Source: Cytobacillus oceanisediminis 2691 (GTDB lineage Bacteria; Bacillota; Bacilli; Bacillales; Cytobacillaceae). From it: a DNA stretch of 64,000 bases. The position numbers and the translations under genes are program-made. Positions 1 to 64,000 of this stretch are shown one piece after another. The stretch lies in contig NZ_VEEP01000001.1 of the NCBI RefSeq assembly GCF_007678455.1, positions 124,001 to 188,000 of the forward strand. Direction: 5' to 3'. Under the pieces are notes generated by a model, which was not told where the DNA came from, searched no databases, and saw only the letters and a program-made list of their open reading frames with translations. Within the stretch, counting starts at the first letter, position 1, and the number at the start of each line of letters is the position of its first letter.

Positions 1-1
1 T

Positions 2-43
2 CATCTCCTTATGTATAATAGTTTGATAATTTTAATAATTATA
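2..43 (-). promoter_or_regulatory. Possible promoter/leader of a leftward gene off the left edge
   Basis: On the reverse strand a TATAAT hexamer lies at 43-38 and an AAGGAG ribosome-binding sequence at 10-5, followed at once by ATG. The spacing is too short for that ATG to be a good start, so the real start probably lies outside the window. No convincing -35 was found. Confidence 0.3.
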
Positions 44-80
44 ACATGATTAGAGAATAATAACATTCAAGAATAACAGC

Positions 81-108
81 AAAAGAAGCTCCCTGATAAA
101 GGAGCTTC
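81..108 (-). terminator. Intrinsic terminator of the leftward permease gene
   Basis: An 8-bp perfect stem (GAAGCTCC/GGAGCTTC, 85-92 and 101-108) with an 8-nt loop. Read leftward it is followed by a T run (complement of 81-84). It sits 43 bp past the stop of the permease gene. Confidence 0.75.
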
Positions 109-150
109 ATATATAAATGGTGCCATTGAATGGCAGCCAGTGTTTTCAAG

Positions 151-1542
151 CTAAATCAGGAACATTGCCACAATCGTGGTTACGATTAGTCCGATGGTGA
201 CAGGCAGGAGGTTGCGCCTTGCCAGCTCGAATGGATCCACACCGCAAATAGCGGCTGCCGGAATAAGTGCCCAGGGTACGAGGGTGCCGCCGCCGACCCA
301 AATTGCGGCAATCTGTCCGAGTGCAGTCAGGGTTGCTGCACCGGCGCCTATGGCAGTCGAGAAAATTGCTGCGACCGATCCAGCCAGGGATATGCCGGAA
401 AATCCTGAGCCATCCAGACCGGTTATCGCTCCCACTGCTGTAAGTGTCACGGCTCCGACTTCGGCATTAAGGGGTACGACAGAAGCCAGCGCCACCCCCA
501 GGTCATTGACGATTCCCTGGGACGTCTCCGGAAGGAACTCACCAATGATTTTCATGAAGCCGGAGTCGCCGAGATAGAAGAAGGCGGCAATCGGGATGAC
601 AGCCCCAAAAACCTTGAATCCAAACTGAAAGCCTTCAATGAGGTAGCTGGTCGTTTTTTCAAGACCTTTGTTCTTGTGAGCTGCAAGGGAAATTAGAAGC
701 AGGATAAAAATCGAGGTTCCGCCAACAAGAGCAGTCGCATCGCCGCCCTGAAGGTCAAGGATGGACATTGCGGCAACATCCGCTGCGAACAAAACCGGTA
801 CCAGGAGAGCGAAGAACTTCTTCGCACCATCTGTCAGCAAGGTTGGATCACTAGTTTGTTTTAATTCAACATCAACGGAACCGCTGCTTACTAATTTGCC
901 GCTTTTCATATCCCTTTTTAACAGATAAAATGCGGTCACCGTCGTAACAACCCCCATGACAATGACCAATGGGATACTTGCCTGAACCACCGAACTGACG
1001 GGTATGCCGGCAGCATCAGCTGTCAGTTTTGGAGCAGCCTGAATGACAAAGTCCCCGGAAAGGGCAATTCCGTGTCCAAAGAGATTCATAGCGACCGCTA
1101 CGCCAAGGGCAGGAAGCCCGACTCTTACCGCGACTGGCAAAAGGACAGCGCCCATCAAGGCTACTGCTGGAGATGGCCAGAAAAACCAGGATATGCACAT
1201 CATGACGATCCCAATCGTCCAGTATGCCAGCGCTGGTGTTTTAATCAACCTGGCGAAAGGCGAGATCATCGCATCGTTTATCCCCGTCACGGTAAGCGTC
1301 CTGCTCATCGCCACAATGATGGAAATTACAAGAATGGTAGGCAATAGCTCAGTGATGGCATATATGAAACTATTGAAAACACTGCTGACCGAGCCGCTCA
1401 AAGAGCCTGTCGCGACGATGGCCAATAAAAAGATTCCGAGGATCGATACAAGCGTTGTATCTCTTTTCATGACCATGAACCCGATGATCAGGAAGATGAA
1501 TAATACATATATCCAATGAAGTGCTGTTAATTCTATAATCAT
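151..1542 (-). CDS. Putative multi-spanning membrane permease (YhfA-like)
   Basis: A 463-aa, very hydrophobic protein with about 11-12 predicted membrane segments spread over its whole length and no large soluble domain. It looks like a secondary transporter of the ion-transporter type, but the substrate cannot be read from the sequence. From memory it resembles B. subtilis YhfA in length and in its N-terminus (ELTALHWIYVLFIF), which would fit the neighbouring yhf/yhg genes; I did not verify this. The start is set at the ATG at 1542 because an AAGGGAG ribosome-binding site lies about 8 nt upstream. A start 45 nt further out would add a polar, non-conserved-looking tail. It is monocistronic, with its own terminator at 81-108. 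Confidence 0.75.
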   Translation of the reverse strand: MIIELTALHWIYVLFIFLIIGFMVMKRDTTLVSILGIFLLAIVATGSLSGSVSSVFNSFIYAITELLPTILVISIIVAMSRTLTVTGINDAMISPFARLIKTPALAYWTIGIVMMCISWFFWPSPAVALMGAVLLPVAVRVGLPALGVAVAMNLFGHGIALSGDFVIQAAPKLTADAAGIPVSSVVQASIPLVIVMGVVTTVTAFYLLKRDMKSGKLVSSGSVDVELKQTSDPTLLTDGAKKFFALLVPVLFAADVAAMSILDLQGGDATALVGGTSIFILLLISLAAHKNKGLEKTTSYLIEGFQFGFKVFGAVIPIAAFFYLGDSGFMKIIGEFLPETSQGIVNDLGVALASVVPLNAEVGAVTLTAVGAITGLDGSGFSGISLAGSVAAIFSTAIGAGAATLTALGQIAAIWVGGGTLVPWALIPAAAICGVDPFELARRNLLPVTIGLIVTTIVAMFLI

Positions 1543-1828
1543 AAAATATTGCTCCCTTCTGAATGACGTACTGTTATCTGCCTGCACTGAATAGGCAAAT
1601 TTCCTAATTAAGTACTACAGAATATGATGGAAGCAGAAAGGTGTGAGAAGGATCCTGTAAAAAAATTATCAGTCCCGGGACGGAGGCGAAAAACTTCTCT
1701 GGAGGGGAGAAATAAGCTTTTCCTTTTCTTAAAATAGTTATATCAAGCAAGTTTACTAGTGAATTAAAGGGATTTTTTCGAATGAAAAAGAATAATAGAG
1801 TAGGAAAGCAAGAAAGAAGGGGAAAGTG

Positions 1829-2599
1829 TTGCGTACTCGATCGGTGAATCAAATAGCAATGGCTATTGGGCTGGCAGGCGTGGGAATCATTCTTTTGCTC
1901 GTCAATTTAGGTGTAATTTCCTTGGAAATAAAAGAGCTTTTTGTCGTTTCTTATCCTTTCGTGCTGTTGGTTTATGGGCTGGTGGCTCTTCTGAAAAAGC
2001 AGTTCGGCTGGGGATTGTTCATTGTTGTTTTTTCATCGCTTTTGGTCATGGACCGTCTTGATGTGATTGACTTCAAACTCCTGGACGTGTGGAAGCTCTG
2101 GCCGCTGTTCCTGATTTATTTTGGGGTAAGCATGTTAATCGGGAAACGGAAGTTTAAGCTCATCTACCAAACAGAACTGCCATCAGCTAAACAGCTTGAG
2201 GATTTTCAAGGAACCGAAGGGAATTCCACTAAGAAAATTCGGGGTGCCTCAATTGGCAAAGTAACATTCAAAGAGCAAAACTGGGCAGTTGAACCAATGG
2301 ATCTTTATAATATGGTCGGTGAATACTTTATTGATTTCAGCAAAGGCTTCATTCCCGACAAAGAGACGCCGATCAGGGTAAGAGGCTGGGTGGGTGAAGT
2401 GAAAATGCTCATCCCGGAGGGAATCCCGGTAAAAGTAAATGCCGTGATCGGCGTAGGTGAAGTAAAGCTGTTCGATTATGCTCAGGAACAAATCAAACAT
2501 GTGATTGCATATAAATCAGATGACTATGATGATGCCATCAGGAAACTGAACATCACCATTGAGTTGAAGATCGGTTCTGTCAGAATCGACCGTGTTTAG
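1829..2599 (+). CDS. liaF: LiaF/VraT-type envelope stress protein
   Basis: First gene of a three-gene unit with the histidine kinase and response regulator. The N-terminal half has four hydrophobic segments (about residues 9-28, 37-55, 58-76 and 91-103). The C-terminal half (about 140-256) is a soluble beta-rich domain, the DUF2154/LiaF C-terminal type. In B. subtilis LiaF keeps the LiaS kinase inactive until the envelope is stressed. A GTG at 1826 and the next codon, TTG at 1829, are both possible starts; GAAGGGG at 1816-1822 is better spaced for TTG. The stop is 11 nt before liaS. No liaI, liaH or liaG precedes it in this window. Confidence 0.88.
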   Translation: MRTRSVNQIAMAIGLAGVGIILLLVNLGVISLEIKELFVVSYPFVLLVYGLVALLKKQFGWGLFIVVFSSLLVMDRLDVIDFKLLDVWKLWPLFLIYFGVSMLIGKRKFKLIYQTELPSAKQLEDFQGTEGNSTKKIRGASIGKVTFKEQNWAVEPMDLYNMVGEYFIDFSKGFIPDKETPIRVRGWVGEVKMLIPEGIPVKVNAVIGVGEVKLFDYAQEQIKHVIAYKSDDYDDAIRKLNITIELKIGSVRIDRV

Positions 2600-2610
2600 G
2601 GGGGAGTGAA

Positions 2611-3645
2611 ATGACAAGTATCCGCTTATGGTTTATTCAGACTTTCTTGATGATGGCATTCATCACTTCCCTCATTCTCTTCATTGGCCTGCAGATTTTC
2701 TTATTCATGGTGCCTGACAGCGGCCTCACAACTTCGATGACCTTTTGGTTTTGGCTGTACAGCTTTGTCGTCCTGTCGGCAGCGGGATTCTATTTCAGCC
2801 TGCGTGGGAGCTATACAATTAAAGGGCGTCTCAGCGATATCTTATTATTTATTGCTACCTTGCGCAGGGGGAAATTCACAGAAAGGATCATCACCGATGA
2901 AAAAGATGAAATCGGCCTGATTTCGGAGGAGCTCAATCAGCTGTCAGAATATCTTCAGGAACAGGTTCATTCCCTGCAAAAGATGGCAGAGGAAAAAACT
3001 GAACTGTCCAAAACAGCCAAGTCAGCAGCAATCATGGAGGAAAGACAGAGGCTTGCCAGGGATCTGCATGATGTAGTCAGCCAGCAGCTGTTTGCCCTAA
3101 GCATGATGTCATCTGCTTCACTCCGTTGGTTCGATCAGGAACCTGGAAAGGCCAGGAAACAACTGGAGCAGATTTCCGAGATAGCAGGCAAGGCCCAGGG
3201 AGAAATGCGGGCGCTCCTTCTGCATCTGAGACCAGTCCAATTAAGCGGGGAGAGTCTTTGCGAAGGAATCGTTAAACTCATTCAGGAATTAAAGCAAAAA
3301 ACAAACCTTGAATTTGAGGCAAGCATTGATGAAATCGAAAACATTTCCCAGGCTGCAGAAGAGCATATTTTCCGGATCGTCCAGGAAGCACTGTCCAACA
3401 TCCTGCGACATGCAGATGCGGCAAAAGTGAAAATCTTGCTTGCAGAAGAGAATCAAACGATTCATCTATATATTGGCGATGATGGAAAAGGCTTCGATAT
3501 TCATGAAGAAAAGATGGCATCTTACGGCTTGAAGACAATGCGGGAGCGTTGCGAACAAATTGGCGGTACCTATACTATCCGTTCAAAAGAAAATGAAGGT
3601 ACATATATAGAGATCAGGATACCCGCTATGAGGAGAGAAGAATAA
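2611..3645 (+). CDS. liaS: Sensor histidine kinase LiaS (VraS family)
   Basis: A 344-aa NarL-partner kinase. Two membrane segments (about residues 12-33 and 45-65) are joined by a loop of only about ten residues, the intramembrane-sensing layout. A HAMP-like linker (66-118) and a coiled coil follow. The HisKA_3 box DLHDVVSQQ carries the phosphorylated His153. The HATPase_c domain has the N box EALSNILRHAD and the G box GDDGKGFD. The gene follows liaF by 11 nt with a GGGGGGAG ribosome-binding site, and its stop overlaps the liaR start by 1 nt, so it is co-translated with its regulator. Confidence 0.93.
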   Translation: MTSIRLWFIQTFLMMAFITSLILFIGLQIFLFMVPDSGLTTSMTFWFWLYSFVVLSAAGFYFSLRGSYTIKGRLSDILLFIATLRRGKFTERIITDEKDEIGLISEELNQLSEYLQEQVHSLQKMAEEKTELSKTAKSAAIMEERQRLARDLHDVVSQQLFALSMMSSASLRWFDQEPGKARKQLEQISEIAGKAQGEMRALLLHLRPVQLSGESLCEGIVKLIQELKQKTNLEFEASIDEIENISQAAEEHIFRIVQEALSNILRHADAAKVKILLAEENQTIHLYIGDDGKGFDIHEEKMASYGLKTMRERCEQIGGTYTIRSKENEGTYIEIRIPAMRREE

Positions 3646-4286
3646 TGGGGAAAATCAGAGTGGTCGTGGTTGATGATCATGAAATGGTCCGAAAAGGCAT
3701 CCTTTCCTATTTGGAGACCGAACCGGGCATCGAAATTGTCGGGGAGGCGGACTGCGGTGTAAAGGCTGTATCACTGGTGAAAGACTCGAGGCCGGATGTC
3801 GTCCTTATGGATCTTTTAATGGAAAAAGGCACGGGGATTGACGCAACCAGGGAGATATTAAGCTTTTATCCGGAATGCAAAATCATTATCATAACAAGCT
3901 TTTACGATGATGATCAGGTTTTTCCGGCAATTGAGGCAGGGGCATTCAGTTATATGCTAAAAACCGCGACAGCAGCAGAAGTCATTGCGGCAATTGAAAA
4001 AGCTGCCAGAGGAGAAACGGTGATTGAACCAAAGGTAGCCAACAAAATGATGAGAAAACTGAGGCCGCAAGAACGCAAGCCTCATGATGAACTGACAGAA
4101 CGTGAGCTGGATGTCCTGAAATGTATTGGCGAAGGCATGACAAACCAGCAGATCAGCGAAGAACTATTCATTGGTGTGAAAACAGTAAAAACACATGTAT
4201 CCAATATACTCGGAAAATTAGGTTTATCAGACAGGACACAGGCTGCCGTTTATGCAAACCGGAACGGATTGATCAAGATGCCATAA
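3645..4286 (+). CDS. liaR: Response regulator LiaR (VraR, NarL/FixJ family)
   Basis: A 213-aa two-domain regulator. The receiver domain (1-120) has the acidic pair D10/D11, the phospho-acceptor D56 (VVLMDLLM) and the expected Lys after IITSFYDDD. The LuxR-type helix-turn-helix is at about 148-205 (ELTERELDVL, then TVKTHVSNIL). It is the DNA-binding output of the LiaFSR cell-wall-antibiotic response. Its ATG overlaps the liaS stop by 1 nt. Its normal targets in B. subtilis, liaIH, are not in this window, so its regulon must lie elsewhere. Confidence 0.94.
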   Translation: MGKIRVVVVDDHEMVRKGILSYLETEPGIEIVGEADCGVKAVSLVKDSRPDVVLMDLLMEKGTGIDATREILSFYPECKIIIITSFYDDDQVFPAIEAGAFSYMLKTATAAEVIAAIEKAARGETVIEPKVANKMMRKLRPQERKPHDELTERELDVLKCIGEGMTNQQISEELFIGVKTVKTHVSNILGKLGLSDRTQAAVYANRNGLIKMP

Positions 4287-4320
4287 GGAGGGGAGGGTGT
4301 CATGGGATGGCATCCTCTTT
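4277..4320 (+). terminator. Weak hairpin at the end of the lia operon
   Basis: GATGCCAT (4277-4284) and ATGGCATC (4307-4314) form an 8-bp stem around a 22-nt loop, followed by CTCTTT. It overlaps the last codons of liaR. The long loop and short T run make it a doubtful terminator. Confidence 0.35.
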
Positions 4321-4361
4321 ATTATTCAGCTGAGATAAAGGCACTGATAAGAGCAGGGAAC

Positions 4362-4397
4362 AAAAAAAGCGCCATCCATCACACAAATGGAGGCGCC
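4362..4397 (-). terminator. Intrinsic terminator of hmoB
   Basis: Read leftward, GCGCC-TCCAT pairs with ATGGA-TGGCGC (one bulged base) and is followed by seven T residues (complement of 4362-4368). It lies just past the hmoB stop. Confidence 0.85.
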
Positions 4398-4409
4398 AAA
4401 AGGCGGAAA

Positions 4410-4919
4410 TCATTCGCCTTCAATATAATACTTTGATACATACGATGCACTCTCGAAAATATTTGGCTTGGCGCCATCAATGCCAGCCTCTGTGCCGCGA
4501 TTCTTATGTGCATGGGCATAGGCCTTGGATTTTTGCCAGTTTTCAAATGAGCTTTCTTTATCCCAGATGGTCATGATGATGTAGGTATTGGAACTCAATG
4601 GCCGCAGTACACGGATGGCGACAAATCCTGGTTCGTTCTCAATCATCCTTGGCCGGTTCAGGAAGCGGTCCTCAAAAAGCGGCCTGCCCTCATCGGTTAC
4701 AGGGATATTATTAAAGACAGCAAAACCTTCATGTCCGAGTGGGCCGGCAGAATCGATCACCTCATATTTCCTCGGAGAACTGAATAATGTTTTCCCTTCC
4801 GTCTCATGGACAAGGATGGATGATTCGTTGTTGTTCATCAGGACCATGTTTTCGCCCTGGTGTTTTTCTTTTAATTTCAACAAAAAATCAGCTGTTCCTG
4901 ATGTAATGAATAGATTCAT
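4410..4919 (-). CDS. hmoB: Heme-degrading monooxygenase HmoB
   Basis: A 169-aa protein whose C-terminal half (about 65-160) is an antibiotic-biosynthesis-monooxygenase (ABM) ferredoxin-like domain, with RVLRPLSSNTYIIMTIWD followed by a FENWQKSKAY helix. The length and the position directly beside hemEHY match B. subtilis HmoB (formerly YhgC), which opens the heme ring and releases iron. The N-terminal half is the extra domain typical of HmoB and not of HmoA. The start at 4919 has an AGGTG ribosome-binding site. It is transcribed away from hemE, so heme synthesis and heme breakdown diverge from one 286-bp spacer. Confidence 0.85.
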   Translation of the reverse strand: MNLFITSGTADFLLKLKEKHQGENMVLMNNNESSILVHETEGKTLFSSPRKYEVIDSAGPLGHEGFAVFNNIPVTDEGRPLFEDRFLNRPRMIENEPGFVAIRVLRPLSSNTYIIMTIWDKESSFENWQKSKAYAHAHKNRGTEAGIDGAKPNIFESASYVSKYYIEGE

Positions 4920-5037
4920 CTTTTCACCTCATTTTTAAAATTAAGTTCTTCCTTCTATTATAATGATTTTCCCACTTTAATCTATTTTCCCTGTTTTAAA
5001 GAAGCTAAAAACAAAAAAACGTCTAATTTTCGACAAT

Positions 5038-5051
5038 TTAAAGCGTTTCCT
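5038..5051 (+). promoter_or_regulatory. Candidate CcpA cre site upstream of hemE
   Basis: TTAAAGCGTTTCCT matches 13 of 14 positions of the cre consensus TGWAARCGYTWNCW (T instead of G at position 2). It lies about 155 bp before the hemE start in the hmoB/hemE divergent spacer. One or two such near-matches could occur by chance in 64 kb. Confidence 0.3.
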
Positions 5052-5205
5052 ATGAAATGGGGGCGTAAAAACGATATAGTGTAGTTAGTTTGTTTTTTTA
5101 TAAAAATGAAGAAGTCTGTTTTCTCATTGGAAATAGGTGTTTTTTATTTCAATCCTTTTATATTACAATGGAATACAGACATTATTGAAAGGTGGACCAC
5201 ACTTA

Positions 5206-6252
5206 ATGAGCAAGATAATCAATGATACTTTCTTAAAAGCAGCCAGAGGGGAAAAAACGGACCATGTCCCTGTATGGTATATGAGACAAGCTGGCCGTTC
5301 CCAGCCTGAATATAGAGAGATCAAAGAAAAATATTCCCTCTTCGAGATCACTCATCAGCCTGAACTTTGCGCATATGTAACAAGGCTGCCGGTAGAACAA
5401 TATGGTGTTGATGCCGCCATCCTTTATAAAGATATCATGACTCCGCTACCAGCTATGGGCGTAGAAGTCGAAATCAAATCAGGCATCGGGCCAGTAATAT
5501 CGAATCCAATCACATCGCTGTCAGATGTGGAGAAATTGGGCACAATCAATCCAGAGTCTGACATTCCGTATGTTCTCGATACAATTAAGCTTCTTACACA
5601 AGAGCAGCTGTCTGTTCCGCTGATCGGGTTTTCCGGTGCACCGTTCACACTTGCAAGCTATATGATCGAAGGCGGACCTTCTAAAAACTATAACAAGACA
5701 AAGGCATTTATGTATGCACAACCGGAAGCATGGTACGCATTGATGGAAAAGCTAGCCGATATGGTGATTACTTATGTCAAATCCCAAATCAAAGCCGGAG
5801 CTAAAGCGATCCAGATCTTTGACTCATGGGTTGGCGCATTGAATGTCCAGGATTACCGCACATTTATTAAACCAGTCATGAACAGGATTTTCTCGGAACT
5901 GAAAAACGAGAATGTGCCATTGATCATGTTTGGAGTGGGTGCAAGCCACCTTGCCCTGGAATGGCATGACCTTCCACTTGATGTAGTTGGTCTTGACTGG
6001 CGTTTGCAGATAAGCGAAGCTCGTGAGCTTGGCATCCAGAAAACGGTCATGGGAAATCTTGATCCGGCGATTCTGCTTGCGCCATGGAACGTAATTGAAG
6101 AAAAGGCGAAAGCGATCCTTGATCAGGGAATGGCACAGCCTGGCTACATCTTTAACCTTGGACATGGTGTCTTCCCATCAGTTAACCCTGATACGCTGAA
6201 AAAATTGACTGCATTTATCCATGAGTATTCTGCCTCAAAGCTGGGCAAATAG
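5206..6252 (+). CDS. hemE: Uroporphyrinogen III decarboxylase
   Basis: A 348-aa cytoplasmic enzyme that converts uroporphyrinogen III to coproporphyrinogen III. The N-terminal signature [16 protein letters not shown], with the substrate-binding arginines, is intact, as are the [17 protein letters not shown] and [11 protein letters not shown] stretches. The C-terminus [14 protein letters not shown] is typical of the family. The ATG at 5206 is chosen because GAAAGGTGG precedes it; an upstream in-frame ATG at 5137 would add a hydrophobic tail with no family match. It is the first gene of the hemE-hemH-hemY operon, as in B. subtilis. Confidence 0.96.
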
Positions 6253-6342
6253 TTTCTATTTTCAATCAGAGCATTGGATTTGGTAAATTAGAGCTATTTT
6301 TGGCAGAATAAAAGCTTAGAGACTGGAAAAAGAGGTGCAATC

Positions 6343-7287
6343 ATGACGAAGAAAAAAATGGGTTTGCTTGTGATGGCATATGGCACACCTTACAAAGAAG
6401 AAGATATAGAACGATACTATACACATATCCGCCACGGACGTCCGCCGGCACCGGAAATGCTTGAAGACCTGCAAAATCGTTATGAAGCGATTGGCGGGAT
6501 TTCTCCGCTTGCGAAAATCACTGTGGAGCAAGGCGAGAAACTGGAACAGTATTTGAACAGCATCCAGGATGAAGTTGAATTCAAAATGTACCTTGGATTG
6601 AAGCATATTGAGCCTTTTATCGAAGACGCTGTAAAGCAAATGCATGAAGACGGAATTGAAGAGGCGGTCAGCATCGTGCTAGCTCCGCATTTTTCAACCT
6701 TCAGTGTGAAGTCCTATAATGGCCGGGCAAAAGAAGAAGCAGCCAAGCTGGGCGGACCTGAGATCGTCTCCGTAGAAAGCTGGTATGATGAAAAGAAATT
6801 CATCAAATACTGGTCTGACCGTGTGGCAAAAACGTTTGCAGAAATGCCTGCTGATGAGAAGGAAAACTCAGTCTTGATCGTTTCTGCCCACAGCCTTCCG
6901 GAGAAAATCCTCCAGATGGGCGATCCATATCCTGCACAATTGAAGAAAACAGCAGACTTGATTGCCAAGCAGGCCGGTGTAAAGAATTACGCGGTAGGCT
7001 GGCAAAGCGCCGGCAATACCCCGGAACCCTGGCTTGGACCAGATGTCCAGGATTTGACAAGAGAGCTGTTTGAAGAGCATGGCTACAAAGCTTTTGTGTA
7101 TGTACCAGCCGGATTTGTTTCCGAGCATCTTGAAGTGCTGTATGACAATGATTATGAATGCAAGGTCGTGACGGATGAAATCGGGGCCAGCTATTACAGA
7201 CCGCCAATGCCGAATGCAGAACCGGAATTCATTGACGCTATGGCAGATGTCATTTTAAAGAAGCTGTCATCTTCAAGCCAAATCTAG
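6343..7287 (+). CDS. hemH: Coproporphyrin III ferrochelatase
   Basis: A 314-aa soluble ferrochelatase (HemH, also called CpfC) that inserts Fe2+ into coproporphyrin III in the Gram-positive coproporphyrin-dependent branch. Family landmarks are visible: LLVMAYGTP at the N-terminus, HIRHGRPP, the SAHSLPEKI segment with the metal-binding His, and [12 protein letters not shown] with the conserved Glu. There is no C-terminal 2Fe-2S extension. It lies 90 bp after hemE with an AGAGGTG ribosome-binding site and 19 bp before hemY. Confidence 0.95.
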
Positions 7288-7306
7288 TAAAAGAAGGCGA
7301 TTTACC

Positions 7307-8734
7307 GTGACAGATACGAAAAGAGTGGTAATTATAGGGGGAGGCATCACTGGTTTGGCTGCTGCGTATTATTTGCAAAAGCATGCCAGGGAAAACGAGC
7401 TTCCTTTGGATGTAAAACTGGTGGAAGCTTCCCACCGTGTTGGCGGGAAAATGCAGACCTATGTAAAAGATGGCTTCGTCATTGAAAGAGGGCCGGATTC
7501 CTTTCTTGAACGAAAAGAAAGTGCAGGCCGTCTGGCGAGAGAAGTCGGCTTAGGTGATAAATTAGTCAATAACAGTACAGGCAAATCGTACGTGCTCGTT
7601 AAGGACAAGCTTCACCCTATTCCAGGCGGAGCCGTGATGGGAATCCCTACTCAGATCGGTCCATTTGTTACAACAGGTTTGTTTTCATGGCCGGGTAAAT
7701 TCCGGGCTGCCGGCGACTTCTTCATGCCTCCTTCCAAAGTGGAAGGAGACCAGTCACTCGGGGAGTTTTTCCGTCGCAGGCTTGGTGACGAAGTGGTCGA
7801 GAATTTGATAGAACCTTTGCTCTCGGGTATTTACGCCGGGGATATTGATAACATGAGTTTATTGTCCACTTTCCCGCAATTTTATCAGACAGAGCAGAAA
7901 TACGGGAGTCTGATACTTGGGACTAAGAAATCAACACCGGCCCCGAAAAAGAAGCCTGCTGAAAGCGGACAGGTGAAGAAAAAAGGGATGTTCCTGACTG
8001 TGACGTCTGGTCTGCAGTCGTTTGTTGATGCGATCGAATCAAAGCTTGAGTCAGGTTCAGTCATCAAGGGAATCCGGGTCGATAAAGTGAGCAAAAAGGA
8101 GCATGGTTACCGTTTGAAGCTGAGCAGCGGTGAGACGCTGGATGCAGACAGCATTCTTGTAGCTGCACCGCATGAAGCAGCCCTGCATATGTTCGCTGAT
8201 CATGAACACATCTTTGACCCATTCCGCGACATGCCTTCAACATCAGTGGCAACGGTGGCGATGGCGTTTCCGGAAAGTGTCATAAAAGAAGATATCGATG
8301 GCACAGGTTTCGTCGTCTCCAGGAACAGTGATTACACAATCACAGCCTGCACATGGACACATAAAAAGTGGCCCCATACGACACCAGAGGGAAAAGTTCT
8401 GCTCCGTCTTTATGTCGGCAGACCAGGTGACGAGGCAATTGTCGAGCTGTCGGATGATGAAATCATAAAAATTGCATTGGAAGATTTGAATAAAACAATG
8501 GATATTCAGGCGCAGCCAGACTTTGCGGTCGTTTCCCGCTGGAAGGAAGCAATGCCGCAGTATACGGTCGGACACAAGCAGAGAGTGGCAAATTTGAAGA
8601 CTGACCTTGAAAAGGAACTTCCTGGCGTCTTTGTAGGAGGAAGCTCTTTTGAAGGAGTCGGTCTTCCCGACTGCATCGACCAGGGGGAAGCTGCGGTCGA
8701 AAAAATACTTGGATATTTGCAGCTTAACCGATAA
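7307..8734 (+). CDS. hemY: Coproporphyrinogen III oxidase (HemY/CgoX)
   Basis: A 475-aa FAD-dependent oxidase. The N-terminal dinucleotide-binding motif is GGGITGLAAAYYL, followed by the family segment GGKMQTYVKDGFVIERGPDSF. The C-terminal FAD motif GVGLPDCIDQGEAAVEKIL is present. In Firmicutes it oxidises coproporphyrinogen III to coproporphyrin III before iron insertion. It starts with GTG at 7307 (AAGAAGG ribosome-binding site) and is the last gene of the hem operon, followed by a strong terminator. Confidence 0.95.
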   Translation: MTDTKRVVIIGGGITGLAAAYYLQKHARENELPLDVKLVEASHRVGGKMQTYVKDGFVIERGPDSFLERKESAGRLAREVGLGDKLVNNSTGKSYVLVKDKLHPIPGGAVMGIPTQIGPFVTTGLFSWPGKFRAAGDFFMPPSKVEGDQSLGEFFRRRLGDEVVENLIEPLLSGIYAGDIDNMSLLSTFPQFYQTEQKYGSLILGTKKSTPAPKKKPAESGQVKKKGMFLTVTSGLQSFVDAIESKLESGSVIKGIRVDKVSKKEHGYRLKLSSGETLDADSILVAAPHEAALHMFADHEHIFDPFRDMPSTSVATVAMAFPESVIKEDIDGTGFVVSRNSDYTITACTWTHKKWPHTTPEGKVLLRLYVGRPGDEAIVELSDDEIIKIALEDLNKTMDIQAQPDFAVVSRWKEAMPQYTVGHKQRVANLKTDLEKELPGVFVGGSSFEGVGLPDCIDQGEAAVEKILGYLQLNR

Positions 8735-8760
8735 AAAACCCTTTTCTAAGGGTTTTTTAT
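8733..8760 (+). terminator. Intrinsic terminator of the hemEHY operon
   Basis: AAAAAACCC / GGGTTTTTT (8733-8758) is a nine-base inverted repeat with a short loop, so it can act in both directions. It begins at the hemY stop codon. Confidence 0.85.
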
Positions 8761-8769
8761 TTTACATAC

Positions 8770-8798
8770 TTGCCACAGTGAAAAAGATGTGATAAATT
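8770..8798 (+). promoter_or_regulatory. SigA promoter of yhgD
   Basis: A -35 TTGCCA at 8770-8775, a spacer of exactly 17 bp and a -10 TAAATT at 8793-8798. It lies just downstream of the hem terminator, and its expected start point falls at the edge of the operator at 8810. Confidence 0.75.
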
Positions 8799-8809
8799 AA
8801 CTTGTGACG

Positions 8810-8838
8810 AAATGACCGTTTTTCTCATTCAGTCATTT
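8810..8838 (+). promoter_or_regulatory. Operator O1 in the yhgD leader (TetR-type)
   Basis: AAATGA-N9-TCATTC at 8810-8830 is 18 of 21 identical to the reverse complement of the element in the yhgE promoter (9460-9480). A further GTCATTT follows at 8832-8838, making an outer inverted repeat with AAATGAC. Placed just after the promoter, it would autorepress yhgD. Confidence 0.65.
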
Positions 8839-8853
8839 TATGGAGGTGTAATC

Positions 8854-9426
8854 ATGGCAATCGACCGGAGGCAGCAGATCATTGATGCGGCAAACAACTC
8901 TTTTTCTCTTTACGGCTATAAGGCAACGACAATTGATCAGGTCGCAAAGCTGGCGAATGTAGGGAAAGGGACAATCTATACTTTCTTCAAAAATAAAGAA
9001 GAGCTTTTCGATGAAATTATTAACGGCCTTATCAAAGAAATGGGAGAGGTCGCAATTGAAGCTGTGAATCCAGCAGATTCTTTTTACGAAAATGTCCACA
9101 GAGCTTTATATCGGCTGCTGGAGTTCCGTAAAAAGCATCAGCTGACGATAAAGCTTTCCCAGGAAGCACGGGACATTGGGACCCCTGCTGTTGTGGAGGT
9201 CATGGATAAGCTTGAATCTGCCATCCTGGGTTTCATTAAGGATAAAGTCATCCAGGCAATCGAAAAGGGCGAAATAAAGGAATGCGACCCGGAAATCACT
9301 TCTTTCATCATGATGAAGCTTTATATTGCATTGATTTTTGACTGGGAAAAGAAAAACAAGCCGCTGGAAAAAGCGCAAATTTCAGAGCTGTTTGAGTTCT
9401 ATATTTTCAAAGGATTGTCTCATTAG
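8854..9426 (+). CDS. yhgD: TetR-family transcriptional regulator YhgD
   Basis: A 190-aa TetR-type repressor. The N-terminal helix-turn-helix (about residues 5-50) reads IIDAANNSFSLYGYKATTID then VAKLANVGKGTIYTFFKNKE. The rest is a helical ligand-binding and dimer domain with no recognisable effector signature. The ATG at 8854 is used because TGGAGGTG lies at 8841-8848. It precedes yhgE by 75 bp, and both promoters carry the same operator, so YhgD very likely represses itself and yhgE. The inducer is unknown. Confidence 0.88.
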   Translation: MAIDRRQQIIDAANNSFSLYGYKATTIDQVAKLANVGKGTIYTFFKNKEELFDEIINGLIKEMGEVAIEAVNPADSFYENVHRALYRLLEFRKKHQLTIKLSQEARDIGTPAVVEVMDKLESAILGFIKDKVIQAIEKGEIKECDPEITSFIMMKLYIALIFDWEKKNKPLEKAQISELFEFYIFKGLSH

Positions 9427-9453
9427 GAGGGAGTCCTTATTTTCAGCACATAA

Positions 9454-9487
9454 TTGACCAAATGAATAAAACGGTCATTTATTTTAT
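9454..9487 (+). promoter_or_regulatory. yhgE promoter with embedded YhgD operator O2
   Basis: A -35 TTGACC lies at 9454-9459. The operator AAATGA-ATAAAACGG-TCATTT fills 9460-9480, the spacer region, and a poor -10 follows at about 9477-9485. A repressor bound here would block RNA polymerase directly. Confidence 0.65.
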
Positions 9488-9501
9488 CTAGGAGGATTAA
9501 G

Positions 9502-11703
9502 ATGAGAAATAAACTATTCACCCAAGAATTGCTTGCTATTTTTCGAAATAAGAAGCTGCTGATCCCGATTATTGCCGTCTTGTTCATTCCGGTTTTGTAC
9601 AGTGGAATGTTCTTATGGGCATTCTGGGATCCATATGAACATCTTTCCGATCTTCCTGTAGCAGTTGCCAACAGTGATGCTGGGTCAACGATTGATGGAA
9701 AGAAGCTTGAACTCGGCAATGACCTGGTGGATAAGCTGAAAGAAAACCAGGATTTTGGTTTTGAATTTGTATCAGAAGAAGAAGGGGAAAAAGGACTTGA
9801 GCAGCAAAAATATTATATGCTTATCAAAATCCCAAAAGATTTCTCTGAAAATGCTACAACATTGATGGATGAACATCCTGAGAAACTCGAACTTGTTTAT
9901 ATGCCTAATGAAAGCTTCAACTTCCTATCTGCTCAGATTGGCGGAACAGCAGCAGAAAAAATCAAGGCTTCTGTGTCCGAAAAGGTTTCTGAAACCTATG
10001 CGGAAACTATGTTTGACAATATCGGCGAACTGGCCGATGGTCTTGGTCAAGCGAGTGACGGTGCTGCAGACTTGAACGATGGTGCGGTCAAGCTAAAGGA
10101 TGGCAGCCAGAAGCTTTATGATAATCTATCTGTGCTCGCTAGCAAGTCGATTGAGTTCAACCAGGGAATGAACTCAGCTGATTCTGGTGCGAAAGAATTG
10201 GCAAATGGAGCAGGAAAGCTAGCCGGGGGACTTGGTCAATTGGAGGAAGGGGAAACGAAGCTTGAAAATGCTTCAGGTCAGCTTCTTACAGGCCAGAAAG
10301 ACTTACAGGCAGGAGCTTCAGAAGTAAAAGCTGGTTTAGAGCAGGCAAACAGCAAGATACCAGCATTGATTGAAGGTACTAAACAAATTGAACAGGGTTC
10401 TGAGAGTCTCGGCCAAAACCTGACAGCCTGGAAAAGCGGGGCTGATAATGCAGCTGGCGGAGCGGCACAACTTCATGCCGGTATTCAAGAACTGCAAAAA
10501 CAAATGGAGGCGATGGCGCCTTTATTGAGTGCATACCCTGATAAACAAAAAGAGCTTGCCGCAGCGCTTGCTAAACTCGAAGCTGGAAGTGCAGGTCTTG
10601 AGAATGGGACAGCGCAACTTTCAGATTCAGCAGGTAAACTGGCTGCAGGATCTGGGGAATTATCAGCTGGCTTGAATAAAGTCATTGCTGGCCAGGGTGA
10701 GCTCCAGCAGGGAATCTCCAAACTTGCAGCGGGCAGCGGGCAAGTAGAAGGTGGGGCTGCGAAACTGGCGGCAGGCCAGGAAGAATTTCATTCAGGTCTG
10801 CAGCAGTTCGGTGACAAGCTGAGTGAGGCGAAAGCTGGTTCTGTTGAGCTGGCAAATGGAAGTTCCAAGCTTGTCGGCGGAATGGACCAGCTGGCAGCGG
10901 GGGCGGGTGCCATGACGGACGGAGCAGACAAACTGGCATCTGGTGCGGGAGAATTGTCTGAAGGCAATTCCAAGGTAGCGGCTGGGACATCCGAGCTTGC
11001 TGAAAAGCTGAAGGATGGAGCAGAAGAAGCAAAGGTGAATCCAAATCAGGAAACCTACAATATGCTTGCTGCGCCAGTAAAGCTGGCAAATGAAAGCTTC
11101 AGCTCAGTTCCGAACTACGGAACAGGATTTGCACCATATTTCTTATCTCTTGGCTTATTTGTCGGTGCGTTGCTGCTTTCGATCGTATTCCCATTAAGGG
11201 AACCAGCCGGAGTTCCTTCAAGCGGTGCAAGCTGGTTCTTCAGCAAATTCAGCATCCTTGCCGGAATCGGCATATTACAGGCACTTGCAGCCGATGCAAT
11301 CCTTCTTATGGGGCTGGGTCTTGATGTACAAAGCGTTCCTTTATTCGTGGTGTTCTCGATTATCACAAGTCTGACTTTTATAGCTTTAATCCAGTTCCTT
11401 GTGACGTTATTAGGAGATCCGGGGCGTTTTGTTGCAATCGTCATCCTGATTTTGCAGCTTACGACAAGCGCAGGAACTTTCCCATTGGAATTAATTCCAG
11501 GATTCCTTCAGAAGTTTAACGCATATTTGCCAATGACTTATTCAGTCCAAGGTTTCAAAGCTGTCATCTCAAGCGGGGATTTCACTTTCATGTGGCAAAA
11601 TGCAGGGATTTTAGCTGGGTTTATTTTATTCCTGGCAGCAGGAACAGCAATCTATTTCCATTGGATGTTCAAAAGAAAATTCACCATGCTAGTTGAGGAA
11701 TAA
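9502..11703 (+). CDS. yhgE: YhgE/Pip family membrane protein
   Basis: A 733-aa protein of the phage-infection-protein (Pip)/YhgE family. One N-terminal membrane helix (about residues 18-42) leads into a long extracellular region. That region contains many short repeats of the type LAAGSGELSAGL / LASGAGELSEGN (about 185-520), predicted to form extended coiled-coil rods. The C-terminus (about 535-725) has five or six membrane segments like ABC-2 permeases. Family members serve as phage receptors (lactococcal Pip) or resemble type VII secretion EsaA; the cellular substrate is unknown. Its promoter carries the YhgD operator. A paralogue lies at 59686-62307. Confidence 0.9.
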   Translation: MRNKLFTQELLAIFRNKKLLIPIIAVLFIPVLYSGMFLWAFWDPYEHLSDLPVAVANSDAGSTIDGKKLELGNDLVDKLKENQDFGFEFVSEEEGEKGLEQQKYYMLIKIPKDFSENATTLMDEHPEKLELVYMPNESFNFLSAQIGGTAAEKIKASVSEKVSETYAETMFDNIGELADGLGQASDGAADLNDGAVKLKDGSQKLYDNLSVLASKSIEFNQGMNSADSGAKELANGAGKLAGGLGQLEEGETKLENASGQLLTGQKDLQAGASEVKAGLEQANSKIPALIEGTKQIEQGSESLGQNLTAWKSGADNAAGGAAQLHAGIQELQKQMEAMAPLLSAYPDKQKELAAALAKLEAGSAGLENGTAQLSDSAGKLAAGSGELSAGLNKVIAGQGELQQGISKLAAGSGQVEGGAAKLAAGQEEFHSGLQQFGDKLSEAKAGSVELANGSSKLVGGMDQLAAGAGAMTDGADKLASGAGELSEGNSKVAAGTSELAEKLKDGAEEAKVNPNQETYNMLAAPVKLANESFSSVPNYGTGFAPYFLSLGLFVGALLLSIVFPLREPAGVPSSGASWFFSKFSILAGIGILQALAADAILLMGLGLDVQSVPLFVVFSIITSLTFIALIQFLVTLLGDPGRFVAIVILILQLTTSAGTFPLELIPGFLQKFNAYLPMTYSVQGFKAVISSGDFTFMWQNAGILAGFILFLAAGTAIYFHWMFKRKFTMLVEE

Positions 11704-11710
11704 AAAAGGA

Positions 11711-11739
11711 GCCAGCTCTTAAATGTAGAGCTGGCTTTT
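11711..11739 (+). terminator. Intrinsic terminator of yhgE
   Basis: A nine-base perfect stem GCCAGCTCT (11711-11719) / AGAGCTGGC (11727-11735), then TTTTC. Confidence 0.85.
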
Positions 11740-11809
11740 CATTTGCAGTTTTATCACTGCGGGAAAGGGATTGTATTACACCCGGAAAACCGGGGAAGGA
11801 AAACGAAGG

Positions 11810-11944
11810 TTAAAACTTTCCTGGGTCCATGCATCCGTCACATTTATTTCCGTAGCATTCATGCTGTTCATCAATTGTTTCTCCACACTCAATGCATTGC
11901 TTCTTTGGCAAATTACGAAAGAATTCTACAACATTTTCAATCAT
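11810..11944 (-). CDS. yhfH: YhfH family mini-protein (zinc ribbon-like)
   Basis: A 44-aa leftward gene easily missed because of its size. It begins MIENVVEFFRNLPKKQC and has five cysteines (C17, C20, C30, C35, C38) in a CxxC...CxxxxCxxC arrangement typical of a small zinc-binding fold. A GGAGGG ribosome-binding site lies 6 nt before the ATG, and a promoter is present at 11997-12026. It matches what I know of the B. subtilis YhfH family and sits next to yhfI as there. The function is unknown. Confidence 0.85.
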   Translation of the reverse strand: MIENVVEFFRNLPKKQCIECGETIDEQHECYGNKCDGCMDPGKF

Positions 11945-11996
11945 GATGTTCCCTCCATTCGAGTAGTTGTTTTGGTACAGTGATATTATTTACTAC

Positions 11997-12026
11997 ATTG
12001 TATTATAACAGTACAGATGACGTCAA
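11997..12026 (-). promoter_or_regulatory. SigA promoter of yhfH
   Basis: On the reverse strand TTGACG (12026-12021), 18-bp spacer, TACAAT (12002-11997), about 50 bp before the yhfH start. Confidence 0.6.
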
Positions 12027-12059
12027 TCATAATTTTCTGAAAAAACGGCTAAAGTGAAA

Positions 12060-12090
12060 AAATGGGCAAAATGAAGTATAGTGAAAGAAA
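12060..12090 (+). promoter_or_regulatory. Probable promoter of yhfI
   Basis: A TATAGT -10 at about 12078-12083 is preceded after roughly 17 bp by GTGAAA, a weak -35. It lies some 35 bp before the TTG start of yhfI. Confidence 0.45.
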
Positions 12091-12114
12091 AGTGTGATTA
12101 TAGGAGGGAATTAA

Positions 12115-12849
12115 TTGAAGCTGACAATAGTAGGATTCTGGGGCGGATATCCTAAAGTGAATGAAGCCAGTACCGGATACTTGCTTGAACACGAAGGTTT
12201 TAAGCTCATGATAGACTTTGGCAGCGGCGTTCTCGCGAAGCTCCAAAATTTTGTGCAGCCTGAAGAACTGGATGCGATGGTGCTGTCACATTATCATCCT
12301 GATCACGTTGCTGACATCGGTGTACTGCAGCACGCGCGTCTGATCCAGGGTTTTTTGGGAAAGAAGTCCCCTCAGCTGCCAATTTACGGTCATACACAGG
12401 ACAAGCAAGAGTTCGCAAAACTTACATATAAGAACATCACAAAGGGTGTGGCCTACAACCCGTCAAAAAAGCTTGAAATTGGTCCTTTCACCATATCCTT
12501 TATCCCTGCGGTCCATCCTGCCCCATGCTATGCAATGCGGATCGAAGCTGGCGGCAAGTCCTTGGTGTATACAGGGGATACTTCCTTTAAGGAAGAGTTC
12601 ATTCCTTTTGCATCCGGGGCTGACTTATTGCTTTCAGAATGCAATTTTTATGGTAACCAGGACGGCAAGGGTGCGGGACATATGAACAGCTATGATAATG
12701 GAAAACTCGCTAATCAGGCGGGAGTAAAGCAGCTGGTACTGACTCACCTGCCACATTATGGTGAAATCGATCAGCTCGTTTCCGAAGCTTCATCACTATT
12801 TTCCGGCCCGATAACTTTGGCCAGGGAAGGTCTTGAAATAACCTTATAA
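12115..12849 (+). CDS. yhfI: MBL-fold metallo-hydrolase YhfI
   Basis: A 244-aa protein of the metallo-beta-lactamase fold. The metal-binding motif is H59-Y-H61-P-D63-H64 (SHYHPDHVAD), with further ligands expected at the HPAPC and TGDTS segments and in THLPHYG. The layout is that of the RNase Z/ElaC-like branch, but the substrate is unknown. It starts with TTG at 12115 behind a very good AGGAGGGA site. It is 14 bp upstream of lplJ and probably co-transcribed with it, as in B. subtilis. Confidence 0.88.
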   Translation: MKLTIVGFWGGYPKVNEASTGYLLEHEGFKLMIDFGSGVLAKLQNFVQPEELDAMVLSHYHPDHVADIGVLQHARLIQGFLGKKSPQLPIYGHTQDKQEFAKLTYKNITKGVAYNPSKKLEIGPFTISFIPAVHPAPCYAMRIEAGGKSLVYTGDTSFKEEFIPFASGADLLLSECNFYGNQDGKGAGHMNSYDNGKLANQAGVKQLVLTHLPHYGEIDQLVSEASSLFSGPITLAREGLEITL

Positions 12850-12863
12850 AAGGAGAATCAACC

Positions 12864-13853
12864 ATGTTATTTATTGATAATAAAGGAATCACAGATCCGA
12901 GGATCAACCTGGCAATCGAAGAATATGCCTTGAAGAATCTTGATATCAATGAAACCTACCTGCTTTTCTATATAAACGAACCATCCATCATCATTGGCAA
13001 GAACCAGAACACAATTGAAGAAATCAATACCGAATATGTCGAAAATAACGGCATCCATGTCGTCCGCCGTTTATCCGGAGGTGGTGCCGTGTACCACGAC
13101 CTTGGCAATTTGAATTTCAGCTTTATCACGAAGGATGACGGAGACAGCTTCCATAATTTCAGGAAGTTTACTGAGCCAGTGGTGAACGCCCTTCGGAAAA
13201 TGGGAGTAAACGCGGAATTAAGCGGCAGGAATGACTTGTTGGCAGAAGGCAGGAAGATATCCGGAAACGCGCAATTTTCAACAAAAGGGCGGATGTTCAG
13301 CCATGGCACCTTATTATTTGATTCAGAAATCGAAAGCGTCGTTTCGGCGCTTAATGTAAAAAAGGACAAAATAGAATCGAAAGGAATCAAATCAATCCGC
13401 AGCCGAGTCGCAAATATTTCCGAGTTCCTTTCAAATAAAGTGACAATTGAGGAATTCCGCTCCCTTCTGTTAAAAAATATCTTTGAAGGACTGGATGAGA
13501 TTCCTGAGTACGTCTTAACAGAAAAGGACTGGGAAAATATCCATGAACTATCAAAAGAAAGATATCAGAATTGGGATTGGAATTACGGGAAATCGCCAAA
13601 ATTCAACCTGCAGCATTCCCATCGCTTCCCGGTCGGCCAGATAGATGTCCGATTTGAGGTCAACAAGGGAATCATTGATCAGTGCAAAATCTATGGAGAT
13701 TTCTTTGGTGTAGGCGATGTCACTGTGATTGAGGACAAGCTGACAGGAATAAAATACGAGAAATCCCAGATTGTCAGTGCGATGGAAGATGTGGACATCA
13801 AACATTATTTCGGAAATATTTCTAAAGAAGACTTTATTAACTTAATATATTAA
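12864..13853 (+). CDS. lplJ: Lipoate-protein ligase LplJ
   Basis: A 329-aa ATP-dependent ligase that salvages free lipoate and attaches it to E2 subunits and GcvH. The lipoyl-binding loop RRLSGGGAVYHDLGNLNFSF (about 70-90) and the adenylate-binding GRNDLLAEGRKISGNAQ segment are intact. A C-terminal accessory domain (about 245-329) is present, giving the full length of LplA-type enzymes. It starts at an ATG with AAAGGAG and is followed by a strong terminator. Confidence 0.93.
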   Translation: MLFIDNKGITDPRINLAIEEYALKNLDINETYLLFYINEPSIIIGKNQNTIEEINTEYVENNGIHVVRRLSGGGAVYHDLGNLNFSFITKDDGDSFHNFRKFTEPVVNALRKMGVNAELSGRNDLLAEGRKISGNAQFSTKGRMFSHGTLLFDSEIESVVSALNVKKDKIESKGIKSIRSRVANISEFLSNKVTIEEFRSLLLKNIFEGLDEIPEYVLTEKDWENIHELSKERYQNWDWNYGKSPKFNLQHSHRFPVGQIDVRFEVNKGIIDQCKIYGDFFGVGDVTVIEDKLTGIKYEKSQIVSAMEDVDIKHYFGNISKEDFINLIY

Positions 13854-13861
13854 ATTTTTGA

Positions 13862-13888
13862 ACGCGGTGTTGATACACCGCGTTTTCT
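13862..13888 (+). terminator. Intrinsic terminator of yhfI-lplJ
   Basis: ACGCGGTGT / ACACCGCGT, a nine-base perfect stem with a TGAT loop, then TTTTC (13862-13888). Confidence 0.88.
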
Positions 13889-13929
13889 GTTTTATAAATA
13901 TAAAATGTTAGAATTCTGACATATTTTCC

Positions 13930-13958
13930 TTGAATCCATAATTTTCTTTCAATATAAT
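13930..13958 (+). promoter_or_regulatory. SigA promoter of lcfB
   Basis: TTGAAT at 13930-13935, a 17-bp spacer, and a perfect TATAAT at 13953-13958. An imperfect palindrome GGTGA-N6-TCACC (13986-14001) lies in the leader and could be an operator. Confidence 0.8.
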
Positions 13959-14022
13959 ATATTTAGAAAACTTTTTATTAAGTTTGGTGATTGAGTTCAC
14001 CGCAAAGGGGGAAGGGAGTTAT

Positions 14023-15579
14023 ATGAATCTTTCATCACAGCTTCATCACACTGCCTCAATGCTGGGCAATAAGCCGGCATATTTTTTCATGGATAAAGCA
14101 AGTACCTATGCTGAACTGGATGCGTCCGTCACAAAGTTTGCATCTGGCCTTGAAAAATTAGGGGTAAAAAAGGGCGATCATATTGCCTTGCTGCTAGGAA
14201 ACTCTCCACATTTTGTCATCAGTTTGTACGGAGCGCTTAGACTCGGTGCAACAGTCATTCCCATCAATCCAATTTACACCGCAGATGAAATCGGCTATAT
14301 CCTGAACAATGGTGATGTAAAAGTTGTCGTCGGTCTGGACATGATGCTGCCACTCGCTGAAAAAATGCATCAGCACCTGCCAAATGTCGAATACTTTGTC
14401 ATTGCTGAGACTGGCAAAAGCCAGATGTCTGAAGAAGAAATGTCCAAGCTCACATTAGGTTCGAAATTGAAACCGTTTACACATGTTATTGGTTCCGGTG
14501 ACCTTGCCTACAAAGGTCCTGAGTTGAGTGATGATGATATTGCAATCATTCTTTATACATCAGGAACGACTGGAAAGCCTAAGGGTGCAATGCTTACACA
14601 CAAAAATCTGTACAGCAACGCCCAGGATGTAAGCGATTACTTGAGGATGAACGAAGATGATAGGGTGATCACTGCCCTGCCGATGTTCCATGTCTTCTGC
14701 CTGACCGTTGCCCTTAATGCACCATTGATGAATGGCGGAACATTGTTGATTGTTCCTAGGTTCAGCCCGGCAGAAGTGTTCCGGATTGCCAGGGAGTACG
14801 AGGCCTCTGTATTTGCAGGCGTGCCGACCATGTACAATTTCCTTTTCCAATATCCAGAAGGAAATCCGGATGACCTTAAATCACTAAGACTGTGTATTTC
14901 AGGAGGTGCTTCACTTCCGGTTGCATTGCTTCAGAATTTCGAGCGAAAATTCAATGTCATGGTTTCAGAAGGTTATGGTTTGTCTGAGGCGTCACCGGTT
15001 ACATGCTTCAATCCACTCGACCGCCCGCGCAAGCCTGGTTCAATCGGAACCTCAATCGTGAATGTTGAAAACAAGGTCGTCAATGAAATGGGAGATGAAG
15101 TGGCTCCTGGAGAAGTTGGCGAATTAATTGTCCGCGGCCCGAATGTTATGGCAGGTTATTATAAGATGCCAGAAGAAACAGGCGCTACTATCAGGGATGG
15201 CTGGCTGTATACAGGAGACCTCGCCCGCATGGACGAAGAAGGTTATTTTTACATTGTTGACCGCAAGAAGGACCTCATTCTTGTCGGCGGTTATAATGTA
15301 TATCCCCGTGAAGTCGAAGAAGTATTGTACAACCATCCGGATATAGTAGAGGTTGCCGTACTAGGCGTACCAGATCCGAATTTTGGCGAAGCAGTAAGAT
15401 GCTATGTTGTCAGCAAAAATCCTGAGCTGACAGATGAGCAGCTGCTCGAATATTGCCGCGAGCACCTGGCGAAATACAAGGTGCCAAGCGCAATTGAATT
15501 CCTTGAAGAGCTGCCGAAAAATACAACCGGCAAAATTTTAAGAAGAGCATTGAAAAATCAGGTACTGCAAGGAAAGTAA
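14023..15579 (+). CDS. lcfB: Long-chain fatty acid-CoA ligase LcfB
   Basis: A 518-aa ANL-superfamily adenylating enzyme that makes acyl-CoA from fatty acid, ATP and CoA. The P-loop-like motif is [17 protein letters not shown] (about 175-192). YGLSEASP, the hinge [20 protein letters not shown] and the C-terminal lysine motif [11 protein letters not shown] are all present. The ATG at 14023 has AAGGGAG upstream. It occupies the place of B. subtilis lcfB (yhfL) next to lplJ; the small gene yhfK found between them there is absent. The enoyl-CoA hydratase gene follows. Confidence 0.9.
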
Positions 15580-15587
15580 TCTTTAAG

Positions 15588-15621
15588 AAAGAGAGGCAGG
15601 CGCCCGTGCCTGTCTCTTTTT
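15588..15621 (+). terminator. Intrinsic terminator of lcfB
   Basis: AGAGAGGCAGGC pairs with GCCTGTCTCT (one wobble) around a short loop, followed by TTTTTC. Confidence 0.85.
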
Positions 15622-15682
15622 CAGCATTTGGCAGGAATTTTTATTTCTCAGATAGAATGTCAATGAAGAAGGAGCTGATAGA

Positions 15683-16459
15683 ATGGGGAATATTGATTTC
15701 CAATTGGAAGGACATACAGCAATTGTGACGCTGAATCGACCGGAAGCATTAAATGCTTTTAATTATGACACACTCGACGAATTACAGCGTGTTATTGAAG
15801 AAATCAGGACAAACCGTGAGGCCAGGGTAGTGATTTTTACCGGAGCGGGTGAGAAAGCATTCAGCGTCGGAGCTGATTTGAAGGAACGCCGCACACTGTC
15901 CGATGAGGAAGTGAAACGCAATATCTATAAAATCGGCGAGGTCTTCACAATGGCAGACCAGCTTCCGCAGCCAACAATCGCAGCGATCAATGGATTTGCC
16001 TTTGGAGGCGGAATGGAGCTCGCGCTTGCATGTGATTTCCGCGTTGCTGCTGCCGGGACGCAAATGGGGTTGACAGAAACGAGCCTGGCAATCATACCTG
16101 GAGCTGGAGGAACACAGCGGCTGCCAAGGCTGATCGGTCAGGCAAAAGCACTCGAGCTGATCTTAACAGCGAGGAGGCTTAAAGCGGAAGAAGCACTGGA
16201 ATATGGCCTCGTTACCGCTGTAGTCAAAAAAGAAAGCTTGCTTGAAGAATGCATGAAGTTTGCCGAAATGATGCTGGCGAACGGGCCTGTGGCACTGCAG
16301 CAGGCAAAGTACGCAGTCAAGCAGGGAATGAACGGAGACCTGCAGACAGGCCTGCAAATAGAGCGCAAAGCCTACGAAGTCACAATCCCGACAGAAGACA
16401 GACTCGAAGCACTGGCAGCTTTCAGTGAAAAACGGAAACCCGATTTTAAAGGAAGGTAA
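15683..16459 (+). CDS. Enoyl-CoA hydratase/isomerase family protein
   Basis: A 258-aa crotonase-fold enzyme with the usual full length. Oxyanion-hole segments KAFSVGADLKE and INGFAFGGGMELALACD are present. Both catalytic glutamate regions look intact: the GGMELALACD helix and MGLTETSLAIIPGAGGTQ. It probably hydrates trans-2-enoyl-CoA in beta-oxidation, consistent with its place after lcfB, although a terminator separates them. The exact chain-length preference cannot be read. The start at 15683 has AAGGAG. Confidence 0.88.
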   Translation: MGNIDFQLEGHTAIVTLNRPEALNAFNYDTLDELQRVIEEIRTNREARVVIFTGAGEKAFSVGADLKERRTLSDEEVKRNIYKIGEVFTMADQLPQPTIAAINGFAFGGGMELALACDFRVAAAGTQMGLTETSLAIIPGAGGTQRLPRLIGQAKALELILTARRLKAEEALEYGLVTAVVKKESLLEECMKFAEMMLANGPVALQQAKYAVKQGMNGDLQTGLQIERKAYEVTIPTEDRLEALAAFSEKRKPDFKGR

Positions 16460-16462
16460 CTG

Positions 16463-16489
16463 AACACGGCCGCGGCCGTGTTTTTTTGA
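16463..16489 (+). terminator. Intrinsic terminator of the enoyl-CoA hydratase gene
   Basis: AACACGGCC-GC-GGCCGTGTT, a strong GC-rich stem followed by seven T residues. Confidence 0.9.
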
Positions 16490-16508
16490 AAAGTCATTTA
16501 GGTTCTGC

Positions 16509-16590
16509 ATTATATCAGCGGATATCCGAATATATCGACCACATCCAACGATATATCAGCGGATTCTTCATTATATCAACCACATGACGA
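16509..16590. repeat. Four-copy 20-21-bp intergenic repeat
   Basis: TATATC cores start at 16511, 16531, 16552 and 16572 (spacings 20, 21, 20). Copies 1 and 3 read TATATCAGCGGAT; copies 2 and 4 read TATATC(G/A)ACCACAT, so two forms alternate. The array begins about 20 bp after the terminator at 16463-16489. Confidence 0.7.
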
Positions 16591-16662
16591 GAGAGAGAAC
16601 ACCTACTCGCTTTTTACTAGAGCCTGCCAGTCAAAAATAGATATTTCGATTAAAGAAACACT

Positions 16663-16690
16663 TTTCCATGGTGCTGGAAATATGTATAAT
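16663..16690 (+). promoter_or_regulatory. azlCD promoter with overlapping palindrome
   Basis: A perfect TATAAT -10 lies at 16685-16690 with no good -35. Where the -35 should be, the palindrome TTTCCA-TGGTGC-TGGAAA covers 16663-16680, a likely operator. Confidence 0.5.
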
Positions 16691-16749
16691 ATATTTTAAT
16701 TGATTAAAGGATTGTAATTTATACATATTAATAGAAAGGCGGGAAGGTC

Positions 16750-17478
16750 GTGGAAAGTACATTGGCTGTAAAGCAGGCAACAGATTTTAAAAAAGGGATT
16801 CAATCAGGGATCAGTATTGCGATAGGGTATATGCCGGTTGCGCTTACCTTTGGCTTGATCGCCAAGACAACGGGACTTGCTCTCGGTGAGACGGTCATGA
16901 TGAGCATGCTGGTATTTGCAGGTGCCGCACAATACATATCCTTAAGCCTCCTGGCGCAGGGAATCGGTATTTTTGAAGTTATTCTCACTACGTTTATCGT
17001 GAATATCCGCCATTTCCTCATGTCTGCGTCTTTAAATGAGAAGGCGGAAGAGGATACGGTTGGGGCGAGGATGGGGTATTCCTTCGGCATTACCGATGAG
17101 ACGTTTTCGGTCGCAGCCACGCGGGAGGGAACGGTCAATGCCGGGTATATGTTCGGCTTGAATCTCACTGCCTACTCAAGCTGGGTCATCTTTTCAGGGC
17201 TAGGCTACCTTGTCGGGGCCGGATTGCCGCAAACCCTTCAAGAAAGCATGTCAGTCGCATTATATGCTATGTTTGTCGGCTTATTGGTTCCATCGATGAA
17301 AACCAATGTGAAAGTTATTTATCTGGCAGCACTCGCTGCTGCATTCAACTCGATTTTCACGATGGCTGAACTAATGTCAACGGGATGGGCCATTGTCCTT
17401 GCTACTTTATTGTCAGCTGTCCTTGTAGAGGCTGTAGAAACATTCAAGAAAGGCAGGGGGGCAGAAGCAGATGAGTAG
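16750..17478 (+). CDS. azlC: Branched-chain amino acid exporter subunit AzlC
   Basis: A 242-aa membrane protein of the AzlC family (LIV-E exporter large subunit). The N-terminal FKKGIQSGISIAIGYMPVA and the FAGAAQYISLSLL and NIRHFLMSASL segments are family signatures; about seven membrane spans are seen. It starts with GTG at 16750 behind a GGGAAGG site. It overlaps azlD by 8 nt, the usual pairing in which AzlC and AzlD together export branched-chain amino acids or their analogues. There is no azlB repressor gene next to it. Confidence 0.9.
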   Translation: MESTLAVKQATDFKKGIQSGISIAIGYMPVALTFGLIAKTTGLALGETVMMSMLVFAGAAQYISLSLLAQGIGIFEVILTTFIVNIRHFLMSASLNEKAEEDTVGARMGYSFGITDETFSVAATREGTVNAGYMFGLNLTAYSSWVIFSGLGYLVGAGLPQTLQESMSVALYAMFVGLLVPSMKTNVKVIYLAALAAAFNSIFTMAELMSTGWAIVLATLLSAVLVEAVETFKKGRGAEADE

Positions 17479-17776
17479 AGAAATCATCATCATGATCATA
17501 GGCATGGCTGTCGTGACCTACATACCGAGGATGCTTCCGTTCGTGATGTTCCGGGGAAAAGAACTGCCGCCATTTTTGCAAGGCGTCCTGAAGAATGTCC
17601 CTTATGCCACACTGGGAGCGCTGATTTTCCCGGCTATCCTGTTCATCCAGGAAGACATCTGGTACGGCCTGATTGGTGCAGCGGCCGCGTTCATCGTTGC
17701 CTTTTTGGGAGCAAACGTCATTGTGGTTGTCATTGGTTCAATATCCATTTTGACTCTATATTCTTATTTTTTCTAG
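17471..17776 (+). CDS. azlD: Branched-chain amino acid exporter subunit AzlD
   Basis: A 101-aa small hydrophobic partner of AzlC with three to four membrane segments and the family motif TYIPRMLPFVMFRGKELPPF. The start ATG overlaps the azlC stop (ATGAGTAG), implying translational coupling. A terminator follows at once. Confidence 0.88.
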   Translation: MSREIIIMIIGMAVVTYIPRMLPFVMFRGKELPPFLQGVLKNVPYATLGALIFPAILFIQEDIWYGLIGAAAAFIVAFLGANVIVVVIGSISILTLYSYFF

Positions 17777-17803
17777 ATCTGCATACGTGCAGGTCTTTTT
17801 TTT
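17775..17803 (+). terminator. Intrinsic terminator of azlCD
   Basis: GATCTGCA-TACG-TGCAGGTC with an uninterrupted run of eight to nine T residues; the stem starts at the azlD stop. Confidence 0.88.
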
Positions 17804-17934
17804 AGAGGGTTCTTCGTAATCTTTGTGGCTGTCACACCTTGCAGACAAATCTCCAGAAAAGTTTAAAACACCCTTCTTTTTAAAAGTGAATGTCCAATAA
17901 AAACAGGCTGGATAATCGAAAAAATAATGAAATG

Positions 17935-17962
17935 TTGACAAGATGATTGAATAGATTATAAT
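17935..17962 (+). promoter_or_regulatory. SigA promoter of the NitT/TauT-type ABC operon
   Basis: Perfect -35 TTGACA (17935-17940) and perfect -10 TATAAT (17957-17962) with a 16-bp spacer. Downstream, at 17972-17997, an AT-rich element contains AATTCCGAC and the palindrome AAACTAATTAGTTT, a possible operator. Confidence 0.85.
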
Positions 17963-18017
17963 TAACTTTATTAATTCCGACTAAACTAATTAGTTTTATG
18001 AGAATAGGGTGATTAGA

Positions 18018-18806
18018 TTGTTTATAGAAATCAGCAATGTCCACAAACAGTACGCAGACAAAAATAATCACCAGGTTGATATTTTAAAAGATATTAATCT
18101 AGGAGTGAATAAAGGTGAGTTTGTATCCATTCTCGGCCCATCAGGGTGTGGTAAATCTACGCTTCTTTCAATTGTCGCAGGCCTGACTCCCGCAACAAGT
18201 GGAGAAATAGTGGTTTCAGGCAAGAAAATTGAAAAGCCGGGAAAGGACAGGGGGATGGTGTTCCAGCAGGCGGCGTTGTTTCCATGGCTGAATGTGCTTG
18301 AAAATGTCATCTTTCCATTAAAGAAAGAAATGCCAAAGAAACAGGCTGAAGAGGAAGCGAAGAAATACTTGCAGATGGTGCAGCTGAGCAATTATCTGTC
18401 CCATTACCCCCATGAGCTGTCAGGCGGCATGCAGCAGCGTGTGGCGATTGCCAGGGCGCTTGCGATGAACCCTGATATCCTCCTGATGGATGAACCGTTT
18501 GGAGCACTGGATGAACAAACCCGTTCGCGTCTTCATGATCAACTGGAGACAATCTGGTCAGAGACGCAAAAAACGATTTTATTCGTAACACACAGTATCT
18601 CTGAATCCATTAAGCTTTCAGATCGAATCATCGTTATGGGGACGAAGCCGGGCGTAATCCTGAAGGATATCAAAGTGGAAATTCCAAGGCCTCGCCATGA
18701 ACATAAAAAAGAAATGGTCGAGCTTGAAGAATATATCATGGGCTTCCTGAAGAAGGAGATCGACAAAGTCATCAGGGAGGAGCTTGCACATGAATCCAAA
18801 CATTAA
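18018..18806 (+). CDS. ABC transporter ATP-binding protein (NitT/TauT family)
   Basis: A 262-aa ATPase. Walker A is GPSGCGKST, the Q loop is VFQQAALFPWL, the signature is LSGGMQQR, and Walker B is ILLMDEPFGALD, followed by the H-loop FVTHSISES. It is the SsuB/TauB/NrtD type that powers uptake of sulfonates, nitrate or similar small anions. The TTG at 18018 is preferred because AGGGTG lies about 7 nt upstream; GTG at 18009 would sit on the ribosome-binding site. It overlaps the permease gene by 23 nt. Confidence 0.88.
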   Translation: MFIEISNVHKQYADKNNHQVDILKDINLGVNKGEFVSILGPSGCGKSTLLSIVAGLTPATSGEIVVSGKKIEKPGKDRGMVFQQAALFPWLNVLENVIFPLKKEMPKKQAEEEAKKYLQMVQLSNYLSHYPHELSGGMQQRVAIARALAMNPDILLMDEPFGALDEQTRSRLHDQLETIWSETQKTILFVTHSISESIKLSDRIIVMGTKPGVILKDIKVEIPRPRHEHKKEMVELEEYIMGFLKKEIDKVIREELAHESKH

Positions 18807-19545
18807 AAGAATCATATTTTTTGCAGCAGTCATTGCATTCTGGTACACAGGGAGCAAGCTTGAATGGTGGCTGCCGATCATCCTTCCAGCACCGGAAAAA
18901 GTCCTGGAAGCCCTTATAACAGGCTTCCAGGATAAGACGCTGATTTATGACCTGATTGCCAGCTTTAAGCGTCTTGCAGTCGGTCTTGGTCTCTCGCTGG
19001 TGATTGGCACAGGGCTTGGTGTCCTGCTAGCCAAATCAAAAACGGCTGATGAGACTCTCGGTACAGTCGTCCTGGCACTCCAAAGTGTGCCTAGCATTGT
19101 ATGGCTTCCGCTTGCAATCATGTGGTTCGGGATGAACGAGAAGGCAGTAATCTTCGTCGTTGTTCTGGGAGGAACGTTCGTTATGACGCTCAATATCAGA
19201 GTGGGCATAAAAAATGTTTCACCTTTATTTATAAAGGCAGCAAAAACCATGGGGGTCAATGGCTGGGATTTATATAAAAGAGTGATTTTCCCAGCAGCGA
19301 TTCCTTATGTTGTCACAGGTTCAAGACTCGCATGGGCCTTCGCCTGGAGAGCCTTGATGGCCGGGGAATTATTGAGCACCGGACCGGGCCTTGGATACAC
19401 GCTCCGTTATGCATCCGATTTTGGCGACATGGCTCTTGTTATTGGGGTTATGATCATCATTGGCGTAATCGGTACCATCGTAGACCAGCTTATTTTCCAG
19501 CGTATCGAAAAATCTGTTCTGAACCGCTGGGGACTTGAATCATAA
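18784..19545 (+). CDS. ABC transporter permease (NitT/TauT family)
   Basis: A 253-aa membrane protein with five to six spans and a BPD_transp_1 domain. The EAA-type cytoplasmic loop lies around KAAKTMGVNGWDLYKRVIFPAAIPY. It resembles SsuC/TauC. Its start lies inside the end of the ATPase gene and its stop is 17 bp before the binding-protein gene, so the three genes form one operon. Confidence 0.88.
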   Translation: MHMNPNIKRIIFFAAVIAFWYTGSKLEWWLPIILPAPEKVLEALITGFQDKTLIYDLIASFKRLAVGLGLSLVIGTGLGVLLAKSKTADETLGTVVLALQSVPSIVWLPLAIMWFGMNEKAVIFVVVLGGTFVMTLNIRVGIKNVSPLFIKAAKTMGVNGWDLYKRVIFPAAIPYVVTGSRLAWAFAWRALMAGELLSTGPGLGYTLRYASDFGDMALVIGVMIIIGVIGTIVDQLIFQRIEKSVLNRWGLES

Positions 19546-19562
19546 AATCAGGAGGGAATCAC

Positions 19563-20561
19563 ATGAAAAAAGCTTCGATATTTTTGGCATTTTTAATGGC
19601 GTTTGCTGTGCTTCTAGCAGGCTGCGGCACCGGGGGAGCATCCAAATCGAATGGCGAAAAGAAAAAAATCGTCATTGGCTATTTTCCTAACATCAACCAC
19701 GTTCCTGCCATGGTGGCAAAAGACAAGGGCTACTTTGAGCAGCAGCTTGGGGATGGAACAACAGTAGAGTACAAAACTTTCGCTGAAGGCGGTTCATTCA
19801 TGACCGCACTGAAAACAGGCGAAATCGACGCAGGACTTGTAGGACCAGGACCGGCGATGAACAACTATACAACAGGAGCAGATGTTAAGATTATCGCTGG
19901 AGCATCGACTGGCGGTACCGTCGTTTTAGCAAGAAAGGGAGTCGAAATTAATTCTGCTGATGACTTCGCCGGTAAGACCTTCATTACTCCTGGAGTTGGC
20001 TGCACACATGATGTCCAGTATGAAACATATCTTGAAGCAGAAGGCATCACTTCACAGCGTATCGGCGGTACAATGAAGCATCTTACCGGCCAGCCGGCAC
20101 AGTACGCAGCGATGCTTAAGTCGGGAAAAGTTGATATTGCAGTGGCACCAGAGCCATGGGCAGCAGTGATTGAAAAAGAAACAGGTGCAGAAGTCGTCAT
20201 CGGCTGGGATGAAGTATCCTTCGGAGAAACACTCCCTGCATCCGTAATGGTCACTTCCGGCAAAATGATCGAAGAACAACCAGATACTGTTCAAAAAATT
20301 ATTGATGCACATAAAGAAGCTGTGAAATTCATCAATGAAAATCCAGCAGAAGCTCAGGAAATCACGATCAAAGACATCAAAGAAACGACAGGCCAGGAGC
20401 TTGAAAAAGATGTCGTCGAGCTTGCCTGGGAACGCATTGGTTTCACTACTGAAGTTGACGCACAGGCAATCCAGGACTTCTCGGATTCATCCTACGCTTT
20501 GAAGTTCCTTAAAGACAAACCAGACTTCAAAACGTTGATTGACGGCAGCTTCCATAATTAA
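19563..20561 (+). CDS. ABC transporter substrate-binding lipoprotein (NitT/TauT family)
   Basis: A 332-aa lipoprotein. A signal peptide ends in the lipobox LLAGC (Cys21), anchoring the protein outside the membrane. The NMT1/SsuA-like periplasmic-binding fold begins with VIGYFPNINHVPAMVAKDKG and includes EGGSFMTALKTGEIDAGLVG. Sulfonates, taurine or nitrate are the usual ligands; this sequence does not settle which one. It is the last gene of the operon, with a strong terminator 4 bp after the stop. Confidence 0.88.
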   Translation: MKKASIFLAFLMAFAVLLAGCGTGGASKSNGEKKKIVIGYFPNINHVPAMVAKDKGYFEQQLGDGTTVEYKTFAEGGSFMTALKTGEIDAGLVGPGPAMNNYTTGADVKIIAGASTGGTVVLARKGVEINSADDFAGKTFITPGVGCTHDVQYETYLEAEGITSQRIGGTMKHLTGQPAQYAAMLKSGKVDIAVAPEPWAAVIEKETGAEVVIGWDEVSFGETLPASVMVTSGKMIEEQPDTVQKIIDAHKEAVKFINENPAEAQEITIKDIKETTGQELEKDVVELAWERIGFTTEVDAQAIQDFSDSSYALKFLKDKPDFKTLIDGSFHN

Positions 20562-20564
20562 AAC

Positions 20565-20598
20565 AAAGAGTACCAGGATCTTTCCTGGTACTCTTTTG
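20565..20598 (+). terminator. Intrinsic terminator of the ABC operon
   Basis: AAAGAGTACCAGGA / TCCTGGTACTCTTT around TCTT: a perfect 14-base stem, followed by a short T run. Confidence 0.9.
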
Positions 20599-20606
20599 CT
20601 GTTTGA

Positions 20607-21296
20607 AAAGATGCCCTTATGCAAGGTGTTTTTCTTTTTATAAGTGCATCATTCAGGTGGAAAGATGCCCTTATGCAAGGTGTTTTTCTTTTATAAGGGT
20701 ACCAGTCAGGTGGAGAGATACCCTTATGCAAGTCATTCCAGCTCCATAAGGGTACCATTCAAGCGGAAAGAGACCCTTATGCAAGCCAAATCACCTTTAT
20801 AAGGGCACTATTCAAGCGGAAAGAGACCCTTATGCAAGCCAATCCAGCTCCATAAGGGCACCATTCAAGCGGAAAGATACCCTTATGCAAGGCAACCCAG
20901 CTCCATAAAGGTACCATTCAAGCGGAAAGATACCCTTATGCAAGTCAATCCCGCCTCATAAGGGCACCATTCAAGCGGAAAGATACCCTTATGCAAGACA
21001 TTCCAGCTCCATAAGGGCACCAGTCAGGTGGAGAGATACCCTTATGCATGGCACTCCAGCTCCATAAGGGCACCATTCAAGCGGAAAGAGAACCTTATGC
21101 AAGGCAAAACACCCTTATAAGGGCACCATTCAGGAGGAAAGATACCCTTATGCAAGTCATTCCCCCTCCATAAGGGCATCATTCAAGCAGAAAGATACCC
21201 TTATGCAAGCCAAACTACCCTTATAAGGGCACCATTCAAGCGGAGAGATACCCTTATGCATGGCACTCCACCTTCATAAGGGTATTATTCCAGTGG
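20607..21296. repeat. Tandem array of 13 units of 53 bp, each able to form a hairpin
   Basis: Units start at 20607, 20661, 20714, 20767, 20820, 20873, 20926, 20979, 21032, 21085, 21138, 21191 and 21244. All are exactly 53 bp except the first (54). Conserved blocks are ACCCTTATGCAAG near the start and ATAAGGGCACCATTCAAG towards the end, so each unit can fold through CCCTTATG/CATAAGGG. The middle 10-15 bases vary in two main versions. Because 53 is not a multiple of three and stops occur in all frames, it is not coding. It fills nearly all of the 867-bp space between the ABC operon and yhfN. Confidence 0.92.
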
Positions 21297-21428
21297 AAAG
21301 AAGCTAACTAAGGGTTCGGTTACATGAACTTTTTTGCCATTTTTACCGGTCATCAATAACTTGTTCTATTTTTGGGACAAAGGATTAAAATAGTTATAGA
21401 CACGGTTGTACGTAAAGGGGGAGAAGCT

Positions 21429-22712
21429 ATGGCGAGAAAGATGGGTTTTTACGGTGTGGTCGCCTATGTGCTCTATGGTTTTGCGGTGTACTGGTATTTA
21501 TTTTACTTTGCTGATAGTAATCTTCCATTTGAGTTTGAGGGTTCGAGGGCAGATCCGGCAACATTCCTGAACGGGAGAGAACTTATGCTGAGCGAGGAAT
21601 ACTCGAAGGTCAGGAATTTATTATTCTTCCTGTCTACGCCCTTTGAGTGGCTGTTTTACTTTTTGATTCTGCTTCTGGGGCTGTCTAAAGCTTTTAAGAA
21701 ATGGGGAGAAGAGACGTCGAAGAATAAGATTGGCCAGACTGCGATCTATTTAATCTGGCTTTCATTCTTTGCCTATCTGGCGACTTTCCCTCTAAGTTAC
21801 ATCAGTTACACCCTTTCCAGGACTTATAATATTTCCACACAGTCCTTTGCTTCCTGGATGAAGGACGAATTGATCGATTTCTGGGTCAATTATGCAATGA
21901 TGTTTGTGATTGTCATTGTCCTGTACTGGCTTATGAACAAGTTCAAGCGCTTTTGGTGGCTGGTTGCCTGGCTGGTTTCCGTGCCGTTCACTTTGTTTAT
22001 CATGTTCCTGCAGCCTGTTGTGATCGATCCGTTGTACAATGATTTTTCTCCGCTGAAAAATAAAGAGCTGGAGGCAAAGATTCTTGATCTTGCCGGTCAG
22101 GCAAAAATCCCTGCGGAACATGTATTCGAAGTGGATATGGCAGAAAAGACTAATGCCCTTAATGCCTATGTGACGGGAATCGGATCCAATTCAAGGATCG
22201 TCCTCTGGGATACGACATTGAATAAATTGAATGATGACCAAATCTTGTTCATAATGGCCCATGAAATGGCCCATTACGTGGAGAAACATATATATATCGG
22301 GATTGGCGGATACCTATTGCTGTCCCTGTTCGGTCTCTACTTTGTCTCGAAATTGATGAATTGGGCAGTCGAACGATGGGGCAAGGAATTCAAACTGGAG
22401 CATCCTGGTGACTTGAGGTCGCTGCCGTTGTTCCTGATGTTCCTATCGATGATCATGTTTGCCTCAAGTCCTGTCTCTAACCTTGTGTCACGCTACCAGG
22501 AAACTCGTGCAGACCGGTACGCAATCGAAATGACGGATAACACCGGTGCGGCGATTTCTGCTTTCCAGGAACTGACGAAGGCGGGACTCAGTCAGGTTGA
22601 TCCGCCTTGGCTGGTGAAAATCTTCCGCTACGGCCATCCAACCATGCTGGAGAGAATTTCGAGACTTGAGGAGTATGAAATTCAGAAGAGAAATGAAATG
22701 GAAGATGAATAG
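21429..22712 (+). CDS. yhfN: M48 family zinc metalloprotease YhfN (Ste24-like)
   Basis: A 427-aa membrane protease. The N-terminal M48_N half has several membrane spans. The zinc site is H278-E279-M-A-H282 (IMAHEMAHYVEKH), and the third ligand glutamate is in the ETRADRYAIEM segment. The length and position match B. subtilis YhfN. A CAAX-type or envelope quality-control role is inferred from the family only. The ATG at 21429 follows AAAGGGGGA; the longer in-frame start at 21372 adds 19 residues with no family support. Confidence 0.88.
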   Translation: MARKMGFYGVVAYVLYGFAVYWYLFYFADSNLPFEFEGSRADPATFLNGRELMLSEEYSKVRNLLFFLSTPFEWLFYFLILLLGLSKAFKKWGEETSKNKIGQTAIYLIWLSFFAYLATFPLSYISYTLSRTYNISTQSFASWMKDELIDFWVNYAMMFVIVIVLYWLMNKFKRFWWLVAWLVSVPFTLFIMFLQPVVIDPLYNDFSPLKNKELEAKILDLAGQAKIPAEHVFEVDMAEKTNALNAYVTGIGSNSRIVLWDTTLNKLNDDQILFIMAHEMAHYVEKHIYIGIGGYLLLSLFGLYFVSKLMNWAVERWGKEFKLEHPGDLRSLPLFLMFLSMIMFASSPVSNLVSRYQETRADRYAIEMTDNTGAAISAFQELTKAGLSQVDPPWLVKIFRYGHPTMLERISRLEEYEIQKRNEMEDE

Positions 22713-22721
22713 CTACCGTGG

Positions 22722-22750
22722 GAACCCTCAAGCCGAGGGTTTCTTTTTTC
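22722..22750 (+). terminator. Intrinsic terminator of yhfN
   Basis: AACCCTC / GAGGGTTT stem with an AAGCC loop, then CTTTTTT. Confidence 0.8.
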
Positions 22751-22788
22751 ATTTAAAAGGATTAAACGCATTTTTATTTCAAGATAAT

Positions 22789-22811
22789 AAAAAACCCCCG
22801 ATATAGGGGAT
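22789..22811 (-). terminator. Intrinsic terminator of the leftward yhzC gene
   Basis: Read leftward: CCCC-TATATC-GGGG followed by GTTTTTTATT. It lies 10 bp past the stop. Confidence 0.8.
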
Positions 22812-22820
22812 TTCACTCAT

Positions 22821-23057
22821 TTAAGTTCCAAATTGTTTGTTGAGATCTTTCAACTCTTCCGTCAAATTCAAAAACAGGATTTTGTCACGGTCATCTATCG
22901 CTTTGTCGATTCTGGTCATCAATTTTTCTCTTTTGGTATTCAGTTGAATTTCTGAGATTAACATGTCAACATACAGGTCCAGAACAAATGATTCCTTGGC
23001 TTTTATGCGTTTCATCACACTGGCCTTCATGGTATCAGAATACGATTTCTCTTTCAT
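22821..23057 (-). CDS. yhzC: IDEAL-domain protein (YhzC-like)
   Basis: A 78-aa protein, basic at the N-terminus and helical at the C-terminus. The IDEAL-type segment lies around residues 25-70 (LDLYVDMLISEIQ, then IDKAIDDRDKILFLNLTEEL). In ComK-containing bacilli a small IDEAL protein, YhzC, is encoded beside comK. The ATG at 23057 is chosen because AGAGGTGAGG precedes it; a GTG nine bases upstream would lie on that site. Its function is not known to me. It diverges from comK over about 190 bp of AT-rich DNA. Confidence 0.8.
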   Translation of the reverse strand: MKEKSYSDTMKASVMKRIKAKESFVLDLYVDMLISEIQLNTKREKLMTRIDKAIDDRDKILFLNLTEELKDLNKQFGT

Positions 23058-23165
23058 TGACCTCACCTCTTAGACCTTTTTTATATTATATGGAGGATTG
23101 AAAAGATAATCAACTAAATTTTTATAATTTTTAGAAAATTTTTATCAGAATATTAATTGTGGCTA

Positions 23166-23217
23166 AAAACGGAACTTTATCTGTTTTTAAAGAAAATTTT
23201 AGCAATTATGTTAAAAT
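23166..23217 (+). promoter_or_regulatory. Candidate ComK AT-boxes and -10 of comK
   Basis: Two near-matches to the ComK box AAAA-N5-TTTT, one mismatch each, lie at 23166-23178 and 23188-23200, with centres 22 bp apart (two helical turns). TAAAAT at 23212-23217 could be the -10, with no good -35. The region is very AT-rich, so chance matches are likely. Confidence 0.4.
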
Positions 23218-23248
23218 AGGGTGTAAGGTATTTTTAGGAGGTGAAGGA

Positions 23249-23827
23249 ATGACAGGGAACTCAAGGAATTTAGTAGAAGAATATGAAATAAACCCTTTTA
23301 CGATGATTATTCTACCTGAAGAATACGGCAGCAGGATTTACTCGAGGGTCATTGAACTGGAGGAGGAGTATGTATCCCCTTTCAGGCCGATAGATATTAT
23401 CAAAAAAAGCTGCAGATATTTTGGAAGCAGTTATGAAGGCAGGAAAGAAGGAACGAAACAGCTTACCGGGATCACCCATAAAACCCCGATCATTATCGAC
23501 CCTATAAGCTCCATCTATTTCATGCCGACAAGCTCACCCACAAAGCCGGACTGCATTTGGGTATCACATGAGCATGTGTTGTTCCATAAGAAAGTGGATG
23601 CCCAAAGTACACAAGTTACCTTCAGGAACAAGAAGACCAGGATTCTGCCGGTATCCCATCATTCATTCGAAAATCAGCTGCTTCGGACATCCATGCTGCG
23701 CACAAAATTCATGCAGCGGATGAAAGAAACTGAACGGAAAGCACTGTACCTTCTGCACGGTCCTAAATTCAATGACTCGCAAGGCTATCCTCATGTCAAT
23801 CTGGTCAGTGAGGTATATAAAGACTAA
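23249..23827 (+). CDS. comK: Competence transcription factor ComK
   Basis: A 192-aa DNA-binding protein, the same length as B. subtilis ComK, which activates the DNA-uptake and recombination genes. Family-type segments include INPFTMIILPEEYGSRIYS, KKSCRYFGSSYEGRKEGT and SSIYFMPTSSPTKPDCIWVS. The start at 23249 has the very strong site AGGAGGTGAAGG; an in-frame TTG at 23159 would add 30 unsupported residues. The frame is intact, so the competence switch gene appears functional here. Confidence 0.95.
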   Translation: MTGNSRNLVEEYEINPFTMIILPEEYGSRIYSRVIELEEEYVSPFRPIDIIKKSCRYFGSSYEGRKEGTKQLTGITHKTPIIIDPISSIYFMPTSSPTKPDCIWVSHEHVLFHKKVDAQSTQVTFRNKKTRILPVSHHSFENQLLRTSMLRTKFMQRMKETERKALYLLHGPKFNDSQGYPHVNLVSEVYKD

Positions 23828-23839
23828 AAAGCTAAGGGG

Positions 23840-23868
23840 AATCCGGCTGGTCAGCCGGATTCTTTTTC
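23840..23868. terminator. Bidirectional terminator between comK and yhjD
   Basis: GAATCCGGCT-GGTC-AGCCGGATTC, a perfect ten-base stem with T runs on both strands. It contains the last codons of the convergent yhjD gene. Confidence 0.88.
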
Positions 23869-24243
23869 AATTGTTCCCAAAGCAGGCTTAAATCGTTTGA
23901 AAAGGTAGTGTACCATCAATTCCTGGACTTTATTGCGGATGCGGGGATTGAAATAATTATGGTGTTCTTCGTATCCTTTGTAAATGAAGAGAAACATGGT
24001 GAAGGCATCATCCCGTTTTACTTCCTCAACCTTCAGCTGATTCTTTTTAAGGTAGGTTTTCACTTGTGCGAGCTCTTTCTGTACGGCTTTCATTGTTTCT
24101 TCGATTAGCTCCAAATAAGGCTTTTTTAATTTAAATGGACTATTTTCAACGACAGAAAGATCCCGATTGAGCACGACCAGCACCATCGGCAAATAGATGG
24201 CCTGTTCCATCATATCGCGGTCTTTTTCAGGAATCCTTGTCAT
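23851..24243 (-). CDS. yhjD: YhjD family protein, SOS-box controlled
   Basis: A 130-aa helical, soluble protein of unknown function that begins MTRIPEKDRDMMEQAIYLPM. It matches the YhjD family found next to yhjE and sipV in B. subtilis. The ATG at 24243 is supported by GAAGGGG upstream; a more distal in-frame start would run through the promoter. The promoter (24290-24318) is followed by a near-perfect LexA box (24271-24284), so expression is expected to rise after DNA damage. It converges on comK through a shared terminator. Confidence 0.8.
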   Translation of the reverse strand: MTRIPEKDRDMMEQAIYLPMVLVVLNRDLSVVENSPFKLKKPYLELIEETMKAVQKELAQVKTYLKKNQLKVEEVKRDDAFTMFLFIYKGYEEHHNYFNPRIRNKVQELMVHYLFKRFKPALGTIEKESG

Positions 24244-24270
24244 TTTGCTCTGCCCCTTCGATATAAAATA

Positions 24271-24284
24271 AGAACGTTTGTTCG
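24271..24284 (-). promoter_or_regulatory. LexA (SOS) box of yhjD
   Basis: The reverse strand reads CGAACAAACGTTCT, 13 of 14 matches to the Bacillus LexA consensus CGAACRNRYGTTYC, with perfect GAAC-N4-GTTC arms. It lies 5 bp downstream of the yhjD -10, where a repressor would block transcription. Confidence 0.88.
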
Positions 24285-24289
24285 TAATT

Positions 24290-24318
24290 ATCGTAATGGA
24301 TTTTGAACAGGATTTCAA
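24290..24318 (-). promoter_or_regulatory. SigA promoter of yhjD
   Basis: Reverse strand TTGAAA (24318-24313), 17-bp spacer, TACGAT (24295-24290). Confidence 0.75.
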
Positions 24319-24486
24319 GAGGATAAAAAATTTTCTTGTATTAACATCTTTTCCAAAATGACAGTAAACTTACAGCGTTGCTGAATAAGCACCTAAAAAG
24401 TTTCTTTCTAGAGCAGGAAATATATTTCTGTTAACGAAATAATAATGTAGCAGCATCAATTTTACATTGGAAGGATGGCTAGCAGG

Positions 24487-26466
24487 ATGGAAAAAAGATT
24501 GATCAAGGCAGAAGATTTATTTGAATTGAAATCCGTCACAGATCCCCAGTTTTCGCCTGATGGTAAAAAGTGTGTGTTTGTGCAGACTGAGATGTTGGAG
24601 AAGAAGAATGATTATGCCTCCAATCTATACATAATTGATATAGAAGGCGGGGAGCCGAAACAATGGACCTATGGGGAAAACCGCAGTCAAACACCACGAT
24701 GGTCACCGGACGGCACGAAGCTCGCATTCGTTTCGAACCGCAGCGGGAAGAATCAAATTTTTGTCCTGGATGCAGCTGGCGGTGAGGCAATGCAGGTGAC
24801 TGATTTCGAGAATGGTGCCAGTGGCCCAGTGTGGTCTCCGGACGGCAAAAAAATTGCTTGTTCCGTCTCATTAAAACCGGATGAGGATTTGTTTGAGAAA
24901 GCAGACGAAAAAAAGGATGACAAGAAACAAGAACCGTTCGTTGCTGAGGAAATGAAATATAAATCAGACTCTGCTGGCTTCTGGGATGGGAAGTACAGGC
25001 AGACTGTCATTGTGAATGTTGTAGATGAAGAGGCGGAGGTGGTTGCAAAAGGAGAGGCAGACTACCATTTGCAGTGCTGGTCTCCTGATGGCAAGAGTCT
25101 TGTATTGTCGGCGGATGAGTCGCCGGAACGGGATTTTTCATTTAAGAGCGACCTATTGCTGATGGACATCAAGTCAGGAGACAAAACAAAGATTACAAAT
25201 GGCAAAGGGTACTTTGGCAATGCAGTTTTTTCTCCAGATGGAAAATACATTGGCTATATAGGGCATGAAAGGGAATTTGAGAATGCCACTTTAAGCCAGT
25301 TATATATTCGTGACATGGAGACTGGGAATGTGCAATGCATTACGGAAAACATGGATATCCTTGTCGGTGACGCTGTTGCGGCGGATTTCCAACAGGGAGC
25401 CCACAGTCCGGGGTTGATTTGGGGTGATGACAGTGAAAGCCTATATTTCCTGGCGACCGACCAGGGAAACACTGTTTTATATTTCGCTAACTTAAATGGA
25501 GAAGTGTACCCAGCGCTACTCGATCAGCAGCATGTATATGGTTATACACTGGACAGGAAAAATCAGAGGATTGTTGCCGCAATCAGCAACCCGGTGCTTC
25601 CTGGGGAACTGTTCCAACTGGAAGTAACCACTGGTGAAATGAAGCAGTTGACCTCAGTGAACGAAAAGTTCCTGAAATCCATTACTTTATCTCAGCCAGA
25701 ACAGATTTCATTCCAGGCTGGTGACGGCACGCCCCTCCATGGATGGATCATGAAGCCAGCTGGATATGAAGAGGGCAAAAAGTATCCGCTGATTCTTGAA
25801 GTTCACGGCGGCCCGCACGCAATGTATGCAAACTCTTATTTCAACGAGTTCCAGGTCCTCGCGGCAGAAGGCTATGGAGTTCTTTATATCAATCCGCGCG
25901 GCAGCCACGGCTATGGGCAGCAATTTGTCAATGCCGTGCGCGGTGATTATGGCGGCGGAGACTACCAGGATGTCATGGATGCCGTCGATTATGCGCTGAA
26001 AAACTACGATTTCATTGACAAGGACCGTTTGGGAGTGACCGGCGGCAGCTATGGCGGATTCATGACAAACTGGATCGTCGGCCATACAGACAGATTCAAG
26101 GCAGCGGTAACCCAGCGCTCGATTTCAAACTGGATCAGCTTCTATGGTGTCAGTGATATCGGCTACTATTTTACCGAGTGGCAAATCAAGGCAGACCTAA
26201 GCAATCTGGAAACATTATGGAAGCACTCACCATTGGCTTATGTGGATAAAATCAATACACCACTACTGATTCTTCACAGTGAAAAGGATTACCGCTGTCC
26301 GATTGAACAAGCTGAGCAGCTTTTCATCGCTTTAAAGAGACAGGGGAAAGAAACAAGATTCATCCGATTCCCTGAATCAAACCATGAGCTATCAAGAAGC
26401 GGAAAGCCGAATTTGCGCTTGAGCAGACTGGCAGCTATTGTTGATTGGTTTAATAGCCATCTGTAA
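24487..26466 (+). CDS. S9 family peptidase (acylaminoacyl-peptidase/prolyl oligopeptidase type)
   Basis: A serine peptidase of about 659 aa. The N-terminal two thirds is a TolB/WD40-like beta-propeller with repeated FSPDGKK, WSPDGTK and WSPDGKK segments. The C-terminal alpha/beta-hydrolase domain (about 400-655) has the nucleophile motif GGSYGG (Ser521 from this start) and the catalytic Asp and His regions HSEKDYRCP and PESNHEL. It probably clears peptides in the cytoplasm. An ATG at 24475 is also possible, but GGAAGG lies right against it and is better spaced for 24487. It is monocistronic with a strong terminator. Confidence 0.88.
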   Translation: MEKRLIKAEDLFELKSVTDPQFSPDGKKCVFVQTEMLEKKNDYASNLYIIDIEGGEPKQWTYGENRSQTPRWSPDGTKLAFVSNRSGKNQIFVLDAAGGEAMQVTDFENGASGPVWSPDGKKIACSVSLKPDEDLFEKADEKKDDKKQEPFVAEEMKYKSDSAGFWDGKYRQTVIVNVVDEEAEVVAKGEADYHLQCWSPDGKSLVLSADESPERDFSFKSDLLLMDIKSGDKTKITNGKGYFGNAVFSPDGKYIGYIGHEREFENATLSQLYIRDMETGNVQCITENMDILVGDAVAADFQQGAHSPGLIWGDDSESLYFLATDQGNTVLYFANLNGEVYPALLDQQHVYGYTLDRKNQRIVAAISNPVLPGELFQLEVTTGEMKQLTSVNEKFLKSITLSQPEQISFQAGDGTPLHGWIMKPAGYEEGKKYPLILEVHGGPHAMYANSYFNEFQVLAAEGYGVLYINPRGSHGYGQQFVNAVRGDYGGGDYQDVMDAVDYALKNYDFIDKDRLGVTGGSYGGFMTNWIVGHTDRFKAAVTQRSISNWISFYGVSDIGYYFTEWQIKADLSNLETLWKHSPLAYVDKINTPLLILHSEKDYRCPIEQAEQLFIALKRQGKETRFIRFPESNHELSRSGKPNLRLSRLAAIVDWFNSHL

Positions 26467-26486
26467 AAATACGATTACTTTCTAAC

Positions 26487-26520
26487 CCGCGGCGAATCCC
26501 AATGCCGCGGATTTTTTTTT
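26487..26520 (+). terminator. Intrinsic terminator of the S9 peptidase gene
   Basis: CCGCGGC / GCCGCGG stem (26487-26493 and 26504-26510), then A and nine T residues. Confidence 0.92.
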
Positions 26521-26525
26521 GAAAA

Positions 26526-26553
26526 TTTCACCAGAAAAGTTTAAGGTTATAAT
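26526..26553 (+). promoter_or_regulatory. Promoter of the LCP-family gene
   Basis: TTTCAC at 26526-26531, a 16-bp spacer and a perfect TATAAT at 26548-26553, about 60 bp before the start codon. Confidence 0.6.
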
Positions 26554-26614
26554 GAAAGAAGGAAAATACTATAGATGATGTTTTTCAATAACTATACTCG
26601 GAAGGAACTTTCAT

Positions 26615-27553
26615 ATGAGATCTGATAGGCACCAGCATAAGAAAAAAAGAAAAAGAATCAGATGGTCCAGCATTTTTTTGCTGCTGTTCCTCCTGGCCGG
26701 GGCCGTGCTGCTCTACTCCTATATGCAGTATCGCTCTGGAGTGAATGATTCGGAAGAGGCTGCGAATCAAAATAAGCAGGAATACCATTTTAACGGCGAG
26801 CGTGACCGTAACGGACTGACAAATATTCTGTTGATTGGCAGCGATGCCAGAGGGAAAGAAGCTTCCCGTTCGGATACAATCATGATTGCCAGCTATAATC
26901 CGGATACAGAATCTTATAAATTGACCTCGATTATGAGGGACACTTATGTGGAAATTCCAGGGCATGGGATGAATAAAATCAATGCAGCTTTTGCGCTTGG
27001 CGGACCGGAATTATTGAGACAGACAATCAAGGACAATTTTGATGTCAGCCTCCAATATTATTCGATCGTTGATTTCGAAGGATTCGTGCGCCTGATTGAT
27101 GAGGCATTTCCCGAAGGTGTAGAGGTCAATGTTGAAAAGCAAATGTCAAAAGGAATCGGTGTCACATTGGAACCTGGTGTGCAAAGGCTGGATGGAAAAC
27201 ATTTGCTTGGATATGTCCGCTTCCGGCAGGATGCAGTCGGAGACTTTGGCCGAGTCGAACGTCAGCAAAGTGTCATAAAAGAGGTCGGCAAGGAGTTTGC
27301 CAGCATCCAGACGCTCCCGAAGCTTCCTAAACTGGTAGGAGTAGTTACTCCTTTCATCAATACCAATATGGATACTGGTGATATTTTGTCGATGGGTAAA
27401 GGCCTGATTTCAAAGGATAATCGGGATATTGAAACAATGAGAATTCCGGTTGAAGGGTCATACGAGGATCAGAGGGTGAGCGGTGCCGGTGCAGTGCTGG
27501 CGATTGATTTAGAAGCAAACAGACAGGCCCTGGAGGAATTTTTAGCTAAATAG
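26615..27553 (+). CDS. LytR-CpsA-Psr (LCP) family cell-wall polymer transferase
   Basis: A 312-aa type II membrane protein: a basic N-terminus (KKKRKRIR), one membrane helix (about 15-36) and an extracellular LCP domain (about 65-215). LCP landmarks are ILLIGSDAR, the SRSDTIMIASYNPD metal and phosphate site, IMRDTYVEIPGHGMNKINAAF and the later HLLGYVRFRQDAVGDFGRVERQQ. Such enzymes (TagT/U/V) attach wall teichoic acid or related glycopolymers to peptidoglycan. The exact polymer is unknown. The ATG at 26615 has GGAAGGA. Confidence 0.9.
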   Translation: MRSDRHQHKKKRKRIRWSSIFLLLFLLAGAVLLYSYMQYRSGVNDSEEAANQNKQEYHFNGERDRNGLTNILLIGSDARGKEASRSDTIMIASYNPDTESYKLTSIMRDTYVEIPGHGMNKINAAFALGGPELLRQTIKDNFDVSLQYYSIVDFEGFVRLIDEAFPEGVEVNVEKQMSKGIGVTLEPGVQRLDGKHLLGYVRFRQDAVGDFGRVERQQSVIKEVGKEFASIQTLPKLPKLVGVVTPFINTNMDTGDILSMGKGLISKDNRDIETMRIPVEGSYEDQRVSGAGAVLAIDLEANRQALEEFLAK

Positions 27554-27660
27554 ACTGCGGGCTGCTGATTAGAGGTGTACAATCGACTCTATGAGGTAAT
27601 TAGAAAATAAGATTTTAGATGCCTGCCGACCCAGAAGGTTGTTTGGACAAGGAGATTTCA

Positions 27661-28272
27661 ATGGATGTTGAATGGATGAAAGAATGGTTTACAATTGAAA
27701 ATATTATGGAGCTGCTCAGCCAGTACCGTTCCTTTGGGCCGATTCCGGGGATTTTGCTGCCGATGCTCGAAGCATTTCTGCCATTCCTGCCGTTGTTTTT
27801 ATTTGTCATGGCGAATGCGAATGCATTTGGGCTATGGCTTGGGTTTCTTTTTTCCTGGACTGGTGCGGTACTCGGAGCGTTGCTCGTATTTTGGATTTTC
27901 CGCCGATATGGCCAGGGACGACTTCTCCGGTTTTTACAGAGGCACCCAAAAGTCCAGAAAGGGATGGATTGGATTGAACGCCATGGTTTCGGGCCGATTT
28001 TCCTGATGCTGTGCTTTCCTTTTACTCCTTCTGCCCTCGTCAATATAGTCGCCGGGCTTTCAAAAATCAGCATGGCCCAGTATATGCTTGCTGTCATAGC
28101 GGGCAAAATGGTGATGATTTTTACCATCAGCTTCGTTGGCTATGATATTCGCGCCTTAATTACCAATCCGGCACGGACTGCCCTTGTTCTGGTGGTAATT
28201 GCCATCCTGTGGTATATCGGCAAAAGAATTGAAGTAAAAATGAATATGAGTGTTCAAAAAAACGATGACTGA
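27661..28272 (+). CDS. yhjE: TVP38/TMEM64 (SNARE-associated, DedA-like) membrane protein YhjE
   Basis: A 203-aa membrane protein with about five to six spans and the VTT/SNARE_assoc domain: EAFLPFLPLFLFVMANA, WTGAVLGALLVFWIFRRYG and the conserved HGFGPIFLMLCFPFTPSALVN. Related proteins are implicated in lipid flipping. The start at 27661 has AAGGAGA; the ATG at 27619 is rejected. Together with the next gene it reproduces the B. subtilis yhjE-sipV pair. Confidence 0.85.
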   Translation: MDVEWMKEWFTIENIMELLSQYRSFGPIPGILLPMLEAFLPFLPLFLFVMANANAFGLWLGFLFSWTGAVLGALLVFWIFRRYGQGRLLRFLQRHPKVQKGMDWIERHGFGPIFLMLCFPFTPSALVNIVAGLSKISMAQYMLAVIAGKMVMIFTISFVGYDIRALITNPARTALVLVVIAILWYIGKRIEVKMNMSVQKNDD

Positions 28273-28299
28273 AAACAGGATCAGGTTGACAGGTGGTGG

Positions 28300-28863
28300 A
28301 TGCAGAGGATGAGAGAAGCAATGAAAAGAGAAGGTGCAGAGTGGATCAAGGCTTTTTCGCTTGGCATTATCTTATTTGTCTTCATAAGAATCTTCTTCTT
28401 TTCCAATTACGTCGTTGAAGGGGAGTCGATGCTTCCGACATTGGAGGACGGGAATAAAGTCGTCGTCAACAAGTTGGGGTATGAGACGGATGATCTTGAG
28501 CGGTTTGATGTGATTGTCTTCCATGCGAATGAAGAGGAAGACTATGTGAAGCGGGTGATCGGGCTGCCGGGAGACCGGATCGAATATCGAAAGGACCGGT
28601 TATTCATCAATGGAAAGAAAGTGGCCGAACCATTTCTGAAGCAGTATCGTGACCAATCGCCAGAAGGTTATTTGACCGGTGATTTTACCCTCGAGGATTT
28701 GACCGGAGTTGAAACAGTGCCAGATGGAAAATTATTTGTTCTTGGTGATAATCGCCTCGGCAGCTGGGACAGCAGACAGTTTGGTTTCATTTCGGAAAAG
28801 CAGGTGGTTGGCAAGGTCAATCTGCGCTACTGGCCGCTTGAAGAAATGGATATAAAGTTTTGA
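28300..28863 (+). CDS. sipV: Signal peptidase I (SipV-like)
   Basis: A 187-aa type I signal peptidase with one N-terminal membrane anchor (about 18-36). The catalytic dyad is visible as Ser43 in EGESMLPTL and Lys84 in DYVKRVIGLPGD, and the C-terminal box is GDNRLGSWDSRQFG. It removes signal peptides from secreted preproteins. Three in-frame ATGs (28300, 28309, 28321) are possible starts; AGGTGGTGG at 28291-28299 would serve 28309 best. It follows yhjE by 27 bp and ends with a strong terminator. Confidence 0.92.
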   Translation: MQRMREAMKREGAEWIKAFSLGIILFVFIRIFFFSNYVVEGESMLPTLEDGNKVVVNKLGYETDDLERFDVIVFHANEEEDYVKRVIGLPGDRIEYRKDRLFINGKKVAEPFLKQYRDQSPEGYLTGDFTLEDLTGVETVPDGKLFVLGDNRLGSWDSRQFGFISEKQVVGKVNLRYWPLEEMDIKF

Positions 28864-28879
28864 GATATGCTTCTATGTG

Positions 28880-28910
28880 AAAAGACTCGTCAAATTTCGA
28901 GTCTTTTTTT
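28880..28910 (+). terminator. Intrinsic terminator of yhjE-sipV
   Basis: AAAAGACTCG / CGAGTCTTTT, a ten-base perfect stem followed by more T residues. Confidence 0.9.
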
Positions 28911-28915
28911 ATATT

Positions 28916-28943
28916 TTGTATGCTAGACTAGCATCATTATAAT
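28916..28943 (+). promoter_or_regulatory. Promoter of the STAND/BTAD regulator gene with a 15-bp palindrome in the spacer
   Basis: TTGTAT (28916-28921), a 16-bp spacer and a perfect TATAAT (28938-28943). The spacer is almost filled by the perfect palindrome ATGCTAG-A-CTAGCAT (28920-28934), a likely repressor site and different from the TGTAACT repeats downstream. Confidence 0.7.
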
Positions 28944-28963
28944 ATAAACAGGGCGGAGATTAT

Positions 28964-31900
28964 ATGCAGGGAACATTGCCATTGATCAAAACAAAGCTGA
29001 TTGTCCCCAGTTTGCAGGAACAATGGATCAGGCGTGCGGATTTTTCGAAGAAAATGAAAGCGATTACCGAAAAACGGCTGACCGTTATCCAGGCAGGGGC
29101 AGGTTATGGGAAGAGTACCGCTCTCGCGATGTATGTCAGGGACCAAAACGAGCAATGCTGCTGGTATACCATCACTTCTTCCGATGACGATATTCTCCCG
29201 TTTTTATCCTATTTGACAGCTTCGATCCAAACCTTGTTCCCGGACTTTGGCTTTGAATTAACAGCCTATATGAAAAAGATGGATCGCTATATAAGAGAAG
29301 AGGAATTAAGCATGCTCTCTTCGCTTTTCATCAACGAAACCTTGCAAATACCTGCGCCAATTATCGTCATCCTGGATGATTTCCACGCAATAGAACATTC
29401 CTACCATATCAATGTCTGGATGGAAAAGCTGCTTGAGCATATGCCAGACCATCTTCATCTCGTCATTTCGACCAGGACGAAGCCGGGTTGGAAGGTTCTT
29501 GCCAAAATGAAGGCAAGGAATGAGTTGAATGAGATTTCGAAAAGCGATTTGATTTTTGGCAAGGAAGAAATCGAATTACTGCTCTCTGACTATTATCAAA
29601 TGACAATCAGTGACGAACAAATCGACCAATTGTACAACATTACTGAAGGCTGGGTCATCGCGGTCGGAATGATTGCTCAGCAGCTGCCTCATCTTCAGAG
29701 TCTTGATGACCTTTTAACGGAGCCTGCAAAGTCGCTGGAGGATTTGTTTCAATACCTGGTTCATGAAGTATTCTCAAAACAGCCTCCGATGATTCAGCAG
29801 TTCCTCGAGCAGACCTGCATTTTCGAAGAAATCAGCTCTGAAGTATGTGATCACATACTTGGCATGAACGGTTCAGTCCAGATGCTGCAGCAGCTGGCAG
29901 CGAAAAACCTGTTCATTCATCAAGTTGGCGAGAACCAATTCCGCTATCATGCTCTTTTCCGTGAGTTCCTCGAGAATCGGCTGCTCACAAACCGGCCAGA
30001 GCATTACCATTATTTGATTTTGAACAGTGGACGTTATTTTGAAAAGAACGGACAGTGGGAAGAAGCTTTATACTGCTATGAAAAGGCCGGCCAATATAAT
30101 GCAGCAGCAGCGATTATGGATGAACAGGGATTGGAACTCCTTGAGAGGGGCAAACTCGAGAATCTGCAGGAGCGGCTGGTAAAAATCCCACAGGAAAATA
30201 AAGAGCGCTATTGTTCCCTATTATTCCTGGAAGGTGAGGTTTATCGCTACCGGTCCATGTACCAGCAGGCGGAAAGATGTTATGAAAAAGCGATCCAGAC
30301 AGCTGAGAGTACCGGCAATGTGGAGTGGGAAAGCAGAGCGCTTGAAGGAAAAGCAAAAATATATCTTGATACAATTCAGCCTCTGAAAGCGGAACGTATT
30401 TTGGCCAGGGCAATCGAACTCAGGGAAACAGCAAAGCTCGAGGGCACAGCCAAGGGAACAGGGAGACTGTACAGGCTGCTTGCCGAAAACCTGATCAATT
30501 CTGGACAGGCAGTGAAAGCTGAAAAATGGATTGAACGGGCGAGGGCGATGGGGGTGCAGATTGAAGACGGGAACCTTGAGGCTCGTCTCTACCTTAGGAC
30601 CGGCCGATTCGCTGAGACCAGGAGGATTTTAACGGATATAAAGGGAGTGGATAAGCTCCACCTGCCCCTATCCCATCGGGAAACAGACTTGTTGTTGGCA
30701 TTGATTGAAGCTTTTACAGGCAATGGAATGCAAGCGAAGATCCTGTCCCAGTCAGGCATTGAACATGGGATCAACAGCAAGGCACCATTCGTGGAGGCGT
30801 GCGGCTGGATCAGAATGGGGCATGCTGTTCAGCTGATTGATCAATACGATCTGGAGATGGCAGAAAAATGCTATGAAACTGCACTCGATATTATGGGCCG
30901 GCTGAGCATCGAAAGAGGGAAGGCTGAACCGCTGATGGGCCTTTGCATACTCTATGGGTCAAGAAGGGAATATGAGCGTTCTGCCGAGGCTGGAAGAAAG
31001 GCGCTGCTTGAAACGGAACAGGTGAAGGATGTTTGGCTTTCTGCCTTGATCACGCTTTGCATGTCAATCTCGGCCATTTACAATGACAGGTTCAAGGAAG
31101 CAGCCGAATTCCTGAGAAAAGCAGAGGAATTGTTCTATCAGTGCGGTGATGAGTATGGCAAAATGCTGCTGTCATTCTGGGATTCAGTTCAATATTTTAC
31201 ATTAGGCGATGAAGAAGGTTTCAAAACGGCATTCGCCAGCTTTTTAAAAAGAATGAAAACTGGTGGATATGAATTTTTCCTGAAAAAGAAGACGACATTT
31301 GGCCCCCGGGACTTGCAGATCCTCTCCCCGATGCTGATTCAGGCAATGAAGCTTTCAATTGTTCCGGCATATACGGAGAAGCTGATGGAGGATTTAAAAA
31401 TTCCACGCCTTAATGCCCATCCTGGCTATACGTTAAGGGTTCAGACTCTGGGACAATTCCGTCTTTGGCTTGGGGATAGGGAAGTGGAGGACAGAAGCTG
31501 GCAAAGAGGGAAGGCGAAAGAGCTTTTCCAGCTTTTCCTGACAAAAAGGAATCAGTTCTTGATGAAAGAAGATATCTTTCAGATTCTGTGGCCAGCATAT
31601 GAGGATAAAAATGCAGACAGAGATTTCAAAGTCGCGCTGAATGCTTTGAACAATGTCCTTGAACCTGCACGTAAGGCAAGGGCAGCCCCGTTTTTCGTCA
31701 TCAGGGATGGGACTGGTTATGGAATAAATCCTCACGCAGCGATAGAGCTGGATTCACGCCTTTTCGAAGAATGGGCAGAAACCGGTCTGGAAGAGAAGAA
31801 CACCGAAAAATCAATAGAGGAACTAGAACGCGCATTGCATTTATATAATGGGGATTATCTCCCGGAACGGAGATATGAAGACTGGTGCATCAATGAGCGG

Positions 31901-32194
31901 GAAAGGCTGCTGGTCTATTTTTTGCGCAGTGCCGAGAAACTGGCACAGCTGAATGTTAGGCGTGAAAACTATGACTCTGCCATCCACTGGTGCCAAAAAA
32001 TCCTCCACAAGGATCGAACATGGGAGGAAGCGTATAGACTATTGATGTTTTGCTATTATCGAAAAAACAATCGTCCACAGGCAATCCGGTGGTATCGGAA
32101 GTGTTGTGACGTACTGGAGGAAGAGCTAGGTGTAACTCCGCTTGAACCGACCAGGCATATGTATGACATGATCATCGAAGGAACGAATGCGTGA
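28964..32194 (+). CDS. Large STAND-type transcriptional regulator with TPR and C-terminal SARP-like wHTH-BTAD
   Basis: A 1076-aa MalT/LAL-type signal-transduction ATPase. Walker A is GAGYGKST (45-52) and Walker B is IVILDD (134-139). A winged-helix and helical STAND region runs to about 400, then TPR-like repeats from about 370 to 780. Instead of the usual LuxR helix-turn-helix, the C-terminus has an OmpR-like winged helix (about 824-920, LGQFRLWLGDREVEDRSWQR) followed by a bacterial transcriptional activator domain (BTAD, about 924-1070), the output module of SARP activators. It precedes the Liv/acyl-CoA cluster, whose promoters carry SARP-style direct repeats. The inducing ligand is unknown. 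Confidence 0.88.
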   Translation: MQGTLPLIKTKLIVPSLQEQWIRRADFSKKMKAITEKRLTVIQAGAGYGKSTALAMYVRDQNEQCCWYTITSSDDDILPFLSYLTASIQTLFPDFGFELTAYMKKMDRYIREEELSMLSSLFINETLQIPAPIIVILDDFHAIEHSYHINVWMEKLLEHMPDHLHLVISTRTKPGWKVLAKMKARNELNEISKSDLIFGKEEIELLLSDYYQMTISDEQIDQLYNITEGWVIAVGMIAQQLPHLQSLDDLLTEPAKSLEDLFQYLVHEVFSKQPPMIQQFLEQTCIFEEISSEVCDHILGMNGSVQMLQQLAAKNLFIHQVGENQFRYHALFREFLENRLLTNRPEHYHYLILNSGRYFEKNGQWEEALYCYEKAGQYNAAAAIMDEQGLELLERGKLENLQERLVKIPQENKERYCSLLFLEGEVYRYRSMYQQAERCYEKAIQTAESTGNVEWESRALEGKAKIYLDTIQPLKAERILARAIELRETAKLEGTAKGTGRLYRLLAENLINSGQAVKAEKWIERARAMGVQIEDGNLEARLYLRTGRFAETRRILTDIKGVDKLHLPLSHRETDLLLALIEAFTGNGMQAKILSQSGIEHGINSKAPFVEACGWIRMGHAVQLIDQYDLEMAEKCYETALDIMGRLSIERGKAEPLMGLCILYGSRREYERSAEAGRKALLETEQVKDVWLSALITLCMSISAIYNDRFKEAAEFLRKAEELFYQCGDEYGKMLLSFWDSVQYFTLGDEEGFKTAFASFLKRMKTGGYEFFLKKKTTFGPRDLQILSPMLIQAMKLSIVPAYTEKLMEDLKIPRLNAHPGYTLRVQTLGQFRLWLGDREVEDRSWQRGKAKELFQLFLTKRNQFLMKEDIFQILWPAYEDKNADRDFKVALNALNNVLEPARKARAAPFFVIRDGTGYGINPHAAIELDSRLFEEWAETGLEEKNTEKSIEELERALHLYNGDYLPERRYEDWCINERERLLVYFLRSAEKLAQLNVRRENYDSAIHWCQKILHKDRTWEEAYRLLMFCYYRKNNRPQAIRWYRKCCDVLEEELGVTPLEPTRHMYDMIIEGTNA

Positions 32195-32215
32195 GCTCAA
32201 AAGGAGGAGAAGGGA

Positions 32216-32611
32216 ATGGAAAGGCAGATTCATAGTTCGCTAAAGGTATTGCTAGTTTCAGATCTTGATCGTGCAAAGAAATTTTATTCGGAAGTATTAG
32301 GCTGCGAAGTAACGGACTGGTGGGTAATCCGGGATGGCTTTACAGGGCTTGGAATCAAACTGCTGGAAGCAAGCGATCCAAAAGACGTCAGGCCAAATCC
32401 TCCGCCGAAAGGGTCAGACATTGGTATTGACTTATATTGTTATGTCGAGGATTGGAAGGCACTGGATGAACTTTATCACGAATTTAAATCAAAAGGTGCT
32501 CCTATAGTGATCGAACCGTGGGTGGATGAAAATAATGGACCCTGGAAGGAATTTGCCATTAAGGACCTTGATGGCTACTGTATCGCCTTTGGCGGGACAG
32601 ATGGCTCATAA
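32216..32611 (+). CDS. VOC (glyoxalase/dioxygenase) superfamily protein
   Basis: A 131-aa single-domain protein with the beta-alpha-beta-beta-beta pattern of the vicinal-oxygen-chelate fold: LKVLLVSDLDRAKKFYSEVLG at the start and PWKEFAIKDLDGYCIAF at the end, where the metal-ligand Glu is expected. Substrate unknown. It starts 22 bp after the regulator stop with AAGGAGGAGAAGGG and so is probably co-transcribed with it. It might act on, or bind, a compound of this pathway. Confidence 0.8.
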   Translation: MERQIHSSLKVLLVSDLDRAKKFYSEVLGCEVTDWWVIRDGFTGLGIKLLEASDPKDVRPNPPPKGSDIGIDLYCYVEDWKALDELYHEFKSKGAPIVIEPWVDENNGPWKEFAIKDLDGYCIAFGGTDGS

Positions 32612-32624
32612 GCATTGGTTCAGA

Positions 32625-32942
32625 TTATACAACTGTAACGACCCTGTCAAAATAACTTTTCAGCATCAGCCATCTGGCAGGATAAGTCATGGCAAAGTCA
32701 GTGATTGACTGATCTGAATACATGAGCAGGCAATCGATTTGTCTTTTGTGGAACTGCAAGTCATAGAGCAGGGCATGCGGGATTGTATAATGTTCATTCA
32801 GCTGATATGGATTCAGCTTTACCGGCACTACTCTTTTTGTTTGAATAAAATCAGCCAGGGCATTTTGCTGGATTTCAAAGCTGTCATCCCGGGTACACCC
32901 ATTTATATGAATCTGTTCATTAATTAAATAGATAGCTTGCAT
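32625..32942 (-). CDS. Hypothetical protein, 105 aa
   Basis: A leftward gene with a strong site (GGAGGGGA, about 7 nt before ATG). The product is soluble and mixed-charge, with VPVKLNPYQLNEHYTIPHAL in the middle and a YSDQSITDFAM segment towards the end. I recognise no family. It converges on the VOC gene with a 13-bp gap and no obvious terminator. The next leftward gene starts 338 bp upstream. Confidence 0.6.
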   Translation of the reverse strand: MQAIYLINEQIHINGCTRDDSFEIQQNALADFIQTKRVVPVKLNPYQLNEHYTIPHALLYDLQFHKRQIDCLLMYSDQSITDFAMTYPARWLMLKSYFDRVVTVV

Positions 32943-33022
32943 AAAAAATCCCCTCCGTATTTTTAGGCATTAGTCCAATTATCGCCATAAAAATAGGAGG
33001 GGATACTTTTTTATTTGACCTT

Positions 33023-33280
33023 TTATCTGTGTCTGAGTTTATAGATGATTCCCGCGAGGATATTCGCCGGCAGGAACAATGGATTCGACTGCAGGTTCAT
33101 GTGCAGGACTTCTTCCTGGACAGGCATTTCCTCATACATTTCACTCAGTATTTGCTTTCGCCTTTTCTGTGAATCTTCCATGGTTTTTATGTACTTGTAT
33201 TGAATCAGTGTCATGATCGCAGTTGTGTTCAGCAATGGCAAACTGAAAAGGATGATAAGAAACCAGAATATAGAATCCAT
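33023..33280 (-). CDS. Small single-span membrane protein, hypothetical
   Basis: An 85-aa protein with one N-terminal membrane helix (about 3-27, MDSIFWFLIILFSLPLLNTT). A charged cytoplasmic-type segment with KRRKQILSEMYEEM follows. The AAGGGGG site lies 9 nt before the ATG. No family is recognised. It is divergent from the Liv operon and shares its upstream region. Confidence 0.6.
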   Translation of the reverse strand: MDSIFWFLIILFSLPLLNTTAIMTLIQYKYIKTMEDSQKRRKQILSEMYEEMPVQEEVLHMNLQSNPLFLPANILAGIIYKLRHR

Positions 33281-33347
33281 TGAAGTTGTCCCCCTTAATT
33301 TCTTATAAGGTAAAATCCCCAGATAGTTTCATATTTTTCAAATTCGC

Positions 33348-33380
33348 TGTAACTCATTTGTAACTGCATTTTTTTAAGAT
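33348..33380 (+). promoter_or_regulatory. SARP-type heptamer direct repeat and -10 of the Liv operon
   Basis: TGTAACT at 33348-33354 and again at 33359-33365 (perfect copies, 4-bp spacer, 11-bp period). Nine bases on, TAAGAT (33375-33380) can serve as -10. The position 17 bp upstream of it has no -35-like hexamer. The same element with the same 9-bp offset occurs at 41776-41808. Confidence 0.7.
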
Positions 33381-33384
33381 GATG

Positions 33385-33403
33385 TCAAAGCTTGTGGCTT
33401 TGA
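33385..33403 (+). promoter_or_regulatory. Inverted repeat at the expected transcription start of the Liv operon
   Basis: TCAAAGC-TTGTG-GCTTTGA, seven-base perfect arms. It could be an operator at +1 or a 5-prime stem in the mRNA; no T run follows. Confidence 0.45.
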
Positions 33404-33429
33404 TGCAACATTTTAAAGGGGGAGAGAAA

Positions 33430-34674
33430 ATGAAAGCGGGTAAACGGAATTTTGCTTTATCTTTTATGCTTATTTTGGTCCTGTTGTTCACGAGTGCCTG
33501 TGGCGGATCGGGAACAGAGAAGTCAGGTGGAACAGAAGGAAAAGAAGGGAAGGATGAACCGAAAAACACGGAACCGATCAAGATCGGCGTCCTGGCTTCA
33601 CAAACAGGCGGGCTTGAGGCTTATGGGAAGCAGACACTTCGAGGGTTCGAGCTTGGTCTGGAATATGCTACTGATGGAACCAATGAAGTAGCCGGCCGTA
33701 AAATCGAATTCATTGTCGAAGATACGGAAACAAAACCAGAGGTAGCTGTCCAGAAAGCAACAAAGCTTCTTGAGGAAGATGAAGTTGATTTCCTTGTGGG
33801 TTCATCAAGCTCTGGTGACACCCTGGCAGTCCTGCCATTGGCTGAGGAATATGAAAAGATCATGATTGTAGAACCTGCTGTTGCAGACAGCATTACCGGA
33901 TCCGAATTCAATGAATATATTTTCCGCACAGCGCGGAATTCTTCACAGGATGCTGTAGCAGGTGCTGCTGCAATTGCCAAGAAAGGCGTGAAAATCGCTA
34001 CTCTTGCACCGGATTATTCGTTTGGCCGTGATGGCGTCTCGGCTTTCAAGGAAGCAGCAGAAAAACTCGGCGCAGAAATCATCCATGAAGAATACGCAGA
34101 TCCTGCTGCAACGGACTTCACTTCGAACATCCAGAAAATCATCGACCAGAAGCCGGATTACTTATTCGTTGTCTGGGCTGGCGCCAACTCACCATGGAAC
34201 CAGATTGCTGACATGAAGGTCCAGGAAAAAGGCATTAAAATTTCTACCGGTGCTCCTGATATCGCTGCACTTTCGACAATGGAGCCGCTGATTGGCATGG
34301 AAGGCTTTACTGTTTATTATCATGATCTTCCGCAAAATGACATTAATAAATGGCTCGTGGACGAACATAAAAAACGCTTTAATGGCGAACTGCCCGACCT
34401 GTTCACTCCAGGAGGCATGACAGCTGCGATGGCAATCGTAGAAGCCTTGAAGAAAACCGAAGGAAACGCGGACTCCAAGAAACTGATCAAAACAATGGAA
34501 GGCATGAGTTTTGACACTCCGAAAGGCAAGATGACCTTCCGGGAAGAGGACCATCAGGCACTCCAGGCATTATACGCCATCAAGCTGGAGAAAAAGGATG
34601 GAGTCAACTATCCAGTCCCAGTCCTGATCCGTGAACTGTCACCGGAAGAAACGGCTCCTCCGGTACGCAATTAA
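33430..34674 (+). CDS. Liv-type ABC transporter substrate-binding lipoprotein
   Basis: A 414-aa lipoprotein with a signal peptide ending at SAC-GG (Cys about 24) and a long Ser/Gly/Glu linker. A Peripla_BP_6 (LivJ/K-type) fold follows, starting IKIGVLASQTGGLEAYGKQT. Relatives bind branched-chain amino acids, amides, urea or aromatic acids. The neighbouring acyl-CoA enzymes suggest a carboxylate ligand here (inference). The ATG at 33430 has AAAGGGGGAGAG. A large hairpin separates it from the rest of its operon. Confidence 0.88.
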   Translation: MKAGKRNFALSFMLILVLLFTSACGGSGTEKSGGTEGKEGKDEPKNTEPIKIGVLASQTGGLEAYGKQTLRGFELGLEYATDGTNEVAGRKIEFIVEDTETKPEVAVQKATKLLEEDEVDFLVGSSSSGDTLAVLPLAEEYEKIMIVEPAVADSITGSEFNEYIFRTARNSSQDAVAGAAAIAKKGVKIATLAPDYSFGRDGVSAFKEAAEKLGAEIIHEEYADPAATDFTSNIQKIIDQKPDYLFVVWAGANSPWNQIADMKVQEKGIKISTGAPDIAALSTMEPLIGMEGFTVYYHDLPQNDINKWLVDEHKKRFNGELPDLFTPGGMTAAMAIVEALKKTEGNADSKKLIKTMEGMSFDTPKGKMTFREEDHQALQALYAIKLEKKDGVNYPVPVLIRELSPEETAPPVRN

Positions 34675-34685
34675 CTTAAATGTCC

Positions 34686-34728
34686 ATAATGAACTTCGGT
34701 AAATCAGCCGGAGTTCATTATACTTTTA
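34686..34728 (+). terminator. Operon-internal hairpin after the binding-protein gene
   Basis: ATAATGAACTTCGG (34686-34699) pairs with CCGGAGTTCATTAT (34708-34721): 14 bp with one G-U wobble, then ACTTTTAC. The weak T run suggests a leaky terminator or an RNA-stabilising stem that keeps binding protein in excess over the membrane genes. Confidence 0.7.
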
Positions 34729-34759
34729 CTCCAATATTCTAAAGGTGGTGAACCAAAGC

Positions 34760-35533
34760 ATGACGGCAATTCTCGAAACAAAAAATCTTAGCATAACATT
34801 TGGCGGCCATACCGCGGTGGACTCTGTCAGCATCTCGGTACCCCCTAACCATTTCAAATCGATCATCGGGCCAAACGGTGCTGGCAAGACGACATTCTTC
34901 AATTTGTTAAGCGGTCAGCTTACTCCGACCGAAGGACAGGTCTTCTTTAAAGGCAATGAGATTACCAGGCTGTCACCGACAAAAAGGACGAGGGCCGGAA
35001 TCGGCCGCTCCTTTCAAATCACCAATGTCTTTCCAAACCTGACAGTGATGGAAAATGTCCGTCTTGCGGTCCAGTCGCATGAGGGAATCCGCTATCAAAT
35101 GCTTAAACACTTCCAATCCTACAATAAATTCGAGGAGCAGGCAGAGGAGTGGCTGAAGCTTGTGCTGCTGGATGACAGGAAGGATGCACTTGCGAGGAAT
35201 CTGGCCCATGGAGAAAAAAGAAAGCTAGAAATCGCAATGCTGCTTGCCTTGAACACAGAAGTGCTCTTACTTGATGAACCGACAGCGGGAATGTCACTGG
35301 AAGAGGTTCCGGCCATACTTGACGTCATCCGTAAAATCAAACAACGGGGCGACAGGACGATTGTATTGATCGAGCACAAAATGGATATGATCATGGATCT
35401 CTCTGATACGATCATGGTTTTGTTCAACGGCGCGTTGCTTGCTGACGGAACTCCTGAAGAAATCATGAAAAATGAGACAGTCCAGTCTGCATATTTGGGA
35501 GGGTTGCATAGTGAGCACGCTGCTAAAGCTTGA
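34760..35533 (+). CDS. livG: Liv-type ABC transporter ATP-binding protein LivG
   Basis: A 257-aa ATPase. Walker A is GPNGAGKTTFFN, Walker B is LLLDEPTAGMS, and the LivG-type loop is RAGIGRSFQITNVFPNLTVMENV. The signature motif reads LAHGEKRKLE in place of LSGGQ, which is normal for LivG. The ATG at 34760 is used (AAAGGTGG upstream). Its 3-prime end overlaps livF by 23 nt. Confidence 0.92.
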   Translation: MTAILETKNLSITFGGHTAVDSVSISVPPNHFKSIIGPNGAGKTTFFNLLSGQLTPTEGQVFFKGNEITRLSPTKRTRAGIGRSFQITNVFPNLTVMENVRLAVQSHEGIRYQMLKHFQSYNKFEEQAEEWLKLVLLDDRKDALARNLAHGEKRKLEIAMLLALNTEVLLLDEPTAGMSLEEVPAILDVIRKIKQRGDRTIVLIEHKMDMIMDLSDTIMVLFNGALLADGTPEEIMKNETVQSAYLGGLHSEHAAKA

Positions 35534-36218
35534 TCAAATAGAAACATTCATCGGCCAGTACCATATCCTTCAAGGAGTATCTTTTGAGGTGCCGAAAGGC
35601 GAAGTGACGGTACTTCTTGGCCGTAATGGCGCCGGGAAAACAACGACCCTCAGGACCATCATGGGATTGAATCCGGCTGCCAAGGGATCTGTTTTATATA
35701 AAGGTGAGGAAATCAAGAGCCTGCCAACCTACACAATCGCCAATAAAGGAATCGGTTATGTGCCCGAAGATCAGGGGGTTTTCGCTGACCTGACCGTCGA
35801 AGAGAACATCAAGGTGGCAGTCAAGAAAGAAAATGATGAAACCAGTCAGCGGCTTGACTGGATACTGGATCTGTTCCCTGACTTGAAAAAGTTTTGGAAC
35901 AAGCCAGGCGGACTGCTTAGCGGAGGGCAAAAACAAATGCTCTCGATCGCCAGGGCCTATGTAAATGACAATGAATTGCTGCTGATTGACGAGCCAAGCA
36001 AGGGCCTTGCCCCGATTGTCGTCGAGAAGGTCATGGAATCGATCCAGCAAATGAAAGAAAAAACGACCATCATCCTCGTGGAGCAGAATTTCATGATGGC
36101 CAGCACGATTGGAGACAGCTTCTACATTATTGATGATGGCAGGACGGTTTCGAACGGTTCAATGAATATTCTGCGGGATGATGAAGAAATGAGAAGGAAG
36201 TATCTCGGGATTGCCTGA
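35511..36218 (+). CDS. livF: Liv-type ABC transporter ATP-binding protein LivF
   Basis: A 235-aa ATPase partner of LivG. Walker A is GRNGAGKTTTLR, the signature is LLSGGQKQM, and Walker B is LLLIDEPSKGLAP. It starts with GTG at 35511, inside the end of livG, after GGGAGGG. It forms the nucleotide-binding heterodimer of the importer. Confidence 0.92.
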   Translation: MSTLLKLDQIETFIGQYHILQGVSFEVPKGEVTVLLGRNGAGKTTTLRTIMGLNPAAKGSVLYKGEEIKSLPTYTIANKGIGYVPEDQGVFADLTVEENIKVAVKKENDETSQRLDWILDLFPDLKKFWNKPGGLLSGGQKQMLSIARAYVNDNELLLIDEPSKGLAPIVVEKVMESIQQMKEKTTIILVEQNFMMASTIGDSFYIIDDGRTVSNGSMNILRDDEEMRRKYLGIA

Positions 36219-36235
36219 GAAAGGGGGAAGCAAGT

Positions 36236-37096
36236 GTGGATGTTTTGATAAACCTGAGCCTTAACGGCCTTGCCACAGGAATGCTGGTCTTTCTTCTGGC
36301 AGCCGGTCTCACTTTGATTTTTGGCCTGATGGATGTGCTTAATTTTGCCCATGGCGGCTTGTTTGCCTGGGGAGCCTACAGCGGGATTTGGATTTATACA
36401 TCGACAGGCAGCTTTCTTGCCGGAATCATTGGTGCCATCCTTACGGGCATGATTCTTGGAATCGTGACGGAACGGTGGATCATCAAGCCGGTATACGGCA
36501 ACCACGTACAGCAAATTTTGATCACGCTCGGTTTGATGCTTGTTTTATCCGAAATGTTAAAAGTCGTCTGGGGACCGAACCAGATTTCAGCAGCCACGCC
36601 TGATTATCTGTCTGGCAGCTGGGAATTCGGCGGAATCATCATCATCAAATACCGTGTCTTCATCATTGCCGTCGGATTCGCGGTGTTTCTCGCCGTCCAA
36701 TATTTGCTGAAGAAAACAAAGATCGGTCTCGTTGTTCGTGCGGGTGTCATGAACAAAGAAATGGTCCAGTCGCTGGGAATCAATATTCAGAAGGTCTTTA
36801 TGTTTGTATTCATGATCGGAGCAGGCATGGCGGCACTTGGAGGCATGCTGTTAGGACCTTATTCCGGAGTGATTTATGCCGATATGGGCATGGAGTTCGC
36901 CATCCTGGCGTTCATCGTTGTCGTCATCGGCGGCATGGGCAGCTTCACAGGCTCGGTGATGGCGGCAATTTTAGTCGGTCTGTCAGGTTCTTTCATGGCC
37001 TATTATGTACCGGACCTGGCACTGGCTGCGAACATGCTGCTGATGGCAGTCGTGCTTATTTTCAGGCCTCAGGGCTTGTTCGGGGCAAAGGGGTGA
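36236..37096 (+). CDS. livH: Liv-type ABC transporter permease LivH
   Basis: A 286-aa permease with about eight membrane spans and BPD_transp_2 landmarks: LSLNGLATGMLVFLLAAGLTL, FGLMDVLNFAHGGLFAWGAY and VVIGGMGSFTGS. It starts with GTG at 36236 after AAAGGGGGAAG. It is the first of the two permeases and is followed after 7 bp by livM. Confidence 0.92.
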   Translation: MDVLINLSLNGLATGMLVFLLAAGLTLIFGLMDVLNFAHGGLFAWGAYSGIWIYTSTGSFLAGIIGAILTGMILGIVTERWIIKPVYGNHVQQILITLGLMLVLSEMLKVVWGPNQISAATPDYLSGSWEFGGIIIIKYRVFIIAVGFAVFLAVQYLLKKTKIGLVVRAGVMNKEMVQSLGINIQKVFMFVFMIGAGMAALGGMLLGPYSGVIYADMGMEFAILAFIVVVIGGMGSFTGSVMAAILVGLSGSFMAYYVPDLALAANMLLMAVVLIFRPQGLFGAKG

Positions 37097-37103
37097 AGCG
37101 GAA

Positions 37104-38114
37104 GTGATAAAGATGTTTTCAAATCGCATGAATATATTGTATTTACTTGCTGCCGTGTTTTTGGCTGTTCTCCCTTTTGTCTATGACTCAAGGAGCATGC
37201 TCATCCTGCTCTCACAGGTTTTCATTTTTGCCGTGCTTGCGATGAGCTATGACATCCTGCTCGGATACACGGGCATTGTCTCCTTCGGACATGCGATGTT
37301 TTTCGGGATCGGTGCTTACACGGTTGGTGTCTTCATGAAAAGATTCGAACCGGAAACGAGCTATTTTTTGCTGGCCGTATTGGTCACGATTTTACTTACA
37401 GCACTTGTCAGTTATTTTGTCGGCCTGCTCACGCTAAGGCTGAAAAGCCATTTTTACGCGATGCTGACGCTGGCCTTTGCCGGGTTGTTCCTCGTGCTTG
37501 CTGAAAAATGGCGGACAGTCACATATGGAAATGATGGATTCACATTCAGAGTCCCGGACTTTTTAAAGGACCGGACGGATTTTTACCTGATTTGCCTTGG
37601 CTCCATGGTGATTGTGTTCATCTTATTGAAAAGGTTCACGAACTCGCCGCTCGGAAAGGTGCTTCAGGCCATCCGGGAAAATGAGCAAAGGACGGAGTCA
37701 CTGGGATACAGCGTCCTGCAGTATAAGGTCATTGCAAGTGTGGTGTCCGGAGTGATTGCCGGGATCGCAGGAATTTTGTATGCCGTCTCCCTCAGGTTTG
37801 TCAACACGAGTGTATTCACGATGGATATCACTCTCGACGCCTTGCTGATGACGATCATCGGCGGAGTCGGAACGCTAGTAGGTGCCATCATTGGCGCCGG
37901 GATCATCGAATTCTCCCACCACTGGCTGACAGAACTGGCAAAGGTCCACTGGATCTTTGAAAGATGGATCATCTTTTTTGGAATCATTTATATACTCGCT
38001 GTCATGTTCTTCCCGATGGGGATTGTCGGTTCCTTAAAGAAGTTGAAATTCAGCAGGAAAAAGAAAGCACCTGCTTCCTTAAATTCGGATGCCGTCAGTC
38101 AGGGCGAGTCATGA
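37104..38114 (+). CDS. livM: Liv-type ABC transporter permease LivM
   Basis: A 336-aa permease with eight to ten spans. LivM landmarks are YDILLGYTGIVSFGHAMFFGIGAY, VLQAIRENEQRTESLGYSVLQYK and TIIGGVGTLVGAIIGA. GTG start at 37104. The stop overlaps the next small gene (ATGA), which links the importer translationally to the enzymes that follow. Confidence 0.92.
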   Translation: MIKMFSNRMNILYLLAAVFLAVLPFVYDSRSMLILLSQVFIFAVLAMSYDILLGYTGIVSFGHAMFFGIGAYTVGVFMKRFEPETSYFLLAVLVTILLTALVSYFVGLLTLRLKSHFYAMLTLAFAGLFLVLAEKWRTVTYGNDGFTFRVPDFLKDRTDFYLICLGSMVIVFILLKRFTNSPLGKVLQAIRENEQRTESLGYSVLQYKVIASVVSGVIAGIAGILYAVSLRFVNTSVFTMDITLDALLMTIIGGVGTLVGAIIGAGIIEFSHHWLTELAKVHWIFERWIIFFGIIYILAVMFFPMGIVGSLKKLKFSRKKKAPASLNSDAVSQGES

Positions 38115-38293
38115 TGGAGATGCAGCAAGTCACCTCATTCGTGCTCCGCTTCCAGCTTACAGACATTGAAGCCGGAAGCGGCAAAAAATATTGGCGTGTC
38201 AAAGTTACCCATGTTCAGGATGAAAAGGAAGCCTTGTTTCAATCAATCGATGAGGCGATGGCTTATATCAAGGGAATTGTAGGAGAATGCTAG
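38111..38293 (+). CDS. Small conserved-looking protein of the Liv/acyl-CoA operon, 60 aa
   Basis: A 60-aa ORF whose ATG overlaps the livM stop (ATGATGG) and whose stop lies 44 bp before the next start. The product is soluble, with a beta-rich N-terminal half (FVLRFQLTDIEAG, then KKYWRVKVTHVQ) and a helix QSIDEAMAYIKGIV. The tight coupling and coherent composition argue that it is real. I know no family; it could be an accessory subunit of the KAS-like enzyme downstream. Confidence 0.6.
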   Translation: MMEMQQVTSFVLRFQLTDIEAGSGKKYWRVKVTHVQDEKEALFQSIDEAMAYIKGIVGEC

Positions 38294-38337
38294 TTTTACA
38301 GGCAGAGAATGAGCCATTTGCAAGGAGGGCTGAATAC

Positions 38338-39354
38338 GTGCAGATCGGGATTGTCAGCACAGGAATCTATCTTCCGGAAACATATATAACAGGAAGGGAA
38401 ATTGCTCGGGCAGCAGGAATTCCGGAAATGGTTGTGGAAGAAAAAATGGGAATCAAGAAAAAGCCTGTTCCTGGTCAGGAAGACCATACATGTGAGATGG
38501 GAATCAGGGCTGCAAAGACGGCAATCGAAAAAGCGGGTATCGATCCGATGGAGATTGATCTGGTGATCTATATCGGTGAGGAATACAAGGAGTATCCATT
38601 ATGGACTGCCGGAATCAAGCTTCAGGAAGAAATCGGCGCTTATAATGCCTGGGCATTTGATACAGCATTGCGTTGCGGGACGACAGTCATGGCATTGAAA
38701 CTTGCCAGGGGCATGATGCTGTCCGACCCTGAAATCAAAACGGTGCTGCTGGCTGGCGGCTATCGGAACGGGGATTTCATCGACTACCAGAATCCGCGGA
38801 CCCGCTTCATGTACAATCTCGGAGCAGGCGGCGGGGCGATTTTACTGAAAAAGGGCCATCAGGAAAATCTGCTGCTCGAAACAGAAATGATTACTGACGG
38901 GTCTTTTTCCGAGGATGTCGTCGTGGTTGCAGGGGGAACGAAAAATCCGCTTTCGGCAGAAAGTCTGAAGCGGGGTCTTTATCAGCTTGATGTCCTCGAT
39001 CCACAGGGAATGAAAGAAAGGCTGGAGCAAAAGTCGATGGCCAACTTCCTGAAGGTCATCCGCCGTTCTGTGGAAAAAAGCGGTTTTTCAGAAAAAGATA
39101 TTTCATACATTGGGATGCTGCATATGAAGCGTTCCGCACACCAGTTTGTTTTACAGGAATTAGGACTGGGTGAATCAAATTCTATTTATCTCGAAGACTA
39201 TGGACATATCGGCCAGATTGACCAGATCCTGTCGCTGGAACTGGCTGAAAAGGCAGGGAAGCTGAAGAATGGTGATGTTGTAGTCCTTGTCAGTGCCGGG
39301 ATCGGCTATGCCTGGGGAGCAACAACTATACGCTGGGGGAAGGGTGAAGCTTGA
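38338..39354 (+). CDS. KAS III/thiolase-fold condensing enzyme with Cys-His-His site
   Basis: A 338-aa protein of the FabH/HMG-CoA-synthase-like fold. The nucleophile is Cys113 (FDTALRCGTTVMAL), aligned with FabH Cys112, and H262 in GMLHMKRSAHQF fits the first histidine. Where FabH has the catalytic Asn (YGN), this protein has YGH with His290. GTG at 38338 is chosen because AAGGAGGG lies upstream; the ORF can be extended to 38287 without a ribosome-binding site. A 3-ketoacyl-CoA-forming or -cleaving role is inferred from the neighbours. Confidence 0.8.
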   Translation: MQIGIVSTGIYLPETYITGREIARAAGIPEMVVEEKMGIKKKPVPGQEDHTCEMGIRAAKTAIEKAGIDPMEIDLVIYIGEEYKEYPLWTAGIKLQEEIGAYNAWAFDTALRCGTTVMALKLARGMMLSDPEIKTVLLAGGYRNGDFIDYQNPRTRFMYNLGAGGGAILLKKGHQENLLLETEMITDGSFSEDVVVVAGGTKNPLSAESLKRGLYQLDVLDPQGMKERLEQKSMANFLKVIRRSVEKSGFSEKDISYIGMLHMKRSAHQFVLQELGLGESNSIYLEDYGHIGQIDQILSLELAEKAGKLKNGDVVVLVSAGIGYAWGATTIRWGKGEA

Positions 39355-40257
39355 ATGGAGAGAACGGCTGTTGAATTGAAAAAGGTGGAATTGCCGAACG
39401 GTGAAAGCATTACTTACCGGGAACGGGACGGCGGCGTGAAAAACGTGCTGCTGATCCATGGAAACATGACATCGTCGAAGCATTGGGATGTGCTGATTGA
39501 TCAGATGAATCCGGAGTATAAAGTGTATGCGATGGACATGAGGGGATTCGGCGGCTCGAGTTACCGCAAGCCCATCATGTCAATCAAGGATTTTTCCGAT
39601 GATGTAAAGCTGTTTGTCGACGAAATCGGGTTAAATAATTTTTCACTTGTTGGCTGGTCGACAGGTGGTGCGGTAGGAATGCAGTTTGCTGCTGATTATC
39701 CTGGCTATTGCGAAAAACTGGTGCTGCTCGCCTCTGCGTCAACAAGGGGTTACCCGTTCTTCGGAACGAGTCCGGAAGGCTTGCCTGATCTGGACAATCG
39801 ACTTAAGACGTATGATGATGTTAAGGCGGATACCGGAAAAACGATTGCTGTCCAGACTGCATACGACGGGCAGAATAGAGGATTTTTAAAGGCGATGTGG
39901 AATATGTTGATCTATACCGAGCGTCAGCCGGAAGCAGCACATTATGAAGAGTATGTCGATGATATGCTGACACAGCGAAATCTGGCAGAGGTCTATCATT
40001 CTCTCAATAGTTTTAATATCAGTGGTGTTGATAACGGTTTGGGGATGGGGACAGATCAGGTAAAGGATATCCAGATTCCTGTCCTAGTCCTCCGAGGTGA
40101 CCGCGATCTTGTTGTCACAAGCAAGATGGCCGACGAAATTGTCGAGGATTTTGCAGGTCGTGCAAGATTTGCAGAGTTGAAGAATTGCGGCCATTCGCCA
40201 CTAGTGGATGATTTGGATCAGCTGCTAAGGCATATCGATGGATTTTTAGCAGAATAG
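39355..40257 (+). CDS. Alpha/beta hydrolase, similar to intracellular PHB depolymerase of bacilli
   Basis: A 300-aa alpha/beta hydrolase. The oxyanion region is LLIHGNMTSSKHWD, the lipase box is G100-W-S102-T-G-G, the acid is in VLRGDRDLVV, and the final His is in LKNCGHSPLVD. The length and the position of the nucleophile (Ser102 in a G-W-S-x-G-G box) agree with the intracellular poly(3-hydroxybutyrate) depolymerase described in B. thuringiensis, as I remember it. Other ester or thioester substrates remain possible. The start directly abuts the KAS gene stop, and the SDR gene follows after 12 bp. Confidence 0.8.
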   Translation: MERTAVELKKVELPNGESITYRERDGGVKNVLLIHGNMTSSKHWDVLIDQMNPEYKVYAMDMRGFGGSSYRKPIMSIKDFSDDVKLFVDEIGLNNFSLVGWSTGGAVGMQFAADYPGYCEKLVLLASASTRGYPFFGTSPEGLPDLDNRLKTYDDVKADTGKTIAVQTAYDGQNRGFLKAMWNMLIYTERQPEAAHYEEYVDDMLTQRNLAEVYHSLNSFNISGVDNGLGMGTDQVKDIQIPVLVLRGDRDLVVTSKMADEIVEDFAGRARFAELKNCGHSPLVDDLDQLLRHIDGFLAE

Positions 40258-40269
40258 GAAGGTGTTTTT

Positions 40270-41010
40270 ATGAGACTGCAAGATAAAGTAGCGATCATTA
40301 CCGGAGGGGCAAATGGGATTGGCCTTGCCGCAGCGAAAACCTTTGTGCGTGAAGGCGCACGGGTGGCAATGGCGGATTTTGATGAGGAAACAGGATCACA
40401 GCGCGCAGCCGAGCTCAAAGCAGAAGGCTATGAAGCAGCCTTTTTCCAGGTGAACGTCGCTGATAAGGATAGCGTGGATTCGATGGTAAAGGATGTTCTG
40501 TCCCATTTTGGCAAGATTGATATTCTTGTAAATAATGCAGGCATCACAAGGGACGGGATGCTGCACAAACTCGCTGTGGAGGATTTTCAGAAAGTTGTTG
40601 ATGTCAACCTGACAGGCGTCTTCCATTGCGCCCAGGCCGTTGTCCCGGCAATGGTCCAGCAGGGATCTGGAAGAATCATCAATACCTCTTCCGTCTCCGG
40701 CATTTACGGCAATGTCGGCCAGACCAACTACGCAGCAACAAAGGCGGGGGTTGTCGGGATGACGAAAACCTGGGCAAAAGAGCTCGGCCGCAAAGGAATC
40801 AACGTCAATGCCGTCGCCCCAGGATTCATTGAGACCGGCATGACAGCTAAAGTACCGGAAAAGGTGATTGAGCAAATGAAAATGCTCGTCCCGCTCGGCA
40901 GACTGGGCTTGCCCGAGGATATCGCGAATGCCTACCTCTTCCTGGCCTCAGATGAATCAAAATATGTGAATGGCACCACCCTCCATGTGGACGGCGGAAT
41001 CATGATGTAA
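40270..41010 (+). CDS. SDR-family 3-oxoacyl reductase (FabG-like)
   Basis: A 246-aa classical short-chain dehydrogenase. The NAD(P)-binding motif is TGGANGIG (11-18), NNAG is at 88-91, and the catalytic residues are S141, Y154 and K158 (YAATK). The C-terminus YVNGTTLHVDGGIMM is FabG-like. It probably interconverts 3-hydroxyacyl and 3-ketoacyl thioesters for this pathway, not for housekeeping fatty-acid synthesis, because it is the last gene of the Liv/KAS/hydrolase operon. A strong terminator follows. Confidence 0.88.
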   Translation: MRLQDKVAIITGGANGIGLAAAKTFVREGARVAMADFDEETGSQRAAELKAEGYEAAFFQVNVADKDSVDSMVKDVLSHFGKIDILVNNAGITRDGMLHKLAVEDFQKVVDVNLTGVFHCAQAVVPAMVQQGSGRIINTSSVSGIYGNVGQTNYAATKAGVVGMTKTWAKELGRKGINVNAVAPGFIETGMTAKVPEKVIEQMKMLVPLGRLGLPEDIANAYLFLASDESKYVNGTTLHVDGGIMM

Positions 41011-41015
41011 TGTTG

Positions 41016-41044
41016 AAAAAGCGCACTTGCTGCGCTTTTTTTTA
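41016..41044 (+). terminator. Intrinsic terminator of the Liv/acyl-CoA operon
   Basis: AAAAAGCGC / GCGCTTTTT (41016-41040) with an ACTTGCT loop and a continuing T run. Confidence 0.88.
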
Positions 41045-41080
41045 TTTTGAGAAGACGTCGAAATTGGAGAGTAAATATTC

Positions 41081-41243
41081 CAACCGGGAATATATTTGCT
41101 GCAACCGTTAAATAAATCATCCCAACCGTATAATAAATTGTCTCAACCGTTAAATAAATCGAGCCAACCGTTAAATAAATCCTCGAGCCGTGAAAAAACC
41201 TTCCAACTGGTAAAAAAAGTCGATTCCACCGGTATTAAAACTA
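41081..41243. repeat. Eight-copy, about 21-bp intergenic repeat
   Basis: CAACCG-type cores start at 41081, 41102, 41123, 41144, 41165, 41185, 41204 and 41226 (spacings 21, 21, 21, 21, 20, 19, 22). Three central copies share the block CAACCGTTAAATAAATC, with a variable 4-base linker between copies; the outer copies are degenerate. The array begins soon after the terminator at 41016-41044 and no ORF is supported in it. Confidence 0.85.
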
Positions 41244-41393
41244 ACTATTCCCACACCAAATGGCCAAAAAGCTCCCTAAAATACCAAAAATGCATTGCAC
41301 TTCTAACCTTTTCAGTCTGCCGATAATCAGTTTTTGGGGGTTAACTTCCCTCCAAAAGTGGTAAATGGTATAAAAAAGATTGAGGTGCTGTAC

Positions 41394-41726
41394 ATGGAAG
41401 AGCAAAAACAGAGGTATTACTTCAATATAGAAAGCGGCGAGGTGCTGGATACGCCAGCAGATCAGGAGGGCCATTTCTTCACGTTGATCGCGACAGGAGA
41501 GGAAATCAAGGATCTGCGCGAGTACCTGGAAGTGAACTATAAAGCAGACTGGGCGACTTACGGGAATTCCCATCTGCACCCTTTCAAGGACCCGGATCGC
41601 GAGCATGCAGAATATGACATGGCCTTGAAGGAGATTTACGCAATGGTTTACAGACTTGGCGATGCCGAGTCAAAGAATCATGTGAGAAATATGGGCATCT
41701 TATCAGAAGAAGAGTTAATTAAATAA
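41394..41726 (+). CDS. Hypothetical protein, 110 aa
   Basis: An acidic, soluble 110-aa protein beginning MEEQKQRYYFNIESGEVLDT, with a HPFKDPDREHAEYDMALKEI stretch and a C-terminal NMGILSEEELIK. The ATG at 41394 has TGAGGTG upstream; a longer in-frame form reaches back to 41334. I cannot assign a family. It lies between the SDR operon and the CoA ligase and has its own terminator. Confidence 0.65.
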   Translation: MEEQKQRYYFNIESGEVLDTPADQEGHFFTLIATGEEIKDLREYLEVNYKADWATYGNSHLHPFKDPDREHAEYDMALKEIYAMVYRLGDAESKNHVRNMGILSEEELIK

Positions 41727-41734
41727 GCGACCCG

Positions 41735-41767
41735 AACACCATGGCCATCCAGGCTGTGGTGTTTTTT
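41735..41767 (+). terminator. Intrinsic terminator of the 110-aa gene
   Basis: AACACCA (41735-41741) / TGGTGTT (41757-41763) with an inner GCC/GGC pairing, then TTTT. Confidence 0.75.
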
Positions 41768-41775
41768 GCATTCGA

Positions 41776-41808
41776 TGTAACTATCCTGTAACTCCCAATC
41801 TTTAAAAT
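41776..41808 (+). promoter_or_regulatory. SARP-type heptamer direct repeat and -10 of the CoA-ligase gene
   Basis: TGTAACT at 41776-41782 and 41787-41793 (perfect copies, 4-bp spacer ATCC, 11-bp period). Nine bases on comes TAAAAT at 41803-41808. The -35 position holds no consensus hexamer. It has the same sequence and geometry as the element at 33348-33380. Confidence 0.72.
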
Positions 41809-41842
41809 AAAACCCATCACGTCGAGAGAGGGAGAGATTGCG

Positions 41843-43354
41843 GTGAGGTGGGAGCTCGATTGGCTTGAATCAAGAGCGAGATTGACACCGGACGCTGCTG
41901 CGATCGCTGATGCCGGTACAGGTCAGGAATGGTCGTTCAGGGAAGTCAATGAACGAGCCAGGGCGATTGCGGCATGGATGCAGGGAATTGGTGTCAAAAA
42001 AGGCGACAGGATTGCAACGCTTGCGCCCAACGGGGTCAGTTACTTCGATTTATTATTCGCCTGTGGGAAGATTGGTGCTATTTTTGTGCCTTTGAACTGG
42101 AGGCTATCGGTGGATGAATTAGCCTTTATCATACAAGACAGTGAACCGGCGCTGCTGGCGTTCCATTCGAAATTCACAAAAGAAGTGACGATGGTCTGGG
42201 ATCAAGCAGGCCAGTGCATCCAAATCAATGGTTCACACTATCAGGATTTGATTACTAGTCCGAAGCAAATCCAGCCTGTCGATCTGGATGAAGAAGACCC
42301 GCTGGCGATGATTTATACAGGAGGGACGACCGGAAAGCCAAAAGGTGCTGTTCTGTCACATCGAGCGATCATCTGGAACAGCATTTCGACCATTGCGAGC
42401 TGGAACCTGACAGATGATGACAAGACGATCACCTATTTGCCTTTATTTCACACAGGCGGGCTGAATGCTCTGTCGATCCCCATCCTGATGGCAGGTGGGA
42501 CGGTCGTGCTGGGGGATGAATTTACTCCTGAAAAAGCGATTGAATATTTGATCAGGCATAAATGTACGATCGTATTGTTTGTGCCGACGATGCACCACAT
42601 GCTAGTAAAATCAAAAGAGTTCCAGCAAGCGGAATTCAGGGATATGAAATTGTTTTTATCTGGCGGGGCTCCGTGCCCGCTGGATATCTATGAAGCTTAT
42701 AAAAAGAAAGGCCTGGCCTTCAAAGAGGGATACGGCCTGACGGAGGCTGGCCCGAATAATTTTTTCATCGATCCTTCAGATGCGGATGTCAAAAGAGGTT
42801 CGGTCGGCAAACCGATGTTATTCACCTGCATCAAGGTCATCAGAGACGATGGAAGTGAAGCGCCAGCCGGTGAAATCGGCGAGTTGGCGATCAGGGGCAA
42901 GCATGCCTTCTCGTATTATTGGAAAAATGACAGCGCGACTCAAAATGCCTGGAAAGATGGATGGCTCCACACCGGCGACCTTGCCAGACAGGATGAAGAA
43001 GGGTTTTTCTATATCGTCGGCAGGAAAAAGGAGATGATCATCACAGGCGGAGAGAATGTTTATCCCCTGGAAATCGAGCACTGGCTAAGCTCACATCCTT
43101 CCATCCTGGAAGCCGCGGTAATCGGTGTGCACGATGAAAAATGGGGTGAAGCCGTGACGGCATTCATCGTCCTTGAAAGAGAAGCAGCGTTAAGCGGAGA
43201 TGGGGTAAAGGAATATTGCAGAAAAAAGCTGGCTGGCTATAAAGTGCCGAAACAGATCCACTTTATCACTCACATGCCAAAAACGCATGTCGGGAAAATT
43301 GACAAAAAGCTGTTAAAGGAAATGACTAGTAAAAATCAGAAGCCAGTCAGCTGA
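41843..43354 (+). CDS. AMP-dependent acyl-CoA ligase
   Basis: A 503-aa ANL-superfamily enzyme. The ATP motif is [17 protein letters not shown], then GYGLTEAGP, the hinge GDLARQDEEGFFYIVGRKKE and the C-terminal lysine MPKTHVGKIDKK. The substrate acid is not predictable; relatives are annotated as fatty-acyl-, benzoate- or o-succinylbenzoate-CoA ligases. GTG start at 41843 (GGGAGAG upstream). Its promoter carries the TGTAACT repeat, tying it to the Liv operon, so it probably activates the acid that the importer brings in or that the hydrolase releases. Confidence 0.88.
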   Translation: MRWELDWLESRARLTPDAAAIADAGTGQEWSFREVNERARAIAAWMQGIGVKKGDRIATLAPNGVSYFDLLFACGKIGAIFVPLNWRLSVDELAFIIQDSEPALLAFHSKFTKEVTMVWDQAGQCIQINGSHYQDLITSPKQIQPVDLDEEDPLAMIYTGGTTGKPKGAVLSHRAIIWNSISTIASWNLTDDDKTITYLPLFHTGGLNALSIPILMAGGTVVLGDEFTPEKAIEYLIRHKCTIVLFVPTMHHMLVKSKEFQQAEFRDMKLFLSGGAPCPLDIYEAYKKKGLAFKEGYGLTEAGPNNFFIDPSDADVKRGSVGKPMLFTCIKVIRDDGSEAPAGEIGELAIRGKHAFSYYWKNDSATQNAWKDGWLHTGDLARQDEEGFFYIVGRKKEMIITGGENVYPLEIEHWLSSHPSILEAAVIGVHDEKWGEAVTAFIVLEREAALSGDGVKEYCRKKLAGYKVPKQIHFITHMPKTHVGKIDKKLLKEMTSKNQKPVS

Positions 43355-43436
43355 AAAAGGAATTTAATTTTATTAAAAAAACCTTTTGAGTAAAGCAACA
43401 GAATCAACTAAACTTCCTGCCATGAAATCACCAATC

Positions 43437-43477
43437 AAAAGCATTTCAGCCAGCATTCGCTGACTGGAATGCTTTTT
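43437..43477. terminator. Bidirectional terminator between the CoA ligase and MFS genes
   Basis: AAAAGCATT-T-CAG (from 43437) pairs with CTG-G-AATGCTTTT, with T residues following on the plus strand and A residues preceding. It contains the stop codon of the leftward MFS gene. Confidence 0.75.
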
Positions 43478-44600
43478 CATTTACAAAAATACATAAAATG
43501 AAATTAAAAAGAAACAGAAGTGTCAATAACAGCATGACTCCGTGAAACGGTAATACAGCGGCGACTGGCGGAGCCAGGCTTGCACCGGTCAGCAGGATGA
43601 ATGAATAAAGTGAAAGTGCCTTCGCCCGCTGACTGCTGCCGAAGACCCCAATTAGTGTAATGACGGTGGGGATGACTAGTGAGATGGATGAAACAAAAAA
43701 TATGGAGAGAATGATCAGGGCGCTGGCTGTGTGCAGGAACAGCAGGGTGAACGCACTCGTGGAGCCGATTGCCAGCCCGAACATCAGCGTCCTCAGTGTG
43801 CCCCATCTGTCCATCAATGTCCCGGTGAATAGTGATAGGATGGCACCAATCAATCCGACCAGGCGGATCAGCAAAAGGTCAGAGGCAGGTCCGGCAAAGA
43901 AACGGCCAATCGCATCGTAGAAAGCGATGATCGCAAACAGGAGCGAAAAGGTGATGATATAACACTTCATCAACTGCTGCTCTTTTAATAATTGAAAAAA
44001 TATCATCCCCAGCGGTTTTCGTTCGAAGGGCTGTACCGGCGATTCTTTCAGCAGGAAAAAAGCAAAAGAAAACAGAATTAAATAAACGGCAGCAAAGAAA
44101 TAGAAGACGGCATTCCAGGAAAAAGTTTCAGCCAGGAAGGCACTGGCGACCTGGCCGAAGATGCCGGCAATCAAAAAGCCAGTGTTGATCAGGACCACAA
44201 GGATGGTTCTCTGCCGGGCAGTGAACAGATCATATGAATAGGCAAAGGCAACCGAAGCAAATGTAGCCAGAGTCAAACCTTGCAGAGAACGAGTGATCCA
44301 AAGGCTGAGGGACCCAGCAGAAAAACCGACACCACAGGTGGCAATAGCGGAGGCCAGCAAACCGAACACGAGGATCTTCCTCCGGCCTGTATAATCCGAT
44401 GCTGGTCCGAACGAGAGGAGACCGCAGGCATAAAGAAAAGTGAATAGCCCGCCTGCAAGAACAACATGAGATTCTGGTATCCTAAGGCTATCCGATACCA
44501 CCGAATAAACGGGAATCAATGTATAGATATTGCTGGCGACCATAATGGCGCTCAGCGTCAGTAGGATGGAAGCTTTTTGAAAAAAGCTTATCGATTTCAT
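43446..44600 (-). CDS. MFS transporter
   Basis: A 384-aa membrane protein with 12 predicted spans and the MFS inter-helix motif GPASDYTGRRKIL (about residue 65); the second half has the related SLFTGTLMDRWGTLR. It is probably a drug- or metabolite-proton antiporter of the DHA1 type, with unknown substrate. The ATG at 44600 is preferred, with AGGTGATG a few nt upstream; ATGs at 44606 and 44618 are alternatives without a spaced site. Confidence 0.85.
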   Translation of the reverse strand: MKSISFFQKASILLTLSAIMVASNIYTLIPVYSVVSDSLRIPESHVVLAGGLFTFLYACGLLSFGPASDYTGRRKILVFGLLASAIATCGVGFSAGSLSLWITRSLQGLTLATFASVAFAYSYDLFTARQRTILVVLINTGFLIAGIFGQVASAFLAETFSWNAVFYFFAAVYLILFSFAFFLLKESPVQPFERKPLGMIFFQLLKEQQLMKCYIITFSLLFAIIAFYDAIGRFFAGPASDLLLIRLVGLIGAILSLFTGTLMDRWGTLRTLMFGLAIGSTSAFTLLFLHTASALIILSIFFVSSISLVIPTVITLIGVFGSSQRAKALSLYSFILLTGASLAPPVAAVLPFHGVMLLLTLLFLFNFILCIFVNEKAFQSANAG

Positions 44601-44732
44601 TTTCATCACCTGCCACATACAATATATGCAGATTCCCCGTCCGATGATGGTTGTTCATTTGCACTCAAGAAGGTCATGCACTATGGGAAAAATTAACGGG
44701 CTCTTTGCTTCCAAATCGGCCTGTGAAAAAGG

Positions 44733-44799
44733 TATAATAGGATACATACAGAACAATTGTTTGGCAGACAAAAGGCGCAGGTGAGAGAAGCGCCTTTTT
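44733..44799 (+). other. Possible short transcript or attenuator upstream of addB
   Basis: TATAAT at 44733-44738 (no good -35) is followed 32 bp later by a terminator-like hairpin (AAAAGGCGC 44770-44778 / GCGCCTTTTT 44790-44799). GAACAATTGTTT at 44751-44762 resembles a LexA box with one arm mismatch. The arrangement would give an RNA of about 55 nt or a regulated leader. The remaining spacer, from 44601 to the addB start, shows nothing else clear. Confidence 0.35.
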
Positions 44800-44970
44800 C
44801 GACTTTAGCAGGTGGCTGATTTCATAGATTATTGCTTTTTTGAACATAGCACTTGGATCAACGATGGCTCCAATGTCCTTACAAATAAAAAACAGGCACA
44901 GTGCACGTCGTGAAAGGAAAAAAGTTAGGCCTGGAAGATTGTTATTTTACTAGAAGAAAGGGGAAGTCAG

Positions 44971-47900
44971 ATGTCTGTACGTTTAGTACTGGGGCGCTCG
45001 GGCAGCGGGAAAACCGAGCTGATCATGAAGGAAATGAAGGACAGGCTTGTTTCGGATCCTCAAGGAGATCCGATTGTCTATCTTGTGCCGGAACAAATGT
45101 CTTTCCTGTCAGAATACAGATTATCCACAGATCCTGACCTTGGTGGAATGATCAGGGCACAGGTATACAGCTTCCCGCGCCTGGCGTGGAGAGTGCTTCA
45201 GGAAACGGGAGGATACATACGCCAGCATTTGGACAGCGTCGGGATCAGTATGATGATCCGCAAAATCATTGAAGACAAAAAAGAGGACCTGAAAATCTTC
45301 CAAAAAGCTGCGGATAAAAATGGTTTTATCCAGCAGATGGAGCAAATGCTGATCGAGTTCAAACGCTATGCCATCAATCCGGAAGAACTTGCAGGGAAAA
45401 TGGCTGAAGGCTCCGGAGGTAACAAGGCATTACATGATAAGATCCACGACCTGGAGCTGGTGTATCGCCAGTTCGAAGATGAATTGTTTGGTAAATATAT
45501 AGATTCCGAGGATTATTTCAAGCTGCTTGCCGAAAAGATCCCGGCTTCTGACTATCTGAAAAATGCGGAAGTATACATTGATGGTTTTTATAGTTTCACG
45601 CCGCTTGAACTCATGATCATTGATCAGCTGATTGCCTCCTCCAAAAGAGTGACAATCGCACTCCCGGTTGACAGGGATTTCAAGCATGAACAGCCTGATG
45701 AACTTCATTTATTCAGGCTGACAGGAGAGACCTGCCAAACACTCTATGACATGATAAGGACAAAAGGCTATGAGCTAGAAGATAATGTCGTGCTGTCTGA
45801 ACAACGGCGCTGGCAGGATGAATCCCTGAAGCATCTTGAAAGGGAATTCGATTCAAGGCCGGCTGTACCGTATTCAGGCGAGGCGTCAATCCATATCGCA
45901 CAGGCAGCCAACAGACGTTCCGAGCTTGAAGGAGTTGCCAGAAAAATCATTGGCCTGGCACGGGATGATGGATACCGCTATCGCGATATCGCTGTCTTGA
46001 TGAGGGGAAGCGAATACCGTGAAGTACTGGAAACCATTTTTGAAGACTACGGACTTCCATTCTTTATCGACCAGAAACGGAATATGCTCCACCATCCATT
46101 GATCGAGCTTGTCCGTTCAAGCCTGGAGACGGTCCTGGGGAACTGGCGGTATGAGCCGATTTTCCGGGCTGTAAAGACAGACCTGCTGTTCCCTGAGGGT
46201 GCTGACCTGAACAGGGTGCGTGAACAGATGGATATCCTGGAGAACTATGTGCTTGCATATGGGATCCAGGGAGATAAATGGACGAGAAAAGACCGCTGGA
46301 AATATCGGAGAATTCGGGGGCTCGAGTATGACAGTGTGGCCCAGACGGATGCTGAGAAGAAGATTGAACAGGAACTGAATGACTTGAAGCAGTTAATTAC
46401 TTCACCGCTTCTGCGAATGGCCCGGCGCCTGAAACGTGCTGACACAGGCAGAAAGCTTTCTGAAGCGGTTTATCTCTTCCTGGAGGAGCTCGATATTCCC
46501 GCCAAGCTCGAAGCATGGAGAATATATGCGGAGCAGGAAGGAAGGCTGATTGACGCAAGGGAGCACGAGCAGGCCTGGAATGCCGTGATCAATCTCCTTG
46601 ACCAGTTCGTCGAAATGCTGGGTGACAGCAAGGTGGCACCGAAGCAATTCGTTTCCATCCTTGATGCTGGTTTTGAGTCACTGAGGTTTTCGCTGATTCC
46701 TCCGGCAATTGACCAGGTACTGGTTGCCGACATAGAAAAAACAAGGCTTGCCGATGTAAAGGTGGCTTTTGTGATTGGCGTGAACGAAGGCATTCTTCCT
46801 GCCAAGATGACCGAGGAAGGAATTTTTGCGGATGACGACCGCGAGCTTTTGCAATCAAAAGGCTTGAAGCTTGCCCCGGGCAGCCGAACTAAGCTGCTGG
46901 ATGAGAGTTTTACGGCTTATAAGGCTTTTGTGACGCCTTCGGAGCAGCTTTATATCAGTTATCCGATTGCCAATGAAGAGGGGAAAGCCCTGATGCCTTC
47001 TTCCTTCATCAAAAGGATTTCGGACTTGTTTCCAGGACATCAGACGCATTTCTTCCTGCCAGATCCTTCGGAATTGCCGGAAGCAGAGCAGCTTGAATAT
47101 GCTGCCGGTGAAAATATTGCCTTATCCTATCTGACATCCCAGCTTCAGCTGAAGAAGCGGAATTATCCTGTCTATGATTTTTGGTGGGATGTGTACGATT
47201 ATTATATGAAGAATCACCGCTGGGCAGATACAGCCCGGAAAGTTCTTTCCAGCCTGTTTTATGAAAACAGGACGAAACAGCTGTCTGAATCTGTCACGAA
47301 GGAATTGTATGGCGAGGAAATCCAGGCAAGTGTCTCCAGGATGGAACTATTCAACAGCTGTCCATTCTCGCATTATGTCCAGCATGGCTTGAAGCTGCGA
47401 GACCGGCAGATATTCCGGCTCGAGGCTCCGGATATCGGCGATCTTTTCCACGCGGCATTGAAGGAAATCGCTGAAACGGTGATGGAGCAAAACCTTAGCT
47501 GGGCCCAGCTTACAAGGGCACAGGCTGAAGAATTGGCAAGGGATGCTGTGCAAAAGCTTGCTCCAAAACTGCAGAATGAAATCCTGCTTAGCTCGAACAG
47601 GCATCATTATATCAGGCAAAAACTTCAGAACATCATCAGCCGCGCATCTCTCGTGTTGAGTGAGCATGCAAAAGTCAGCGGGTTCTCCCCAGTCGGCCTG
47701 GAACTCGGCTTCGGCCGGCAGGGTAAACTGCCTCCGCTGGGCTTTTCGCTGAAAAATGGCACAAAGATGGAGCTGATGGGCAGGATTGACCGTGTTGATA
47801 AAGCCGAGGATGACCATGGTGTATACCTGAGAGTGATTGATTACAAATCAAGCGTGAAGGATGTCAATCTGACAGAGGTGTATTACGGTGTAGCACTTCA

Positions 47901-48546
47901 GATGCTCACCTACCTGGATATCATTATCACCCATTCACCGCTTCTTGTCGGGAAGCAGGCTGACCCTGCAGGTGTACTCTATTTCCATGTGCACAACCCG
48001 ATTGTCAATGCTTCAAAAATGCTGACGCTTGATGAAATTGAAGAGGAAATCCTTAAACGTTTTAAAATGAACGGATTGCTGCTAAGCGATGAGAATGTCA
48101 TCCGGATGATGGACAAGGGGCTCGATACAGGCAGTTCACAGATCATCTCCGCGGGTTTTAAAAAAGATGGAAGCCTGCTGAAGAGCTCGAAGGTTGCCAG
48201 CCGTGAGGATTTTGACCATTTACGGCAATTTGTGCGCCATAAGTATGTGGAGACCGGCAACAGGATTGTCAGCGGAATTGTTGATGTTGCTCCATACAAA
48301 CTCAAGGACCGGGCACCATGTACATTCTGCTCGTTCAAGCCGGTATGCCAGTTTGACCAGGCGGTTGAATCGAATGACTTCAGGAAGCTTCCTGTCATTA
48401 AAAAGGAAGACCTGCTGCAGTCGCTGAGACAAGACGAAAACTTGAAGGCCGATGATGGGCTGGCAGTCGATTCTGCAAGACTTGAAGAAATCAAGAAGTT
48501 CGGCCTACTGTCAGCAATAGGAGAGGAGGAAGAGGACCTTGGCTAG
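44971..48546 (+). CDS. addB: AddB subunit of the AddAB helicase-nuclease
   Basis: A 1191-aa subunit of the RecBCD-like enzyme that resects double-strand DNA ends up to a Chi site for RecA. The N-terminal Walker A is GRSGSGKTEL. The C-terminal nuclease domain has GRIDRVDKAEDDHG and VIDYKSS. The four cysteines that hold the iron-sulfur staple are present at 797, 1117, 1120 and 1126 (NSCPF and PCTFCSFKPVC), each four residues before the positions I recall for B. subtilis AddB. The ATG at 44971 has AAAGGGGAAG. Its end overlaps addA by 8 nt. Confidence 0.96.
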   Translation: MSVRLVLGRSGSGKTELIMKEMKDRLVSDPQGDPIVYLVPEQMSFLSEYRLSTDPDLGGMIRAQVYSFPRLAWRVLQETGGYIRQHLDSVGISMMIRKIIEDKKEDLKIFQKAADKNGFIQQMEQMLIEFKRYAINPEELAGKMAEGSGGNKALHDKIHDLELVYRQFEDELFGKYIDSEDYFKLLAEKIPASDYLKNAEVYIDGFYSFTPLELMIIDQLIASSKRVTIALPVDRDFKHEQPDELHLFRLTGETCQTLYDMIRTKGYELEDNVVLSEQRRWQDESLKHLEREFDSRPAVPYSGEASIHIAQAANRRSELEGVARKIIGLARDDGYRYRDIAVLMRGSEYREVLETIFEDYGLPFFIDQKRNMLHHPLIELVRSSLETVLGNWRYEPIFRAVKTDLLFPEGADLNRVREQMDILENYVLAYGIQGDKWTRKDRWKYRRIRGLEYDSVAQTDAEKKIEQELNDLKQLITSPLLRMARRLKRADTGRKLSEAVYLFLEELDIPAKLEAWRIYAEQEGRLIDAREHEQAWNAVINLLDQFVEMLGDSKVAPKQFVSILDAGFESLRFSLIPPAIDQVLVADIEKTRLADVKVAFVIGVNEGILPAKMTEEGIFADDDRELLQSKGLKLAPGSRTKLLDESFTAYKAFVTPSEQLYISYPIANEEGKALMPSSFIKRISDLFPGHQTHFFLPDPSELPEAEQLEYAAGENIALSYLTSQLQLKKRNYPVYDFWWDVYDYYMKNHRWADTARKVLSSLFYENRTKQLSESVTKELYGEEIQASVSRMELFNSCPFSHYVQHGLKLRDRQIFRLEAPDIGDLFHAALKEIAETVMEQNLSWAQLTRAQAEELARDAVQKLAPKLQNEILLSSNRHHYIRQKLQNIISRASLVLSEHAKVSGFSPVGLELGFGRQGKLPPLGFSLKNGTKMELMGRIDRVDKAEDDHGVYLRVIDYKSSVKDVNLTEVYYGVALQMLTYLDIIITHSPLLVGKQADPAGVLYFHVHNPIVNASKMLTLDEIEEEILKRFKMNGLLLSDENVIRMMDKGLDTGSSQIISAGFKKDGSLLKSSKVASREDFDHLRQFVRHKYVETGNRIVSGIVDVAPYKLKDRAPCTFCSFKPVCQFDQAVESNDFRKLPVIKKEDLLQSLRQDENLKADDGLAVDSARLEEIKKFGLLSAIGEEEEDLG

Positions 48547-51500
48547 AATGAATATACCGCCAGTACCGGAAGGCGCGACATGGACGGAAGATCAGTGGAA
48601 GGCAATTATGGCCTCGGGGCAGGATATACTTGTCGCAGCGGCGGCCGGATCAGGTAAAACGGCTGTTCTTGTCGAGAGGATCATCAGGAAAATCACTTCG
48701 GAGAACTATCCTATTGACGTCGATGAGCTGCTCGTCGTAACGTTCACAAATGCTTCTGCGGCTGAAATGCGTCACAGGATTGGTGAAGCGCTTGAAAAAG
48801 CCATCAACAGCCACCCTGATTCAACACATCTGAAAAAGCAGCTGAGCCTGTTGAATCGAGCGTCCATTTCAACGCTCCATTCCTTTTGCCTTGAAGTCAT
48901 CAGGAAATATTATTATCTGATTGATGTTGACCCTGGCTTCAGAATCGCGGATGAAACCGAGGGACAGCTTTTGCGGGACGAAGTGATTGAAGATCTTTTT
49001 GAAGAAGAATACGGCAAAGCAGATAATCAGCCTTTTTTCAATCTGGTGGATGCGTTCACGAATGACCGCAGCGATGAAGGGTTGAAGGACATCATCACTG
49101 ACCTGTTTGATTTTGCCAGATCCAATCCTTCCCCTGATGCGTATCTTGATTCCATCGTATCCATGTACGAAGCAGCAGGCAGCATTGCGATCGAGCACTT
49201 GCCGTTTATGAAAGTACTTATCTCAGATATCGAGCTGCAGCTTCAGGGGGCAAAACAGCTTCTCGAAAAAGCGCTGGACATTTCCAGGATGCCGGGCGGA
49301 CCGGCACCACGGGCTGTCAATTTTACAGAAGATCTTCATGTGATCGACACATTGCTGGCTGCCAGTGAACAAACCTGGGGAGATTTGCATGAAGCGATAC
49401 AGCTTGCTGATTTTGGGAGGGCAAAGACATGTCGCGGCGATGATTACAATAAGGATCTAGTCGATAAAGCCGCCAAGCTCAGGGACCGTGCAAAGAAAAT
49501 TGTCCATGATTTAAGAAGTGAACTATTTTCCAGAAAACCAGAAAGCTTCCTGAAGGATATGCAGGAAATGAAACCGTTGATCGCCGTGCTGATTGACCTC
49601 GTGAAAGAATTTTCGCACAGGTTTGGAGAAGTGAAGCAGGAACGTGGTCTCGTGGATTTTTCAGACCTTGAGCATTACACACTTGAGATATTGACTGCAA
49701 AGACTGATGATGGAAATGTATCTCCTGTATCGCCTTCCGAAGCTGCACTGGCCTACCGCAATAAATTCAAGGAAGTGCTGGTTGATGAATACCAGGACAC
49801 GAATATGGTCCAGGAAGCCATCCTCCAGCTGGTAACGGCAGAAGGAGAGGCAGCCGGGAATCTGTTCATGGTTGGGGACGTAAAACAATCGATCTACAAA
49901 TTCCGTCTTGCTGAACCAAACCTTTTCCTCGGAAAGTACAACAGGTTCACGGCTGAGGGTGAAGGAACTGGCCTGAAAATTGATCTTGCGAAGAATTTCA
50001 GGAGCCGAAGCGAAGTACTGGACGGCACCAATTATTTATTCAAACAAATCATGGGCGTAAAAGTCGGTGAAATCCATTACGATGATAATGCTGAATTGAA
50101 AAAAGGGGCTCCCTATCCTGAGGATGATTCCTTCCCAGTCGAGCTCCTGTTGATTGATAAGGGAGAAGGTGCTTCAACAGACTATGATTCCCCAGAAGTG
50201 AATGAGTCAGCTGATACTGAATTCGATGCTGAAGACCTTGAACAGTCCCAGCTCGAAGCAAGGCTGATGGCCAAGCATATCAAGGATATGGTTGAAGAGC
50301 GCCGGGGTGTGTATAATCCCAAAACAAAAACATCCAAACCCGTCAATTATCGCGATATCGTCATCCTTCTTCGCTCAATGACTTGGGCTCCTCAAATCAT
50401 GGAGGAATTCAAGCAGCAGGGAATCCCGATTTACGCGAATTTGTCGACTGGCTATTTCCAGGCGACAGAGGTCGCGGTCATGCTTTCTTTGCTGAAAGTA
50501 ATCGACAACCCTTATCAGGATATCCCGCTTGCCGCTGTATTGAGGTCACCGATCGTCGGCCTGGACGAAGAAGAACTAGCCATCATCAGGATCAGCCAGA
50601 AAAGAGGTTCGTTCTATGAGGCGTTGACGGAATTCTGTCTCCACAAGCCGACAATAGAAAATGAAGCTCTTCATGAAAAGACGAGTCGTTTCTTTGAAGG
50701 CTTGAAAAAATGGAGAACGGCTGCAAGACAAGGATCTGTTTCTGATTTAATCTGGCAATTATACAGGGAGACGAGGTTCTTCGATTTTGCAGGCGGGATG
50801 CCAGGCGGAAAACAACGCCAGGCTAATCTCAGAGCGCTTTATGATCGCGCAAGACAATATGAAGCGACGAGCTTCCGCGGCTTGTTCCGCTTTTTGCGCT
50901 TCATTGAACGGATGAGGGAGCGTGGCGATGATCTTGGCGCGGCAAGGGCGCTGGGAGAACAGGAAGATGTCGTCAGGATCATGACGATCCACAGCAGCAA
51001 AGGGCTGGAATTCCCAGTAGTTTTCGTAGCGGGACTTGCCCGGAATTTCAATACGATGGACTTGAAAAAATTCTATATGCTTGATAAAGAATTTGGCTTT
51101 GCTGCTAAGTACATCAACCCTGAGAAGCGAATTTCGTTTCCATCTTTGCCGCAATTGGCGTTCAAACGCAAGCATAAGATGGAAATGCTTTCTGAAGAGA
51201 TGCGTGTCCTCTATGTTGCCTTGACACGGGCAAAAGAAAAGCTCTACCTGATCGGTTCTGTGAAGGATGCAGATAAAACGATCAGCAAGTGGCAGGACGA
51301 AGCAAGCCATCCGGAATGGCTCCTTGATGAATATTTAAGGGCATCGGCATCAGGCTATATTGACTGGATAGGGCCAGCTGTTATCCGTCATAAGGATTGT
51401 GAGTCGATCAGGGGAAGCCAGGCAATCCTGCATCCTGCACTCGACGAAGAGATTAACTGTCATCCATCCCGCTGGAAAATCGCAACGATTAACGCAGAGG

Positions 51501-52330
51501 AAATCATTTCATATGCCGATGAGAAAGACGAAGAGCGCGAGAGCCTGATGGATCTTGTCGCAGCTGGCCAGGCTGTAAACCAGGTTTCGGAACTGGCTGA
51601 TAAGGTCAATGAACAGCTTTCATGGAAATATCACTTTAAGGAAGCGGCCAATCACCGTTCGAAACAGTCTGTAACCGAGCTGAAGAGAAACCACGAAACA
51701 AGGGATGAGGAGAGCGGGACACAGATCGTCCGCCGGTTTACGAAGCCAATCCTTAACAGGCCAAGGTTCATGCAGGAAAAAAAGCTCACCCCTGCAGAAC
51801 GGGGAACCGCGATGCATATGGTCATGCAGCATATCGATCTTTCCAGGCCGATTACAGAGTTAAGCCTTGAATCACAGCTGGAGCAAATGGTCGAGAAGGA
51901 GCTGCTGTTCCCGGAACAGAAGGAGGCAGTCGATCAAAAATGGATTCTTGCCTTTTTTGATACTGAGATCGGCCAGCGACTCCTTGGAGCAAACAAGGTC
52001 AGCCGCGAGGTTCCATTTTATCTCTCATTGCCGGCAAAAGAGGTTTACCCTGATTGGCAGGGAGAAAATGAGCCGATTTTTATCCAGGGGGTCATCGACT
52101 GTATTTTCGAGGATGAGAAAGGGACAGTCCTGCTTGACTTCAAGACAGATGGCATCCATGACCGCTATAAAGGCGGGTTCGAACAGGCAAAACCGATTTT
52201 GGAAGAGCGTTATCGAATCCAGATCAGCCTGTATGCAAAGGCGATTCAACAAGTATGGAAAAAGCCAGTTGAAGAGAAATATTTATATTTCTTTGATGGC
52301 GGACATCTTCTGGAAATGGATCAGTTCTAA
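48539..52330 (+). CDS. addA: AddA subunit of the AddAB helicase-nuclease
   Basis: A 1263-aa UvrD/Rep-type 3-prime to 5-prime helicase with a C-terminal nuclease. Walker A is AAAGSGKTAVL (34-44), motif II is VDEYQDTN, motif III is GDVKQSIYKFR, motif VI is YVALTRAKEKLYLIG, and the RecB-type nuclease site GVIDCIFEDE ... LLDFKTD begins near residue 1184. TTG at 48539 fits the GAGGAGGAAG site and gives an overlap with addB; ATG at 48548 is the alternative. Next in order I would expect sbcD and sbcC, which are absent. Confidence 0.96.
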   Translation: MARMNIPPVPEGATWTEDQWKAIMASGQDILVAAAAGSGKTAVLVERIIRKITSENYPIDVDELLVVTFTNASAAEMRHRIGEALEKAINSHPDSTHLKKQLSLLNRASISTLHSFCLEVIRKYYYLIDVDPGFRIADETEGQLLRDEVIEDLFEEEYGKADNQPFFNLVDAFTNDRSDEGLKDIITDLFDFARSNPSPDAYLDSIVSMYEAAGSIAIEHLPFMKVLISDIELQLQGAKQLLEKALDISRMPGGPAPRAVNFTEDLHVIDTLLAASEQTWGDLHEAIQLADFGRAKTCRGDDYNKDLVDKAAKLRDRAKKIVHDLRSELFSRKPESFLKDMQEMKPLIAVLIDLVKEFSHRFGEVKQERGLVDFSDLEHYTLEILTAKTDDGNVSPVSPSEAALAYRNKFKEVLVDEYQDTNMVQEAILQLVTAEGEAAGNLFMVGDVKQSIYKFRLAEPNLFLGKYNRFTAEGEGTGLKIDLAKNFRSRSEVLDGTNYLFKQIMGVKVGEIHYDDNAELKKGAPYPEDDSFPVELLLIDKGEGASTDYDSPEVNESADTEFDAEDLEQSQLEARLMAKHIKDMVEERRGVYNPKTKTSKPVNYRDIVILLRSMTWAPQIMEEFKQQGIPIYANLSTGYFQATEVAVMLSLLKVIDNPYQDIPLAAVLRSPIVGLDEEELAIIRISQKRGSFYEALTEFCLHKPTIENEALHEKTSRFFEGLKKWRTAARQGSVSDLIWQLYRETRFFDFAGGMPGGKQRQANLRALYDRARQYEATSFRGLFRFLRFIERMRERGDDLGAARALGEQEDVVRIMTIHSSKGLEFPVVFVAGLARNFNTMDLKKFYMLDKEFGFAAKYINPEKRISFPSLPQLAFKRKHKMEMLSEEMRVLYVALTRAKEKLYLIGSVKDADKTISKWQDEASHPEWLLDEYLRASASGYIDWIGPAVIRHKDCESIRGSQAILHPALDEEINCHPSRWKIATINAEEIISYADEKDEERESLMDLVAAGQAVNQVSELADKVNEQLSWKYHFKEAANHRSKQSVTELKRNHETRDEESGTQIVRRFTKPILNRPRFMQEKKLTPAERGTAMHMVMQHIDLSRPITELSLESQLEQMVEKELLFPEQKEAVDQKWILAFFDTEIGQRLLGANKVSREVPFYLSLPAKEVYPDWQGENEPIFIQGVIDCIFEDEKGTVLLDFKTDGIHDRYKGGFEQAKPILEERYRIQISLYAKAIQQVWKKPVEEKYLYFFDGGHLLEMDQF

Positions 52331-52333
52331 ATT

Positions 52334-52381
52334 AAAGGAATCGGTTGATTGTTCACACAATCCTTGCCGATTCCTTTTTTT
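52334..52381 (+). terminator. Intrinsic terminator of addBA
   Basis: AAAGGAATCGG (52334-52344) / CCGATTCCTTT (52367-52377), 11-base perfect arms followed by more T residues. Confidence 0.85.
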
Positions 52382-52467
52382 GTAGCGTATGGGACAGGTG
52401 CACAACTGATTAAGAAAATCCATGAAGGGGAAATTACCAACAGGGCTTGTTGAAGGAGGGATTGTAA

Positions 52468-52776
52468 ATGGCAAAGAAAAGCCATATCAACACTTGTGAA
52501 CTATGCTGCAGGAATGAGGTCGAGGTCACGGTCCATCATCTGACACCAAGGGAAATGGGCGGAGCCTTCATGCCAACTGCCAGCCTTTGCATTCCTTGCC
52601 ACAAACAGATACATGCTTTATTCACAAATGAGGAGCTGGCTACGGAATTGAATAGTATTGAATTGCTCCGCTTACATCCTGAACTGCAAAAATTCCTGAG
52701 ATGGATAAAAAAGCAGCCCTCTACAAGGCTGCCGAGAATTTTAAAATCAAATGCTCGAAAACGTAAAAAGCGCTAG
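52468..52776 (+). CDS. yisB: HNH endonuclease-like protein YisB
   Basis: A 102-aa protein with a small HNH/zinc fold: CELC (two Cys), VTVHHLTPREMGG (the catalytic His pair) and LCIPCHKQIHALF (CxxCH). A basic C-terminal tail (KSNARKRKKR) suits nucleic-acid binding. It keeps the B. subtilis yisB position between the add and gerP loci. Substrate unknown. ATG with AAGGAGGGA. It converges on gerPF, and the two stops nearly meet. Confidence 0.85.
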   Translation: MAKKSHINTCELCCRNEVEVTVHHLTPREMGGAFMPTASLCIPCHKQIHALFTNEELATELNSIELLRLHPELQKFLRWIKKQPSTRLPRILKSNARKRKKR

Positions 52777-52991
52777 TTATTTCCTACTGTCGGCTGGTCG
52801 ATCAGGTTGGCATCAAGGACATTACTGGCGCTAAGTCCGTTATTCGTAACAATGAAACCACCAGTATTGAAACCACCCTGCCCAGCGACTGTTTTTGAAT
52901 TACTTTTTGGCGAGATGAACAGTGTGTCGCCAAACTGCACCGTCCCGCCGCCTACATTCAAGATTTGGACTGGACCTATGATTGCTGGCAT
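52773..52991 (-). CDS. gerPF: Spore germination/coat permeability protein GerPF
   Basis: A 72-aa protein beginning MPAIIGPVQILNVGGGTVQFGD, the family signature shared by GerPA and GerPF, and rich in Gly, Asn and Ser. Last gene of the gerP operon. GerP proteins lie in the inner spore coat and help small germinants reach the receptors. The ATG at 52991 (AAGGA upstream) is preferred to the ATG at 53000. It is separated from gerPE by 162 bp with no clear terminator or promoter. Confidence 0.92.
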   Translation of the reverse strand: MPAIIGPVQILNVGGGTVQFGDTLFISPKSNSKTVAGQGGFNTGGFIVTNNGLSASNVLDANLIDQPTVGNN

Positions 52992-53153
52992 TGAAAACAT
53001 CCTTTTCTGCTATTCTATTGGGCGATATACATAAAAAGTTGCGGCTAGTTAGCCAAATTCAGAGTCATTAAAAAATGCGATGCCCAAAAGTCAATATACG
53101 AACGGTAGAATGGCCTAAGAGTACATCAGCCTTGATAAAACAATATGCATGCA

Positions 53154-53540
53154 TCAACGATTTTGTTCGGGGCGCGGCAGGAGATGCCGGATGTGCTTGA
53201 CCCTTGCCTCCATAGAAACATTGCAGGTATTCCCAAGATGCACCACTGAAGAAGACGATACACCCAGTATATTGATACTCCGCACCTTTAAGACAGGATT
53301 AACATTATGAGTAGAACTATTTATGGTTTCAACATCCGGTTGAAATGTAATGGGCTCAGAAAAAATGGGGTAGGCACTAAATGCGCCTTCATTCTCATAA
53401 AATACTTCACGCTCTCTTTGGACTGCAAGAGCTCTGGAAAATGCCTGGATCTGCTGGGAATCACCTATTTGGAACACTGAAGAAAATATTACTGAATCTA
53501 TTTTTATTCTATCAACACTAGCGATTCTTTGAAGCATCAT
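53154..53540 (-). CDS. gerPE: Spore germination protein GerPE
   Basis: A 128-aa protein close to the B. subtilis length, beginning MMLQRIASVDRIKIDSVIFS, with the repeated family segment ILGVSSSSVVHLGNT near the C-terminus. Its start overlaps the gerPD stop (ATGA), so translation is coupled. Confidence 0.9.
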   Translation of the reverse strand: MMLQRIASVDRIKIDSVIFSSVFQIGDSQQIQAFSRALAVQREREVFYENEGAFSAYPIFSEPITFQPDVETINSSTHNVNPVLKVRSINILGVSSSSVVHLGNTCNVSMEARVKHIRHLLPRPEQNR

Positions 53541-53722
53541 CGTCCAGCTTCCGGCGAAAGAGGGACGAACGGCCCGATTATCAGTGACTCTGCAGGAGTA
53601 TCGAATGTGGATGCCAAATTGATGGTATCTGCATCCCCGACCATTAGCAGCGAGGAACTTGAAACGCCAAGGATTCTGATGTCGCCAACGCAAATATCCC
53701 TGTTATAGACTTGAAAATTCAT
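53537..53722 (-). CDS. gerPD: Spore germination protein GerPD
   Basis: A 61-aa protein beginning MNFQVYNRDICVGDIRILGV, with the SSSSLLMVGDADTI motif shared within the family. GGAAGG lies 7 nt before the ATG, which overlaps the gerPC stop. Confidence 0.9.
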   Translation of the reverse strand: MNFQVYNRDICVGDIRILGVSSSSLLMVGDADTINLASTFDTPAESLIIGPFVPLSPEAGR

Positions 53723-54336
53723 TCTGAACGACCTTCCTTTACATTATCTGGCAGGTTTTTGAGGAAGAGGAATACACCATTCTGAATCTCCTGCTTTAGC
53801 AGGTCAATCACTTGATTATTCATCTCCGGGCTTATTACCGTCCCATTCTCACCGGAGGACCTTTCCTTTAAATGTGCCGCCACTCTGCCAGACAACTGTT
53901 TTCTGATATCTTCTTTTATAAAAGTGAAATAAGAATCATCTACATTGATCCCCAGCTTCGCTTGAGCATCGCGATAGATACCCTCTAAATCCGTTTCAAG
54001 GTATTTGTACAGTGCTGTTTCAATTTCGATTGTCCTCTTAAACAGCTGTTTTCCAGGAGTAGGTACATTAACCGCTTTTTGATCTACCGAAAAATCATCA
54101 ATTCCATCCAGTTCACTCGGGTTCAAGCCAATATTCAAAGTCCCTTCAAGAGTTTCTACCTTCAACTGGTCGAATTTGTACTCGATATTTCCAATTTGGA
54201 CTGGAGGCCGATCCTTCAATGCTGCAACTTCTTGCTGCAAATCCATGGCCATTTTTTCCAATTTGGATATCTTTTTGCTTTGGTGCTGTACATATAAATG
54301 CAGCTTTTTAACATATTCATAAAATTCAGCATTCAA
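53719..54336 (-). CDS. gerPC: Spore germination protein GerPC
   Basis: A 205-aa protein, the only larger member of the operon. An N-terminal coiled coil (about 5-45, VKKLHLYVQHQSKKISKLEK) is followed by an acidic mixed domain. TTG at 54336 is chosen: GAGGTGA lies just upstream and the length then equals B. subtilis GerPC; a GTG at 54345 overlaps that site. Its stop overlaps the gerPD start. Confidence 0.9.
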   Translation of the reverse strand: MNAEFYEYVKKLHLYVQHQSKKISKLEKMAMDLQQEVAALKDRPPVQIGNIEYKFDQLKVETLEGTLNIGLNPSELDGIDDFSVDQKAVNVPTPGKQLFKRTIEIETALYKYLETDLEGIYRDAQAKLGINVDDSYFTFIKEDIRKQLSGRVAAHLKERSSGENGTVISPEMNNQVIDLLKQEIQNGVFLFLKNLPDNVKEGRSE

Positions 54337-54370
54337 ACGAATCACCTCGCCTCGAACCAGTTTTTAAATG

Positions 54371-54622
54371 TTAGCTTCGTGTAACCGGAGCCTGTAAAGG
54401 AACCGCAGGTGTCTCAAGTATTTCTGGTGTATATGATGTACCTGTTGTTATTTGGGAGGGATGCAGCGCCTCTGGAGCTGGTGCTATAAAGCCGCCCGTG
54501 TTATATAGGTTAGAAACTGGCTTGATCAAACCAGCACTGCCAATTTGCAGGACAGAAGAGTTCGATATTCCCTCAACCTTTAAAAAATTGATATTGATCG
54601 ATTGTTGTATATAAAAATTCAA
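54371..54622 (-). CDS. gerPB: Spore germination protein GerPB
   Basis: An 83-aa protein beginning with (M)NFYIQQSININFLKVEGIS, followed by SNSSVLQIGSAGLI, with a Pro/Thr-rich C-terminus. TTG at 54622 is preferred because GGGTGA precedes it; the GTG at 54637 overlaps the gerPA stop. It lies 34 bp upstream of gerPC. Confidence 0.9.
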   Translation of the reverse strand: MNFYIQQSININFLKVEGISNSSVLQIGSAGLIKPVSNLYNTGGFIAPAPEALHPSQITTGTSYTPEILETPAVPLQAPVTRS

Positions 54623-54636
54623 CCTAATCACCCGCA

Positions 54637-54858
54637 CTATACATTCAAATAATTTCCTTGATCAATTGCATCTTGGTCATAGGTATTTGTCGAGCTAAGA
54701 TTATTGTGTATGGTCAATCCGTCTCCGGTATTGAATGAGCCCGCACCGGAGAAGGTTTTAGCGCTGGAACGGGGAGTTATTCTGTAGACATCGCCAATGT
54801 GGAAGACCGCACTGCTGCTAATTGAAATGACCTGTATGACCCCAACTATTGCTGGCAT
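54637..54858 (-). CDS. gerPA: Spore germination protein GerPA
   Basis: A 73-aa protein (the B. subtilis length) beginning MPAIVGVIQVISISSSAVFH, paralogous to GerPF. First gene of the operon, with AAGGGTG 6 nt before the ATG and a SigK promoter upstream. Confidence 0.93.
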   Translation of the reverse strand: MPAIVGVIQVISISSSAVFHIGDVYRITPRSSAKTFSGAGSFNTGDGLTIHNNLSSTNTYDQDAIDQGNYLNV

Positions 54859-54888
54859 GAGCAACACCCTTTATTTTGATTTCTTTAT

Positions 54889-54919
54889 TATCCTATGTGC
54901 CCAAATAAAGAATGTGATT
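54889..54919 (-). promoter_or_regulatory. SigK promoter of the gerP operon
   Basis: The reverse strand has AATCAC (54919-54914), a 16-bp spacer, then CATAGGATA (54897-54889), a perfect match to the SigK -10 CATANNNTA with an AC-type -35. This places gerP in the late mother cell, when the coat is built. Confidence 0.85.
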
Positions 54920-55101
54920 AAAATGCCTATTTGTTTCAAATAAGGAACTACACTAAACAAAGTTCCTATGAAAATTTCCTGGAAAATCAGCTATGAAAAA
55001 TCATGTTATATAACAGTTGAAATTTTGTATAACAGAGATGTAGATATGTTAATATATTTATATATTAAGAATTTTAAATTTATTATTACAGGAGGCAAAT
55101 A

Positions 55102-56694
55102 ATGAACGTTCCATTGCTGTTGAACCAGTTTCTAGACCGTGCGGTATCGCTTTATGGAGACAAAAAGGCTATTTTTTCCGAGGACAGGGCGCTTACATAT
55201 TCTGAGTTGAACGAAAGGGTAAACCAGCTTTCGGATGGTTTGAGGAAGCTTGGAGCCGCCAAAGGTGACCGGATTGCCTACCTTGCGCCAAATTCAATTG
55301 AAATGCTTGAAGGTTTTTATGGTGTCTTCCAGGTCGGAGGTGTGATGGTGCCTTTGAACATTCGCCTTAAACCGGAGGATTATCTATTCATCCTTAACCA
55401 CAGTGAATCCAAAGTGTTATTTGTCGATCAGGATTTATACCATCTCGTCGAGCCAATCAAAAACCAACTGGAAACCGTGAAGGAAATCATTGTCCATTAT
55501 AAGGAAGACAGCCTCGAGGAAATCGGATACGATGTGTGGCTTTTACAGCATTCTCCCGAACCGTTCAAACGCGAAGAATTAGAGGAAAATGATGTATGCA
55601 GCCTCCTCTACACAAGTGGAACGACTGGGAATCCCAAAGGGGTCATGCTTACCCACAGGAACAATTATCTGCACGCACTAAGCACGATGCATCATTTGCG
55701 GGTAAGCGATGAAGATGTCCTGTTGCATGTCCTGCCGATGTTCCATGTAAATGGTTGGGGGTCTCCATTTTATTACACGGCAAACGGCGCTTCTCAGGTT
55801 TGCTTCCGCAAAACAACCCCCGAGGCGATTTTCAGCGCATTGGAAAAGCATAAAGTCAGCGTGATGCATATGGCACCGACAGTTTTGAACGCCCTGCTCC
55901 AGTATTATGAAAAAAATGTCCCGAACATTGAACAGCAGGTGCGTGTAGTCATCGCTGGATCGGCACCGCCGCCAGCATTTGTTACACGTGTTGAAAAAGA
56001 ACTTGGCTGGGAGTTCATCCAGGTGTACGGCATGACGGAATCTTCCCCGTTAAGTACGATTTCAACTGTCAGGTCGCACTTGAAGGGACTGCCATTGAAT
56101 GTACAGTACAGGATGAAAGCGAAGGCCGGCATCTCGATGATTGGCTGCGAGGTCAAGGTTGTCAACGACTTTGGCGAAGAGGTTGCACATGATGGCAAGG
56201 AAATCGGCGAAGTGATCACGAGAAGCAATGGAGTCATGAAAGGCTACTGGAAAAATGAAGAGGCAACCATGGAAACGATCCGCAATGGGTGGCTCCATAC
56301 AGGTGATATGGCGACCGTAGACGAATACGGGAATATCGACATTGTCGATCGTAAAAAAGATGTCATCATCAGTGGCGGGGAGAATATATCGTCCATTGAG
56401 GTCGAGGGGGCTTTGTATGACCATCCGGCTGTCCTTGAAGCTGCAGTCATCGCCGTCCCGCATGAAAAATGGGGGGAGACCCCGCACGCATATGTCGTGT
56501 TACGTGAAAATGAACAAATCACGGAAAAGGACCTTATTGCTTTTTCCAGGGAGAAACTGGCCCATTTCAAAGCGATTACTGGGGTAACCTTTGTAAAAGA
56601 ACTGCCAAAGACTGCTTCTGGGAAAATTCAAAAAGTCCATTTGAGGAATGAGTATTGGGAAACGAAGGGAAAGGCTGGAAGATTTGTGAATTAA
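55102..56694 (+). CDS. Fatty-acyl-CoA ligase (AMP-binding)
   Basis: A 530-aa ANL-superfamily ligase of the AlkK/medium- to long-chain type. The ATP motif is [17 protein letters not shown], then VYGMTESSP, GDMATVDEYGNIDIVDRKKD and the C-terminal lysine PKTASGKIQK. ATG with AGGAGG at 55091-55096. Its upstream region contains two TATAACAG direct repeats 19 bp apart (about 55009-55036), which differ from the TGTAACT element, so it is probably under other control. It is the third acyl-CoA synthetase in the window. Confidence 0.88.
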   Translation: MNVPLLLNQFLDRAVSLYGDKKAIFSEDRALTYSELNERVNQLSDGLRKLGAAKGDRIAYLAPNSIEMLEGFYGVFQVGGVMVPLNIRLKPEDYLFILNHSESKVLFVDQDLYHLVEPIKNQLETVKEIIVHYKEDSLEEIGYDVWLLQHSPEPFKREELEENDVCSLLYTSGTTGNPKGVMLTHRNNYLHALSTMHHLRVSDEDVLLHVLPMFHVNGWGSPFYYTANGASQVCFRKTTPEAIFSALEKHKVSVMHMAPTVLNALLQYYEKNVPNIEQQVRVVIAGSAPPPAFVTRVEKELGWEFIQVYGMTESSPLSTISTVRSHLKGLPLNVQYRMKAKAGISMIGCEVKVVNDFGEEVAHDGKEIGEVITRSNGVMKGYWKNEEATMETIRNGWLHTGDMATVDEYGNIDIVDRKKDVIISGGENISSIEVEGALYDHPAVLEAAVIAVPHEKWGETPHAYVVLRENEQITEKDLIAFSREKLAHFKAITGVTFVKELPKTASGKIQKVHLRNEYWETKGKAGRFVN

Positions 56695-56702
56695 TAGATT
56701 GC

Positions 56703-56733
56703 GGGGGATGCCGTTAGGTGGTGTCTCCTTTTC
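56703..56733 (+). terminator. Probable terminator of the acyl-CoA ligase gene
   Basis: GGGGATGCC / GGTGTCTCC with several G-U pairs, then TTTTC. Confidence 0.55.
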
Positions 56734-56873
56734 TATAAAATTGTATGCATGATATCCAATCTGTATATAAGGTAGTGGTTTCTATGCTGGATCCTCCGTT
56801 CCTTTTGCAAGGTTCGCTGATAGTGTGATATACATAGATTATATGTTAAACATTGGATGGAATGAGGGGGAAA

Positions 56874-58055
56874 ATGGATATTAACGGAAGGGCATCGGGA
56901 AGGATTGTTTCGATCGACCGGATGCGGGGTTTTTCATTGTTAGGGATTTTTCTTGTCAACATGATTTCATTCCACTCACCGTATTTTTATATTGATCCTG
57001 AAACATGGTGGGAGGGAAATATAAATTTATTTACATACAGATTCATCGATGTGTTGATCCAGGCAAGTTTTTATCCGTTGTTTGCGATGTTGTTTGGATA
57101 TGGGCTGGTGATCTTAAGGGAGCGTATCCTCGATAAAGGTCTGAAGTTCACTCCGCTTGCCGTAAGAAGGCTTTCGCTGCTGCTGCTGATTGGCTGTATC
57201 CATGCTTTCTTTATCTGGGAAGGGGATATCCTCATAACCTATGCAGTCTGCGGTTTTGCCTTTCTTTTATTCCTGGGATGGAGCGCAAAAAGGTTGATGA
57301 TTGCAGGTTTGGCCATCTATATTGTCCCAAATCTCCTTCTCGTGCTGATGCTTGGAGCAGCCTCGGCGGTGGATGGAGGGGCAGAATTTTCAATGTATGA
57401 TGGACAGGCTGCAGAACAGGCAATAAATGTCTATCGAACTGGGAGCTTTGCCGAAGTGACAGAGCAAAGAATGACAGAGTGGTATAAAAATAATAATCTC
57501 ATGGGTTTGTTTTTTTATTTAATCACAATTCTGCCTTTGTTCATGTTTGGAGCAGGTGCGGCCAAAATGAGGCTGTTCGAAAAAGTACACAGGAATAAGA
57601 AAAAGATCAGGACATACGCAGCCGCACTTTCTATTCTCGGTCTGTTGATCAAGTCAATTCCGTACCTTTATGGAAGAACATTGATGACTGATTATGCCCA
57701 GGATATTTTTGGAGGTGCAATGCTGGCGATGGCTTATGCGCTGATCATTGCCCTTCTATCCGAGCACAGGAAAATGGACAGGGTCCTTTACCCGCTAGAA
57801 GCTGCCGGCAGGCTGTCAATCAGCAACTACTTATCCCAGTCTATTTTCTCAACGATGATTTTTTACAGTTACGGACTCGGTTACTATGGCGATGTGTCCA
57901 TATTCGCTGGAACAATGCTGGCTCTTGCCATCTATGCAAGTCAATTAGCTGTCAGCAGCTGGTGGGTCAAAAGGTTTTATTATGGACCTGTCGAATGGCT
58001 GTGGCGAAGCGGTACTTATTTAAAGAAACAGCGTTTTAAAAAGGGTGCAGCCTGA
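56874..58055 (+). CDS. DUF418 domain membrane protein (YeiB/YxaH-like)
   Basis: A 393-aa membrane protein with about ten spans. The N-terminal block SIDRMRGFSLLGIFLVNMISF and the C-terminal GRLSISNYLSQSIFSTMIFYSYGLGYYG are typical of the DUF418 family. Function unknown. The ATG at 56874 follows GAGGGGG closely; ATG at 56862 and TTG at 56853 are alternatives. Its stop overlaps the start of the next gene (TGATG), so the two are translationally coupled. Confidence 0.82.
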   Translation: MDINGRASGRIVSIDRMRGFSLLGIFLVNMISFHSPYFYIDPETWWEGNINLFTYRFIDVLIQASFYPLFAMLFGYGLVILRERILDKGLKFTPLAVRRLSLLLLIGCIHAFFIWEGDILITYAVCGFAFLLFLGWSAKRLMIAGLAIYIVPNLLLVLMLGAASAVDGGAEFSMYDGQAAEQAINVYRTGSFAEVTEQRMTEWYKNNNLMGLFFYLITILPLFMFGAGAAKMRLFEKVHRNKKKIRTYAAALSILGLLIKSIPYLYGRTLMTDYAQDIFGGAMLAMAYALIIALLSEHRKMDRVLYPLEAAGRLSISNYLSQSIFSTMIFYSYGLGYYGDVSIFAGTMLALAIYASQLAVSSWWVKRFYYGPVEWLWRSGTYLKKQRFKKGAA

Positions 58056-58567
58056 TGGAAAAAATCATGATCATAGGCAACGGGGGTTCGGGGAAATCAA
58101 CATTCGCAAGAAAGCTGGGAGTGGTTCTTGCCAAAGAGGTGTACCATCTTGATGCCTTGTTTTGGAAACCTGGATGGGAAATGACAGCAAGTGATGAGTG
58201 GAAGGCTATTTTAACAGAAATCATGGCAAAAGATTCATGGATCATGGATGGAAACTATGGAAGCACAATCGAGATGAGAGCGCGGGCAGCGGATACAATC
58301 ATCTTCCTCGATTACTCTACTTCAAGATGCCTTTATGGTATTTTTAAAAGGCGTGTCATGTATCATAAGAAGTCCCGGCCTGATATGAATGGAGGCTGTG
58401 AGGAAAAACTTGATTGGACATTCATAAAGTGGGTGGCAGGATATAAGCGTAAAAAAACACCAGGAATCCTTGCATTCCTGGATGAGATGAAAACATCAGG
58501 TAAAGAAATTCATCATTTCACAAATCCTCGGGATACCGAGCATTTCATTACACGAAACAATGAATAA
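58055..58567 (+). CDS. Small P-loop kinase (FlaR/topology-modulation-like)
   Basis: A 170-aa nucleoside-kinase-like P-loop protein. Walker A is GNGGSGKST (about 8-16), the lid region is FKRRVMYHKKSRPDM, and a WIMDGNYGSTIEMRA segment is conserved in proteins annotated as DNA topology modulation protein FlaR. The fold is adenylate-kinase-like; the true substrate is unknown. It is coupled to the DUF418 gene and followed by yisK after 14 bp. Confidence 0.8.
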   Translation: MEKIMIIGNGGSGKSTFARKLGVVLAKEVYHLDALFWKPGWEMTASDEWKAILTEIMAKDSWIMDGNYGSTIEMRARAADTIIFLDYSTSRCLYGIFKRRVMYHKKSRPDMNGGCEEKLDWTFIKWVAGYKRKKTPGILAFLDEMKTSGKEIHHFTNPRDTEHFITRNNE

Positions 58568-58581
58568 AGGGGGCAATTCAA

Positions 58582-59490
58582 ATGAAATTCGCAACAGTAA
58601 AAAATGAAAAAGGCCAATGGATCGGCATCGTAAATGATGAAGGAAGTCATGTTTTGCCACTGCAAGAAGTACATGGAAAAATGGGGGACGAAAAAATTTT
58701 TTCATCTGACATGATTGAAGCCATATCGTTAGGCGACAAATTTCTTCAAGAAGCTGAAAAGACAGTTCAGTGGGTAAAGGATAACAAGCTGGAAAGTGAA
58801 CATTACCTTCCGCTATCATCCGTTGAATTGCTGGCGCCAATTCCCCGTCCGGCCAAGAATATTTTCTGTGTAGGGAAAAATTACGCTGAGCATGCGATCG
58901 AAATGGGGAGCAAGGAAGATATACCCGAGCATGTCATGGTATTCACCAAAGCACCTACGACTGTCACCGCCAATGAACAAGAAATTTTAACTCATAGTGA
59001 ATTGACAGAGCAATTGGACTATGAAGGTGAACTGGCAGTTGTCATCGGCAAGAAAGGGAAAGGAATTAAAAGGGAAGAAGCGCTGGATTACGTTTTTGGC
59101 TACACAATTATAAACGATGTTACTGCCCGCGACCTCCAGGCAAGGCATAAACAGTTTTTCATTGGCAAAAGCCTTGATACGACATGCCCGATGGGACCAT
59201 GGATTGTACATAAATCAGCAATCGCCAATCCGAATGAACTGGACATAAAGACAACTGTTAATGGTGAAGTAAGACAGGACTCCAATACAGAAAACTTCAT
59301 TTTTCCTGTTGAAGAGATTATTGCCGTGCTTTCGCAAGGTATGACGCTGGAGCCGGGTGATATCATTGCGACCGGAACACCGGCAGGAGTAGGGAAAGGC
59401 TTTAAGCCGCCAAGGTTCTTGAAAGCCGGGGATACCATTGAAATAACGGTTGAAGGCATTGGGACGTTAAGGAATACAGTGACAAATTAA
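58582..59490 (+). CDS. yisK: Fumarylacetoacetate hydrolase family protein YisK
   Basis: A 302-aa protein with a short N-terminal domain and the FAH fold from about residue 90. IFCVGKNYAEHAIEMGS, the metal ligands in QLDYEGELAVVIGK and the later FGYTIINDVTARDLQARHKQ (Asp) are intact, as is GTPAGVGKGF. It agrees closely with what I recall of B. subtilis YisK, reported to act on oxaloacetate or acylpyruvates and to associate with the cell-shape protein Mbl. ATG with AAAGGGGG. It may be co-transcribed with the two genes before it. Confidence 0.9.
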   Translation: MKFATVKNEKGQWIGIVNDEGSHVLPLQEVHGKMGDEKIFSSDMIEAISLGDKFLQEAEKTVQWVKDNKLESEHYLPLSSVELLAPIPRPAKNIFCVGKNYAEHAIEMGSKEDIPEHVMVFTKAPTTVTANEQEILTHSELTEQLDYEGELAVVIGKKGKGIKREEALDYVFGYTIINDVTARDLQARHKQFFIGKSLDTTCPMGPWIVHKSAIANPNELDIKTTVNGEVRQDSNTENFIFPVEEIIAVLSQGMTLEPGDIIATGTPAGVGKGFKPPRFLKAGDTIEITVEGIGTLRNTVTN

Positions 59491-59506
59491 TAGAAATAAT
59501 CTCCTG

Positions 59507-59540
59507 ATTCTCCTTATAAATTATAGGGAGAATTTTTATT
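59507..59540 (+). terminator. Intrinsic terminator of yisK
   Basis: ATTCTCC (59507-59513) / GGAGAAT (59527-59533) followed by TTTTATT. Confidence 0.8.
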
Positions 59541-59627
59541 ATATTATTATAATTTTAAAAATATTTTATATTTTCTGTATTTATTTGCAGGAGTTTTTAC
59601 CCATATATGAGAATATATTTGTGGCAG

Positions 59628-59645
59628 TGATTGAATACTCATTCA
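59628..59645 (+). promoter_or_regulatory. FadR-like palindrome upstream of the second YhgE gene
   Basis: TGATTGA-ATAC-TCATTCA matches the Bacillus FadR box TGAATGA-MTAN-TCATTCA at all but one position. CTCATTCAGTC at 59638-59648 is also identical to part of the yhgD operator region (8825-8834), so YhgD is an alternative binder. It lies 40-58 bp before the start codon. Confidence 0.6.
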
Positions 59646-59685
59646 GTCGCTTTGACATATATATAATTCTCATGGGGGAGTATGA

Positions 59686-62307
59686 ATGAATTGGTTTAGC
59701 TTGTTTTTGGCTCAAATGTCCCAGCTGGCATCGAGTAAAGGGGTACTCTATTCTGTAATAGCAGCTTTGTTAGTGCCAATCGTCTATGGCGGAATCCTGC
59801 TGTCTCCAGATTGGGGACCGTATGATAATCTCTCCAATCTGCCAGTTGGGGTTGTCAATAATGACAGAGGTGCCATGTCCGGGGACGAGCCCCTTAATGT
59901 CGGTGAAGATCTTGTGGCAGACTTGAAGAAAAGCAATGACTTAGGCTGGAAGTTTGTAGATTCAGAGGAAGCAGAAGAAGGATTGAGAAGCTTTAAATAT
60001 TACATGGTCATTGAAATTCCAGAAGACTTCTCTGAGAGAGTGACGACAGTTCTTGAACCGGACCCGAAAAAGCTGGAACTCAATTATATCCAGAATGAGG
60101 GCCTTAATTTTATGGCAGCACAGGTCACTAAAAGTGCAACAGAAAAGTTAAGGGAGAAGCTGGCGAACAAGATAACGGAAAAGTATGCAAATAATATCTT
60201 CGCGAGTCTTGGTGAAGTATCAGATGGATTTAAGACAGCAGCTGATGGTTCTGCGCAACTGCATGATGGAACAGCTGAACTCCAGGATGGAACTGGGCTT
60301 CTATTGACTTCTCTAAATGAGAAGTCAGCGGATATTTCCAAGCTTGCGGCTGGAACTCTGGAACTGAAAAGGGGTACTGGTCAATTGGCCGGCACATTAG
60401 CTGAAAAACAAGGAAGTATATCTGAGCTGGCAAACGGTTCAAAGGAGCTCGCAGCCGGTACGGCTCAATTGGCAGGAAGCTTGAAATCTAAACAAAGAGA
60501 TATTACAAAACTTGCAAACGGCTCTAAAGACCTGAAAAACGGTACTGGCCTGCTATTAAGCTCTCTTAATGAAAAGTCCGCAGACATTACCAAGCTTGCG
60601 GACGGATCAGCAGATGTAAATGCAGGGACTGGGTTGCTTCTGCAAAAGCTTAAAGACGGACAGCCGGGCATTACTCAACTGGCTGCGGGTGGTAAGCAGT
60701 TAGAAGAAAAAATGCCAGAGCTTAAGGCTGCTACTTCCGAAGTCTTGGCTGGTTTACAAGCGGCACAACAGGCTGTAAAGGTAATTGGACCTGGAACTAA
60801 AGAAGTGGCGGACGGGATTGGCGAAGTAATTACAAATTCTCAAAATCTAGGAAGCAATCTGCAAAACCTGACTGTACTGATAGAATCGTATCTTGCTAAG
60901 AACCCAAGTTTAGCCACAGATAAAGAATTTTTAACTATTTTAGGGACGAGCCGAGGAATCAGGGATGCTGCCACAAAACCAGAAAATGCAACCAAACTAC
61001 AAGAACTGAAAGATGGAGCGGATCAGATTGCTGCAGCGTTCAATGAAAAAATTCCTGCAGAACAAGGATCACTGGCATCAGGAATTAATCAACTGGCAGA
61101 AGGGCAGAAATTAATAAACAATGGAGTAGCTGATTTAGCAGCAAAAGCCCCAGCCCTTTCTGCCGGAACAGCAAGTGTAGCGGCAGGCTGGGATGAAATG
61201 ATCACTAAGGTCGGTTTGCTTCATGATGGAACATCTCAAATAGCTGCAGGAAATAAATCGGTCAATGCAGGGTGGGGAACCATCACAGCAGGAGTTAAGG
61301 AGCTTGATGGGGGAGCAGCGCTAATCTCTGCCGGGAATCAAACGGTAGATAAAGGCTGGAAGGAGCTCGCTACTGGTGCGACAAAAATCCATTCAGGTGC
61401 AGCTCAGGTCAGCGATGGAAATGCTGCCGTAGATAATGGATGGCGTGAGCTGACAGCTGGTGCTTCCAAGATTCATTCTGGAGTTGTCCAGGTTAGCGAC
61501 GGAAATGTAAGTGTCGAAAAAGGTTGGGGAGATCTGACAGATGGAGTAACAAAATTGAATGATGGAGCCGGGAAACTTTATGATGGAAGCGGTGAATTGG
61601 CTGCCGGATTAAAGGATGGAGCCGAGGAAACTGGTAAAATTAAAGCTAATGAAAAAAATATCGGCATGTTCGCCTCACCGGTGGAACTAATTAGTAACAA
61701 AGTCAATGGCTATTCACTTTACAGAGATTCTTCTGCGCCATATGTAATGACGCTTGCATTATTCGTGGGGATATTAATCATGTCAATGTTCATCAATTTC
61801 AACAAGCCTCAGGAACTAAATGTATCCAAGGTGGGCTGGTTTGCCGTGAAATTTTTGAATCTTGCTTCCCTGGCCGTTGTTCAGGCAATCCTTCTATCCA
61901 TCGTGGTCCTCGCATTCCTGGGATTGCAGGTTACAAACCCAGTTGGATTCATAATGTTTGCTATACTGGTTAGTATTGTATTTGCGGCAATAGTTATGTT
62001 CTTTGCTTCGTTTGGGAATATCGGCCGGTTTATTCTTTTTGCATTAGTTGTCATGCAGCTTTCGACAACTGGATCAAACCTTCCAATTGATATGCTGCCA
62101 GAGAACCTGCGAAGTTTAAGTGCCTACTTGCCATTTACTTATTCAATTGCAGGATTTAAAGCTCTGATTTCACTAAATGATTTTTCAATGGCGTTGAGGA
62201 ATCTGGGTGTTCTTCTTGGTTTTCTGATCCTGTTTGCTTTGATGACTGTAACAGTCTATTTATTTAAGACAAAAGAACAACCTCAACATACCGATTTGGC
62301 CATGTAA
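59686..62307 (+). CDS. YhgE/Pip family membrane protein, second copy
   Basis: An 873-aa paralogue of the protein at 9502-11703: one N-terminal span (about 15-38), the conserved GPYDNLSNLPVGVVNNDRGA block, and a long extracellular region. It ends in a five- to six-span C-terminal domain (about 680-865). The repeats are longer and more regular than in the first copy, with recent-looking duplications such as two SLNEKSADI(S/T)KLA units and three KIHSGA(V)-QVSDGN units. Role unknown; family members act as phage receptors or export-related proteins. ATG at 59686 with GGGGGAG. Confidence 0.88.
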   Translation: MNWFSLFLAQMSQLASSKGVLYSVIAALLVPIVYGGILLSPDWGPYDNLSNLPVGVVNNDRGAMSGDEPLNVGEDLVADLKKSNDLGWKFVDSEEAEEGLRSFKYYMVIEIPEDFSERVTTVLEPDPKKLELNYIQNEGLNFMAAQVTKSATEKLREKLANKITEKYANNIFASLGEVSDGFKTAADGSAQLHDGTAELQDGTGLLLTSLNEKSADISKLAAGTLELKRGTGQLAGTLAEKQGSISELANGSKELAAGTAQLAGSLKSKQRDITKLANGSKDLKNGTGLLLSSLNEKSADITKLADGSADVNAGTGLLLQKLKDGQPGITQLAAGGKQLEEKMPELKAATSEVLAGLQAAQQAVKVIGPGTKEVADGIGEVITNSQNLGSNLQNLTVLIESYLAKNPSLATDKEFLTILGTSRGIRDAATKPENATKLQELKDGADQIAAAFNEKIPAEQGSLASGINQLAEGQKLINNGVADLAAKAPALSAGTASVAAGWDEMITKVGLLHDGTSQIAAGNKSVNAGWGTITAGVKELDGGAALISAGNQTVDKGWKELATGATKIHSGAAQVSDGNAAVDNGWRELTAGASKIHSGVVQVSDGNVSVEKGWGDLTDGVTKLNDGAGKLYDGSGELAAGLKDGAEETGKIKANEKNIGMFASPVELISNKVNGYSLYRDSSAPYVMTLALFVGILIMSMFINFNKPQELNVSKVGWFAVKFLNLASLAVVQAILLSIVVLAFLGLQVTNPVGFIMFAILVSIVFAAIVMFFASFGNIGRFILFALVVMQLSTTGSNLPIDMLPENLRSLSAYLPFTYSIAGFKALISLNDFSMALRNLGVLLGFLILFALMTVTVYLFKTKEQPQHTDLAM

Positions 62308-62317
62308 TGGCTGGGGG

Positions 62318-62346
62318 ACATCCTGAAAAGGGTGTCTCTTTTTTCA
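62318..62346 (+). terminator. Intrinsic terminator of the second YhgE gene
   Basis: GACATCC / GGGTGTC around TGAAAA, then TCTTTTTT. Confidence 0.82.
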
Positions 62347-62430
62347 TGTCTGGCAGATTACCTTATACTTATGAAATTCCTATTGAATATGTTATGATAT
62401 TTTAGACTTTACTATTAGGAGGACGGGTAC

Positions 62431-62784
62431 ATGGTACATGCCCATATGACAGCCTGGTTTTTGGCTTTGGTTTTATTCTTCGTTGCACTGGGACTACATA
62501 AAAGCGGTAAGGAAAAGGGCGCGAAAATTGTCCAGATGGTCCTTAGATTATTTTACGTGCTGATCCTATTGACTGGCTTCTGGCTACTTTTCAGCATTAA
62601 TATCAACATTATGTATGTGCTGAAAGCAGCGGTTGGCCTGTGGGTCATCTCTATGCTTGAAATGATCTTGATCCGTACAAGAAAGAACGAAAAGGCATCT
62701 ATTTTGTGGGTCCAATTCATCGTAGCAATCTTGCTTGTACTATATTTAGGTTTCTCACTTCCGCTCGGAACAGACTTGTTCTAA
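62431..62784 (+). CDS. yisL: YisL family (UPF0344) membrane protein
   Basis: A 117-aa protein with four predicted spans, beginning MVHAHMTAWFLALVLFFVAL; the early His residues and helix pattern match the UPF0344/YisL family. Function unknown. It keeps the yisK-yisL order of B. subtilis, interrupted here by the second YhgE gene. ATG with AGGAGGA; a terminator follows. Confidence 0.88.
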   Translation: MVHAHMTAWFLALVLFFVALGLHKSGKEKGAKIVQMVLRLFYVLILLTGFWLLFSININIMYVLKAAVGLWVISMLEMILIRTRKNEKASILWVQFIVAILLVLYLGFSLPLGTDLF

Positions 62785-62798
62785 ATAGGATTTGTCGA

Positions 62799-62836
62799 AA
62801 AAAAGCTGTCCAGAAATGGGCAGCTTTTCTCTTTTT
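62799..62836 (+). terminator. Intrinsic terminator of yisL
   Basis: AAAAGCTG-TCC (62801-62811) / GGG-CAGCTTTT (to 62828), then CTCTTTTT. Confidence 0.85.
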
Positions 62837-62913
62837 GTCATATCTTCACCCGGTCAATTATGGTAATTTAAGAGTTAAGGGATATTGGAGAAATATAGAA
62901 AATGGAGAATGCA

Positions 62914-64000
62914 ATGGCTACGACAAAAAGCTGCGTTTACGAAAGTGACAAACAACTTAATAGCTTTATAGAGAGCAATTCATTCAAAGATCATGCCAAT
63001 CTATTGGTGCAAATTTTTTATACAGAAGCAGGGAAGCTTAAGCGCCTTCAGCAATTACTTAAGAAACAGCTTCCTGTGTCTGCCGTGCTAAGCTGTGAAG
63101 CCGAAGGGGATTTTTATGAAGAGCATCCTTACATCCTCTCTTTTACTGCTTTCAACAAACAAGAGCTGGATGCAAGCCGCCATGACCAGCACACCATCAA
63201 CACATTGACACATTTGCTGGCCACTACACAACAAGACATCCTTCATCTTAATGAGAGTCTTGAGGTTTCTGAACAATATTATCGGTCCTTGTTTGACAAT
63301 AATGGGGACTTTGTTTATTCGACAGATCTGAATGGGAACTTCACAAGCGTTAACCAGGCGTTCATGAGAACCTTCGGCTATGGTGAAAGTGAACTTATTG
63401 GCAGGTCTGCGCTGAATTTTATTAATCCTGAAGACGTTCATCGTGCAAAATTGCATTTTATTCAAGCGCTGAAGGGAAAAGATCAGACCTATACCATCGA
63501 AATTCAGATTAAGAGCGGCGAGTCCCAAATTTTCCAGATAAAAAACATCCCGATCACGGTCAATGGATCCTGTGTGGGAACGTATGGAATCGGCAGGAAT
63601 ATCACCCGCCAAAAAAAGACAGAGGAAAGAATCATTCAGCTTGCCTATTATGACCAGGACACAGGTTTGCCCAACAGGATGAGATTTACGGAACAGCTGG
63701 AGGAAATGATTCACCGCGCTAAGCATAAGAAAGAACTGCTGGCAGTCCTTGTTATTGACATAGACCGCTTCAAGATCATCAATGACAGTCTTGGGCATTA
63801 TGCGGGAGACATTGTATTGAAACAGCTGGCTGACAGAATCCAGAATCAGATGCCAAAAGGGGCCTATTTTGGGAGATTCAGCGGCGATAAATTTACGATG
63901 CTTTTGACAGAGGACGTCGAGATCGATCAGACGACCAGGATGGCAAGAGAATTGCAAAGGCTTATATCAAAGCCTCTATATCACCAGAATCAGGAGTTTA
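62914..64000 (+). CDS. PAS-GGDEF signalling protein with a degenerate GGDEF site (cut by the window end)
   Basis: An open frame of 362 codons running off the right edge. Residues about 1-110 look like a truncated FIST-type sensor start (FKDHANLLVQIFYTEAGKL). A PAS domain follows (about 118-235, YYRSLFDNNGDFVYSTDLNG). The GGDEF domain starts at about 250 (YYDQDTGLPNRMRF, then VIDIDRFKIINDSLGHYAGD). The active-site loop reads S323-G-D-K-F, not GGDEF, so cyclase activity is doubtful; an EAL domain may follow outside the window. ATG at 62914 (ATGGAGAA upstream) or in-frame ATG at 62902. A leftward ORF on the other strand here is only its shadow. Confidence 0.85.
   Translation, partial: MATTKSCVYESDKQLNSFIESNSFKDHANLLVQIFYTEAGKLKRLQQLLKKQLPVSAVLSCEAEGDFYEEHPYILSFTAFNKQELDASRHDQHTINTLTHLLATTQQDILHLNESLEVSEQYYRSLFDNNGDFVYSTDLNGNFTSVNQAFMRTFGYGESELIGRSALNFINPEDVHRAKLHFIQALKGKDQTYTIEIQIKSGESQIFQIKNIPITVNGSCVGTYGIGRNITRQKKTEERIIQLAYYDQDTGLPNRMRFTEQLEEMIHRAKHKKELLAVLVIDIDRFKIINDSLGHYAGDIVLKQLADRIQNQMPKGAYFGRFSGDKFTMLLTEDVEIDQTTRMARELQRLISKPLYHQNQEF

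Follow-up and report, generated by a model that had tools for sequence, protein, structure and literature searches.

SARP activators are called exclusively actinobacterial in a 2024 review (PMC10972967), in the sections available, where they belong to natural-product clusters; the large SARPs have an N-terminal SARP domain followed by ATPase and TPR regions. Their operators, in the excerpts consulted, are defined by heptameric direct repeats with an 11-bp period (PMC10936776; PMC10972967). AfsR of Streptomyces coelicolor, a large SARP (PDB 8HVR, 8K60 and 8JKE; PMC10936776), combines a winged helix and BTAD with NOD/STAND and TPR parts, and binds two direct repeats of 11-bp period over the -35 region, contacting the first 8 bp of each (-40 to -33 and -29 to -22). 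The existence of an AfsR inducer is an open question in the portions of the literature consulted. PimR and the SARP-LAL regulators join a SARP domain to a large ATPase half, and their sites are direct repeats of heptamers separated by 4 nt, two such units being enough for binding; PimR recognizes the consensus CGGCAAG, has an N-terminal SARP domain and targets an antibiotic regulator gene (PMC5930380, in the part available). MalT of enterobacteria, a STAND activator, has an N-terminal ATPase region and a TPR sensor region and ends in a LuxR-type HTH. EmbR of Mycobacterium tuberculosis, to our knowledge without an ATPase half, has a winged helix-BTAD fold and carries an FHA domain.

The window, a 64,000-nucleotide stretch of the Cytobacillus oceanisediminis 2691 genome, contains, on the forward strand, a gene (28964-32194) for a 1076-aa regulator composed of a MalT-like STAND ATPase, a TPR region, a C-terminal OmpR-type winged helix and a BTAD. 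On the same strand follow a Glyoxalase/VOC-fold protein between regulator and importer (32216-32611; Pfam Glyoxalase, E 2.2e-10) and a Liv/Urt-type ABC importer, consisting of a substrate-binding lipoprotein (33430-34674; Peripla_BP_6, E 5.9e-69), LivG/UrtD-like and LivF/UrtE-like ATPases (34745-36218; best transporter models below their cut-offs) and LivH- and LivM-like permeases (36236-38114; matching models also below cut-offs). Further downstream are a KAS III/HMG-CoA-synthase-like enzyme of the PRK06840 family (38287-39354; 533 bits, cut-off 315), an intracellular short-chain-length PHA depolymerase (i_nPHAscl, 39355-40257; NF050089, 454 bits, cut-off 300), a FabG-type 3-oxoacyl/3-hydroxyacyl reductase (40270-41010; model match), a 130-aa protein with no family match (41334-41726) and a FadD/MenE-like acyl-CoA ligase (41843-43354; AMP-binding, E 4.5e-84). 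From the ribosome-binding site and the position of the -10, the lipoprotein likely starts at ATG 33430, since the alternative start at 33379 overlaps the -10.

The upstream gene product had been proposed to end in a SARP-like winged helix plus BTAD, and both a Pfam-type search (BTAD, E 5.7e-22, with TPR families also matched) and the predicted structure bear this out. The C-terminal model (winged helix at about residues 820-925, BTAD at 929-1070) has a pLDDT of 93, and its best PDB fold matches in Foldseek are AfsR, ranked first (E 3.5e-11, TM 0.76), and EmbR (PDB 2FEZ; E 1.1e-9). The fold match extends over the whole domain and the sequence signal is weaker: Trans_reg_C (PF00486) matches the window regulator at E 0.044, below the cut-off, and is found in 22 of 25 homologues (best E 2.2e-6). 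A whole-domain profile reached AfsR at E 1e-5, ranking behind designed TPR proteins, and with a profile lacking the TPR part AfsR was absent at E 1 while PhoB matched at E 0.035. Domain identity to AfsR is about 20% and conservation of the base-contacting residues of AfsR is not obvious; residue claims from a comparison of recognition helices were dropped because the sequence alignment is too weak. The N-terminal ATPase region scored 230 bits against the MalT model PRK04841, far below its 537-bit cut-off, and no LuxR/GerE family was found in the regulator at E 0.001, the winged helix-BTAD standing in that place. The order is therefore ATPase, TPR, winged helix-BTAD, with a C-terminal SARP domain, whereas that of AfsR is N-terminal.

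Two identical elements had been reported in the initial annotation, each 9 bp from a -10-like hexamer, and the window sequence contains both with exact heptamers. Predicted operator 1 (33348-33365), upstream of the importer gene, reads TGTAACT-CATT-TGTAACT and is followed after 9 bp by the predicted -10 TAAGAT (33375-33380); predicted operator 2 (41776-41793), upstream of the CoA-ligase gene, reads TGTAACT-ATCC-TGTAACT and is followed after 9 bp by TAAAAT (41803-41808). At a 17-bp spacer the -35 would fall on ACTCAT (importer) or ACTATC (ligase), so that neither promoter has a -35 hexamer there, as had been claimed; both resemble SARP promoters, in which the operator overlaps a poor or absent -35. 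In SARP promoters the 3' repeat lies 8 bp from the -10; a strict heptamer count here gives 9 bp, and 8 bp is obtained only if the repeat is counted one base longer. Taking the -10 as -12 to -7, the heptamers occupy -39 to -33 and -28 to -22, and the second thus ends at -22, the last base pair contacted by AfsR. The repeat sequence differs from that of AfsR sites, as do the Bacillales host and the catabolic targets.

The pair was said to be unique in the window, and no other exact copy is present there; a search tolerating up to 3 mismatches gave 8 matches, with 3.2 expected. The proposed whole-genome scan returned only these 2 exact copies in 4.9 Mb, against ~0.06 expected from the window base composition and 0 for the reversed-pattern control, and a chance origin of the heptamer pair was ruled out on these counts. 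A relaxed pattern (Y at two places per heptamer, N9-TANNNT and 1 mismatch) retrieved the same 2 copies only (control 0). At 2 mismatches there was no enrichment (16 matches vs 54 for the reversed control), and hence only exact or near-exact copies are meaningful.

The architecture is conserved beyond this genome. Searched de novo, 80 regulator loci gave TGTAACT as the commonest heptamer in H-N4-H repeats (58/80); on the regulator strand its repeats occurred at N4 only, among spacings of 0 to 29, in agreement with the 11-bp period claimed, and every one of the 77 exact sites was followed by TANNNT at N9. Two outlying genomes, G107 (with a divergent regulator) and G030, have TANNNT at N8, and the depolymerase site of G107 has TTTGAT at N9. 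Exact copies in G040, G044, G057, G060, G076, G082 and G189 are chance-like, with TANNNT at N9 in 0 of 7; those in G040, G057 and G060 were counted against regulator dependence.

A scan of related genomes, also suggested at the outset, sorted 193 family genomes into 80 with both element and regulator, 8 with the regulator only, 2 with the element only and 103 with neither; sites linked to the regulator share ancestry and these counts are not independent events. The association is significant also inside genera g1, g17 and g49. Six of the 8 regulator-positive genomes without an exact element were examined, and all have one-mismatch versions. The element precedes the importer genes in 71/71 evaluable loci and the CoA-ligase genes in 33/35. 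At the level of sequence comparison, the element follows the regulator gene, not the target gene. Another 28 genomes with the regulator gave 53 sites, located in 26 of them (reversed control 0), and of 30 sites with loci, 28 precede an importer, ligase, depolymerase or PhaZ-like hydrolase gene by BLAST.

Outside the cluster, the only recurrent target seen was the extracellular depolymerase of the natural polyester polyhydroxybutyrate (PHB): its gene has an upstream element in 13 of 14 cases examined in regulator-positive genomes vs 0 of 16 in regulator-negative genomes. These sites are mostly unlinked, far from the regulator cluster, several score below the 19-bit threshold, and they occur in six families (f1, f4, f6, f11, f21 and f28 by tool label). 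Since the regulon in relatives includes extracellular PHB depolymerases, it appears to be a polyester-catabolism regulon, whose function is most likely PHB/3-hydroxybutyrate utilisation. The Cytobacillus genome itself has no depolymerase of the tested extracellular type, so the PHB link here rests on the relatives and on the cluster's intracellular depolymerase, relatives of which occur in 52 of the 66 loci that exceed 22.5 kb.

The element architecture, its dependence on the regulator gene, the target set and the fold, all supported by comparison, lead us to consider it highly probable that TGTAACT-N4-TGTAACT-N9-TANNNT is the operator-promoter of the upstream-encoded SARP-type activator, controlling the use of PHB breakdown products in Bacillales. 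The two window elements are very probably docking sites of the neighbouring regulator, and the idea of a locally encoded SARP-type regulon is strongly supported by genome comparison and the modelled AfsR/EmbR-like fold. We hypothesize that an inducer would be sensed by the MalT-like ATPase and TPR half, the likeliest candidates being 3-hydroxybutyrate, oligomers of it or a CoA derivative, and that two copies of the C-terminal winged helix-BTAD would sit next to each other on the two heptamers, along the same face of the helix. Bound in this way, the regulator could recruit RNA polymerase, as AfsR does, to a promoter with a -10 and without a -35. The importer operon, whose cargo we infer to be 3-hydroxybutyrate or its oligomers, and the CoA ligase would be switched on in this genome; in relatives the regulator would also turn on secreted PHB depolymerases encoded at other chromosomal loci. 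We also lean towards a broader proposal, held with less confidence, that this is an old and widespread Bacillales version of SARP-mode activation (a side-by-side dimer on 11-bp repeats replacing the -35). In this proposal 3-hydroxybutyrate or its oligomers would be sensed by a STAND ATPase that has its SARP domain at the C-terminus, and this protein would run a regulon dedicated to PHB scavenging, made up of a secreted depolymerase, a Liv-type importer for 3-hydroxybutyrate or its oligomers, the intracellular depolymerase and the CoA ligase.

The regulator might instead bind these sites in a regulon that serves another acyl substrate, such as a branched or short-chain hydroxy acid, the depolymerase link being a secondary recruitment in some lineages. 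We regard this as the less probable reading, though one with some weight: the importer is similar to those for urea and branched-chain amino acids, with scores below the cut-offs of those models, and most regulon genomes are without a close depolymerase (any match at E 1e-20 in 19 of 193 genomes). However, the intracellular depolymerase recurs in the cluster, and the extracellular one is the recurrent outside target across the six families, as noted above.

In another reading the element would be a site for PhoP, the regulator of the phosphate regulon, which would drive the genes behind it under phosphate starvation; PhoP has a consensus of TTHACA repeats. The reverse complement of the heptamer, AGTTACA, resembles these, the period is similar and the regulator winged helix is distantly PhoB-like, as judged from the profile match above; in Streptomyces one box is common to AfsR and PhoP (PMC10972967, in the sections consulted). 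Nevertheless, PhoP fails as the sole explanation and is very improbable: in genomes scored as lacking the regulator, none of the 18 importer orthologues carries the element, which is not independent of the BTAD regulator gene as a PhoP site would be; the exact copy is absent from 103 of 105 regulator-less family genomes, both exceptions being the element-only genomes; and the element has no more than two repeats, whose distance from the -10 hardly varies, with just two copies of it in its own genome. That the repeats are kept for some other reason, for example as the site of an unlinked co-inherited regulator, is hardly credible: linkage could inflate the correlation, since the majority of sites lie in physical linkage with the regulator gene, but the mostly unlinked depolymerase sites track the regulator, the heptamers and period are constant while the spacer bases vary, and the element lies upstream of the -10, so that transcription from its own promoter should exclude it.

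Among the literature matches listed, which cover the field in part, there is no SARP/BTAD regulator of PHB genes and no Bacillales SARP operator; if the broader proposal is true, regulator, importer and inducer would all be unreported within the literature covered. On the preferred reading the locus represents a well-defined SARP-type regulon outside Actinobacteria with reversed domain order, and offers a tractable Gram-positive model in which to study the gating of a SARP domain by STAND ATPases. This reading also predicts the way in which many Bacillales sense and import what is released from PHB, a biodegradable plastic; the predicted importer has a testable substrate, and the operator is sharp enough for genome-wide target prediction.

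Autoregulation of the regulator was considered and rejected, no site lying within 700 bp upstream of it in 71 of the 80 loci (those with the regulator beginning at position 10001). Among the nine other loci, the sites flagged in L117, L134 and L137 lie downstream of their regulator.

Both copies of TGTAACT-N4-TGTAACT described in the initial annotation were found, at 33348-33365 before the Liv-type importer operon and at 41776-41793 before the CoA-ligase gene. As claimed there, each is followed after 9 bp by a -10-like hexamer, and neither promoter has a -35 at the usual 17-bp spacer. The proposed scan of the 4.9-Mb genome returned only these two exact copies, against ~0.06 expected from base composition and none for the reversed pattern. 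A degenerate pattern with TANNNT (the -10-like hexamer) at N9 and one mismatch allowed gave the same two sites alone (control 0). The plain heptamer pair with two mismatches allowed was not enriched (16 matches versus 54 for the reversed control).

Across 193 genomes of the family, with regulator presence called at E ≤ 1e-60, the exact element was found in 82 and the regulator in 88. The element tracks the regulator, in a survey likewise suggested at the outset: both occur in 80 genomes, the regulator alone in 8, the element alone in 2 and neither in 103 (Fisher p = 4e-42, a figure inflated by kinship). Eight genera are mixed, of which three are significant alone (counts for both, regulator only, element only, neither): g1 (19, 0, 0, 2; p = 0.005), g17 (7, 0, 1, 28; p = 1e-6) and g49 (39, 2, 0, 20; p = 4e-14). 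The other five are not significant, and no genome of g3 or g8 carries both. Six of the eight regulator-only genomes were examined (G184 and G207 are outside this count), and all six (G062, G129, G021, G212, G145 and G026, the last with merely a regulator fragment) contain a one-mismatch element with TANNNT at N9. In the element-only genome G101 (locus L104), an exact site and -10 precede an apparently decayed ligase gene, possibly a fossil of regulon loss; in the other, G076, the site lies before an unrelated ORF and lacks a -10. Seven of 24 genomes from other families have an exact copy, four with a full regulator (G039, G044, G046, G056) and three without (G040, G057, G060), all three lacking TANNNT at N9. 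In G069 (loci L107 and L108), the regulator match contains six in-frame stops, yet the operators are kept, and ORFs that we read as resembling group II intron reverse transcriptases lie on both sides of the ligase gene.

Genome contigs were searched with the regulator alignment; 234 stretches were confirmed, and the 80 best of these were analysed. In a motif-free search for H-N4-H repeats, TGTAACT was the most frequent heptamer (58 of 80 loci), followed by three shifted frames of itself and TGTAACC. On the regulator strand there are 77 sites at N4 and none at other spacings from 0 to 29; on the opposite strand N2 is the sole spacing, at 2 loci. TANNNT lies exactly 9 bp downstream in all 77, while the bases of N4 and N9 vary (72 distinct sites). 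The gene 3' of the site is the importer in 52 cases, the ligase in 21, FabG in 1 and unassigned in 3. Outside this set the N9 rule is broken at the G107 importer site and a depolymerase-fragment site of G030, both with TANNNT at N8. G107 (L093), whose importer operator is otherwise exact, has the most divergent regulator of the family (42% identity); regulator and spacing possibly co-vary.

Of the 22 loci that lack an exact site, 14 yielded a one- or two-mismatch element with a weight matrix built from the 72 distinct sites; the top score among 40 reversed loci was 14 bits. In the other eight, neither an importer nor a ligase gene was found at E 1e-20 (six) or the importer start was cut off (two). 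At a threshold of 19 bits, fixed after the null scores were known, the element is upstream of 71/71 evaluable importer genes (another 2 could not be evaluated) and 33/35 ligase genes, presence counts rather than a blind test since the matrix derives from the same loci. In the two clusters with ligase misses (L181 and L182), the ligase follows FabG by ~20 bp.

Exact elements remote from the cluster precede secreted-type proteins in G001, G039 (two), G046, G061 and G069, and all six proteins exceed the cut-off of the extracellular type-1 short-chain-length polyhydroxyalkanoate (PHA) depolymerase model. A depolymerase search of the 193 family genomes gave matches in 19, and 25 genes were examined. 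Heptamers with 0-1 mismatches precede all 7 genes at ≥53% identity (six at 55-69% and the short G030 fragment) and the element none of the 18 at ≤49% (best 6.7 bits; 5 from regulator-positive genomes), a split drawn after the result was known. The sites of G107, G077 and G080 are new relative to the element search; those of G077, G080 and G030 score below 19 bits, and those of G107 and G030 lack TANNNT at N9. The order-wide set comprised 328 genomes, 32 with a depolymerase match; the best gene from each of 30 was examined (G286, G389 and further copies being left out), and these sites took no part in matrix building. In regulator-positive genomes, the element, with 0-2 mismatches and followed by TANNNT at N9, precedes 13/14 depolymerases, the sole miss being G244; the element search had already revealed those of G039 and G046, so 11/12 were found independently. 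The 19-bit rule gives 11/14, with G334 (11.5 bits) and G279 (17.7 bits) falling below. Where the regulator was scored as absent (no match at E 1e-100), with two candidates per genome scored, the element is at 0/16 depolymerases (scores up to 3.1 bits, 4 or more mismatches).

It is unlikely that the element is instead bound by PhoP, or by another regulator unrelated to the 28964-32194 gene. The strongest argument against this comes from target genes without the regulator: the importer binding protein was searched in 80 of 105 regulator-less family genomes (103 listed), and a relative at 69-81% identity was found in 18, none with the element before the importer orthologue (scores no higher than -1.7 bits, 3 or more mismatches).

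Among 28 of 83 regulator-positive genomes, hand-picked for spread across families, TGTAACY-N4-TGYAACY-N9-TANNNT gave 53 sites in 26 genomes; the reversed control gave none in all 28. Fifty-one sites lie within ~14 kb of the regulator or immediately upstream of a depolymerase, and two on other contigs (G433:C35, before a ligase at L328, and G499:C34). Thirty were inspected as loci; the genes that follow are 12 importers, 12 ligases, 3 depolymerases, one PhaZ-like gene and two without BLAST assignment, whose starts resemble the importer lipoprotein and the ligase. The PhaZ-like case (L311, G334:C22:269662) has its operator directly 3' of the regulator, before a hydrolase 30% identical to the cluster PhaZ, possibly an extra target.

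The regulator gene (28964-32194, + strand) encodes 1076 aa with MalT-like ATPase, TPR and BTAD regions. A structure model of the C-terminal 264 residues (pLDDT 93; input alignment of 38 rows) has AfsR (E 3.5e-11, TM 0.76) and EmbR as its top PDB fold matches. Sequence support for a SARP-like C-terminus is weaker: PF00486 matches the window regulator at E 0.044 and 22/25 homologues (best 2.2e-6), and a whole-domain profile found AfsR at 1e-5, ranked below designed TPR proteins, whereas with the TPR part removed AfsR was not listed at E 1 and PhoB was found at 0.035. Short proteins weakly resembling the BTAD end (open frames of 372-387 aa) in other Bacillales (G025, G043, G045, G050, G060) indicate that further BTAD regulators exist there. 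The regulator of L161, titled Chryseobacterium sp. ISL-80, is 97% identical to that of the window; the record looks like a mislabelled Mesobacillus.

In the AfsR complex described in PMC10936776, the 11-bp repeats span -40 to -30 and -29 to -19. Two protomers touch the leading 8 bp of these repeats, and region 4 of sigma rests on the protomers rather than in the -35 groove. With the -10 at -12 to -7, the TGTAACT copies would lie at -39 to -33 and -28 to -22, which matches the AfsR register. For the SARP-LAL protein PimR, two heptamers with 4-nt spacers are reported as sufficient (PMC5930380). In contrast to both, the SARP domain here is C-terminal, the heptamer new, the host a member of the Bacillales and the targets catabolic. 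According to one review, SARPs occur in Actinobacteria alone and large SARPs carry the domain N-terminally (PMC10972967), and PMC10936776 places them mainly in actinomycetes; a SARP-family response regulator reported in Deinococcus (PMC3564903) indicates that the domain as such also exists outside Actinobacteria. The idea of a locally encoded SARP-type regulon stands, upheld by co-occurrence, architecture and fold, and gains a probable function; binding and activation by the regulator are predicted.

The importer's neighbours in the cluster are an intracellular short-chain-length PHA depolymerase, a reductase, a KAS-like enzyme and the CoA ligase. Together with the secreted depolymerase as recurrent outside target, these enzymes point to a probable role in importing and activating 3-hydroxybutyrate or its oligomers. 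The importer is predicted to carry these compounds, and the inducer would most likely be 3-hydroxybutyrate, its oligomers or a CoA derivative. No secreted depolymerase of the tested type was found in the window's strain at E 1e-20, and this strain may live on products that others release. A small ORF (37964-38293), for which no family match was found, overlaps the end of the permease gene, and a similar reading frame lies at the same position in L181.
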